From the IMG/VR virus record IMGVR_UViG_3300010885_008872, positions 1 through 31,334 of that record: DNA of 31,334 nt; one strand, given 5' to 3'. Positions 1 to 31,334 of this stretch are shown here, in pieces. The translations under genes and the position numbers were made by a program. Each line of letters opens with the position of its first letter. Position 1 is the stretch's first letter. This DNA is from a virus. The notes below the pieces were generated by a model. The model had not been told where the DNA came from, did not search any database, and saw only the letters and a program-made list of their open reading frames with translations.

Positions 1-42
1 ATTACTCTCTATAAAGATTACCGAGGGGAAATGTTTTTTTGA
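1..42 (+). CDS. 3' end of small hypothetical gene (rest at 30954-31211)
   Basis: The frame ITLYKDYRGEMFF-stop matches exactly the last 13 residues of the 99-aa protein at 30954-31253. It is cut only by the linear break of a circular contig and should not be counted as a separate gene. Confidence 0.85.
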   Translation: MTLYKDYRGEMFF

Positions 43-54
43 ATTTACAAAATA
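35..54 (+). promoter_or_regulatory. Operator-like palindrome O1 over promoter P1
   Basis: TTTTTTGAATTTACAAAATA matches the shared consensus TATTTTGTAWWTACAAAATA with two differences. It starts 27 bp before the -7 box and covers the -33 box, so a protein bound here would block the promoter. The right half-site is intact and the left half is degenerate, which could mean weaker binding. The gene driven from here encodes the HTH protein, so autoregulation is possible. Confidence 0.5.
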
Positions 55-69
55 AAAATTGTACATTTG
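38..69 (+). promoter_or_regulatory. Early promoter P1 of the HTH gene
   Basis: A -33 TTTG at 38-41 and a -7 TACATTTG at 62-69 are 20 bp apart, matching the Bacteroidota primary-sigma consensus TTTG-N19/20-TAnnTTTG. The -7 box ends 4 nt before the ATG at 74, so transcription should begin at or next to the start codon, giving a leaderless mRNA. A second copy lies at 31249-31280 in the terminal repeat. Confidence 0.8.
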
Positions 70-73
70 CAAT

Positions 74-295
74 ATGAAAGAATCAATCTTAACTATCGAT
101 ACCGCTTTGCAAGAAGTTCTTAATACGGGAACTGAAGACTTGGCAAAAAAATTGAACGTAAACTATAACACTATTTCAAGTTGGAAATTCAACTATAAAA
201 ACAATGCTATGTCTTACGAGAAAAAAATGGAAATCTTAACAAAAATGGGATATAACTTAACCGAACAATCTAAATGGAAAAAAAATCAAAAGTGA
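74..295 (+). CDS. Small helix-turn-helix DNA-binding protein, candidate early repressor
   Basis: This 73-aa protein has a helix-turn-helix around residues 20-40 (DLAKKLNVNYNTISSWK), which fits a small Cro/XRE-like regulator. After it come a basic, lysine-rich helix and tail. The ATG at 74 is chosen because it lies 4 nt after a clear -7 box; a TTG at 59 is in frame but overlaps the promoter itself. It is the first gene of the early run and overlaps the next gene by 22 bp. Five palindromes in this genome sit on early-type promoters, including its own, and this is the only clear small HTH repressor candidate. The DNA target is inference. Confidence 0.65.
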   Translation: MKESILTIDTALQEVLNTGTEDLAKKLNVNYNTISSWKFNYKNNAMSYEKKMEILTKMGYNLTEQSKWKKNQK

Positions 296-717
296 CCAAT
301 GTGACCTCAAATGGAACTTGGCAGTCCCAATATGGGACTATGTACAAAAATGAAATTGAATTTGCTAATGGAGACATTGGGGAATACAATTCTAAATCAC
401 AAACTCAAACTAATTTTATAGTTGGACAAGAAACCGACTATGACATTACTTCAAGAGAACATCAAGGAAATACGTTTTACACTATCAAACCGGTAAAAGT
501 ACTTACACAAGCTTTTGGTGGTGGTGGTAAAACTGACCCCGAAACGTCTAAAAAAATTGCTCGTATGTCTGTGCTAAAATGTGCTACCGATTTGGTAATA
601 GCTAATGAGATACGGCTTGACGAGATTATTACATGGGCAAAAACTTTCGAATCTTATATCGAAGATGGGACTAACGCAATGCCTACACTTCCACCTTCTA
701 ATGGATTACCTTTTTAA
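274..717 (+). CDS. Putative single-stranded DNA-binding protein
   Basis: The 147-aa protein has an N-terminal beta-rich half (about residues 8-78) that reads like an OB-fold. A glycine stretch (GGGG near residue 77) and a helical segment follow, and the chain ends in PPSNGLPF. A C-terminal L/I-P-F tip is the hallmark by which SSB proteins recruit partners, although the usual run of acidic residues before it is missing. Its place between the HTH gene and the replication genes fits a replication or recombination role. I did not identify a specific family, so an unrelated OB-like phage protein remains possible. Confidence 0.5.
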   Translation: MEKKSKVTNVTSNGTWQSQYGTMYKNEIEFANGDIGEYNSKSQTQTNFIVGQETDYDITSREHQGNTFYTIKPVKVLTQAFGGGGKTDPETSKKIARMSVLKCATDLVIANEIRLDEIITWAKTFESYIEDGTNAMPTLPPSNGLPF

Positions 718-718
718 T

Positions 719-1150
719 ATGGCATCATTTAAAAAATTAAGTTCTGTGAATGTAAAAATAGAACTCGCCCACATGTCAAAAGACGTGACATTGGGGAACG
801 CTATGCCTATTGACTTGATGCTTGTATTAAAAGAATTACAAGAACTCATTGACACGCTTTATAAAACGCATGAGGATGAATTTTTGGATACGGCTTTACA
901 ATACAATAAACAAGAATACTCGGGATACGAAATTGAGGTCCGTACCGGTGGTGGTAGATATAACTATGACCATATCCCCGAAATCGTAGCTTTGAATGAA
1001 CAAATAAAAGAACTGCAACAAAAGGCTCAATCAAGCTACCGCATTGCATTAACTAATATGAATGCCGTTTCAGACGATGGGGAATTAATTGCACCCGCTC
1101 GATTCGTGCCTTCTAAAAATTCAATTATTCTTAAAAGGAAAAAAAATTGA
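719..1150 (+). CDS. Hypothetical early protein, helical
   Basis: This 143-aa protein has the start MASFKKLSS. I chose the ATG at 719, just after the stop at 715-717, because the longer frame upstream lies inside the SSB-like gene. Two helical stretches (about residues 30-60 and 86-108) with heptad-like leucines flank a glycine/tyrosine-rich turn (TGGGRYNY). The C-terminus is lysine-rich. It is probably translated together with the SSB-like gene. No family was recognised. Confidence 0.6.
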   Translation: MASFKKLSSVNVKIELAHMSKDVTLGNAMPIDLMLVLKELQELIDTLYKTHEDEFLDTALQYNKQEYSGYEIEVRTGGGRYNYDHIPEIVALNEQIKELQQKAQSSYRIALTNMNAVSDDGELIAPARFVPSKNSIILKRKKN

Positions 1151-1271
1151 ATCTTTTGTTATATATTCGCTTAACTTTAATGGGGAATGGGAGTCTCCGT
1201 AAAAAACAACTTATTGCCACTTCATCACGTAGGACTCCCATTCCTCGTGGTGGATGTGGCTTTTTTAATTT
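1151..1271 (+). other. Structured intergenic region with interleaved inverted repeats
   Basis: Pair 1 is a perfect 12-bp inverted repeat: GGAATGGGAGTC at 1184-1195 and its complement at 1233-1244. Pair 2 is GCCACTTCATCACG at 1216-1229 with CGTGGTGGATGTGGC at 1246-1260, about 13 pairs with one mismatch and one bulge, followed by six T at 1261-1266. The right arm of pair 1 fills the 16-nt loop of pair 2. The RNA must therefore form either a pseudoknot or one of two exclusive hairpins, the second being a plausible terminator. The next gene starts at 1272. Possible roles are an attenuator, a structured RNA or an origin feature. Confidence 0.6.
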
Positions 1272-1949
1272 ATGGGAAAAGAATCTTTTATAATCTACAA
1301 ATCTTTTTACCCCGCTATCGAAGACCTATCCGATGAAGACCTTGGGGCATTGTTTCGGTCTTTGTTTGAATATCAGATAACGGGTAAAGAATGCGAAAAC
1401 AAAACTATTTCAATGGCATTTAAATTCTTCAAAAATCAATTCAGACTTGACAACGAAAAATATCTAAATGTCGTAGAACGTAACAAAATCAACGGAAACA
1501 AAGGCGGTCGGAAACCGAAACCCAAGCTAACCGAACTGAACCCAAAAAACCCAATGGGTTATTTAGAACCCAAACAAGCCGATAATGATAATGATAATGA
1601 TAATGAAACTGATAATGTTAATGAATTAAAACCTATAAATATAGAATACGCTAAATTTATTGATTGGATTAGAGAAAATGCACCGAACGTCCAAACATTA
1701 AAAGAACCAATTACCGAAGACCAATATCAAAAACTAAAACAATACGACCGGACGCTTTTAAAAGACACTTTGATAGCTATGCATAATTTCAAAGATTTAA
1801 AGAAAAAATACGTTTCCGCATACTTAACACTTACCAATTGGATAAAAAGAAATAACAACACTAATCAAGAAAATGGAAAATCAAGAATTGACTCTAACAT
1901 CGAAGTTGCAAAATTATTCCTTGAACAATCAAGAAATAATGGTTTATAA
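1272..1949 (+). CDS. DUF6291-like phage replication protein
   Basis: The 225-aa protein begins with a DUF6291-type segment (about residues 5-60: YKSFYPAIEDLSDEDLGAL, then FEYQITGKE and FKFFKNQF). A basic NGNKGGRKPKPK stretch follows near residues 75-86. Proteins of this type occupy the replication-initiation position in many phages and resemble DnaD or replisome-organiser proteins in layout. A flexible DN-rich linker encoded by (GATAAT)4 at 1581-1604 joins it to a helical C-terminal domain (about residues 125-195). The start lies 11 nt after the structured intergenic region and overlaps the next gene. The replication role rests on family context. Confidence 0.6.
   Translation: MGKESFIIYKSFYPAIEDLSDEDLGALFRSLFEYQITGKECENKTISMAFKFFKNQFRLDNEKYLNVVERNKINGNKGGRKPKPKLTELNPKNPMGYLEPKQADNDNDNDNETDNVNELKPINIEYAKFIDWIRENAPNVQTLKEPITEDQYQKLKQYDRTLLKDTLIAMHNFKDLKKKYVSAYLTLTNWIKRNNNTNQENGKSRIDSNIEVAKLFLEQSRNNGL
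1581..1604 (+). repeat. (GATAAT)4 hexanucleotide repeat
   Basis: Four perfect tandem copies of GATAAT encode DNDNDNDN in the linker of the DUF6291-like protein, with degenerate copies just after. Because the unit is six bases, gain or loss of copies would alter linker length without shifting the frame. Confidence 0.85.
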
Positions 1950-2625
1950 CGCTATTGGTTGCCCCAAGATACACGAACACTCTCAAGACGATGGGTTGGT
2001 AGTAGTCTTGACCATGTGGCGAAACTACATTGGCGTAAAAGAACCATTAACCATTGAAGAAATTCAAATGAATACTACACACATTAAATCTAATTATCCC
2101 GACTTTACTTTGGAAATGATTAACCTTGCCATAAAGTATTCATTGACCGGATTACTCAATGTAGATATAAAACCTTATGGAGCCTTTTCGCCTTTGTACA
2201 TTTCTACAATCTTAAATCAATACCGGGACTATAGCAATACGATTAAAAACAAAATCAATGATAAACTTAAACGTGACGAAGATTTACTTAAAATGAATCC
2301 TACGTACACCACAGAACAAAAAATAGCTAACCGCTTGAAATACCTTCATTATTATAAAAGTAATGTCGTAAATCAATCGCTAATCGATTTTAAAGGTATT
2401 ATGTGGGAACTTTTAACACGCTATAAATTACTTGGGGAAATAAAACCCGACAAAGACCTTATACAACGGGAAACTATCAAAAAGCAAAACCAATTTATTG
2501 ACCTTTCAATTGAAGATGTCGTGGAACTTGAAAAATATTCTATCATGAAACAATTTTTTGAACTGAACCCCGACTTTGATTTTACTAAATTAGACTTACT
2601 ATATGAGCAAAATAAAACAAATTAA
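1873..2625 (+). CDS. Hypothetical replication-region protein
   Basis: This 250-aa protein is mostly helical and soluble, with no recognised motif. Landmarks are WRNYIGVKEPLTIEEIQ near residue 49 and PYGAFSPLYISTILNQYRDY near residue 101. The start at 1873 overlaps the upstream gene by 77 bp; an ATG at 1939, giving 228 aa with only 11 bp of overlap, is an equally good alternative. Position directly after the DUF6291-like gene and before a small basic protein suggests a role in replication initiation or helicase loading, but this is inference from neighbours only. Confidence 0.55.
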   Translation: MENQELTLTSKLQNYSLNNQEIMVYNAIGCPKIHEHSQDDGLVVVLTMWRNYIGVKEPLTIEEIQMNTTHIKSNYPDFTLEMINLAIKYSLTGLLNVDIKPYGAFSPLYISTILNQYRDYSNTIKNKINDKLKRDEDLLKMNPTYTTEQKIANRLKYLHYYKSNVVNQSLIDFKGIMWELLTRYKLLGEIKPDKDLIQRETIKKQNQFIDLSIEDVVELEKYSIMKQFFELNPDFDFTKLDLLYEQNKTN

Positions 2626-2902
2626 AGAACAAGTGACAAATGCACTTACTTTAAAACCGACAACAAGGGACTGCGACATTGCACTTTATTGCGAAATCTT
2701 ACAAGCAAATGGGGTTGACAATTTACCGGCATGGTGGCTATTCCAAAAAGTAAAAAATGGAGCATTCCCTTCTTTTGATTCAGTTACTCGTATCCGTAGA
2801 ATGGTACAAATGGCTGAACCTACATTAAGAGGAAATTTATGGGTTGAAAGGCATACTACAAAACAACAAAAAGCAAGAAAGGATTTGGGGTATGAAAACT
2901 AA
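2603..2902 (+). CDS. Small basic hypothetical protein
   Basis: This 99-aa protein overlaps the previous gene by 23 bp and ends just after a small membrane peptide begins. It is rich in basic residues at the C-terminus (KQQKARKDLGY) and has a conserved-looking centre, NLPAWWLFQKVKNGAFPSFDSVTRIRRMVQ. The length and character fit a nucleic-acid-binding accessory protein, but no family was recognised. Confidence 0.6.
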   Translation: MSKIKQIKEQVTNALTLKPTTRDCDIALYCEILQANGVDNLPAWWLFQKVKNGAFPSFDSVTRIRRMVQMAEPTLRGNLWVERHTTKQQKARKDLGYEN

Positions 2903-2981
2903 TGAAACCAAACACTTTAGGAATTATTTACTTTATTTAGGAATTGCGGGAATAATCTATCTTATTTTTGTATTGTGTTAA
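2892..2981 (+). CDS. 29-aa single-span membrane peptide
   Basis: An ATG at 2892 opens a frame reading MKTNETKHFRNYLLYLGIAG, then IIYLIFVLC and a stop. A short charged N-terminus is followed by about 18 hydrophobic residues, enough for one membrane span. It overlaps both neighbours by 11 and 7 bp, in keeping with the tight packing here. The function is unknown, and because of the small size it could be a chance frame. Confidence 0.4.
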   Translation: MKTNETKHFRNYLLYLGIAGIIYLIFVLC

Positions 2982-3556
2982 CACTACAACATTTTGCTGA
3001 CCGGCATAAAGAATGGCTTAAAATAGTAATCTATTTTGGGGCAGACTCGGAAACTGCAAAAGAAATAGTGCAACAAATGTATCTTAAAATAGGGGAAATA
3101 GAACTCAAAGAAGGCAATCTCAAAAGGTTTATAAATTACAATGGAGCAATTAACACAGTATGGGTGTTTAAAGTGCTACAAAACCTTTATATCGATTCCA
3201 CTAAAAAGAAAGAATACAAATCGCAAATTTATATTGAGTATGACGAACAACCTTTAGACGAACAAGAATTGGAGTACCATGAAATTTTATCTAAAATGCA
3301 AGTCGTTATATTATCTTTCAATGAATATGAGCAAATGTTATTAGAACTATATTTTGTTCATGACCGCAGTTTAAGGGAAATATCTAAACGAACGGGCATT
3401 GGAGTCCATTCAATTTTTAATACTATCAAAAATGTCAAAGAGAAAATCAAAAAAAACATCGAGTCCCAATACACAGAGTATCGAGATTCAAGAAATCAAA
3501 CCCTCGTTAGGCTTTGGGGACACGATTCAGAAACTAACACAGATGACCGGGATTGA
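2975..3556 (+). CDS. Sigma-70-family (ECF-like) RNA polymerase sigma factor
   Basis: The 193-aa protein has the two-domain layout of a small sigma factor. A region-2-like part (about residues 8-80) contains AKEIVQQMYLKI and, further on, VFKVLQNLYIDSTKKKEYK. A region-4-like part (about 105-160) contains the helix-turn-helix SLREISKRTGIGVHSIFNTIKNVKEKIKK. It would redirect host RNA polymerase, and the four-copy late motif is a natural target. It starts with GTG at 2975, overlapping the membrane peptide. Its last 41 codons overlap the next gene in another frame, so the tail after residue 160 is probably shaped by that gene. The family call is good; target choice is inference. Confidence 0.7.
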   Translation: MLTLQHFADRHKEWLKIVIYFGADSETAKEIVQQMYLKIGEIELKEGNLKRFINYNGAINTVWVFKVLQNLYIDSTKKKEYKSQIYIEYDEQPLDEQELEYHEILSKMQVVILSFNEYEQMLLELYFVHDRSLREISKRTGIGVHSIFNTIKNVKEKIKKNIESQYTEYRDSRNQTLVRLWGHDSETNTDDRD

Positions 3557-3851
3557 AAAACTCGTCAAATTTATAGCCGGGGAAGATTGTGGGTGCGATG
3601 AACGTAAAGCAAAACTCAACAAATTATTCCTTTACAAAAAACCTATTTGTTTAACCGAAGCGGAATATGACTATTTAACAGAGTTTCAAAAAATCAAAAG
3701 TGTAGAACTTACCAAACAAGAAGCCGATAAAATAGCTGATATTTGGAATAGAATTTTTCAAACAAGAAAATATCACAGACCTTGCACATGCAACCCTAAA
3801 GCATGGCAAGAATTAATAAATGACCTTATTAAAGTATACAATGAATATTAA
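3432..3851 (+). CDS. Conserved-looking hypothetical protein with Cys motifs
   Basis: This 139-aa protein has a lysine/serine-rich start (MSKRKSKK), a GFGDTIQKLTQMTGIEKLVKF segment, then CGCDERKAKLNKLF near residues 54-67 and CTCNPKAW near residues 118-125. The two C-x-C pairs could bind a metal. I recall similar proteins in Bacteroidota phages, but without a known function. The ATG at 3432 is preferred; an in-frame ATG at 3399 lies deeper in the sigma gene. The 125-bp overlap with the sigma gene is unusually long. Confidence 0.6.
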   Translation: MSKRKSKKTSSPNTQSIEIQEIKPSLGFGDTIQKLTQMTGIEKLVKFIAGEDCGCDERKAKLNKLFLYKKPICLTEAEYDYLTEFQKIKSVELTKQEADKIADIWNRIFQTRKYHRPCTCNPKAWQELINDLIKVYNEY

Positions 3852-4230
3852 ACCAACTGAATTAGAACAAATCCAAGATTACTTAATCGAAATACAAGCT
3901 TTCATTGAACAAGCCTATATTTCAGATGACATTAACAACATAATTGAACGAGCCACCAAAATTGAGGGATACATGGCGTTAAGCGGTAAATTGTTAGCTG
4001 ATGCTAAATGGCATTATAGCAATGCCTTTGAAACGGGATTCATTCAAGCAATGAAAACCACTTCAAAATATCAAGCATCTACCACCAATTTATATCTTAA
4101 ATCATTATGCAAGAACTATCAATATATGGTAGATTGGGCGGATAGAGTAAATGCTTCATGTACTCATCAAATAGAATTTAGCCGAACTTTAATCAGCAAA
4201 ATAAAAGCTGAAATGCAATCAAGACTATAA
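3841..4230 (+). CDS. Hypothetical helical protein
   Basis: This 129-aa, largely alpha-helical protein starts at an ATG overlapping the end of the previous gene by 11 bp. An in-frame ATG at 3820 would add seven residues. Acidic helices at the N-terminus (IQDYLIEIQAFIEQAYIS) are followed by more basic ones. It closes the first early gene run, as the next gene has its own promoter at 4239. No family was recognised. Confidence 0.6.
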   Translation: MNIKPTELEQIQDYLIEIQAFIEQAYISDDINNIIERATKIEGYMALSGKLLADAKWHYSNAFETGFIQAMKTTSKYQASTTNLYLKSLCKNYQYMVDWADRVNASCTHQIEFSRTLISKIKAEMQSRL

Positions 4231-4235
4231 AAATA

Positions 4236-4255
4236 TATTTTGTATTTACAAAAAT
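4236..4255 (+). promoter_or_regulatory. Operator-like palindrome O2 over promoter P2
   Basis: TATTTTGTATTTACAAAAAT contains a perfect 7+2+7 inverted repeat, TTTTGTA-TT-TACAAAA (4238-4253). It covers the -33 box of P2, starting 26 bp before the -7 box, and differs from the consensus at only the last two bases. Confidence 0.6.
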
Positions 4256-4269
4256 CAATGTTATATTTG
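4239..4269 (+). promoter_or_regulatory. Early promoter P2
   Basis: A -33 TTTG at 4239-4242 and -7 TATATTTG at 4262-4269 are 19 bp apart. The -7 box ends 4 nt before the ATG at 4274, the same leaderless geometry as P1 and P3. It probably drives the run from 4274 to the terminase genes. Confidence 0.8.
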
Positions 4270-4273
4270 CTTC

Positions 4274-4507
4274 ATGGGACAAAATAATTTATATCGAGTA
4301 ATGGTCATTTCAAATGGCTATGACGAATTACACACAGACGAATTTGAAACAATGGCGGAAGCACAAGAATTAACTGACCATTTAACCGAACTTTTTAAAA
4401 ACAACCAATATTACGTTGAAGCGTATGAACCCGAACCATGTTCAGAACCTCGACATTACAACGAAAGAGCCGTAGACGGGTGGGAAGACATTTATCCAAG
4501 TTATTAA
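4274..4507 (+). CDS. Small acidic hypothetical protein
   Basis: This 77-aa acidic protein is the first gene behind promoter P2 and is predicted to be translated from a leaderless mRNA. It has an N-terminal beta-strand (LYRVMVISNG), a helix with EFETMAEAQELTDHLTELF, and a Tyr/Glu/Pro-rich C-terminus. Its charge and early expression would suit a host-takeover or anti-defence role, but nothing in the sequence proves it. Confidence 0.6.
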   Translation: MGQNNLYRVMVISNGYDELHTDEFETMAEAQELTDHLTELFKNNQYYVEAYEPEPCSEPRHYNERAVDGWEDIYPSY

Positions 4508-4513
4508 AATCTT

Positions 4514-4765
4514 ATGAGCGAAAAATCAATCAAACAAGCTAAAAAATTAGTTCAAAAATATCAAAAAACTATATTTTTTCATGTAACGGATGAGCGTATT
4601 GACATATTAGAATCAAGAGAATGTGCTTATATTGACCTTGCAAATACAATTTCTGTATTGAAAAAAGTGGCGAATAAAACGCCTTTCAATTCAGACATTG
4701 AAGAATACGTCAACAATAAAATAGCGGAATATACTGCAATTGAAGAAGCTATGAAATCTTTATAA
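4514..4765 (+). CDS. Hypothetical helical protein
   Basis: This 83-aa protein starts 6 nt after the previous stop and is mostly helical, with a basic N-terminus (SIKQAKKLVQKYQK) and a weak coiled-coil C-terminus. It is part of the P2 transcript. No family was recognised. Confidence 0.55.
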   Translation: MSEKSIKQAKKLVQKYQKTIFFHVTDERIDILESRECAYIDLANTISVLKKVANKTPFNSDIEEYVNNKIAEYTAIEEAMKSL

Positions 4766-4768
4766 CCA

Positions 4769-4909
4769 ATGAGCAACGAGGAATCAATCAAAATAAAATA
4801 CACGCTTGGGGCGACAAAATGCACTCAAACTATAAAATCAAAAGACTATGCCAATGTCAAAGCTAAATTGCAAAGGTTGGGTTATATCGTAGAAAAAATA
4901 GAAAAATAA
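4769..4909 (+). CDS. 46-aa hypothetical protein
   Basis: This frame runs from an ATG at 4769, 3 nt after the previous stop, to a TAA at 4909. The peptide is MSNEESIKIKYTLGATKCTQ followed by a helix ending LQRLGYIVEKIEK. The layout (short strand, one Cys, a helix, then GY-I at the end) resembles the 41-aa protein at 10659-10784, though identity is too low to call them paralogs by eye. Confidence 0.5.
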   Translation: MSNEESIKIKYTLGATKCTQTIKSKDYANVKAKLQRLGYIVEKIEK

Positions 4910-4965
4910 TGAGTTATAAATTTATAATGTTATATTGCCAATGTTTTTAGCAAATAATTGATGGG

Positions 4966-5151
4966 ATGATTATAGAAATTAAAAAATACACTTTAATCTG
5001 CGATAAGTGTAAAGTCGAATATTGGGATGACGTTTTAAGTTTAGACTTTTTGGAAGAAGTTGTCGTAGAACAAGGATGGGTAAAACACCAACAAGAACAC
5101 TATTGCCCGGATTGTCATAGTTATAATGAAAATTTAGATTTAAGTTTATGA
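4966..5151 (+). CDS. Small zinc-ribbon protein
   Basis: The 61-aa protein has two CxxC knuckles, C12-x2-C15 and C47-x2-C50, separated by an acidic helical linker. This is the pattern of a zinc ribbon. It overlaps the HNH gene by 4 bp (ATGA), so the two are probably co-translated. Such small zinc ribbons act as nucleic-acid or protein-binding modules; the partner is unknown. Confidence 0.65.
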   Translation: MIIEIKKYTLICDKCKVEYWDDVLSLDFLEEVVVEQGWVKHQQEHYCPDCHSYNENLDLSL

Positions 5152-5402
5152 AAAACCATACTAAAATTTATTTGCAAGGAATGAAGTTTGACGTAACAGA
5201 TTTTATACCTTGTGAAATTTGTGGTAAACAAGCCGTAGACATACACCACATAGAGTCAAGAGGTATGGGTGGGACAAATACCAAGGATACGCTTGATAAT
5301 CTAATGGCACTATGTAGAAAATGCCATGTAGACCTTGGAGACATCGACCAATACAAAGACTATTTAAAAAGCATACATCAATTACAAATAAGCAGAAAAT
5401 GA
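5148..5402 (+). CDS. HNH endonuclease
   Basis: The 84-aa protein carries a complete HNH (beta-beta-alpha-metal) core: C22-x2-C25, DIHH with catalytic H33-H34, N51 and C56-x2-CH at 56-60. The Cys pairs bind a structural zinc, while the His/Asn residues bind the catalytic metal that cuts DNA. There is almost no sequence outside the nuclease core. Small phage HNH proteins often assist terminase in packaging, but this one lies 3.4 kb upstream of it, among DNA-modification-like genes. It overlaps both neighbours by 4 bp. Confidence 0.75.
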   Translation: MKNHTKIYLQGMKFDVTDFIPCEICGKQAVDIHHIESRGMGGTNTKDTLDNLMALCRKCHVDLGDIDQYKDYLKSIHQLQISRK

Positions 5403-5926
5403 TTAAGTACGAGAATATAAAAAAAATCAAGTCTAACCAAGATAATCCAAGAATTATCAAAGATGACAAGTTCTTTAAATTAGTAAAATCTATTGAAGAG
5501 TTTCCAAAAATGTTAGAGTTAAGACCTATTGTTGTAGATTCCGACATGGTAGTTCTTGGGGGTAACATGAGATTAAAAGCATGTATTGAAGCCGGACTTA
5601 AAAAAGTCCCAATTCTTATTGCAGAAGATTTAACTGAAGAACAAAAAAAAGAATTTATCATTAAAGACAATGTTTCCTTTGGCGAGTGGGATTGGGAAGT
5701 TTTAAATGCGTGGGAGGTGCCAATGCTTCAAGATTGGGGGTTAAATATATGGCAACCCGAAACTATGTACGAACCTAATGTAGACCCAACTGCGTCAAGT
5801 TCTATGGTAACAGATGCTGACATAGAAAAAACAGAGTCTAAAATGGGGTTTGAGCAAAACATTTCAATAACTACGGAAGTCATTTGCCCGGCATGTGGCG
5901 AAGAATTTATCATTAAGAAACAATGA
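5399..5926 (+). CDS. ParB-like nuclease-domain protein
   Basis: This 175-aa protein has a ParB/sulfiredoxin-type domain at about residues 5-95: NPRIIKDDKFFKLVKSIEEF, then LRPIVVD and the signature VVLGGNMRLKACIEAG. The segment KDNVSFGEWDWEVLNAWE follows, typical of phage ParB-like proteins usually found next to DNA methyltransferases; no methyltransferase is present here. The C-terminus ends in a lone CPACG knuckle. It starts in an ATGA overlap with the HNH gene. A partition role is unlikely without parA or parS. DNA binding or nicking, or a part in modification, is more plausible. Confidence 0.7.
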   Translation: MIKYENIKKIKSNQDNPRIIKDDKFFKLVKSIEEFPKMLELRPIVVDSDMVVLGGNMRLKACIEAGLKKVPILIAEDLTEEQKKEFIIKDNVSFGEWDWEVLNAWEVPMLQDWGLNIWQPETMYEPNVDPTASSSMVTDADIEKTESKMGFEQNISITTEVICPACGEEFIIKKQ

Positions 5927-6207
5927 CCGAACAAGAACTAACACAATTGCTTGAGTCAAAGCAATGGACGTTTGCCAAGACTATGCCAAAGAATCCACAC
6001 TATTGGACTCATAGACCTTATTGGGAATCAAAACAAGAATTTGAATCTGCGGTAGCCGGAATAAGAAAATATGGCATACCTCAAAAATATTACCGACAAA
6101 CTTATATTTGTTTTTTTGCAAATGGGTTTAAGTATTGGGACATGGGCGAACCTATACACGAATGCCCTTTGATTAACAGAAAAAATTTGGCAGAAAACCC
6201 CGACTAA
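5923..6207 (+). CDS. Conserved-looking phage protein of unknown function
   Basis: This 94-aa, Trp/Tyr-rich protein contains WTFAKTMPKNPHYWTHRPYW near residue 15 and FKYWDMGEPIHECPLINR near the end. I recall a widespread, uncharacterised family in phages and mobile elements with this W-x-F-A-K…PH-Y…Y-W-x-M-G…LINR pattern. It is linked by 4-bp and 1-bp overlaps to the ParB-like and glycosyltransferase-like genes, which suggests a shared pathway. Confidence 0.6.
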   Translation: MTEQELTQLLESKQWTFAKTMPKNPHYWTHRPYWESKQEFESAVAGIRKYGIPQKYYRQTYICFFANGFKYWDMGEPIHECPLINRKNLAENPD

Positions 6208-6827
6208 TGAAAGCCGGAATTATAACTATAAATGGACGTGAAGCTTATTTAACCCCTTTGCTTGAACTATTAAAGATCAATAAAATAGAATATACTTTGT
6301 ATGTAGATATTGAACGCAATGGTCACATGTGGAACTATAATAGAATGTTTCACGACATGCTTTCAAAAGCAAAACAAAACGAACCAATCCTTTTATTAGC
6401 TGATGACGTTTTAATTCCAACTGATTTTAAAAATAGATTTTATGAAATTCACAATAAGGCTCGGAATAGTCTTTATTGTTTTTTTACCCGACAAAGGCAT
6501 TTAAAAAAAGCGTCTATCATTAACCAAGGGTACGTTACAAGTGTTCAAAGGGGAGGGTGGTACGATATCTGTGGAGTATTTATTAACCAACAAGAACTTC
6601 CAAAAAGGGTAGATAAATGGTATGAAGATATTGGACAACATACTATGACTAAAAATTGGAAAGCACATTATGACATGCGTGTTCAAGAATATTTAGTGTA
6701 TTATAATATCCCTTGGACAATATCTGTCCCGACTTTATGCGAACACGTAGGGGACGTTTCAACCCTTAATCATAGCATTGGTAAATCTATTCTATATGTC
6801 GAGGACTACGAAAAAATAACAAAATGA
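6207..6827 (+). CDS. Putative glycosyltransferase (GT-A-like)
   Basis: The 206-aa protein begins with a Rossmann-like strand and helix (KAGIITINGREAYLTPLLEL). Near residues 60-75 it has EPILLLADDVLIPTDFKNRF, which looks like the DxD-type nucleotide-sugar and metal site of GT-A enzymes. The length is short for the fold. It could transfer sugar to phage DNA bases, virion proteins or a host target. Tight overlaps with a ParB-like neighbour upstream and an IbrA-like enzyme downstream favour a DNA-linked role, but that is inference. The DD motif is the only catalytic evidence I can see. Confidence 0.5.
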   Translation: MKAGIITINGREAYLTPLLELLKINKIEYTLYVDIERNGHMWNYNRMFHDMLSKAKQNEPILLLADDVLIPTDFKNRFYEIHNKARNSLYCFFTRQRHLKKASIINQGYVTSVQRGGWYDICGVFINQQELPKRVDKWYEDIGQHTMTKNWKAHYDMRVQEYLVYYNIPWTISVPTLCEHVGDVSTLNHSIGKSILYVEDYEKITK

Positions 6828-7966
6828 ACATATACTTAAAAGAAAATGTGTGGGTAGCTGCTCAAAAAAGGGTTGCATGGATTTTTGACGAGTTTGAAAA
6901 TGTAGCGGTAGGGATGAGTGGTGGGAAAGATTCTACCATAGTTTACGAGTTGGCATTGATTGAAGCTGAAAAAAGGGGTAGACTTCCATTAAGTGTATTT
7001 TGGCTTGACCAAGAAGCCGAATGGAAAAACACCGAGTACTATGTTAAAAAGGTAATGTACGACAAAAGGGTTAATCCTATGTGGATGCAGATACCTTTTA
7101 AAATAAACAATGCTACAAGCCATACAACTGAAAACTTAAACATTTGGGGTGCGGGGGAGGAATGGATGAGAGAACAAGACCCGTTATCTTTTAAAGAGAA
7201 TGTTTACGGCACTAACGATTTTTACGATTTATTCAATGCTATCATAGGGTATCATTTTAAAGGCAAACGATTTGCACTATTAGGTGGGTTAAGAACTGAA
7301 GAATCTCCAACACGATTTATAGCTTTGACGGGTGCGATTACTTACAAGCATGTTACTTGGGGGAAAATCTTAAATAAGAAACAAGACCATTATACTTTTT
7401 ATCCTATTTACGATTGGACTTATATGGACGTATGGAAAGCAATCTATGATAACAATTGGGACTATAATAAGATTTACGATTACATGTATCAGCATGGCTA
7501 CCCCGTTCGTGACATGAGAGTTAGTAACTTGCACCATGAAACGGCAATCAAGCATTTATTGTTTATGCAAGAAATAGAACGGGAAACATGGGTAGCACTT
7601 TCAAAACGATTACAAGGGATAAACACAGTTAAACATTTATCTAAAGCGTCAATGACTTGTCCCGACAAATTACCCGAAGCGTTTGAATCATGGCTTGAAT
7701 ACCGAGATTACTTAAATGACAACCTTGTATCAGAACCGGTGACTCGGGCATTCTTTAACCATAAATTTGAAATGATGGAGGAAAAATACATGGACATTAA
7801 GCACAAAGACGAAATGTACAAAGCACACATCAAAACTATATTAGTAAACGACAAAGAATTTACCAAGCTTGGCAATTGGGAGAACAACTTTGAAATAGTG
7901 GCATGGCGAAAATGGAAAAACAAAGGAGTACTACCACCCGTAAAAAACAAATACATACATGGATAA
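6824..7966 (+). CDS. IbrA-like PP-loop ATPase (PAPS-reductase family, DUF3440-like)
   Basis: The 380-aa protein carries the PP-loop MSGGKDST at residues 31-38, which binds ATP and releases pyrophosphate. A second family landmark is LLGGLRTEESPTR near residues 167-179. The C-terminal half has the look of DUF3440/IbrA proteins, and the next gene is its usual partner IbrB. The ECGxH signature of true sulfonucleotide reductases is absent, so it is probably not an assimilatory PAPS reductase but an adenylating or sulfur-handling enzyme. DndC of DNA phosphorothioation belongs to the same superfamily. It overlaps both neighbours by 4-8 bp. Confidence 0.75.
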   Translation: MNIYLKENVWVAAQKRVAWIFDEFENVAVGMSGGKDSTIVYELALIEAEKRGRLPLSVFWLDQEAEWKNTEYYVKKVMYDKRVNPMWMQIPFKINNATSHTTENLNIWGAGEEWMREQDPLSFKENVYGTNDFYDLFNAIIGYHFKGKRFALLGGLRTEESPTRFIALTGAITYKHVTWGKILNKKQDHYTFYPIYDWTYMDVWKAIYDNNWDYNKIYDYMYQHGYPVRDMRVSNLHHETAIKHLLFMQEIERETWVALSKRLQGINTVKHLSKASMTCPDKLPEAFESWLEYRDYLNDNLVSEPVTRAFFNHKFEMMEEKYMDIKHKDEMYKAHIKTILVNDKEFTKLGNWENNFEIVAWRKWKNKGVLPPVKNKYIHG

Positions 7967-8609
7967 CGTAAGACAATCAATCGAAACCTTCATAGGCAAA
8001 AACCCTATCGCAAACATAGAACTAATTAAAAGTTGGCTTTATGAACTAACCCCAATCAAACAACCTATCAGTTTTGTGAGATGGGTGCCTATCGAAAAAA
8101 TACAAGCTAACGATTACAACCCCAACTCGGTGGCATCGAAAGAAATGCAGTTGCTCTACACGTCTATTAAGCACGATGGGTATACTCAACCGATTGTAAC
8201 TATATACGACCAAGCCATAGACAAATACATCATTGTAGACGGCTTCCACCGATATTTTACTTGTAAAGCTAACCCCGACATACTCGAACGAAACTTCGGA
8301 TGCTTACCAATTGTCGTAATAGAGAAAGACATTAACGATAGAATGGCTGCAACCGTCAGACACAATAGGGCAAGGGGGGCACACTCGGTAACGGGAATGA
8401 GCAACATGGTTTTTGAAATGCTAAAGAATGGTTGGAAAGATTCCGATATTTGCAATGAACTTGGAATGGAACCCGAGGAACTATTAAGACTTAAACACAT
8501 AACGGGGTTTAGCAAACTATTCGCCAATAAAGAATTTAGTCCCGCATGGAAGACTATGACCATGATAAAACTTGAAAAACAATACGAAAAGAATGAGTGC
8601 AAATCATAA
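7959..8609 (+). CDS. IbrB-like ParB-domain protein, partner of the IbrA-like gene
   Basis: The 216-aa protein has a ParB-like domain at about residues 40-140: NDYNPNSVASKEMQLLYTSI, VDGFHRYF (residues 93-100) and ATVRHNRARGAHSVTGMSN. A helix-turn-helix follows (about 155-182: WKDSDICNELGMEPEELLRL). This matches the IbrB family, which is nearly always paired with IbrA. It overlaps the IbrA-like gene by 8 bp and the terminase small subunit gene by 17 bp. IbrAB were named as regulators of E. coli Ig-binding genes; in phages the role is unsettled. DNA binding is likely; nuclease action is possible. Confidence 0.75.
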   Translation: MDNVRQSIETFIGKNPIANIELIKSWLYELTPIKQPISFVRWVPIEKIQANDYNPNSVASKEMQLLYTSIKHDGYTQPIVTIYDQAIDKYIIVDGFHRYFTCKANPDILERNFGCLPIVVIEKDINDRMAATVRHNRARGAHSVTGMSNMVFEMLKNGWKDSDICNELGMEPEELLRLKHITGFSKLFANKEFSPAWKTMTMIKLEKQYEKNECKS

Positions 8610-8970
8610 CACAACTGAACACTATAAAAAAGCATTGCTTGAAGCATTGGAAAAAACGCTTGGGGTTGTTCAAGGTGCTTGTAAGATAGTAGGCATTAGC
8701 CGGACAACTTATTACCAATACTTAAAAGACGATGCTGAATTTAAAAAAGCCGTAGACGATATTGAAAACATAGCTTTGGACTTTGCCGAGTCTCAATTGC
8801 ATAAACAGATTCAAGAGGGGAATACAAGTGCTACAATATTTTTTCTAAAAACAAAAGGAAGAAACCGAGGATATGTAGAACGTCAAGAATTGACCGGCAT
8901 GAATGGACAACCGCTTTCAGTAAATATCAAAGTCATCAGAAACGAAGACGAAAGTGAATATCAGTCTTGA
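8593..8970 (+). CDS. terS: Terminase small subunit
   Basis: This 125-aa protein shows the terminase small-subunit pattern: an N-terminal helix-turn-helix (VQGACKIVGISRTTYYQYLK, about residues 24-43), a helical core (IENIALDFAESQLHKQIQEG) and TSATIFFLKTKGRNRGYVER. It recognises phage DNA and starts packaging with the large subunit. The ATG at 8593 (MSANHN) is preferred over an in-frame ATG at 8572 deeper in the ibrB-like gene. It overlaps the large subunit gene by 17 bp. Confidence 0.8.
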   Translation: MSANHNTTEHYKKALLEALEKTLGVVQGACKIVGISRTTYYQYLKDDAEFKKAVDDIENIALDFAESQLHKQIQEGNTSATIFFLKTKGRNRGYVERQELTGMNGQPLSVNIKVIRNEDESEYQS

Positions 8971-10117
8971 AACAAATATAGTATATGACCACCTTGCATT
9001 AAGCAATAAACGATTCATTGTAGAACAAGGCGGGACTCGTTCGGGGAAAACTTACAATATTCTTATATGGATAATCATGGATTATTGTATGAGGAATACG
9101 GGAAAGACAATAAGTATTACAAGAAAAGCTTACCCGGCTTTACGTGCTACCGCAATGAGGGATTTCTTTGATATATTAAAGACTCATGGATTATATGACG
9201 AAACTCGTCACTCGATGACTACATCAGAGTATAACATAAATGGAAACATGGTTGAATTTATATCATTAGACCAACCTCAAAAGATACGTGGTCGTAAACG
9301 AGACCTTTGTTTTATTAATGAAGGAAACGAATTATCCGCAGAAGATTTTTTCCAATTGAATATAAGAACTACCGAACGTGTAATTATAGATTATAACCCG
9401 TCTGACGAGTTCCATTGGATATATGACCAAATTATAACAAGAGAAGATTGCGACTTCCACATCACTACATATAAGAATAACCCGTTTTTAAGTGCATCTT
9501 TAATTGCAGAGATAGAACGATTAAAAGAAATAGATGCAAACTATTGGCGAGTATACGGGATGGGGGAGCGTGGTCAAAGTAAAGGATTGGTATTTACCAT
9601 AAGCGAATGCGAACAAGTACCGGCTACGGCTAAAAGAATAGGTTACGGATTGGACTTTGGATTTACTAACGACCCGAGTTCTTTGATTGAGTCTTTTGTC
9701 GATGGGGATAATATTTACTTTGATGAGTTAATCTATCAAACGGGCATGACCAATTCAGACTTGGTAAATATGTTCAAGTCTTTAAACATAGATACTCGGG
9801 ACGTAATATGGGCAGACTCATCCGAACCAAAAGCAATCCATGAACTTCATAGGTTTGGTTTCAACGTCAAGCCAACTGCAAAAGGGCAAGATTCTATCAA
9901 TTTGGGTATAGACTTAATGAGACGTTATAAGATAATGGTCACTAAACGTAGTTTCAATCTAATGAAAGAATTTAGGAACTACAAATACATTGAAGATAAA
10001 ATGGGTAGGCTAACTAACAAGCCGGTAGATGCCTTCAATCATGGCATCGATGCTTGTAGATATTCAGTTATCAATACTATGACAAGACCAAACATAGGCA
10101 AATACTCTATAAGATAA
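8954..10117 (+). CDS. terL: Terminase large subunit (packaging ATPase/nuclease)
   Basis: The 387-aa motor protein has Walker A QGGTRSGKT at residues 25-33, Walker B DLCFINE at 117-123, a coupling-motif region near IDYNPS at 145-150, and a C-terminal RNase H-like nuclease with acidic residues D234 (GLDFGF), D288 (WADSS) and D359/D366 (DAFNHGIDACRY). It pumps DNA into the prohead through the portal and cuts it. The length is a little short for the Terminase_3 family but all motifs are present. It starts with GTG. It ends 86 bp before promoter P3, far from the portal gene. Confidence 0.92.
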   Translation: MNISLETNIVYDHLALSNKRFIVEQGGTRSGKTYNILIWIIMDYCMRNTGKTISITRKAYPALRATAMRDFFDILKTHGLYDETRHSMTTSEYNINGNMVEFISLDQPQKIRGRKRDLCFINEGNELSAEDFFQLNIRTTERVIIDYNPSDEFHWIYDQIITREDCDFHITTYKNNPFLSASLIAEIERLKEIDANYWRVYGMGERGQSKGLVFTISECEQVPATAKRIGYGLDFGFTNDPSSLIESFVDGDNIYFDELIYQTGMTNSDLVNMFKSLNIDTRDVIWADSSEPKAIHELHRFGFNVKPTAKGQDSINLGIDLMRRYKIMVTKRSFNLMKEFRNYKYIEDKMGRLTNKPVDAFNHGIDACRYSVINTMTRPNIGKYSIR

Positions 10118-10165
10118 AAAATCATTCCCTTTCACATTCAAGACGTTATACTACATTTAATATTT

Positions 10166-10185
10166 TATATTGTAAATTCAAAATA
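10166..10185 (+). promoter_or_regulatory. Operator-like palindrome O3 over promoter P3
   Basis: TATATTGTAAATTCAAAATA matches the shared consensus with two differences and covers the -33 box, 26 bp before the -7 box, exactly as at P2 and P5. Confidence 0.5.
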
Positions 10186-10199
10186 TAGTTGTATCCTTG
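10169..10199 (+). promoter_or_regulatory. Early-type promoter P3
   Basis: A -33 ATTG at 10169-10172 and -7 TATCCTTG at 10192-10199 are 19 bp apart; both boxes depart by one base from TTTG/TAnnTTTG. The -7 box ends 4 nt before the ATG at 10204, giving a leaderless start as at P1 and P2. No gene covers the 86 bp before this gene's ATG. Confidence 0.65.
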
Positions 10200-10203
10200 T
10201 ACC

Positions 10204-10545
10204 ATGAATAACGAAATAAAAAAACCCGACACGTTCCAAACAACCCCCGACATGGTAGGTAAATATCTTAACCGCTATGGTTGGTCTGACATTTATCCTA
10301 TTGGCAAAATCATTGCCGTCAAATCTAAAACCAAAGTTCTTGTAAAACGTGTGGTAGCTTCCGAAAATAAAACTAAAATGGAATTTCATGTGGGCGGGTT
10401 TTCGGCTCATTGTTCTAACCAATACGCACAAACGTATGACTTCACCGAAACTGATGAGATTATGGAAATACGTTTAAGCAAATCATACTTGCGTGGCGTT
10501 AAACTTGATGAAAGTCCTCGCAATTATTACGACTATAATTTCTAA
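10204..10545 (+). CDS. Hypothetical protein, first gene behind promoter P3
   Basis: This 113-aa protein has a beta-rich centre (DIYPIGKIIAVKSKTKVLVKRVV), then MEFHVGGFSAHCSNQYAQTYDFTE and a Tyr/Asp-rich end. The pattern seems familiar from other phages, without a known function. The ATG at 10204 is chosen because it lies at the promoter's predicted start point; the TTG at 10189 lies just before the -7 box. It begins a run of small genes lying between packaging and tail genes. Confidence 0.6.
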   Translation: MNNEIKKPDTFQTTPDMVGKYLNRYGWSDIYPIGKIIAVKSKTKVLVKRVVASENKTKMEFHVGGFSAHCSNQYAQTYDFTETDEIMEIRLSKSYLRGVKLDESPRNYYDYNF

Positions 10546-10546
10546 T

Positions 10547-10654
10547 ATGAAAAAAATAATCTCAATTCTCACTAACTTTTTAATCTTAATGGTTGTCCTC
10601 ATATTTATGGGGGCAACTTTTTACTTTATAATGGAGTCAAACTTAATGAAATAA
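10547..10654 (+). CDS. 35-aa single-span membrane peptide
   Basis: An ATG at 10547, 1 nt after the previous stop, opens a frame starting MKKIISILTNFLILMVVLIF and ending FYFIMESNLMK. A basic start followed by about 24 hydrophobic residues fits one membrane span. It could be a holin-like or superinfection-exclusion peptide, but the sequence does not decide this. Confidence 0.5.
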   Translation: MKKIISILTNFLILMVVLIFMGATFYFIMESNLMK

Positions 10655-10658
10655 TCAG

Positions 10659-10784
10659 ATGCCAAAAAAGACACTACAATACACGAAAGGACTTGAATGC
10701 AATTACTTCATTGGTACTTTGCAAGAATGTCTTAAAATGGAAATAGCACTTAAAAAACAAGGATACATAACCACAATCTTATGA
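10659..10784 (+). CDS. 41-aa hypothetical protein
   Basis: The frame from ATG 10659 (MPKKTLQYTKGLECNYFIGT, ending LKKQGYITTIL) stops in a 4-bp ATGA overlap with the next gene. It is similar in plan to the 46-aa protein at 4769, with a strand, a Cys and a helix ending in GYI. The tight spacing to both neighbours supports that it is real. Confidence 0.5.
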   Translation: MPKKTLQYTKGLECNYFIGTLQECLKMEIALKKQGYITTIL

Positions 10785-11041
10785 AAAATAAAATAGAAAA
10801 ACATGGCTTTACATATTATGAAGCCACTTTATGCAACGGGGAAACTATCGACCTTCCATTAATTGCAGAAATCTCAATGGTCGAAAATAGTACTGACAAT
10901 GTCTTTTTTGGCTATGCTTACGAACCGGATACAATGACATTTGAGTATGTCGGGCATTACTACCCCGATGAGGTTGCCGTTTATATAGATGCCAACTTTG
11001 ACGATATTCAAACGGAATGCTTGAAAGATTACAATTGGTAG
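10781..11041 (+). CDS. Small acidic hypothetical protein
   Basis: This 86-aa acidic protein is rich in Tyr, Asp and Glu (FFGYAYEPDTMTFEYVGHYY) and ends CLKDYNW. It closes the P3 run; the next gene has its own promoter P4. No family was recognised. Confidence 0.55.
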   Translation: MKNKIEKHGFTYYEATLCNGETIDLPLIAEISMVENSTDNVFFGYAYEPDTMTFEYVGHYYPDEVAVYIDANFDDIQTECLKDYNW

Positions 11042-11089
11042 CAAATTAAATGCTTTCATTATCAAGTACATGGCATACTTATTATATTT

Positions 11090-11109
11090 TATATTGTAAA
11101 TGTAAAATA
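11090..11109 (+). promoter_or_regulatory. Operator-like palindrome O4 over promoter P4
   Basis: TATATTGTAAATGTAAAATA matches the consensus with three differences, two of them in the right half, so it may be the weakest site. It covers the -33 box of P4, starting 27 bp before the -7 box. Confidence 0.45.
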
Positions 11110-11124
11110 TAGTAGGTATGTTTG
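11093..11124 (+). promoter_or_regulatory. Early-type promoter P4
   Basis: A -33 ATTG at 11093-11096 and -7 TATGTTTG at 11117-11124 are 20 bp apart. The ATG at 11146 is 21 nt after the -7 box, so the transcript has a short A-rich leader of about 17 nt. P5 at 30689 has the same 21-nt distance and a similar leader. Confidence 0.75.
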
Positions 11125-11145
11125 TACCACTTAATTAAATAAAAA

Positions 11146-11400
11146 ATGTCATACTTAAAACAAACCCTCGATTTGACCTTATTTACTCCCGCTTATCAAA
11201 AACACATTGCTTTAATGGAAAAAGCTGAAATGCAGTTTGATAACAATCCATGCCAAAAAACGGCAAAAATACTATCTGATTTGCGTCATACTGCATTTAC
11301 GGACGTTGAAAAATACACCCAAACGCACATCAAAAAATTAAATGCTGATACTAAAATTTGGAATTACATGATACACGTTACGTCAAAAATGAAATATTAA
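11146..11400 (+). CDS. Hypothetical helical protein
   Basis: This 84-aa helical protein is the first gene behind P4, with an A-rich leader and no Shine-Dalgarno sequence. It has one long helical region (AYQKHIALMEKAEMQFDNNP) and a basic C-terminus ending TSKMKY. No family was recognised. Confidence 0.55.
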   Translation: MSYLKQTLDLTLFTPAYQKHIALMEKAEMQFDNNPCQKTAKILSDLRHTAFTDVEKYTQTHIKKLNADTKIWNYMIHVTSKMKY

Positions 11401-11413
11401 CCCGCCATTATTT

Positions 11414-11656
11414 ATGAACATTTCTGAATCAATCTACGATATAAATAGTCTCAATGAAACCGAATTTAAAAAACGATTTACTGATGACTTTATGGTATTC
11501 ACGTCTGACAACGGCAAACTACGTCTTACTTGTTATTACTCCGAATATTTGCAATCTTTCACAATCCTATTTATGGGTAACTACTACTACCGAATTGCTT
11601 ACGCCAATTTCAAAACCAAAGTTAAATCACTAACCGAACTTCACAACCTTAAATAA
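11414..11656 (+). CDS. Small hypothetical protein, paralog of the next gene
   Basis: This 80-aa protein aligns by eye with the 68-aa product of the next gene. Both start with an E-S-I-Y segment. They then share F-T-x-D, F-x-S, Y-x-E-x-L-x-x-F-x-I, G-x-x-Y, F-x-T-K, S and a closing N-L. The pair looks like a tandem duplication that has diverged. The predicted fold is small and beta-rich; the role is unknown. Confidence 0.55.
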   Translation: MNISESIYDINSLNETEFKKRFTDDFMVFTSDNGKLRLTCYYSEYLQSFTILFMGNYYYRIAYANFKTKVKSLTELHNLK

Positions 11657-11663
11657 TAATACC

Positions 11664-11870
11664 ATGACCGAATCAATCTACAAAAACCTATTTACTTACG
11701 ATTACGAAATTTTCGAAAGTAACGACTCAATGATGTCCGGCTCTTACAATGAAAGATTAAATATGTTCATTATAGACCTTAACGGCAAAAAATACGGCTT
11801 TAAAACTTACAAATCATTCGTAACTAAAAAACAATCTTTCATTTCTAAATTCAACTTAAACCAATTTTAA
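11664..11870 (+). CDS. Small hypothetical protein, paralog of the previous gene
   Basis: The 68-aa protein starts MTESIYKNLFTYDYEIFESN and shares the pattern Y-N-E-R-L-N-M-F-I-I-D-L-N-G with the equivalent part of its 80-aa upstream neighbour. It lies 7 nt after that gene and 1 nt before the next. Lack of a long hydrophobic stretch suggests a soluble protein. Confidence 0.55.
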   Translation: MTESIYKNLFTYDYEIFESNDSMMSGSYNERLNMFIIDLNGKKYGFKTYKSFVTKKQSFISKFNLNQF

Positions 11871-11871
11871 T

Positions 11872-12255
11872 ATGTCTAAACAACTAAACAAAGAAATCGT
11901 CCAATACGCTATCGACCAACTGAAAGACGGCATTGGATGTGACGGGTACTCTGACGACCTTCACAATGCTTTATTCAATACCGACTATTTTATTATCGGA
12001 TATTACGAAGCCGAACAATGGTTAAAAGCTAATGTCGGAATTTTCCAAGCTATCAATGACGTGGTCGACTACGAAAAATTCAACTTCGGGAAAACTGAAA
12101 CTGATTTTTCATCTTCTGAAAAAGTAGTCAATATGTGGGTCTATGTTGAGGGGGAAAAAATACTTGCCGAAATCGACCACTTACGGGAATGTTGGGGAGA
12201 ACGATTAACCCAAGAAGACATCGACCTTATAATTGAAGAATTGGAAAATCTATAA
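11872..12255 (+). CDS. Conserved-looking acidic hypothetical protein
   Basis: This 127-aa acidic protein contains DDLHNALFNTDYFIIGYYEA near residue 29 and EKVVNMWVYVEGEKILAEID near residue 83, features I recall from uncharacterised proteins of many phages. It is the last gene of the P4 run and is followed by a strong terminator at 12281-12306. Confidence 0.6.
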   Translation: MSKQLNKEIVQYAIDQLKDGIGCDGYSDDLHNALFNTDYFIIGYYEAEQWLKANVGIFQAINDVVDYEKFNFGKTETDFSSSEKVVNMWVYVEGEKILAEIDHLRECWGERLTQEDIDLIIEELENL

Positions 12256-12280
12256 ATCTTGTGTGGGGTGGTGAATTGGA

Positions 12281-12306
12281 AAGGGGGCGTAATGCCCCTT
12301 TTTTTT
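12281..12306 (+). terminator. Rho-independent terminator after the small-gene run
   Basis: The stem GGGGC (12284-12288) and GCCCC (12294-12298) closes a GTAAT loop. It is flanked by AA and a run of eight T (12299-12306). It ends the early-type transcript 4 nt before late motif L1. Confidence 0.85.
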
Positions 12307-12309
12307 GTC

Positions 12310-12338
12310 TGTAACAAATCAGACCTATGCAGTTTTAT
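12310..12338 (+). promoter_or_regulatory. Late promoter motif L1 (tail module)
   Basis: TGTAACA at 12310-12316, 14 nt, AGTTTTAT at 12331-12338, 4 nt, then the ATG at 12343. The two boxes and all spacings are the same in four places in this genome, always before structural genes. The TTTA of the second box is within 1 bp of where the -7 TTTG lies in the leaderless early promoters, so the start of transcription should be at or near the ATG. Confidence 0.65.
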
Positions 12339-12342
12339 TAAT

Positions 12343-13035
12343 ATGAACAAGTCTATTGTAGTCCCATCAAATTTAAAAGACATAACTTTATTTCAGTTTT
12401 TAGAATACGAATCATTGCCCGAAAACTTATCAGACAATGACCGGGCAATACAGACTATATCTATATTTTGCCAATTGACTACCGCAGAGGTAAAAAAACT
12501 ACCCATTAAAGTTTTACAAGAGGCATTGCTAAAAATATCTAATGCTATTTCAGAAGAACCTAAATTAGAGCCTACGTTCAATTTTAATGGAGTAGACTAT
12601 GGGTTTATACCGAACTTGGATAATATGTCAACTGCGGAGTTTATTGACATCGAGAACTATCAAAAAGAACGCAAAGACCTATACAAACTTATGTCAGTCT
12701 TATACAGACCGATTACAATTAAAGAAGGTAAGCGGTATGACATTGAAAGCTACGATGGGAAAATAACAGAAGACTTCGAAGAGATACCAATGTATCATGT
12801 CAAATCAGCTATGGTTTTTTTTTGCAATTTAGGAATCGACTTAATCAGTTATATACAGAAGTCTTTAGCGGAGCAGAGTCCGAAGGACTTGCAAATGCGG
12901 GAGTTACAAGTTTTGCTAAAAAGTGGGGGTGGTTTGGATTCATTTATGGACTATGTAAAGGGGACATCCTTAAATCTTCTGACGTGGTCAAACTCCCTAT
13001 CCACAAAACACTATTGTGGCAATCTTACGAATTAG
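12343..13035 (+). CDS. Tail assembly chaperone-like protein (frame 0)
   Basis: This 230-aa protein starts MNKSIVVPSNLKDITLFQFL at the ATG set by late motif L1. The plan (ITLFQFLEYESLPENLSDND, FCQLTTAEVKKLP, then VLYRPIT and AMVFF) matches a family found in the tail region of many Bacteroidota phages, which I take to be the tail assembly chaperone. Codons 156-160 read through nine T (12815-12823), and a second open frame follows at -1 (12822-13085), as in the lambda G/GT system. The 71 codons after the T run are open in both frames. It is not next to the tape measure gene, which is unusual for a chaperone. Confidence 0.55.
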   Translation: MNKSIVVPSNLKDITLFQFLEYESLPENLSDNDRAIQTISIFCQLTTAEVKKLPIKVLQEALLKISNAISEEPKLEPTFNFNGVDYGFIPNLDNMSTAEFIDIENYQKERKDLYKLMSVLYRPITIKEGKRYDIESYDGKITEDFEEIPMYHVKSAMVFFCNLGIDLISYIQKSLAEQSPKDLQMRELQVLLKSGGGLDSFMDYVKGTSLNLLTWSNSLSTKHYCGNLTN

Positions 13036-13085
13036 ACCTACAAGAAATACAAAGACAAGAAATACAAAAAAATGCAACCAAGTAA
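12822..13085 (+). CDS. -1 frame extension of the tail chaperone (candidate frameshift product)
   Basis: The 87-codon frame contains FAKKWGWFGFIYGLCKGDIL followed by VVKLPIHKTLLWQSYELDLQ, a well-ordered, protein-like sequence. It has no ATG at all; its only upstream start is a TTG inside the T run with no A-rich leader. The heptamer T TTT TTT at 12816-12822 in frame 0 allows a -1 shift, giving a fusion of about 247 aa. Transcriptional slippage on nine T would do the same. A miscounted T in the assembly would fuse the frames permanently and is the main alternative. Confidence 0.55.
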   Translation: MQFRNRLNQLYTEVFSGAESEGLANAGVTSFAKKWGWFGFIYGLCKGDILKSSDVVKLPIHKTLLWQSYELDLQEIQRQEIQKNATK

Positions 13086-13566
13086 AAACCATATAGGAAC
13101 TATCATAAAGTTATTCCAAGACATTGCCGGGGAAATGAACGCAAGGTTTAGTCATGGCAACCAAACGGAAACCAACAAGCACTCAATGTTAGTTTACCCT
13201 TACATCCATATAAACATAGATAGTATTGCGGTGGGCGAAGTATTATCTAACGTAAGCGTAAACATGGACTTATCAGATAGGGTAAATGTAATTACTAACG
13301 AAAACCAAGGACTTGATGAGTCGGTGCTTTATTCAGCTATTGGTTATACTGAAAATAATAACTATGCAATGGTCTTACAACAATTGTATGCAGACTTTTC
13401 GATTGCTTTTAAAAAATACGAGATGCAATACTTTAATAGTATCAGCATTCAAAAACCATTCAACCTTACGTCATACATTGAAACTGAAAGTGACGTGTTA
13501 GCCGGTTTTACCACAACCTTCAATATAGAAATTGTAAACCCTATAGTTACAGATGGATTTTGCTAA
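13072..13566 (+). CDS. Putative tail-terminator or neck protein
   Basis: The 164-aa protein has a mixed alpha/beta pattern. After an N-terminal helix comes MLVYPYIHINIDSI, then paired strands through VSVNMDLSDRVNVIT. A helix with MVLQQLYADFSIAFKKYE and a strand-rich end, TTTFNIEIVNPIVTDGFC, follow. This resembles tail-terminator or head-tail joining proteins of Bacteroidota phages. It overlaps the chaperone extension by 14 bp and the next gene by 14 bp. The call rests on position and fold impression. Confidence 0.45.
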   Translation: MQPSKNHIGTIIKLFQDIAGEMNARFSHGNQTETNKHSMLVYPYIHINIDSIAVGEVLSNVSVNMDLSDRVNVITNENQGLDESVLYSAIGYTENNNYAMVLQQLYADFSIAFKKYEMQYFNSISIQKPFNLTSYIETESDVLAGFTTTFNIEIVNPIVTDGFC

Positions 13567-14107
13567 TACAGATAAATCGTTAAAAAAAATGACCGAATAC
13601 TTCGCAGAGCAAATGCGGATAAATCTTGGTGCAAAAGTAAAACGTAAATCTTATCGCAGTTCTTGGAAAAATGGTAAGCCTTATAATACCCGAGTTAAAA
13701 CTTTTACCGCTTCGCATTCCGCAAGTGGTGGCTTAATAAACTCAATACAAGTATTTAAATCAAACCAAGGCTATGCAGTATCGATTGCTAAATATGGCGA
13801 ATATATAAATGATGGTAGACAAAAAGGTAAAGGTATTCCAATTGCTAAAATGGATGCTTGGATAAGACAAAGAAGATTAAAACCAAGAAACTTAAATACC
13901 GGTGCCTTTATCAAAAACACACCACAAAATAGAAAGGCTATGGGTTTTATGATGAATAGAAAGATTAAGTATTTTGGTATGGAAGCATTTCCTTTTATAA
14001 AAATGTCTCGTGAATCTACTTTATACATGTTTAAAGGACAAATCAAAAATTCACTTAAAAAAGATATCTATAACAATTTAGGTATAAAATTCAAACAAAA
14101 AAAATAA
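13553..14107 (+). CDS. HK97 gp10-like neck/tail-completion protein
   Basis: The 184-aa, strongly basic protein contains YGEYINDGRQKGKGIPIAKM near residues 76-95, like the Y-x-x-x-x-x-x-G-T-x-x-x-P region of gp10-like neck proteins. A C-terminal basic helix follows. Such proteins line the join between head and tail. The family call is tentative. It shares 1 bp with the following structural gene. Confidence 0.5.
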   Translation: MDFANTDKSLKKMTEYFAEQMRINLGAKVKRKSYRSSWKNGKPYNTRVKTFTASHSASGGLINSIQVFKSNQGYAVSIAKYGEYINDGRQKGKGIPIAKMDAWIRQRRLKPRNLNTGAFIKNTPQNRKAMGFMMNRKIKYFGMEAFPFIKMSRESTLYMFKGQIKNSLKKDIYNNLGIKFKQKK

Positions 14108-15231
14108 TGGCAATAACTATAATTCAGCAACCGGCAAGTATAAAAGGGGCGTTAAGTTCCATGATTTACCAAACAGAAGATTCAGCCAACTCGGGTAAAG
14201 ATGGGTTTTACTACGAATATAAGATTTACGTTTGGAATGGAGCATCTACAATCCCCGCTACCCCAATAGCAACTATCCAAAGATTGCCGGACGTGTATGC
14301 AAACAATCGTAGCTTTATTGACATAAGCAAAATAGCTACCCAATATATTCAAGACGAATGGTTTACTATTGGAACGGCTAACCCTTACATTAGTTTTGGG
14401 TCTGTTTATTGCGTAGTGAAAATTCAAGGTTTTTGGTATGTTGCGGGAGTACTTACAAATGACTCACAAGTTACATCTAACACGATATTAGCTACCAAGG
14501 GGTATGAATACACGTTAGAAGGATTTAATCAAACTACAACTAAACGTATTCTTTCAAGCCGTACAAAAGTTTATCTTACCGAAGATACGACTTACGATTA
14601 CTTATGGTACGATGCTACTAAAATAACTACCATCACAATAGGTGCGACAACTATAACTCCTACTGCGGTAGTGACAAGCCATAATTATATCCAATCAATA
14701 GAACTACGGGATAAATTAACCATTGCCGGGTTATGGGGGACAAACTGCAATATAGTATTTAATTACTCGGGAGGTTCGGAAACTATCGAAGTAATATTCC
14801 AATGCGTAAATAAGTACGGATGCAATACCTTGTTTTATAAAAACAGATACGGGGTAATTGAATCTTTGTCTATGAACGCATTATCGAGAATATTCATGAC
14901 AACCACTAACGAAAATTACTACAAAGGTATTTATGCTCAATCGAACATGGCTGAAGCATGGAGTTACGGGGTGCGTAGTAAATCTTTATATAACGTCCAA
15001 GGCATATATAAACAATTAGCTAATACCAATTGGATAGACGAAAGTTATGTTGAAATCATACAACAGATTTTATTAAGTACAATTTGCTACACGATTTACA
15101 ATAGCACCATTTATGCTTGTCAAGTTACCGATACTGCATTAGAAAAGAAAACTTACCGAAACGATAAGCTTATAATGTATTCCTTAAATTTTGAATTTGC
15201 CCAACCTTTAATCAATAGTATAGTTCGATAA
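14107..15231 (+). CDS. Putative virion (tail) structural protein
   Basis: This 374-aa protein is beta-rich and low in charge, with many Thr, Ile, Tyr and Asn residues (GYEYTLEGFNQTTTKRILSS, IFQCVNKYGCNTLFYKNRYG), as expected for a tail or baseplate component. It begins 1 nt before the previous stop and ends in a 1-nt overlap with the 878-aa tail protein, a pairing that suggests the two act together at the tail tip. Confidence 0.5.
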   Translation: MAITIIQQPASIKGALSSMIYQTEDSANSGKDGFYYEYKIYVWNGASTIPATPIATIQRLPDVYANNRSFIDISKIATQYIQDEWFTIGTANPYISFGSVYCVVKIQGFWYVAGVLTNDSQVTSNTILATKGYEYTLEGFNQTTTKRILSSRTKVYLTEDTTYDYLWYDATKITTITIGATTITPTAVVTSHNYIQSIELRDKLTIAGLWGTNCNIVFNYSGGSETIEVIFQCVNKYGCNTLFYKNRYGVIESLSMNALSRIFMTTTNENYYKGIYAQSNMAEAWSYGVRSKSLYNVQGIYKQLANTNWIDESYVEIIQQILLSTICYTIYNSTIYACQVTDTALEKKTYRNDKLIMYSLNFEFAQPLINSIVR

Positions 15232-17867
15232 TGTTATATTTTAGCTTAACAATAGATGGGAAATTGGTAGACTTGTATGCGGATGAATCGATGCAATTAA
15301 ACCGACAAGTTAAAGACTACACTAACATTGCAACTGTTTTTACCGATTTTAGCAAGTCTTTTAATATCCCCGCTACCGATTTGAACAACTCAATATTTCA
15401 AAACTTTTTTGACGAGAATGTATTGCTTCAAAGTTGGAATCAAAACTATGCGTTAAATTCACAAATCTTTGTGCATGGGTTACCGGTCTTCAATGGAGTG
15501 GTAGAATTGTTGGAAGTTAAATTTACCAATGGACTACCAAGCGACTATTCAATAGTATTCTATGGTCAAGGTAAAAATATTATGGTAGGGTGGGGAGAAC
15601 AAACGCTACCCGAATTGGATTGGAGTGCTTATAACCATACTATATCAAATGCAATTGCAGTATCTTCATGGAGTGGTGGGTTATTAAGTGGTAAGGTAAT
15701 GTGGGACTTAAAAGACTATGGGTACGGGATAACTTACTCTACTTATAATACTACAAACAATATTTACAAGTCTGATAATTTTAGTTATTTGAATTTAAGA
15801 CCTTCGATTTTATTGAAAGAAATGGTGCAAAATATATTCTTACAACAAGGGTACGAATTAGCGGGTACGTTACTTGCAAGACCCGAGTTTACGAATCTAT
15901 ATGTAACTCCGATGAATACAGCCGGTCCTTTTTTAGACTTACAAAATGGCACTACTTTCGGAAATTTTAGTGCTAATAATAATACGGCACAAGCTATTGT
16001 CGGAACGAGTACTACGTTGGCTACATGGAATATTCTACCAATAGGAAATACAATAACAAGCGGGAATATTAGCGGAGCATGGAATACGTCTTTATATGAA
16101 TATGTCATACCTCAAAATGGAAATTATACTTTTGTTATAGATATAACGTCTTGGACGGGGAATTCTCAAATTACGATAAGACCAAGTCATAAAGGAAAAA
16201 ATACGGGTAGTCAAATTACGTTTGTAGGTAGTAGTGGAACTCAAACTTTAGCATTAACCAATTTATCTAAAGGAGACATATTTAAAATAGCGTACAGATG
16301 TGCTAATAATGGAACTATCAATGGTTCTATATCGTGTATCAATTCCCCGGCTACCATATTGCCTAATGTTATAATGGGAGACGCAATGCCCGAAATCAAA
16401 GTATCTGATTTTTTTGATAGCTTTTTGAAATGCTACAATGCTATTATAGTCCCTAAATCTTATACAAGTTTCGAACTTTATAATTTAGAAGATTGGTATG
16501 CGTTAGGTCAAAATGTGGAATATACTGAATTTATAGATTTCAAAACATTAACTCATAAAAAGATGCCAATACCTACAATAGTAAATATGGCACATGAAAA
16601 AGGCGAAACATTGCCACAAATCTATTTCAATGACTCTTATTCAAGACAATTTGGGAGTGTTACTTTTAAACCCGAAGTAGATTTTGCTGAAAATGAGTTT
16701 AACATTAAGACATTGTTTTCAGTCAACCCTCCCGTAATCATTCGACAAATTAACCAAAATGGTGTAGTCATAAATGATACTGATTTAGAAATCCCGGCTA
16801 TTTACGATAAAGATGCTAAAGCGGTAAATCAAAAACTTATACTATTTTATTATAATGGAATCGTATCTACCAATTATAGCTATTATTTTGGGACTACTCA
16901 ATATTCAAGTTATCCTAAAACAAGTTCATTTAGTGGAATAACTACAAATAGTTACGCTTTGTCGTTTGGATTGGAAGCTAATCGAATAGGAGACATGCCT
17001 AAAAAAACTTTATACTTTCAATTTTGGCATAATTATATATCAAGGATGTATAGCACCCGTTCAAGAATTGTTATAGTAAATGCAGTACTTCCCGTAGGCG
17101 TATGGCTAAACATGAAACTAAATGACAATGTTGCAATAAGTGGCAACTATTATAAGATTCAAAAAATAACGTATGACTTATTAAGCCAAAAAGCGGTCAT
17201 AGAACTTATGACGTATCCTTTAGTGAATGTTTTATCAGTTACCTCGACAAATGGCAAGAAGCCAATATTTGACACTCCAATAGATATAAATAAAAACAGA
17301 ACTTTTATCAATGGCACTCCCGTAAAAAAAGGGTTAGGAAATGCAATATATGACGGCACAACATTTTTAACTAATGGGTTAGATATTCCTAATTTTAACC
17401 AAGGATTAGCTTTTCAATTTATGACTTTAAGAGATAATTATATCCCAACTTTATCTTTGAATAAATTATCTTTATGGAGAACTACAAGCATATCAGTTGT
17501 TTTTGCTACAACTCCTATTGCTATTCCATTAACTGATATTGGTTTTGAAGGGGACGATAGTTATTATGCCGGTGACCTTGCAAATAGTCAAACAACTATT
17601 AATTCAGATGGGCAATACCGATTTAGAGCAACTACCATAATAGACGTTACGGGAGGTCATCATGTAGGGGTAGGCATTTATATAAATGGAATTGAAACCG
17701 AAGCATATTCAGAAATACATGCAAACGTATTAAGTACGCTGACGATAAACGGAAGTTCTTCGATTGGTAAAGGAGACATTATAAAATTAAGAGCATTTTG
17801 TGTGGATGGGGGTAGCCACTCTTTAAATGTGACTCGTGCAAATTTGATAGTAGAAAGAATAATATGA
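15231..17867 (+). CDS. Large tail/baseplate protein
   Basis: The 878-aa protein has an N-terminal segment (about residues 8-55) with VDLYADESMQLNRQVKDYTN and then FSKSFNIPATDLNN, a pattern of large tail proteins in Bacteroidota phages. Its long middle is rich in beta-strand and Asn/Ser/Thr. The last about 125 residues (from near FATTPIAIPLTDIGFEG) read like a jelly-roll C1q/TNF-type head domain, often used for trimerisation or receptor contact. It may be a baseplate hub or receptor-binding protein. It sits just upstream of the tape measure gene. Confidence 0.6.
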   Translation: MLYFSLTIDGKLVDLYADESMQLNRQVKDYTNIATVFTDFSKSFNIPATDLNNSIFQNFFDENVLLQSWNQNYALNSQIFVHGLPVFNGVVELLEVKFTNGLPSDYSIVFYGQGKNIMVGWGEQTLPELDWSAYNHTISNAIAVSSWSGGLLSGKVMWDLKDYGYGITYSTYNTTNNIYKSDNFSYLNLRPSILLKEMVQNIFLQQGYELAGTLLARPEFTNLYVTPMNTAGPFLDLQNGTTFGNFSANNNTAQAIVGTSTTLATWNILPIGNTITSGNISGAWNTSLYEYVIPQNGNYTFVIDITSWTGNSQITIRPSHKGKNTGSQITFVGSSGTQTLALTNLSKGDIFKIAYRCANNGTINGSISCINSPATILPNVIMGDAMPEIKVSDFFDSFLKCYNAIIVPKSYTSFELYNLEDWYALGQNVEYTEFIDFKTLTHKKMPIPTIVNMAHEKGETLPQIYFNDSYSRQFGSVTFKPEVDFAENEFNIKTLFSVNPPVIIRQINQNGVVINDTDLEIPAIYDKDAKAVNQKLILFYYNGIVSTNYSYYFGTTQYSSYPKTSSFSGITTNSYALSFGLEANRIGDMPKKTLYFQFWHNYISRMYSTRSRIVIVNAVLPVGVWLNMKLNDNVAISGNYYKIQKITYDLLSQKAVIELMTYPLVNVLSVTSTNGKKPIFDTPIDINKNRTFINGTPVKKGLGNAIYDGTTFLTNGLDIPNFNQGLAFQFMTLRDNYIPTLSLNKLSLWRTTSISVVFATTPIAIPLTDIGFEGDDSYYAGDLANSQTTINSDGQYRFRATTIIDVTGGHHVGVGIYINGIETEAYSEIHANVLSTLTINGSSSIGKGDIIKLRAFCVDGGSHSLNVTRANLIVERII

Positions 17868-18010
17868 TAACTGAAATAATAAGATTGAGTCAATCTAACA
17901 AATGGTGCGGAGTTTCTGAAAACGTAGAAATCGCAAAAGGAAAATATAAAAAGGTTTACACTTGGACGCAATTATTTAAATTAATGAAAAGAACATGTCT
18001 GAAAAAATAG
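17864..18010 (+). CDS. 48-aa hypothetical protein before the tape measure
   Basis: An ATG at 17864 overlaps the previous stop (ATGA) and the frame runs to a TAG at 18010, 16 bp into the tape measure gene. The peptide MITEIIRLSQSNKWCGVSEN, then KGKYKKVYTWTQLFKLMKR, is basic. A short gene just before tape measure would be a natural place for a small tail chaperone, but no family was recognised. Confidence 0.5.
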   Translation: MITEIIRLSQSNKWCGVSENVEIAKGKYKKVYTWTQLFKLMKRTCLKK

Positions 18011-19836
18011 AATATGAAGTAGATTTAGATACTTCCAAAGCCAAAAAAGGCTTTGACGAAATGGGTAAGTCTGCTAAAAAAGTAGGTGCCGGATTGGATG
18101 ACGTTGCTGACAATGTCAAAGGAGTTGCGTCAGCTACAAATAAAGCTAAAAGTGGATTTACTTCATTAGGGACTATTATTAAAGGGGGTCTTGGATTAGG
18201 AATCGTTTTAAAATTATTTGATGCTTTAGTAAGTGCGTTCATGCAAAATGAAAAAGTAGCTAAATTATTTGAAGCTGCAATGAATGTAGTTACGGGGGTA
18301 ATCAATGGACTTGTTGAAGTTATCACACCCGCTATAGATTGGATGATGAAACTATTCAAAGACCCTAAAGTATGGTGGGATGACCTTGTCAATAGTCTTA
18401 AAAAAGGTGGGGAATGGATAAAAACAAACCTTATAGATTTAGTCCTTAATAAGTTTGTCATTTGGGCTAACGATGCGAAGATTGCCGTTTTAATGCTTCG
18501 TAAAGCATGGAATGAATTTACGGGGGATACTGAAGAAGCCGAAACAATCCAAAAAAGAATAGACGAATTACTAAAACAAAACATAGAGTTAGCTAAAGCA
18601 AATGCTGAAAAAGTTGAAAACATTAAAGAGGTAGTAAAAGACGTAGTGGCATTCGTTGAAAAAGCGGTAGACACTATTGCTAAAAATGTTAAAAAGGTTA
18701 CCGACAACCAAGACTTTTTATTGAACTACGAAAAAAACCTTGCCCGGTTACAAAGGGCATTACAAAAAGTTTCGACACAAGCGGAAATCGATGCTGAAAA
18801 ACAAAGACAAATTAGGGACAATGAAAACGTAGCAATACAAGAACGTATTAAAGCAAACGAAGACCTTGCGTTAGTACTTGAAGCAAACAAACAAAAAGAA
18901 TTAGATGCTCAAAATGCTATCATTGCTCAAATGCAAACTAAAGCATCTATTTTTAAAAATAATGCGGAAATAAGAAATCAAATAGAAGACGAAAAACTTA
19001 AACTATTAGAAATTGAAAACAAATATACCGGTCAAGCATCTGAACAATTAACTAATATCAATAGCTTAAACAAAGAAGCATTGGACATTCAGAAGACATT
19101 GACCGATGCTAAACTTGAAGCATTAACCATTGAACAAGAATCTGCATTAGAGTCCATTAGAATCGAATCTGAAAAGATTTCGGCTCAAATGCGATTAGAG
19201 GATGACCTTTACAATAGAAAAAAACAAAACCTTGACGATGAATTAGCAAATGTCAAAGAAGGAACGGCAGCTTACGCAGAAATACAAGCACAAAAACTAA
19301 CGCTTGACGTTGAACACAATGCTAAAGTTTTGGAGTCAACACGAAATTTAAATAAAGCACTATCAGAAGAAAATTCACAAAGACTTGATGCAGTAAAAGG
19401 GTTATTTAATGGTATAGGTGCGTTAGTAAAACAAAATAGTAAAACTGCAATAGCAATGCAAATTGGTAGTGCGGTTATAGATACATTTGTAGCTGCGAAC
19501 AAAGCTTTGGCATCTGCCCCACCGCCTTTTAACTTTATCTTGATGGGTGGTGTTATAGCCGGGGGGTTAGCAAACATTAAAAAAATCTATGACCAATCAA
19601 GAAAAATGGGAGTGGATACGGGTGGGGATGCAAGTGCGGGTGGTGGAGCGACTCCTTCAATGTCCGGTCCTTCAATTGGAATTGTAGGCGGTCAAGTTAA
19701 TAGCGGGACACAATTACAAAATGCTATCAATGGTGCAATGAATAAACCTCAAAAGAATTATGTAATAGGCTCTGACGTTACGTCACAACAAGGCCTTGAT
19801 AGAAAAATTACTCAAAATGCAACACTTGGCGGTTAA
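17995..19836 (+). CDS. Tail tape measure protein
   Basis: The 613-aa protein has the tape measure layout: a charged N-terminus with SAKKVGAGLDDVADNVKGVA, a hydrophobic stretch (LGTIIKGGLGLGIVLKLFDA, about residues 57-77), long coiled coils (about 195-470, rich in Glu, Lys, Ala and Leu), a second hydrophobic segment (PPPFNFILMGGVIAGGLANI near 512) and a Gly/Ser-rich end. It sets tail length and enters the cell with the DNA. By the usual ratio of about 0.15 nm per residue a tail of roughly 90 nm is expected, which fits a siphovirus; no sheath gene is seen. Confidence 0.85.
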   Translation: MSEKIEYEVDLDTSKAKKGFDEMGKSAKKVGAGLDDVADNVKGVASATNKAKSGFTSLGTIIKGGLGLGIVLKLFDALVSAFMQNEKVAKLFEAAMNVVTGVINGLVEVITPAIDWMMKLFKDPKVWWDDLVNSLKKGGEWIKTNLIDLVLNKFVIWANDAKIAVLMLRKAWNEFTGDTEEAETIQKRIDELLKQNIELAKANAEKVENIKEVVKDVVAFVEKAVDTIAKNVKKVTDNQDFLLNYEKNLARLQRALQKVSTQAEIDAEKQRQIRDNENVAIQERIKANEDLALVLEANKQKELDAQNAIIAQMQTKASIFKNNAEIRNQIEDEKLKLLEIENKYTGQASEQLTNINSLNKEALDIQKTLTDAKLEALTIEQESALESIRIESEKISAQMRLEDDLYNRKKQNLDDELANVKEGTAAYAEIQAQKLTLDVEHNAKVLESTRNLNKALSEENSQRLDAVKGLFNGIGALVKQNSKTAIAMQIGSAVIDTFVAANKALASAPPPFNFILMGGVIAGGLANIKKIYDQSRKMGVDTGGDASAGGGATPSMSGPSIGIVGGQVNSGTQLQNAINGAMNKPQKNYVIGSDVTSQQGLDRKITQNATLGG

Positions 19837-19846
19837 TTCGTTTTAT
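19818..19846 (+). promoter_or_regulatory. Late promoter motif L4 (start of head module)
   Basis: TGCAACA at 19818-19824, 14 nt, CGTTTTAT at 19839-19846, 4 nt, then the ATG at 19851. Each box differs by one base from the copies at 12310, 20752 and 23044, but the spacings are identical. The first box lies within the last codons of the tape measure gene. Confidence 0.55.
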
Positions 19847-19850
19847 CAGT

Positions 19851-20156
19851 ATGCAAAAGAAAGGCTTTAGTTTAAATATGTCTGTTTTTTCAGATATGGA
19901 AGAAACTGCAAAAAAAATCAATTCATTTAAAGACGATTTACAAAGTGGTCTTGATTCAATTGAAGCGGGTAAAAAAATGGTTCAAAGTGTTTATACAAAA
20001 ACATTTCCCGAAAAAAACAAACTTGATGTATTGATTAATAAAGCAAAAGCCTTGGCAAATGAACTTGGGGTAGAACTTAAATCAAATCCTATAGTATTGG
20101 GTGCAGTGGATTTATTTGATGTAATAGACGAAAGCAATATTAAGTACAAAAAATAA
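19851..20156 (+). CDS. Hypothetical protein at the start of the head module
   Basis: This 101-aa helical protein starts MQKKGFSLNM at the ATG fixed by late motif L4; an internal ATG at 19878 is an alternative. Helices such as MEETAKKINSFKDDLQSGLD and LINKAKALANELGVELK make up most of it. It overlaps the prohead protease gene by one base. The position suggests a head assembly factor. No family was recognised. Confidence 0.55.
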   Translation: MQKKGFSLNMSVFSDMEETAKKINSFKDDLQSGLDSIEAGKKMVQSVYTKTFPEKNKLDVLINKAKALANELGVELKSNPIVLGAVDLFDVIDESNIKYKK

Positions 20157-20764
20157 TGCAAATACTTGAACTCATATTAGACGAGCAACAAATTGCAAGT
20201 GGCATTGATGCTATCAGTATAGTTCAATCTCCCGCCATTGAATCTAATTTTATAGCTTTGAATAACCACAAAGTAAAATTTGCTACATTGGATTCAGAAA
20301 AACGTATTTTGTTAGGTCCGGCATTGATTCCTAATAAACCAATCTACCGCAAACAAGACGGCATGGAATTTTATTGTTACTTTACAAGGGCAACAGTTAA
20401 AAAAGCAAGTGAACTTTATTTGCAAAGGGGTAATCAAAATCAAGCCACATTAGAACACGCAGTTAAAATACAAGGACTATGTCTTATAGAGTCATGGGTT
20501 AAAGAAGATATGGCAATGGACAAATCTTGCATGTATGGAATGACTGACCCAATTGGAACTTGGATGGTAGCTATGAAAGTTGAAAATGATGAAATATGGA
20601 ATGAGTACGTTAAAACGGGACTTGTTAAAGGTTTTTCAATTGAAGGATATTTCGTGGATAAAGGTAAAGTGGCTATGGCTTCACAACCTAAACACGAAGA
20701 TAAAATTGCTAATGTAATCGACATTTTAACCGAATACATGCAAACTAAAAATGTAACAGATTAA
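20156..20764 (+). CDS. Prohead maturation protease (XkdF/S78-like)
   Basis: The 202-aa protein shows the phage XkdF-type serine protease plan: RILLGPALIPNKPIYR at about residues 50-65, ATLEH with candidate catalytic His101, GLCLIESW near 107-114 and VKGFSIEGYF with candidate nucleophile Ser161. It would cleave scaffold and capsid precursors inside the prohead. The neighbouring scaffold and capsid genes confirm the context. Its 3' end contains the upstream box of late motif L3, so scaffold and capsid can be transcribed without it. Confidence 0.8.
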   Translation: MQILELILDEQQIASGIDAISIVQSPAIESNFIALNNHKVKFATLDSEKRILLGPALIPNKPIYRKQDGMEFYCYFTRATVKKASELYLQRGNQNQATLEHAVKIQGLCLIESWVKEDMAMDKSCMYGMTDPIGTWMVAMKVENDEIWNEYVKTGLVKGFSIEGYFVDKGKVAMASQPKHEDKIANVIDILTEYMQTKNVTD

Positions 20765-20780
20765 TTAATTAAAGTTTTAT
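20752..20780 (+). promoter_or_regulatory. Late promoter motif L3 (scaffold and capsid)
   Basis: TGTAACA at 20752-20758, 14 nt, AGTTTTAT at 20773-20780, 4 nt, then the ATG at 20785. The two boxes are identical to L1 and L2. The first box overlaps the last codons of the protease gene. This would allow extra expression of the scaffold and major capsid protein, the products needed in greatest amounts. Confidence 0.65.
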
Positions 20781-20784
20781 AAGT

Positions 20785-21417
20785 ATGAACGCAGAAACAA
20801 CATTAGACAGAGTTATGGTTGCTTTAGGAATAAAGCAAAAAGAAACTCCATCAATAAAAGTAGAATTGGAAATAATGAAAACTTTGGATGGTCAAGCAAC
20901 ATTTGATGCGGACACTTACGAAGTTGGTTCTCCAATCTTTGTAGTTACCCAAGACGGAAACATTCCCGTTCCTATGGGCGAATATCAAATGGAAGATGGG
21001 TCAGTAATTTCAGTAGACGATAAAGGCTACATTGCAGAAATCGCAACTATGGAAGAAGAAACTGCACCCGAAGAAGAAATGATGCAAAACGCCCCTATGA
21101 AAGAAGCAACCGGCAAACCAACTGCGGGAGAACCTCCAATGGACATGGCAAAACCTAAAAAATTAACCGAGTCTATGATTAAAACAACTGAATATTCAGC
21201 TGAAATTTCAGACTTGAAAAAAGATTTTGAAGCATTGAAATTGAAATTAAGTTCTATTGCGGACGAGAATGCTGAATTGAAAAATAGACTTGCGACTGAA
21301 GAAGCACCAAGAACTCATTTTTCTCCCGAAAGCAAAGTTCAAAAACAAAATTTCCAACTTGGAAATCGTAGAGAAGAAAACACTACTGACAGAGTATTCA
21401 AACAACTATTTAGCTAA
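20785..21417 (+). CDS. Capsid scaffold protein
   Basis: The 210-aa protein sits between protease and major capsid genes. It has an N-terminal beta-rich part (TLDGQATFDADTYEVGSPIF, then a repeat-like MEDGSVISVDDKGYIAEI), an acidic, Met/Pro-rich linker (ETAPEEEMMQNAPMKE), a coiled coil at about residues 135-172 (ISDLKKDFEALKLKLSSIAD) and a basic C-terminus. This is the usual scaffold plan: a flexible acidic body with a basic tail that contacts the capsid protein. The start follows late motif L3. Confidence 0.75.
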   Translation: MNAETTLDRVMVALGIKQKETPSIKVELEIMKTLDGQATFDADTYEVGSPIFVVTQDGNIPVPMGEYQMEDGSVISVDDKGYIAEIATMEEETAPEEEMMQNAPMKEATGKPTAGEPPMDMAKPKKLTESMIKTTEYSAEISDLKKDFEALKLKLSSIADENAELKNRLATEEAPRTHFSPESKVQKQNFQLGNRREENTTDRVFKQLFS

Positions 21418-21427
21418 TAAAAAAGAA

Positions 21428-22345
21428 ATGAAAAATTTAAAAAATATCAATTTATCCGGTCCTACAATAAGTCCTAATACTTATGCCGGTCAGTTTGGTG
21501 GCAAATATATAGCCGCTGCACTATTAAGTGGCGAAACACTTGCCAAAGATTTAATCACGTTACACCCAAATGTAGCTTACAAAGAAGTTATCAGAAATTG
21601 GCAGAACACAGTTGCCGTAGTAGATGCTACGTGTGACTTCGTAGATTCAAGTTCAATATCTCTTGGTGAGTACGTTTTGACTACAACAGAAAAACAAGTA
21701 AACTTGGTGTTATGTAAAAATAACTTGAGAACAACTTGGGAAGCTGCACAAGCCGGTTTTTCTGCATTTGAAAATTTACCCGCAACATTTGAAGAGTTTT
21801 TGTTGGCTCAAGTAGCTTCGGAAGTTGCTCAAACAGTTGAATTAGGTATTTGGAAAACTAACACATTTTATACCGGTGGTATGGTTCAGTATCTTATTGA
21901 CCAATCGTCAATCGTAAGACCATTTACGGGTGCTACAACGGGTACTAACGTAGTTGCTCGTTTACAAGAAGCATTGGATTATTCTCCAAGTGCATTGTAT
22001 GGCAAAGAAGGTTACCAATATTATGTAGGACCGGGAACTATGAAAGCTTACCAAGCTGCGTTATCAGCCGGTAACTTCAATTTCCAATTCTATGTTGGCG
22101 AAAAACCAATGAACTTCCAAGGTATCCCCGTTACTATGTGTCCGGGTCTTAACGACTTTGATTGCGTATTAGGTTTGAAATCAGACTTACACTTTGGTAC
22201 GGGTTTATTAGCCGACTACAACGATGTTAAAGTACTTGACATGGCTGATTTAGATGGTTCACAAAACGTAAGAATTATCATGCGTTTTACGGGTGGTATC
22301 ATTGCAACCAATCCGGCTCAACAAGTTGTAATTAATGTTACCTAA
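21428..22345 (+). CDS. Major capsid protein (HK97-fold)
   Basis: The 305-aa protein starts at ATG 21428 (MKNLKNINLSGPTISPN), 10 nt after the scaffold stop with an A-rich leader; a longer in-frame opening begins at 21290 inside the scaffold gene and is rejected. Low charge, many Ala/Gly/Thr, a long spine-like helix (FEEFLLAQVASEVAQTVELG) and a P-domain-like end (GIPVTMCPGLNDFDCVLGLK) fit the HK97 fold, as does the position after protease and scaffold. Only a short N-terminus precedes the core, so cleavage of a large delta domain is unlikely. A terminator follows at 22371. Confidence 0.85.
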   Translation: MKNLKNINLSGPTISPNTYAGQFGGKYIAAALLSGETLAKDLITLHPNVAYKEVIRNWQNTVAVVDATCDFVDSSSISLGEYVLTTTEKQVNLVLCKNNLRTTWEAAQAGFSAFENLPATFEEFLLAQVASEVAQTVELGIWKTNTFYTGGMVQYLIDQSSIVRPFTGATTGTNVVARLQEALDYSPSALYGKEGYQYYVGPGTMKAYQAALSAGNFNFQFYVGEKPMNFQGIPVTMCPGLNDFDCVLGLKSDLHFGTGLLADYNDVKVLDMADLDGSQNVRIIMRFTGGIIATNPAQQVVINVT

Positions 22346-22370
22346 TCAATAACAAAATAGCAAATTCATA

Positions 22371-22398
22371 AAGGGTGGGTAATGCCCACCTTTTTTTT
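22371..22398 (+). terminator. Rho-independent terminator after the major capsid gene
   Basis: The stem GGTGGG (22374-22379) and CCCACC (22385-22390) with a TAATG loop is followed by eight T (22391-22398). It shares the TAATGCCC word with the terminator at 12281. It lies between the capsid and tail-tube-like genes, where it would lower downstream expression. Confidence 0.85.
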
Positions 22399-22419
22399 AA
22401 ACTTTAAATAAATAATAAA

Positions 22420-22977
22420 ATGGCTTGTAATACAATAGACGCTCGTTTAGAGCCTTGCAAAGAATACCTTGGTGGGATACAAGGAATGTTTTTAATCCCA
22501 TTCGTCTTTACAGATTTGGTAGCGGTAGACGGCACGGGTGCGGTAAGTAAAATTTCCGAAAGTGACGGCACTACTTTAAAAACCGGTTTCTTTTGGGAAT
22601 TGAAAGGTGCTTCATCATTTGCAGACACTATTACTTCATCAAGAGATAATGGCACAACTTTCCATGAATCTACATTAATGGTTAAATTCAAACCTAAATC
22701 CCCGGCAACCCCTTGGTTAGACGTTAAGGACGTTGAAACTTTGGCTACGGGACGTTGGAGAATTGTAGTTTGGGATAGAAACGATAACTTTTGGTTATTG
22801 GGCGAAGAGTACGGATGCGATGTAGCAACCGGTACTGAAGATTGGGGCGTAGCTTTAGGAGATTCAAGAAGTTACACTTTGAATTTTCTTGCACAAGAAA
22901 AATTTGGGCCTCGTCCATTAGCTTCAATTACTTATGCGGGATTAAGTACAATTTTTACCGCTGACGTGACTCCATAA
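22420..22977 (+). CDS. Putative major tail tube protein
   Basis: The 185-aa protein contains GGIQGMFLIPF near its start, ELKGASSFADTITSSRDNGT near residues 65-84, STLMVKFKPKSP, and WRIVVWDRNDNFWLLGEEYG near 107-126. The last, a strand with W-L-L-G-E-x-x-G, is typical of tail tube proteins of Bacteroidota phages. It lies inside the head module rather than by the tape measure gene, flanked on both sides by terminators. No separate late motif is visible upstream, so it probably depends on read-through from L3. Confidence 0.65.
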   Translation: MACNTIDARLEPCKEYLGGIQGMFLIPFVFTDLVAVDGTGAVSKISESDGTTLKTGFFWELKGASSFADTITSSRDNGTTFHESTLMVKFKPKSPATPWLDVKDVETLATGRWRIVVWDRNDNFWLLGEEYGCDVATGTEDWGVALGDSRSYTLNFLAQEKFGPRPLASITYAGLSTIFTADVTP

Positions 22978-23010
22978 TAAAATTCAATTCTGTTCGGTAT
23001 ATTAAGGTAG

Positions 23011-23036
23011 AAAGGGGTGCAATTGCACCCTTTTTT
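23011..23036 (+). terminator. Rho-independent terminator after the tail-tube-like gene
   Basis: The stem GGGTGC (23015-23020) and GCACCC (23025-23030) with an AATT loop is flanked by AAAG and a six-T run. It ends 7 nt before late motif L2, the same order (terminator then late motif) as at 12281-12338. Confidence 0.85.
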
Positions 23037-23043
23037 ATTTATC

Positions 23044-23072
23044 TGTAACAATAAAGAGGTTTATAGTTTTAT
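23044..23072 (+). promoter_or_regulatory. Late promoter motif L2 (portal operon)
   Basis: TGTAACA at 23044-23050, 14 nt, AGTTTTAT at 23065-23072, 4 nt, then the ATG at 23077. Similarity to L1 extends beyond the boxes (TCTGTAACAA, an AGA at the same place, and AGTTTTATTA). Confidence 0.65.
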
Positions 23073-23076
23073 TATT

Positions 23077-23415
23077 ATGAATATCGATAGTCTTTCTACT
23101 CAAATATCATTTAGACCTTTGATTGCTTTTGACGGCAATCAAGTCAATTTGATTGTAGAGCATAAAGCAACTAAAACAAAAATGACTCTTTTGCAGACAC
23201 CTACAATAAGTGGAACTAAAGTCATTTTATTATTACCGGTATTATCGACTTTAAATATTAAAGAAAAAGACGAATTACTTTTTAGAGTTATTCAAAACAA
23301 TATTCTTTTATTTGAATATTTAGGATACTACATCAATGGTTCTTTATCTGAATATAGAGAATGGAAACAATGGGATACTACAACAAACAATAGCAAGGAG
23401 TGGGTTACGTTATGA
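23077..23415 (+). CDS. Hypothetical structural protein before the portal
   Basis: This 112-aa protein starts MNIDSLSTQISFRPLIAFDG at the ATG set by late motif L2. It is beta-rich (NLIVEHKATKTKMTLLQTPT, VILLLPVLSTLNI, then LLFEYLGYYI), which suggests a small beta-sandwich. It is joined to the portal gene by a 4-bp ATGA overlap, so coupled translation is likely. It may be a head-tail connector or decoration protein, but no family was recognised. Confidence 0.55.
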   Translation: MNIDSLSTQISFRPLIAFDGNQVNLIVEHKATKTKMTLLQTPTISGTKVILLLPVLSTLNIKEKDELLFRVIQNNILLFEYLGYYINGSLSEYREWKQWDTTTNNSKEWVTL

Positions 23416-25181
23416 GTAAAAAATTATATGTCGTAAATATGGCAAGTTACACAAGTCCAAGTGTAACTGAAGAAAAAACTAAAGATTGGGTTCAGTATGG
23501 GGGGGATAATAATTACTATCAATATTTAATAGACCTTTATTATAGTTCTCCAACAAACAATGCTTGTATCAAAGGTAAATCTGATATGGTCTTTGGCTAT
23601 GGACCGGAAGTGGTAAGGGGAGACCGACATTTAAAAGGGTACTTGGATTTTAAAATGTTATTTGCTAACGAACAAGTTAAAAAAGCTACTATGGATTTAG
23701 TAATGCTTGGCATGTGTGCTTTCCAACTTGTTAAATCTAAAGACGGCAAAAAATATGCAAAGGCTTATCATTTTCCAATCCAAACTTTAAGACCTCAAAA
23801 AGCTAACGATAAAGGCGAAATAGAAAAATGGTATTATTGTGCTGATTGGTCTAAATTAAAACGTAGCGAAAAACCTCAAGAGTTTTCTGCGTTTGGATTT
23901 GACGATAATGATAAAGAGTGCATGATGGTAATTAAGCCATATAGCACCGGTTCGTTTTATTTTAGTCCCCCGGACTACCAAGGGGGTACTCAATATTGCG
24001 AACTTGAAGGCGAAATATCAAACTACCACATTAACGGCATAAAGAATGGATTAGCACCAAGCATGTTAATTAACTTTAACAATGGCGAACCTTCAGAAGA
24101 AATAAAAGACGCTATTGAGGGGCAAATAAACGCTAAATTCAGCGGTTCTTCCAATACGGGACGTGCCATAATATCTTTTAACGATAGTAAAGAACAAGCT
24201 GCGGATATTACTCCCGTTCAATTATCTGATGCAGCACAACAATATCAATTCTTGTCGACTGAATGTGTAGATAAAATATTGCTTTCGCACCGCATAACAA
24301 GTCCTTTAATTTTTGGTATTAAAAATACCGGTAATGGGTTTTCAAGTAATGCCGAGGAATTAAAAACTGCAACTATTTTATTTGATAATCTTGTTGTAAG
24401 ACCTTTCCAAAGTATTTTAATCGATTGTTTTAATAAAGTCTTATTGGCAAATGGATTCATGCTTGAAATTTATTTCAAGACATTGCAACCATTGGAGTTT
24501 ATTGATTTAAGCGGTAAAAATTTAGATGCTACCACAAAAGAAAAAGAACTTGGATTGTCATTATCTAAAATAGAAATGACTGAACAAGATGAAGACGAAT
24601 GGATAGTCCATTTATCTGATAAAGGGGAAGTTATTGATGAAAACGAATGGGACATTGTGGACGTGCGTGAAGCTACCGAAGAAGATGACCAACTTGAATT
24701 AGCATTTGATAGTCCCGACTTGAAATCTAAAGACGATAAAGGTATTTTTAAAATTAGATATAAATATGGACCGGATACTACCAACCCTCATTCAAGAAAA
24801 TTTTGTAAAGAAATGGTTTCATTGACCGGGCAAGGTATTGTATATAGAAGAGAAGATATAAATCAAATGTCGTTTAGCGGTGTCAATGGGGAGTTTGCAC
24901 CAAATGGACGTAGTACCTATAGCATTTGGAGATTTAAAGGCGGTGTGAATTGCCACCACGCTTGGTATAGGGTAACTTATATGCGTAAGACAATCAAAGG
25001 TGCTTTTAAACCATTAACAAGTGCTGAAAAAGGAACTGACATTAGAGAAATGGAAAATTATGATAAGGTAAGTAATGCAAAAGCTAACATTGAGGGTGTG
25101 CCTTTTGCACCGCCAAGTTGGAATGATGCCAAAACTAAACCTATCGACATGCCTAACCATGGTAGCTTAAAGAATAAATAG
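23412..25181 (+). CDS. Portal protein with C-terminal extension
   Basis: The 589-aa protein begins MSKKLYVVNMASYTSPSVTE. The portal body (about residues 1-385) contains LIDLYYSSPTNNACIKGKSD, GLAPSMLINFNNGEPSEEIK, and the crown/stem segment SHRITSPLIFGIKNTGNGFS with VVRPFQSILIDCFNKVLLAN. It would form the dodecameric ring for DNA entry. An acidic linker follows, then an extra domain (about 443-545) with FCKEM near residue 463 and CHHAWYRV near 512, a Cys/His pattern that may bind metal or belong to a minor-head-like domain. The ATG at 23412 is preferred over an opening at 23400. Confidence 0.8.
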   Translation: MSKKLYVVNMASYTSPSVTEEKTKDWVQYGGDNNYYQYLIDLYYSSPTNNACIKGKSDMVFGYGPEVVRGDRHLKGYLDFKMLFANEQVKKATMDLVMLGMCAFQLVKSKDGKKYAKAYHFPIQTLRPQKANDKGEIEKWYYCADWSKLKRSEKPQEFSAFGFDDNDKECMMVIKPYSTGSFYFSPPDYQGGTQYCELEGEISNYHINGIKNGLAPSMLINFNNGEPSEEIKDAIEGQINAKFSGSSNTGRAIISFNDSKEQAADITPVQLSDAAQQYQFLSTECVDKILLSHRITSPLIFGIKNTGNGFSSNAEELKTATILFDNLVVRPFQSILIDCFNKVLLANGFMLEIYFKTLQPLEFIDLSGKNLDATTKEKELGLSLSKIEMTEQDEDEWIVHLSDKGEVIDENEWDIVDVREATEEDDQLELAFDSPDLKSKDDKGIFKIRYKYGPDTTNPHSRKFCKEMVSLTGQGIVYRREDINQMSFSGVNGEFAPNGRSTYSIWRFKGGVNCHHAWYRVTYMRKTIKGAFKPLTSAEKGTDIREMENYDKVSNAKANIEGVPFAPPSWNDAKTKPIDMPNHGSLKNK

Positions 25182-25182
25182 T

Positions 25183-25695
25183 ATGCAGATTAATGATGAC
25201 GTTTTACTGATAACCAAAGAGGACTTATACAAGTACACTCAATTAAAAGGCAATGTAGATATTGACAATATCAGTCCATTTATTAAAGTTGCTCAAGATA
25301 TTGAAACGCAATCTGTTCTTGGTACAATTCTTTACAGAAAAATATTAACTGACGTATTAAACAATACGCTTGTAAACCAATATCTAACTTTGACAAGTAC
25401 TTATATTCAACCAATGCTTATACATTATGCAATGGCAGACTTTATGCAGTTTCATGGGTACGAAATAAGTAATGCGGGAATATTAAGAAACAACCCCGAG
25501 AACACAGTACTTCCCGACAAGAACGAAATTGACATACTTGTTAAAAGGTATAAACAAATTGCAGAAACTTACAGAAAAAGATTGGTAGATTGGATAACTT
25601 TAAACGTAGGACTATTCCCCGAGTATACCCAATGGCAAGCCGGTGGCGAATATCCTTATAGCACTCCTACAAATTATACGGGATGGAACTTATGA
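25183..25695 (+). CDS. Head-tail adaptor (DUF6712-like)
   Basis: The 170-aa helical protein fits the DUF6712/gp6-like adaptor pattern: LLITKEDLYKYTQLKGNVDI near residue 8, PFIKVAQDIETQSVLGTILY near 32, YIQPMLIHYAMADFMQFHGY near 74 and a C-terminal segment ending FPEYTQW. Such adaptors bind below the portal ring. It lies 1 nt after the portal gene, where this function is expected. Confidence 0.7.
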   Translation: MQINDDVLLITKEDLYKYTQLKGNVDIDNISPFIKVAQDIETQSVLGTILYRKILTDVLNNTLVNQYLTLTSTYIQPMLIHYAMADFMQFHGYEISNAGILRNNPENTVLPDKNEIDILVKRYKQIAETYRKRLVDWITLNVGLFPEYTQWQAGGEYPYSTPTNYTGWNL

Positions 25696-25811
25696 AAAAT
25701 CAATACAAGCCAAAAGAAGATAACATAAAAAAGTTAAAAGCATTTTTTTTAAAAGTAACAAATGAAAGCAAGAAAAATAACAAAGATACATGTTCATTAC
25801 TTAAAAAGTAA
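25692..25811 (+). CDS. 39-aa lysine-rich peptide (uncertain)
   Basis: An ATG overlapping the adaptor stop (ATGA) opens a frame of MKNQYKPKEDNIKKLKAFFL then a Lys/Asn-rich end. It overlaps the next gene by 50 bp. The ATGA junction, common in this genome, supports it; the long overlap and A-rich composition argue that it may be a chance frame, or only a translational link to the gene at 25762. Confidence 0.3.
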   Translation: MKNQYKPKEDNIKKLKAFFLKVTNESKKNNKDTCSLLKK

Positions 25812-26064
25812 TCCAACTTTAAAAGGTTTATATCATTTTGTTTTAGAAGAGAACGGGATGCTTATAAATAATTTGCCTATTTATTCGAATAGTACTATCG
25901 ACAATGCAGAATGTTCATTGCATTTTGCTTGTATTAATTATACAGAACTACCCGAAAGAATAAAAGAATTATCTGCAATACTTGGTTATTTAAACCCCGA
26001 GTATATTGAAGTTTTTGAAGAGACTAAACCTAAAAAGAAAAAAGACTATGGCAAGACTCTTTAA
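25762..26064 (+). CDS. Hypothetical protein
   Basis: This 100-aa protein has a basic start (MKARKITKIHVHYLKSNPTL), a central mixed strand/helix part and a Lys-rich tail (ETKPKKKKDYGKTL). It precedes the lipoprotein gene with a 17-bp overlap. No family was recognised; a role in virion assembly or lysis is suggested only by position. Confidence 0.5.
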   Translation: MKARKITKIHVHYLKSNPTLKGLYHFVLEENGMLINNLPIYSNSTIDNAECSLHFACINYTELPERIKELSAILGYLNPEYIEVFEETKPKKKKDYGKTL

Positions 26065-26485
26065 ATTTAGTTTGGTTTTTGCAATGTTTATTTTAAGCGG
26101 TTGTTCGGCACAATGGCACCTTAAAAAAGCAATACAAAAAAACCCCAACTTGTTAAAGGTTCGGGAAATAACTATAGATACTTTGGTAATAATGGATTCT
26201 TTTTACCAAGTCGATTCATTTACTATGAATGAAATAGATACTTTTATAACAGATACGGGCAAAATTAAAATTACTTTGTATCGATATAAAGATAGATTTG
26301 TTTCGAAAGTTGAAATCAAACGAGATACTTTCCATTTTACAAAAATTGTGGAATGCCCTCCGACCATTACTCAACTTATCGATAACGAAAAGACTAAATC
26401 ATACATGCTTTATGCTTTTTTAGGCGGGTGCTTTATAACAATTTTGTTAACTTATTATGGTAAAAAATTGGATAACTCCAAGTAG
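26048..26485 (+). CDS. Lipoprotein with C-terminal membrane span, candidate u-spanin
   Basis: The 145-aa protein starts at ATG 26048 and carries a signal peptide with lipobox LSGC, lipidated Cys19 (RLFKFSLVFAMFILSGC). The periplasmic part is rich in Thr, Asp and beta-strand (ITIDTLVIMDSFYQVDSFTM). A single span (YMLYAFLGGCFITILLTYYG, near residue 118) and a basic end close the chain. An outer-membrane lipid anchor plus an inner-membrane span in one protein is the topology of unimolecular spanins such as T1 gp11, which fuse the two membranes in the last step of lysis. The call is from topology. Confidence 0.65.
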   Translation: MARLFKFSLVFAMFILSGCSAQWHLKKAIQKNPNLLKVREITIDTLVIMDSFYQVDSFTMNEIDTFITDTGKIKITLYRYKDRFVSKVEIKRDTFHFTKIVECPPTITQLIDNEKTKSYMLYAFLGGCFITILLTYYGKKLDNSK

Positions 26486-26675
26486 AACGAGTCCTAAACC
26501 GGGGAGTGGTCGTGCATGTTTATGCCCGGATGGGAAATATAGCAGAAAATGTTGTGACGGGTCTTTACAAGCACAAGGGTTAGGTAGTGTTACGGGCATA
26601 CAAAGAGACATTAGCGAAGAATGGCAAGGAATAAATACAGAGTGGCAAAACATAAATAAAAATTGGAATATATGA
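26457..26675 (+). CDS. 72-aa cysteine-motif protein
   Basis: This small protein contains SGRACLCPDGKYSRKCCDGS near residues 17-36: four Cys as C-x-C and C-C around PDGKYS. I recall a similar motif followed by LQAQGLG in proteins next to tail fibres of Bacteroidota phages. The C-terminus is helical (EEWQGINTEWQNINKNW). It overlaps the spanin gene by 29 bp and the tail fibre gene by 4 bp (ATGA). A structural disulfide or metal site is plausible; function is unknown. Confidence 0.55.
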   Translation: MVKNWITPSRTSPKPGSGRACLCPDGKYSRKCCDGSLQAQGLGSVTGIQRDISEEWQGINTEWQNINKNWNI

Positions 26676-29314
26676 GCATAAGTTTAAACGGGTTAAAGCC
26701 TAAAGATACGTACCAAGCACTTATAAAAGTAGGAGACAATACAATAGTTACTACGATAAATAAAACTTTATCAGACGGACAAGGCAATGATTTGCCTATG
26801 GAGGTGTCTACTCTTGAAATTAATTTTACGGGACTTGTAAAACAAAGTGGAATTACTTTGGCTACAACAAGTCAATTAAATTTAAAACAAGATACTCTTG
26901 TAAGTGGCACAAACATTAAATCTATTAATGGAAGTTCTGTTTTGGGTAGTGGCAATTTAGTCGTTAGTTCAAGTGCGGCTTGGGGGTTAATTACCGGTAC
27001 TTTATCGACTCAAACAGATTTACAAAGTGCGTTAGATTCTAAACAAGCTACATTAATCAGTGCGACCAATATCAAAACTATTAATGGGACATCAGTATTA
27101 GGTAGTGGGGATATTGCAATTAGCACAAGTACGTCATGGGGAAGTATAAGTGGGACGTTATCTTCACAAACAGATTTGCAGACTGCATTAAATAATAAAA
27201 TAACTGCAAACGTAGTTATTACGGGTGCAACTAAAACCAAAGTAACTTATGATTCAAAAGGATTGGTTACAAGCGGTGCGGATGCTACCACATCAGACAT
27301 TGCAGATTCTACAAATAAAAGATATGTTACAGACGCTCAATTAGTAGTTATTGGGAATACTTCAAATACCAATAGTGGGGATAATGCTACCAATAGTCAA
27401 TATAGTGGTTTAGCTGCGTCCAAACAAGACACGTTAATTTCGGGAACTAATATTAAAACTATTAATAGTAGTACAATTTTAGGAAGCGGAGATTTGGCGG
27501 TTCAATCTACACTTGTAAGCGGAACGAATATAAAAACTATAAATTCAACGTCATTGCTTGGTAGTGGGGACATAGCTATAAGTGCTTCGCCAAGTGGGGT
27601 TGCCGGTGCTATTCAGTTTAGTAATGGGTCTGCATTTAGTTCAGATGCAACTAATTTATTTTGGGACGATACGAATAATAAATTAGGTATTGGAACGAAT
27701 ACGCCAACTGCAAGATTAAGTATAAAAGGTAGTGGTTCTACAAGTGCCACAAATAGTTTACGTATAGAAAATAGTACCAATAGTCAATCTATGTATTGGG
27801 ATGATTCAGGTAAATTATGGATGTATTCAGCGGGAGCGACATGTACTTTTAGTTCGGGCGGTTTATCTACTTACAGTATTTCATCACTCTATTCAACCGG
27901 TGGTATTAATTTAGATGGTAGTGCGTTTCAATTAACGTATGGTTTCACAGGTTTAGTATTAAATTTACATACTACTACTGCTCAATTAAATAAACCATTT
28001 TATATAGGTAATGGTACTTTAGCTAATGCAAACGCTAGTTCATTATTAGAATTAAACGCAACGGATAGAGGTTTATTATTGCCAAGAATGACAACTACGC
28101 AAAAAAATGCTATTGTTACACCGGCTACGGGGTTAATGGTTTACGATACAGATTTATTGTCGTTTTATCAATACAATGGAACTGCGTGGGTAATTATAGG
28201 CGGTAGTAGTGGCTCTCCGAGTGGAACTACGGGGGCAATACAATTTAATAATGGTGGGGTTTTTGGGGCAGACGATACAAATTTATTTTGGGACAATACT
28301 TCCAAAGAGTTAGGGGTTGGTATTAATACCCCAACCGCTTCGTTTCATACTAAAGGTACGGGTACAACAAATTCTACAAGTTCATTAAAAGCACAAAATA
28401 ACGGGACTCAAATATTAACCTATGACGATAGCGGAGTTTTAACTTTATCAGATGGGACAAATAGCACTACCCACTCATCATTAGCTTTTGGTAGTAATTT
28501 ATTAAATGCTAAAACGGGAAGTTCTAAAATCGATTTAACGTCTTTAATGGACTTATATGATTCAAGTGGTTCGTTAGGAATAAGAGTAAATACTGCATTT
28601 AGTGGGATAGCACAACCGACTGCAATAGGTCAAACAACTGCACCAAGTACAACTGCAATTTTAGAATTGGCAAGTACTACAAGAGGTTTTTTACCACCTC
28701 GTATGACCACTACCCAAAGAGATGCAATAACGTCTCCACCGGACGGCTTAATAATTTACAATACATCAAGCAAATCAATTAATTTTAGAAGTAATGGTGT
28801 ATGGGAAGATATAGGTAGTCAAACTAATGCAAGGACATCTGCAAGTTCAGCTATCAATACTACAGAAACTATTTTAGTATCCTCCCCCGTTTTAAGTGCG
28901 GGACGATTTATGACAAGTACTTTTATTAAAATAGCATTTACGGGGACAAATACCTCATCTGTTGCGGGTACGTCAACTTTTAGAGTAAGAATTGGAACTG
29001 CGGGAACAACCGCAGATACATTAGTATTTACGGCTACAACTGCAAATAGTGCAGCTTCGGGAACTGCGGTAGCTTTTAGCGGAGAAATTATCATGACTAT
29101 AAGAACAATCGGAGCAAGTGCAACGGCTTATGGGACTTTAAAATTATGGAATGCAGGTTCTACGGGTATAAGTACTGTTTTAACACAAGTAATAAATGGA
29201 ACAATGACAACTTTTGATAGTACAACTGCAAATTTTGTATCTTTGTCCTACTTAACGTCAGCTACGACTACAACAAGTACATTCCAACAATCAATAGTAG
29301 AAATAATAGATTAA
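26672..29314 (+). CDS. Tail fibre protein with internal repeats
   Basis: The 880-aa protein starts MSISLNGLKPKDTYQALIKV, probably the particle-binding end. Ser/Thr/Gly/Asn-rich repeats follow: four copies of a unit with TNIKTIN and LGSGD (residues about 72-99, 124-151, 251-278, 279-305), two of GAIQF…NLFWD…NTPTA (312-355 and 521-564), and two of RG-L-PRMTTTQ-AI (466-493 and once more near residue 671). These build a trimeric beta-rich shaft. The C-terminal about 180 residues are Thr/Ala-rich beta and probably form the receptor-binding tip. It likely sets host range. Confidence 0.8.
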   Translation: MSISLNGLKPKDTYQALIKVGDNTIVTTINKTLSDGQGNDLPMEVSTLEINFTGLVKQSGITLATTSQLNLKQDTLVSGTNIKSINGSSVLGSGNLVVSSSAAWGLITGTLSTQTDLQSALDSKQATLISATNIKTINGTSVLGSGDIAISTSTSWGSISGTLSSQTDLQTALNNKITANVVITGATKTKVTYDSKGLVTSGADATTSDIADSTNKRYVTDAQLVVIGNTSNTNSGDNATNSQYSGLAASKQDTLISGTNIKTINSSTILGSGDLAVQSTLVSGTNIKTINSTSLLGSGDIAISASPSGVAGAIQFSNGSAFSSDATNLFWDDTNNKLGIGTNTPTARLSIKGSGSTSATNSLRIENSTNSQSMYWDDSGKLWMYSAGATCTFSSGGLSTYSISSLYSTGGINLDGSAFQLTYGFTGLVLNLHTTTAQLNKPFYIGNGTLANANASSLLELNATDRGLLLPRMTTTQKNAIVTPATGLMVYDTDLLSFYQYNGTAWVIIGGSSGSPSGTTGAIQFNNGGVFGADDTNLFWDNTSKELGVGINTPTASFHTKGTGTTNSTSSLKAQNNGTQILTYDDSGVLTLSDGTNSTTHSSLAFGSNLLNAKTGSSKIDLTSLMDLYDSSGSLGIRVNTAFSGIAQPTAIGQTTAPSTTAILELASTTRGFLPPRMTTTQRDAITSPPDGLIIYNTSSKSINFRSNGVWEDIGSQTNARTSASSAINTTETILVSSPVLSAGRFMTSTFIKIAFTGTNTSSVAGTSTFRVRIGTAGTTADTLVFTATTANSAASGTAVAFSGEIIMTIRTIGASATAYGTLKLWNAGSTGISTVLTQVINGTMTTFDSTTANFVSLSYLTSATTTTSTFQQSIVEIID
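26885..27586 (+). repeat. Four-copy shaft repeat in the tail fibre gene
   Basis: A unit of about 28 codons with the core S-x-TNIKxIN-x-x-S-x-LGSG-D/N occurs four times, at residues about 72-99, 124-151, 251-278 and 279-305 of the fibre. The last two copies are directly adjacent. The copies are diverged at the DNA level. They can support copy-number change by recombination. Confidence 0.75.
27605..28363 (+). repeat. Two-copy repeat in the tail fibre gene
   Basis: Residues 312-355 and 521-564 share GAIQF-N-G, D-TNLFWD-T, LG-G-NTPTA and KG-G. They bracket the first copy of the RG-LLPRMTTTQ segment, and a second copy of that segment follows farther on. The fibre is therefore built from a duplicated block of roughly 200 residues. 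Confidence 0.7.
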
Positions 29315-29315
29315 C

Positions 29316-29660
29316 ATGAAATATATAAAAATAAACACCGAAGTAAATTTAACAAGTGGAATCCAAATTCCAAGTGGTTCTGTAGTAATTATAGCCGAAG
29401 GTTATGCAGACATTAAAGCACAAACTGAAGGCATGATACCGGCTCAAATAGCTACGTTCGTTTATGCTTCGCTACAATCAATGGCAGACGGGAAACAAGC
29501 TTTGCAAGGCATTGAAGATTTTGATACAACTTTTAAGTATTCAAAATTACCGGTCATTTCATTTGAAACTATCCCGGCTGAAACATTATTAGTTCAAGCG
29601 GTTTATGATGACTTGGCTATTGTATATGGCACTGCAAACATAGAAATTTTGAGCATCTAA
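29316..29660 (+). CDS. Hypothetical protein after the tail fibre
   Basis: This 114-aa acidic protein has an N-terminal beta part (YIKINTEVNLTSGIQIPSGS, VVIIAEGYAD) and a helical centre. It starts 1 nt after the fibre stop and ends in a 1-bp overlap with the holin-like gene. Small proteins in this place are often fibre-associated structural parts or chaperones. No family was recognised. Confidence 0.55.
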   Translation: MKYIKINTEVNLTSGIQIPSGSVVIIAEGYADIKAQTEGMIPAQIATFVYASLQSMADGKQALQGIEDFDTTFKYSKLPVISFETIPAETLLVQAVYDDLAIVYGTANIEILSI

Positions 29661-29845
29661 TGAAAAATAATGTAGTAAATGGTAATACCGCAGACTTGTT
29701 ATTGACTACTACTATTGTAAGTTCAATTGCTCATTATAGTACTATGGTTCAACCTATTATTAGTTTGTTTGCCGGGTTAATTGCTATTATAAGTGGGATA
29801 TTTGCAATTCGCTACTATTATTTAAAATCAAAAGTCAATGGCTAA
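29660..29845 (+). CDS. Holin-like membrane protein
   Basis: The 61-aa protein has a moderately hydrophobic segment (about residues 12-27, LLLTTTIVSSIAHYST) and a clear span (about 30-52, VQPIISLFAGLIAIISGIFA), ending in a short basic tail YYYLKSKVNG. Size, one or two spans and a charged C-terminus fit a class II or III holin, which opens the inner membrane for the lysis enzyme. The spanin candidate upstream and the lysozyme-like gene downstream support this. No diagnostic motif exists for holins. Confidence 0.5.
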   Translation: MKNNVVNGNTADLLLTTTIVSSIAHYSTMVQPIISLFAGLIAIISGIFAIRYYYLKSKVNG

Positions 29846-29960
29846 AATCAAAACGGCTACCACTTCAATAAAAGTAAAGGCAAAAAAAAACAATAAAGGC
29901 GTTCATTCCAAAAATAACCCGCCCGAAAAAAAATATAGAGGTCAAGGCAAAAAACGATAG
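29838..29960 (+). CDS. 40-aa highly basic protein
   Basis: An ATG at 29838 overlaps the holin-like gene by 8 bp and the frame ends with TAG at 29960. The peptide (MAKIKTATTSIKVKAKKNNK, then GVHSKNNPPEKKYRGQGKKR) is more than one third Lys/Arg. I recall a small Lys-rich family with K-G-V-H-x-K and Y-R-G-Q-G in Bacteroidota phages. It may bind nucleic acid or sit in the virion. Confidence 0.6.
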   Translation: MAKIKTATTSIKVKAKKNNKGVHSKNNPPEKKYRGQGKKR

Positions 29961-29978
29961 CATAAAATCAATACGCAA

Positions 29979-30194
29979 ATGAGAAAAAAAATAACCCCAA
30001 CATGGTTGAGTATTACCCGCAAAGTTTACACTTACATAGGTAGTACGTCTTTATTTACCGCTTTAGGAGGTATGTGGGATTTGGATAAAGACCAAGTTAT
30101 ATTTATTACTACACTTTATTTAATAGGCTTGAATTTGATTCAAACTATTTGCGATGCAAGTTTTCAAAAAGACAATGACATTTATAAACCTTAA
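29979..30194 (+). CDS. Two-span membrane protein, second holin candidate
   Basis: The 71-aa protein has a basic start (MRKKITPTWLSITRKVY), a first hydrophobic segment (TYIGSTSLFTALGGMW), a short charged turn (DLDKDQ) and a second (VIFITTLYLIGLNLIQTICD), then a polar tail. This hairpin layout fits a holin or antiholin and it directly precedes the lysozyme-like gene. Together with the gene at 29660 it may form a holin/antiholin pair. Confidence 0.5.
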   Translation: MRKKITPTWLSITRKVYTYIGSTSLFTALGGMWDLDKDQVIFITTLYLIGLNLIQTICDASFQKDNDIYKP

Positions 30195-30199
30195 AAATT

Positions 30200-30601
30200 A
30201 TGTTTACTAAATTAGATGGGGAAACCGCTTTATTAGAAATTCAAAAACTTAAAGGCACCGAAAGGGCAAAGTTGCTTGAAAGAATGATGCGACTTGAAAC
30301 AAATCATTTTAAGTCTAAACAATATACTATAAGTGGTTCAGCCGGTATGGAAATGGGAGCATGGCAAGGCATTGACGAAACAAAGTTTACTACATTTCTT
30401 ATGAAAGATAACCACTTAACGGGTGCAAAGCAAATGAGAACTTTTATAAAGTGGAACTCCGTTTTAGATTTTTTACTTTATTTATCAGACTACATAGACC
30501 GACATAAAGGAAACTATGCAAGGTGGAATAGTATGATGCCCGAACGACAACAAGCCTACAAATTAAAATTAGATTCTATTATAAATAGAACGATTAAATA
30601 A
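30200..30601 (+). CDS. Putative phage lysozyme-like peptidoglycan hydrolase
   Basis: The 133-aa protein contains LLERMMRLETNHFKSKQYTI near residues 25-44, where the Glu of LETNHF is a candidate catalytic acid as in lysozyme-like and transglycosylase folds. TGAKQMRTFIKWNSVLDFLL and SDYIDRHKGNYARWNSMMPE follow, which resemble glucosaminidase- or lysozyme-like endolysins of Bacteroidota phages. It has no signal peptide, so it needs a holin, and two candidates lie just upstream. The strong terminator after it fits the end of the late transcript. The enzyme class is uncertain. Confidence 0.5.
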   Translation: MFTKLDGETALLEIQKLKGTERAKLLERMMRLETNHFKSKQYTISGSAGMEMGAWQGIDETKFTTFLMKDNHLTGAKQMRTFIKWNSVLDFLLYLSDYIDRHKGNYARWNSMMPERQQAYKLKLDSIINRTIK

Positions 30602-30616
30602 ACACTTTCATAATCA

Positions 30617-30646
30617 AGCACCTACATAAAAACGGGTGCTTTTTTT
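30617..30646 (+). terminator. Rho-independent terminator at the end of the late region
   Basis: The stem AGCACC (30617-30622) and GGTGCT (30635-30640) encloses a 12-nt loop and is followed by six T. It lies 16 nt after the lysozyme-like gene and just before promoter P5, separating late from early transcription. Confidence 0.8.
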
Positions 30647-30662
30647 ATATCCTATCATATTT

Positions 30663-30682
30663 TATTTTGTAAATACAAAATA
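30663..30682 (+). promoter_or_regulatory. Operator-like palindrome O5 over promoter P5 (perfect copy)
   Basis: TATTTTGTAAATACAAAATA is a perfect 9+2+9 inverted repeat and serves as the reference for the five-site family. It covers the -33 box, beginning 26 bp before the -7 box. As the most symmetric copy it should be the strongest site if these are repressor operators. Confidence 0.65.
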
Positions 30683-30696
30683 TTGATGTATGTTTG
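30666..30696 (+). promoter_or_regulatory. Early promoter P5
   Basis: A -33 TTTG at 30666-30669 and -7 TATGTTTG at 30689-30696 are 19 bp apart, a close match to the Bacteroidota consensus. The ATG at 30718 lies 21 nt after the -7 box, as at P4, with a similar A/T-rich leader (TTAATAAATA). Confidence 0.8.
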
Positions 30697-30717
30697 CAAT
30701 ACTATTTTAATAAATAC

Positions 30718-30960
30718 ATGAACAACTTAACCAACCTCCGCTTAATTGAAAAATTCACTTCTAAAAGTAAATTATTCACTGAACAAATTTCAAAAATCGG
30801 TATGACTGATGACTATATCGATATCTATGTTAATTTCGACCGAAAACTTAATGCTTATTTTAACAATAGTAAAAAATGGAATGTTAAAACTGATGATAGC
30901 GGTTTTATTAATTGTCGTAGATATATTGGCGGTATCCGTATTGAAATTACATTATGGTAA
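30718..30960 (+). CDS. Small hypothetical protein, first gene behind P5
   Basis: This 80-aa protein starts MNNLTNLRLIEKFTSKSKLF at ATG 30718; a TTG at 30694 is in frame but lies in the -7 box. It has a basic helical start, then DDYIDIYVNFDRKLNAYFNN and a basic end with RRYIGGIRIEITLW. It overlaps the next gene by 7 bp. No family was recognised. Confidence 0.6.
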   Translation: MNNLTNLRLIEKFTSKSKLFTEQISKIGMTDDYIDIYVNFDRKLNAYFNNSKKWNVKTDDSGFINCRRYIGGIRIEITLW

Positions 30961-31253
30961 ACAATCAAGAAAATTTATTGTCGTTCCAACGATATACTGA
31001 AGAAGACGTAATTTTTTGGATGGCTAACGAAAAAAGAGCAACGGAAGAACCCGTCTACCTATGGTACAAAAGTCAATTTGGGGATTGCCCTACACACACC
31101 TTGGTCAGAATGCGACACATGAGACTCATTGATGGTATACCGACTATTTATTGCTATGACAGAAATGGCATTCAATTATGGGGGTATTTATCTCAATTTT
31201 CAATTGTCAATATTACTCTCTATAAAGATTACCGAGGGGAAATGTTTTTTTGA
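30954..31253 (+). CDS. Small hypothetical protein spanning the contig junction
   Basis: This 99-aa, Trp/Tyr-rich protein starts MVNNQENLLSFQRYTEEDVI and ends at 31253, inside the terminal repeat; its last 14 codons recur at 1-42. It contains EPVYLWYKSQFGDCPTHTLV and RMRHMRLIDGIPTIYCYDRN. It ends 31 bp before the HTH gene's ATG at 31285, and promoter P1 overlaps its stop codon. No family was recognised. Confidence 0.6.
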   Translation: MVNNQENLLSFQRYTEEDVIFWMANEKRATEEPVYLWYKSQFGDCPTHTLVRMRHMRLIDGIPTIYCYDRNGIQLWGYLSQFSIVNITLYKDYRGEMFF

Positions 31254-31280
31254 ATTTACAAAATAAAAATTGTACATTTG
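31249..31280 (+). promoter_or_regulatory. Second copy of promoter P1 within the terminal repeat
   Basis: This is the same -33 TTTG and -7 TACATTTG pair as at 38-69, repeated only because the contig closes on itself. Confidence 0.8.
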
Positions 31281-31284
31281 CAAT

Positions 31285-31334
31285 ATGAAAGAATCAATCT
31301 TAACTATCGATACCGCTTTGCAAGAAGTTCTTAA
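31285..31334 (+). CDS. 5' end of the HTH gene (complete copy at 74-295)
   Basis: The first 16 codons of the HTH gene (MKESILTIDTALQEVL) are repeated at the right edge of the linear contig. This is not a separate gene. Confidence 0.85.
   Translation, partial: MKESILTIDTALQEVL

Follow-up and report, generated by a model that had tools for sequence, protein, structure and literature searches.

Why should two inverted repeats interlock immediately ahead of a phage replication gene? The question arises at a locus near the start of a viral DNA stretch of 31,334 nucleotides (IMG/VR record IMGVR_UViG_3300010885_008872), here called the window. An earlier note had described a perfect 12-bp pair, 1184-1195 with 1233-1244, interlocked with a second pair, 1216-1229 with 1246-1260, that runs into six T and ends 5 nt before a start codon. 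A repeat scan recovered the first pair exactly, the second stands in the sequence with its T-run and its spacing, and the right arm of the first does lie within the loop of the second. As argued below, the element is probably a promoter-proximal kissing-loop transcription attenuator in the 5' leader of a phage replication operon, and the collected evidence points to an RNA switch, not described before, that would serve phage replication.

Anatomy and folding of the window element

All parts of the element lie on the plus strand. A putative promoter comes first: TATATTCG at 1162-1169 matches the consensus TAnnTTTG, which we take to be the Bacteroidota-type -7 box, and the same box is found at two further loci (L094 and L096). 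The 5' hairpin, HP1, occupies 1176-1206, with a core stem (1180-1186/1194-1200) and outer A/T pairs that are optional in the window; its placement comes from the minimum free energy (MFE) fold, a kissing-hairpin detector and alignment to model R1, described below. Its variable recognition loop, ATGGGAG (1187-1193), is the exact complement of the loop of the second hairpin, CTCCCAT (1235-1241), and a single-stranded linker joins the two hairpins (1207-1215, or 1201-1215 where only the core stem forms). The second hairpin, HP2 (1216-1260, arms 1216-1234/1242-1260; MFE fold and detector), is stable and followed directly by the T6 tail (1261-1266), which is the anatomy of an intrinsic terminator. 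Five nucleotides beyond the end of the tail at 1266 lies the ATG, at 1272, of a DUF6291 gene (1272-1949; PF19808, Pfam E 9.1e-23). Seen against these parts, the first pair of the earlier note (S1, 1184-1195/1233-1244) is an extended loop-loop contact, consisting of the 7-nt contact and five more pairs that would cut into both stems, while the second (S2, 1216-1229/1246-1260) leads straight into the T-run. Elsewhere in the window, an imperfect 17-nt direct repeat (82%) flanks the element at 1149-1165 and 1281-1297, and the phage carries a PAPS reductase gene (6824-7966; PF01507, phrog_2302) and two ParB-like proteins (5321-5926 and 7959-8609; phrog_620, phrog_2159), for which the ParA search found no partner.

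The interleaving is exceptional by several measures. A stem scanner scored the interleaved pair at -38.3, compared with -26.7 for the best unrelated pair on either strand of the window and -34.3 for the best of 5000 local shuffles. The fold of 1172-1268 reaches -32.5 kcal/mol (z = -4.0), a value matched by none of 200 shuffles, and the kissing-hairpin detector gave the element a score of 78, against a maximum of 55.2 in 200 shuffled windows. The earlier note had called this by far the most structured non-coding part of the window, which holds for the interleaving but not for 90-nt folding energy, where the element (-31.3) barely exceeds the next best site elsewhere in the window (-30.0).

The MFE fold of 1172-1268 consists of HP1 (1180-1200) and HP2 (1216-1260), both with loops of 7 nt, and the description as kissing loops fits this fold better than interlocked long stems do. 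Folding also depends on length. An RNA covering 1180-1250, where the 3' arm of HP2 is incomplete, folds best as the long S1 hairpin (-28.6). With extension to about 1268 the two-hairpin fold takes over, although for a transcript starting at 1150 the S1 hairpin is still the best fold at 1275 (-36.1). Because the best fold changes as the RNA lengthens, the window copy has, in these predictions, the makings of a co-transcriptional switch.

A family with complementary loops

Relatives of the element were sought first around its neighbors and then independently of them. Loci collected with the upstream ORF (719-1150) carry promoter, HP1, HP2, T-run and ATG in that order, and in these the 7-nt loop of HP1 is complementary to the 7-nt loop of HP2. 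Applied to 126 loci (0.92 Mb, both strands), many of them near relatives of one another, the detector returned 21 matches scoring at least 60, where shuffles gave 0.33, and 31 scoring at least 55, where shuffles gave 1.7; the window ranked top, and 30 of the 31 fall on the plus strand, that of the gene used to collect the loci. The independent test was a scan of viral contigs for HP1 alone, with the loop left free except for its first base. Among 76 class I matches, an exact 7-nt complement followed within 140 nt 59 times, where 0.6 were expected; one of these, L151, arose by chance, and the other 58 share a scaffold (offset 36-39). The 17 misses comprise two elements cut by a contig end (L158 and L178) and 15 sequences lacking the scaffold. 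Loop complementarity is thus kept in every complete class I scaffold copy.

This constancy of pairing goes together with variety of sequence. The 58 copies carry ten HP1 loop alleles: GTAAGAG (19 copies), GTTGCGG (11), GTAGCAG (8), GTGAGAG (6), GTCGCAT (6) and GTAGGCT (4), with GTCGGAT, GTGAAGG, GTCGCAG and GAAACGG found once each. L045 (GTAGAAG), the L063 type (GTACGAG) and the window (ATGGGAG) raise the total to 13, but the rows are related by descent, and allele counts do not equal independent events. Covariation in relatives had been named beforehand as the key test, and the pairing proved to be conserved. Across a set of 35 different class I elements, of which 34 came from the scan and one is L045 (the window was left out), 96.9% of cells are paired, compared with 33-47% in slid versions. 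Six of the seven pairs of the loop-loop helix have changed on both sides, with no one-sided change and no GU, and the only failing row, L201, is shifted in the alignment. The HP2 stem of the same 35 elements, in contrast, varies through many GU steps. A T-run is present in every class I row aligned; conservation of the HP1 inner stem is no independent evidence, as the search pattern fixes it.

In one respect the relatives depart from the window. The flanks of the loop contact are mismatched in class I, such that it can hardly be extended past 7 bp; a long antiterminator duplex could therefore form in the window without being a feature of the class. No viral contig gave an exact match to the 12-bp pair of the window with its arms 30-45 nt apart. 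The three further copies of the ATGGGAG 7-mer were rejected as a signal, since the total of five is in line with chance (2.65 expected). Support extends to three parts of the earlier proposal of a pseudoknot or terminator switch: that the element acts as RNA, that its hairpin next to the replication-type gene is a terminator, and that long-range pairing competes with it. The long stem of that proposal gives way to the loop-loop contact of exactly 7 nt seen in class I relatives.

Does the window belong to this family? Model R1, built from 35 viral elements with the window excluded, finds 1175-1266 with E 5.7e-6 and 34.5 bits when run with filters off, and its next-best match in the window has E 0.14; with default filters the element was absent among the matches and was recovered only when these were off. 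The window shares with class I the 7-nt complementary loops, the promoter box, the T-tail and the start codon close behind. It differs in that S1 reaches 12 bp, whereas pairing in class I is commonly confined to the loops, a common trait of the class rather than a condition of membership. Judged by match and traits together, the window element is a divergent class I member.

Two other scaffolds share the architecture. For class II (L014/L133 type), an HP1 scan found an exact 9-nt complement in 72 of 120 among the matches listed, with at least six alleles and at least 53 distinct sequences in the 72; a promoter-like box lies in the 25 nt upstream of 70 of these 72 elements and of one of 48 non-elements, again among the matches listed, and 44 of the 45 elements examined have a T-run. 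For class III (L013/L117 type) the complement was present in 10 of 10, with two alleles. In both of these classes the search pattern fixes part of the loop, and covariation was tested at the free positions only. The class I model matches L014 at E 0.065 and L133 at E 0.22, with no match in L013 or L117, and by sequence comparison the kinship of the three classes is one of architecture only. Four loci (L227, L289, L282 and L284) have a stand-alone class II HP1 hairpin and loop (AGGTAGTAGC or AGGTTGTAGC) followed by T4, which resembles a terminator and may be a chance palindrome or a decoy.

Collectively, these three scaffolds, with more than 100 copies in viral contigs, apparently form an unlisted RNA family. 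Rfam searches with the element gave no relevant family match, only unrelated matches at chance level, and no match to the curated P4 CI RNA and c4 RNA models that Rfam presumably includes. BLASTN of a related element against phage and plasmid records gave no full match, and the parts of the literature that were searched held no description of the element.

The genomic setting is consistent across loci. Of 40 class I elements, 39 have a TAnnTT[TC]G box in the 40 nt ahead of them (3.9 expected), 4 nt away in 38 cases and 3 nt away in one, which would put HP1 at or near the 5' end of the RNA; at the 40 loci listed, 0-13 nt separate the element from the start codon behind it. The gene behind had been taken for a replication gene. 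The first genes differ between relatives (DUF6291, HTH_36, Lin1244_N and several lacking a Pfam match), and we read these families, from their nature and their place before a helicase, as replication initiators. A DnaB helicase (DnaB_C) is encoded in 17 of 20 records, with no match in the window phage, G007 and G012. Among 23 records, 19 have an R1 match at E <= 0.001; the remaining four are that of the window and G001, G005 and G006, whose HP1-pattern matches are chance. Only one record was found with two elements, the 62-kb G003, where they lie at 855-949 and 59614-59707 (L224 and L225), carry different loop alleles and precede two different first genes.

The DUF6291 gene itself has 61 viral relatives, while a scan of genome contigs found three DUF6291 loci only and the name was absent from the literature searched. 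Upstream of many of these relatives lie interleaved stems of unrelated sequence, and at the strictest cut 12 of the scanned regions were unbeaten in 200 shuffles each. Some of these stems end in a T-run and others have no clear terminator. To the latter belong L002 (4287-4389), L003 (4900-5000), L015 (4890-5000) and L098 (3900-4000), in all of which the sequence immediately ahead of the start codon repeats the second stem's 3' arm, exactly or nearly; this arrangement suggests a version of the switch that works on translation. Compact H-type pseudoknots also occur shortly before DUF6291-type genes (L010, L035, L121, L134 and L136). Within the window's DUF6291 gene, GATAAT repeats (1581-1625) encode DNDNDN, and a similar acidic repeat is present in most DUF6291 relatives read; the GATAAT repeats could possibly be iterons of an origin within the gene.

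Proposed mechanism and rival readings

Given an anatomy, a conserved loop pairing and replication-type genes that can be read directly from the DNA, we infer attenuation by a terminator that the loop contact would oppose. By default, HP2 would terminate most transcripts, freeing a leader RNA of about 90 nt. Where the HP1 loop instead pairs with the emerging HP2 loop before the 3' arm of HP2 is made, this pairing, of up to 12-14 bp in the window, would delay or prevent closure of the terminator, and polymerase would then read through into the replication genes. Occupation of the HP1 loop would free HP2 and shut the operon, and the simplest occupants would be the HP2 loops of leader RNAs already made.

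Whether the two loops kiss within one molecule depends on the linker. In class I, 18-20 nt separate the HP1 inner stem from HP2, or 9-11 nt if the outer stem forms. By standard RNA geometry, the linker would have to be stretched almost fully for a straight stacked complex to form in cis, and kissing in cis may be strained by so short a connection for about 30 stacked base pairs. Pairing in trans is for this reason a serious option. The terminated leader may act on replicon immunity or copy control: where a second genome has the same loop allele, it would bind that genome's nascent leader and so shut (or open) the replication operon there. The loops would then be specificity determinants, as in plasmid incompatibility. 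We regard this as a possibility worth keeping, well short of an even chance.

Much of what bears on trans action is the way in which loops evolve. No loop differs in 12 class I pairs with scaffold differences below 5%, but loops differ by 14% where scaffolds differ by 5-10% and by 23% where they differ by 10-15%; across the range of 5-20%, loops differ about twice as much as scaffolds. Changes come in blocks, for example three of seven positions with three compensations at a scaffold difference of 6.3%, and with no GU intermediates. Further, in their best flanking pieces L063 and L081 are 94% identical upstream (391 nt) and 93% identical downstream (699 nt), yet their elements cannot be aligned: here the leader has been exchanged as a cassette. 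Block changes and cassette exchange fit a specificity determinant, as do the ten alleles on one scaffold, 13 in all, and the two different alleles of G003. Against this, a single two-element record is weak evidence, the related rows keep allele counts from being independent events, and drift that is neutral and compensatory, or that proceeds under strong selection against intermediates, may vary loops too. Nor is lysogenic immunity evident, as tyrosine integrase, serine recombinase and ParA were found in none of 20 records, several of them fragments. In its boldest form the trans reading would make these elements widespread "replication immunity" RNAs, exchanged as cassettes, each private loop allele recognizing the nascent leaders of like phages only. 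We advance this tentatively; if true, it would amount to RNA-only control of copy number or superinfection in phages with no evident integrase.

The same observations weigh on a purely structural role in cis, in which kissing compacts the 5' end, protecting it from RNase or tuning the terminator, and loops vary by neutral compensation alone. Such a role is favored by the cis complementarity, which no complete scaffold copy lacks, and by the short and constant spacing between promoter box and HP1. Neutral compensation sits poorly, however, with block-wise loop changes that left no GU or one-sided intermediates, whereas HP2 shows many, and with the replacement of a cassette between similar flanks, and we consider a purely structural role rather unlikely.

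Could the loops instead be targets of an antisense RNA made from the opposite strand, as in attenuators of the pT181/pIP501 type? The shared parts are a replication-gene leader, kissing hairpins and a terminator, and pT181 does employ a kissing interaction between hairpins (PMC3753616). In the class I elements, however, both pairing partners lie in the same RNA, and the promoter box is not enriched on the opposite strand (11 of 40 elements, 7.5 expected), which, as an indirect test for antisense RNA, weighs against it; we hold this reading to be very doubtful. Autoregulation by the DUF6291 protein, binding a pseudoknot in its own leader much as T4 gp32 acts on its own, would account for interleaved stems before many DUF6291 genes, some of which have no T-tail. 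We rejected it as highly improbable, given that the first gene behind the element varies, unrelated genes following the same scaffold, and that a protein would find no constant sequence in the loops to recognize. An origin of replication or DNA cruciform, raised earlier from inverted repeats adjoining a replication gene, found no support and is hardly credible: a strand-specific T-tail and upstream promoter box, together with the many GU pairs that HP2 retains, indicate RNA, and different first genes stand behind the same element.

Two regulatory classes were also rejected as candidates. A riboswitch would have a conserved ligand-binding sequence, but here the paired loops vary and Rfam gave no match. 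A leader-peptide attenuator would have a conserved leader ORF, but the ATG of HP1 is in several alleles followed directly by TAG, TGA or TAA; ORF 1180-1302 of the window looks fortuitous.

We therefore return to the kissing-loop attenuator as the preferred reading. On this account the family would gate replication operons through swappable, exactly complementary loops, and would offer a well-defined system in which control of phage replication by RNA can be tested. Its natural set of matched loop pairs could also serve as orthogonal transcription attenuators.

Comparison with known systems

Individual features of the element have counterparts in several plasmids and phages. Fully complementary 7-nt loops are known from RNA I and RNA II of ColE1; there, sense faces antisense in the control of a primer, while in the window element both loops belong to one sense RNA and act, we propose, on a terminator. 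The repZ leader pseudoknot of IncB and IncI-alpha plasmids, in which control of the replication gene depends on pairing between a loop and a site downstream, acts on translation, in contrast to an element with a T-tailed terminator. In P1 and P7, variable loops of the c4 RNA, whose target is the ant leader, set the specificity of phage immunity; variable loops are common to c4 RNA and the present element, which nevertheless has no Rfam match. pIP501 combines kissing hairpins with a terminator in its rep leader.

The closest known system in its parts is pT181, where kissing hairpins and termination are described in the leader of the rep gene (PMC3753616). Both pT181 and pIP501 employ antisense RNA from the other strand, however, and none is evident for elements of the window type. 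As regards logic, phage P4 offers the nearest likeness: an RNA derived from the leader (CI RNA, with seqA and seqC) controls premature termination before the replication genes by pairing with complementary sites in the leader (PMC4825925). Pairing of a leader RNA and termination before replication genes would be common to P4 immunity and the window element, and action in trans, if it occurs, would be that of P4. The two differ in construction, since the transcript is processed to yield the CI RNA, whose pairing sites lie both upstream and downstream of it, whereas in the window element the partners are loops, carried by two neighboring hairpins of which one is the predicted terminator.

Follow-up and report, generated by a model that had tools for sequence, protein, structure and literature searches.

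The window analysed here is the whole of IMG/VR record IMGVR_UViG_3300010885_008872, an AT-rich phage sequence of 31,334 bases with an identical 123-base repeat at both ends, which indicates a closed genome of 31,211 bp. Judged by the portal protein, the nearest isolated phages are the Nonlabens phages P12024L and P12024S, which have a flavobacterium host (34% identity). Portal relatives in bacterial genome contigs were confined to Bacteroidota bins, at least 595 viral contigs match the portal of this phage lineage, and megablast of the window against phages gave no match. The late region carries tail, tape-measure, head-protease, capsid-position and portal genes, and four + strand genes lead its blocks: a 230-aa gene of the tail block (12343..13035; phrog_32199), a 101-aa gene (19851..20156) followed by the head maturation protease (20156-20764), a 210-aa gene (20785..21417) followed by the capsid-position gene, and a 112-aa gene (23077..23415) followed by the portal (23400-25181). 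The third is probably the scaffold, as its product aligns with the C-terminal portion of the protease-scaffold profile phrog_24921. Far upstream, a putative sigma factor gene (2975..3556, +; 193 aa, GTG start) adjoins a gene for a conserved small protein (3432..3851, +; ORF called from 3399, probable ATG at 3432).

Each of the four leader genes is preceded by an element of the form TGYAACA-N14-MGTTTTAT-N4-ATG. P1 (12310..12338, +) joins TGTAACA (12310-12316) through 14 nt to AGTTTTAT (12331-12338), with the ATG at 12343; P3 (20752..20780, +) has TGTAACA at 20752-20758, the same 14-nt spacing, AGTTTTAT at 20773-20780 and the ATG at 20785; and P4 (23044..23072, +) has TGTAACA at 23044-23050, again 14 nt, AGTTTTAT at 23065-23072 and the ATG at 23077. 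P2 (19818..19846, +) is the variant copy, with TGCAACA at 19818-19824 and, after 14 nt, CGTTTTAT at 19839-19846, before the ATG at 19851. The initial annotation had placed four copies at 12310, 19818, 20752 and 23044, ahead of the tail, head, scaffold/capsid and portal blocks, and had noticed none before any other gene. When we re-scanned both strands of the window, all four proved exact, all lay on the + strand and in front of the same blocks (the head block being that of the protease), and no fifth site appeared on either strand with up to three mismatches in the full pattern. The surroundings were also as first described. P1 and P4 stand directly behind intrinsic terminators (12278..12304, +, RNA hairpin of −15.4 kcal/mol, z −3.5; and 23008..23036, +, −18.0 kcal/mol, z −4.8), and the other two overlap the ends of coding genes, the −35 box of P2 lying over the last codons (A-T-L-G-G-stop) of the tape-measure gene (stop at 19836) and P3 over the 3' end of the protease gene (stop at 20764).

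Boxes of just 7 and 8 bases in an AT-rich genome invite the suspicion that the copies are chance similarities, or else duplicated sequence. Shuffled windows, however, yielded on average 0.28 matches (maximum 2) to the full pattern with up to three mismatches. Without the ATG, the same tolerance gave 17 matches vs. 9.4 expected, made up of the four perfect copies and 13 sites with three mismatches each. With a position weight matrix (PWM) built from the sites of relatives, the window's own sites being held out, P1-P4 scored 21-23 bits and the next best site in the window, on either strand, 13.1 bits; random genomes from a second-order Markov model contained 0.22 sites of at least 14 bits per strand. 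The spacers and flanks differ among the four copies, which argues against recent duplication. Given these numbers, and conservation in front of orthologous genes whose proteins share as little as about 40-60% identity, we rejected chance and duplication as having a vanishingly small probability.

Across relatives at only 30-60% protein identity, the boxes, the 14-nt spacing and the ATG register are kept at the same leader genes, while the spacers diverge. In the closest relative (L005, 84% identity in the portal), three copies match exactly at equivalent positions, with changed spacers. Among phages with a sigma 61-63% identical to that of the window, the longest records contain four to five copies; every copy is on the coding strand, and the reverse strand has none. 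A PWM scan of twelve genomes or fragments placed sites before the same leader genes as in the window, namely that of the tail block, the small gene or the protease that follows the tape measure, the scaffold gene and the gene ahead of the portal, usually with the ATG 4-7 nt past the box. In a non-redundant set of pre-portal promoters the box columns held about 1.1-2.0 bits, the first −10 base 0.6 and the middle of the spacer 0.1-0.2, values that illustrate rather than test conservation because the set was aligned on the boxes; a T-run terminator usually lay directly upstream. The bare DNA pattern (36 bases) retrieved 82 stretches from 2.9 million viral contigs in IMG/VR. Structural or sigma homologues of this phage were encoded at 62 of the 81 loci examined, and the 19 loci lacking a homologue were treated as chance. 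Copies at chance frequency, minus-strand copies and a lack of conservation had been named at the outset as evidence against a promoter class; each was looked for, and none was seen.

The early, non-structural genes are preceded by promoters of a different kind, TTG-N19/20-TAnnTTTG, with boxes at 62, 4262, 11117 and 30689. Two of these host-type elements combine TTTG with a box followed after 4 nt by the ATG (38..69, +, TTTG...TACATTTG, box at 62; 4239..4269, +, TTTG...TATATTTG, box at 4262), and two share the box TATGTTTG (11094..11124, +, box at 11117; 30666..30696, +, box at 30689). A further probable member lies at 10168..10199 (+), with the box TATCCTTG at 10192-10199 and the ATG at 10204, so that three early promoters (62, 4262 and 10192) also keep their box 4 nt before an ATG. 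The element at 38..69 recurs at 31249-31280 (box at 31273), in the terminal repeat. Just before the sigma gene there is a weak host-type box, TATTTTTG, at 2963; relatives lack a box there, which makes an early promoter further upstream the more likely source of sigma expression. A TAnnTTTG box with an upstream TTG is absent from P1-P4, and we rejected on this ground their identification as host sigmaA promoters; the initial view that the motif is unlike Bacteroidota primary promoters thus holds against the TTG...TAnnTTTG elements of the window's own early genes. A generic sigma-70 promoter scan of the window returned 76 sites vs. 78.5 in shuffles. The division into host-type promoters for early genes and a phage motif for late genes fits a cascade from host sigmaA to the phage sigma to the late genes.

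The constant 4-nt gap to the ATG might instead mark the element as a translation-initiation signal or a structured 5' mRNA element, and the fact that Bacteroidota do not rely on Shine-Dalgarno sequences counts in the same direction. The conserved part, however, reaches back to −33 across a fixed 14-nt spacer and can begin directly behind a terminator, and no stable RNA fold was found at P2 or P3. The box at −12 to −5 is also absent from all other gene starts checked in the window, which argues against a translation signal and led us to reject it. In some distant clades (L206, L167, L168 and L198) the ATG follows the box only after about 20 nt; the position of the box is therefore separable from the start codon, as fits a promoter and not a signal for ribosomes. 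We consider a role in translation very improbable, and the evidence supports, as the best reading, a class of late promoters with a predicted transcription start at or near the ATG. This class also appears to be phage-specific, as initially proposed, since the motif also stands in front of the corresponding late operons of relatives, differs from the window's early promoters and follows terminators.

A candidate reader is encoded by the phage itself. By profile matches and a structure model, the product of 2975-3556 is an ECF-type (group 4) sigma factor, for which core binding and initiation are predicted. It scores 45.1 bits against NCBIfam TIGR02937 (sigma70-ECF; cutoff 42.9) over residues 6-161, a model matched by 14/14 aligned members of the sigma family, and it matches a PHROG sigma factor (3e-9). 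Its Pfam region 4 scores (19.7 vs. a gathering cutoff of 24.1, and 18.4 vs. 25.7) fall below the gathering cutoffs and Pfam sigma70 region 2 found no match in this protein, so that the family call rests on NCBIfam, the fold and the relatives, among which Pfam matches are as good as 1.1e-8 (region 4) and 2e-4 (region 2). The AlphaFold2 model, from an alignment that left out the P12024L sigma, shows two helical domains (sigma2 and sigma4; helices at 4-82 and 96-181, mean pLDDT 79) joined by a loose linker of low confidence (82-93). Inter-domain confidence is low (pTM 0.40), and TM scores over the full length come to no more than about 0.3-0.4. Nevertheless, all Foldseek matches in the PDB at E < 0.01 were ECF sigmas, and domain 4 superimposes on region 4 of E. 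coli sigmaE bound to −35 DNA (2h27) with a TM score of 0.88 by target and 1.1 Å. A −35 box containing AAC and a −10 box of CGT type, separated by about 16 nt, characterise the promoters of ECF sigmas. The late promoters of the window and its relatives fit this rule with TGTAACA and (C/A/G)GTTTT, 15 nt lying between TGTAAC and the −10 box.

The sigma and the motif also occur together. Among 50 records searched, the sigma was present in 13/13 relatives of at least 25 kb, and it was found in 0/14 searched pattern matches without phage homologues; most records are metagenomic fragments, so that its absence from short contigs means little. In the relatives and in P12024L the sigma gene lies upstream of the terminase, near a conserved small protein. 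Searching the phage collection with the window sigma by tblastn gave no match, and the link to P12024L was made through the portal. P12024L gp35, which carries a Sigma-70 region 2 annotation, shares 21% identity with the window sigma. An unbiased search of this genome for ATG-anchored 4-mer dyads ranked AAACA...CGTTA first, with six copies and none on the reverse strand. After refinement the motif reads AAAACAA-N14/15-CGTTAATA, in most cases with the ATG 4 nt further on, and its seven copies precede the annotated ATGs of gp01, gp05, gp08, gp37, gp42, gp45 and gp46; the 8-base box ends at −5, in the same register as in the window. The dyad search gave a clear motif only in P12024L and partial ones in several relatives, and left the late motif unranked in the window itself, where four copies are too few. 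Other clades have box pairs of their own, TCAAACA/GGTTATTT, (A/G)TAACCA/GGTTTTAT and TACAAAA/CGTTATAT, and one relative (G002, sigma 26% identical) has its own motif only once. Thus, the sigma and the motif diverge in parallel, which is consistent with a sigma-promoter pairing and is confounded by phylogeny.

Because the phage sigma is tied to the promoters by association, P1-P4 could be late promoters at which host RNA polymerase works with an ECF sigma of the host or with a TGYAACA-binding activator of the phage, the sigma-like protein being employed otherwise. Flavobacteria do own several ECF sigmas, and one promoter motif of F. psychrophilum, of ECF type, has a CGT −10 box (PMC9723704). 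We think this unlikely: the sigma gene is there in every relative of at least 25 kb that was searched, the boxes have the positions expected for the DNA contacts of an ECF sigma, and the variants of the motif track those of the sigma, so that a host sigma would leave the clade-by-clade differences unexplained.

With respect to the RNA start, both MGTTTTAT in the window and CGTTAATA in P12024L occupy −12 to −5 from the ATG, and in F. psychrophilum the sigmaA box occupies −12 to −5 from mapped RNA starts (PMC9723704). This equality of distances suggests that the late mRNAs are probably leaderless, in a host class where only 5.5% of the mapped mRNAs of F. psychrophilum are so (PMC9723704). The predicted first base of late RNA is the A of the ATG, with starts up to about 3 nt further upstream at sites whose gap measures 5-7 nt. 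At 6-9 nt from the promoter element (PMC8948821), the RNA starts of phage 7-11 fit a start within a few bases of the ATG. In the clades with the box about 20 nt upstream, initiation would differ, and leaderless initiation is thus not universal.

The sequences themselves show the four elements and how conserved, placed and strand-biased they are, the sigma gene with its family, the co-occurrence and parallel divergence of sigma and motif, and the split between early and late promoters. Taken together, these observations make it very probable that P1-P4 are late promoters read by host RNA polymerase with the phage's own ECF-type sigma and yielding leaderless or nearly leaderless messages; we infer the identity of the reader, the timing and the exact RNA start. 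On this model, host sigmaA would recognise the TTG...TAnnTTTG promoters and drive the early genes, that of the phage sigma among them. The phage sigma would then bind TGTAACA (−35) through region 4 and MGTTTTAT (−10) through region 2 and start the four late operons, of which two lie immediately after terminators. RNA synthesis would begin on the A of the ATG or no more than about 3 nt away from it, leaving the mRNA of the leader gene with little or no leader.

On balance, we lean towards a broader picture in which a large lineage of Bacteroidota phages has its own fast-diverging ECF sigmas, late promoters locked to the start codon, late blocks that open with leaderless mRNAs in a host phylum in which these are rare, and clade-specific sigma-promoter pairs. 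If so, the clades offer a natural set of mutually distinct pairs, which could possibly serve as gene-expression tools for Bacteroidota. Widespread and almost uncultured phages would gain a testable programme of late transcription with a named regulator and a precise promoter, and the 36-base pattern alone mostly retrieves this phage group from millions of contigs. The predicted leaderless late mRNAs also bear on how phage messages are initiated by ribosomes that make no use of Shine-Dalgarno sequences.

Phage sigmas with bipartite late promoters are already known. Salmonella phage 7-11 has the sigma SaPh711_gp47 and late promoters of two boxes, GTAAtg-16-aCTA (PMC8948821), and resembles the window in combining a phage sigma that has region 4, bipartite late promoters and host-type early promoters. 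Its boxes and host phylum are different, and a box tied to the start codon is a feature of the present promoters. Comparison of the window sigma with SaPh711_gp47 gave no usable similarity beyond the general fold (BLASTP E 0.13, hhalign probability 12%); on these sequence comparisons, the window sigma is one that would work like the 7-11 type of late system and belongs outside that phage family. In phiEco32, the phage sigma gp36 drives middle and late genes and recognises a single element, tAATGTAtA, without region 4 homology (PMC8948821), in contrast to the two elements and clear region 4 found here; gp36 is called ECF in a note to the 7-11 record. We found no account of such a leaderless late promoter system of Bacteroidota phages in the open-access papers searched, nor a report on the promoters of P12024L and P12024S, and the leaderless, Bacteroidota-wide form appears to be undescribed. 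On the host side, the F. psychrophilum motif SM6 likewise has a CGT box in the −10 region, is attributed to ECF sigmas and comes from the same host class, but belongs to a host regulon and not to a phage (PMC9723704). Bacteroidota sigmaA promoters share with the late elements only the distance, box to RNA start in the one and box to ATG in the other; both late boxes differ from TTG...TAnnTTTG. Finally, the Nonlabens phages P12024L and P12024S (Inhavirus) are distant relatives with an isolated host and a gp35 annotated with Sigma-70 region 2. P12024L resembles the window in having a motif in its register before late genes, but differs in the boxes, in a strongly diverged sigma and in the larger number of copies, and it provides a cultured system in which the proposed late promoters can be tested.

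The first and last 123 bases of the record (window 1-123 and 31212-31334) are identical, so the genome is closed, with a length of 31,211 bp. The related viral record G003 likewise has an end repeat of 123 bases.

The host-type early promoters of the window phage have in common an inverted repeat, close to TTTTGTAWWTACAAAA, that spans the -33 box (37-52, 4238-4253, 10168-10183, 11092-11107 and 30665-30680). This repeat is possibly an operator for the shut-off of early transcription. Because the pattern occurs 10 times across the whole genome vs. 5.7 times by chance, only about a twofold excess, its link to early promoters rests on position. The early region also holds a phosphoadenosine phosphosulfate reductase-like gene (6824-7966), which adjoins ParB-like genes.

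At the late promoter P2, the -35 box falls among the closing codons of the tape-measure gene (19818-19836), which read A-T-L-G-G-stop. Since relatives retain the same or similar amino acids at this C-terminal end, promoter and coding constraints overlap here. Six relatives carry an additional late-type site ahead of a gene of ~90 aa (G003, 4710; G005, 10024; G032, 17906; G034, 10696; G044, 15200; G045, 23807); a site of this kind was looked for in the window and not found.

The 62-kb viral contig G051 (IMGVR_UViG_3300043436_000818), whose portal type is that of the window phage, matches the family of the phage-encoded sigma factor twice (4504-4947 and 32615-33160), which could mean that a single phage has two sigmas or that two genomes have been joined. 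The sigma homologue L224 (G053, 8158-8619) has a reading frame that is open but for a single in-frame TGA.

Adjoining the window sigma gene is a gene for a small protein (3432-3851; GLGDTI...DCGC...RKEKLNKLF...), whose conservation reaches gp37 of the distantly related Nonlabens phage P12024L, and the gp37 gene itself bears the late motif.
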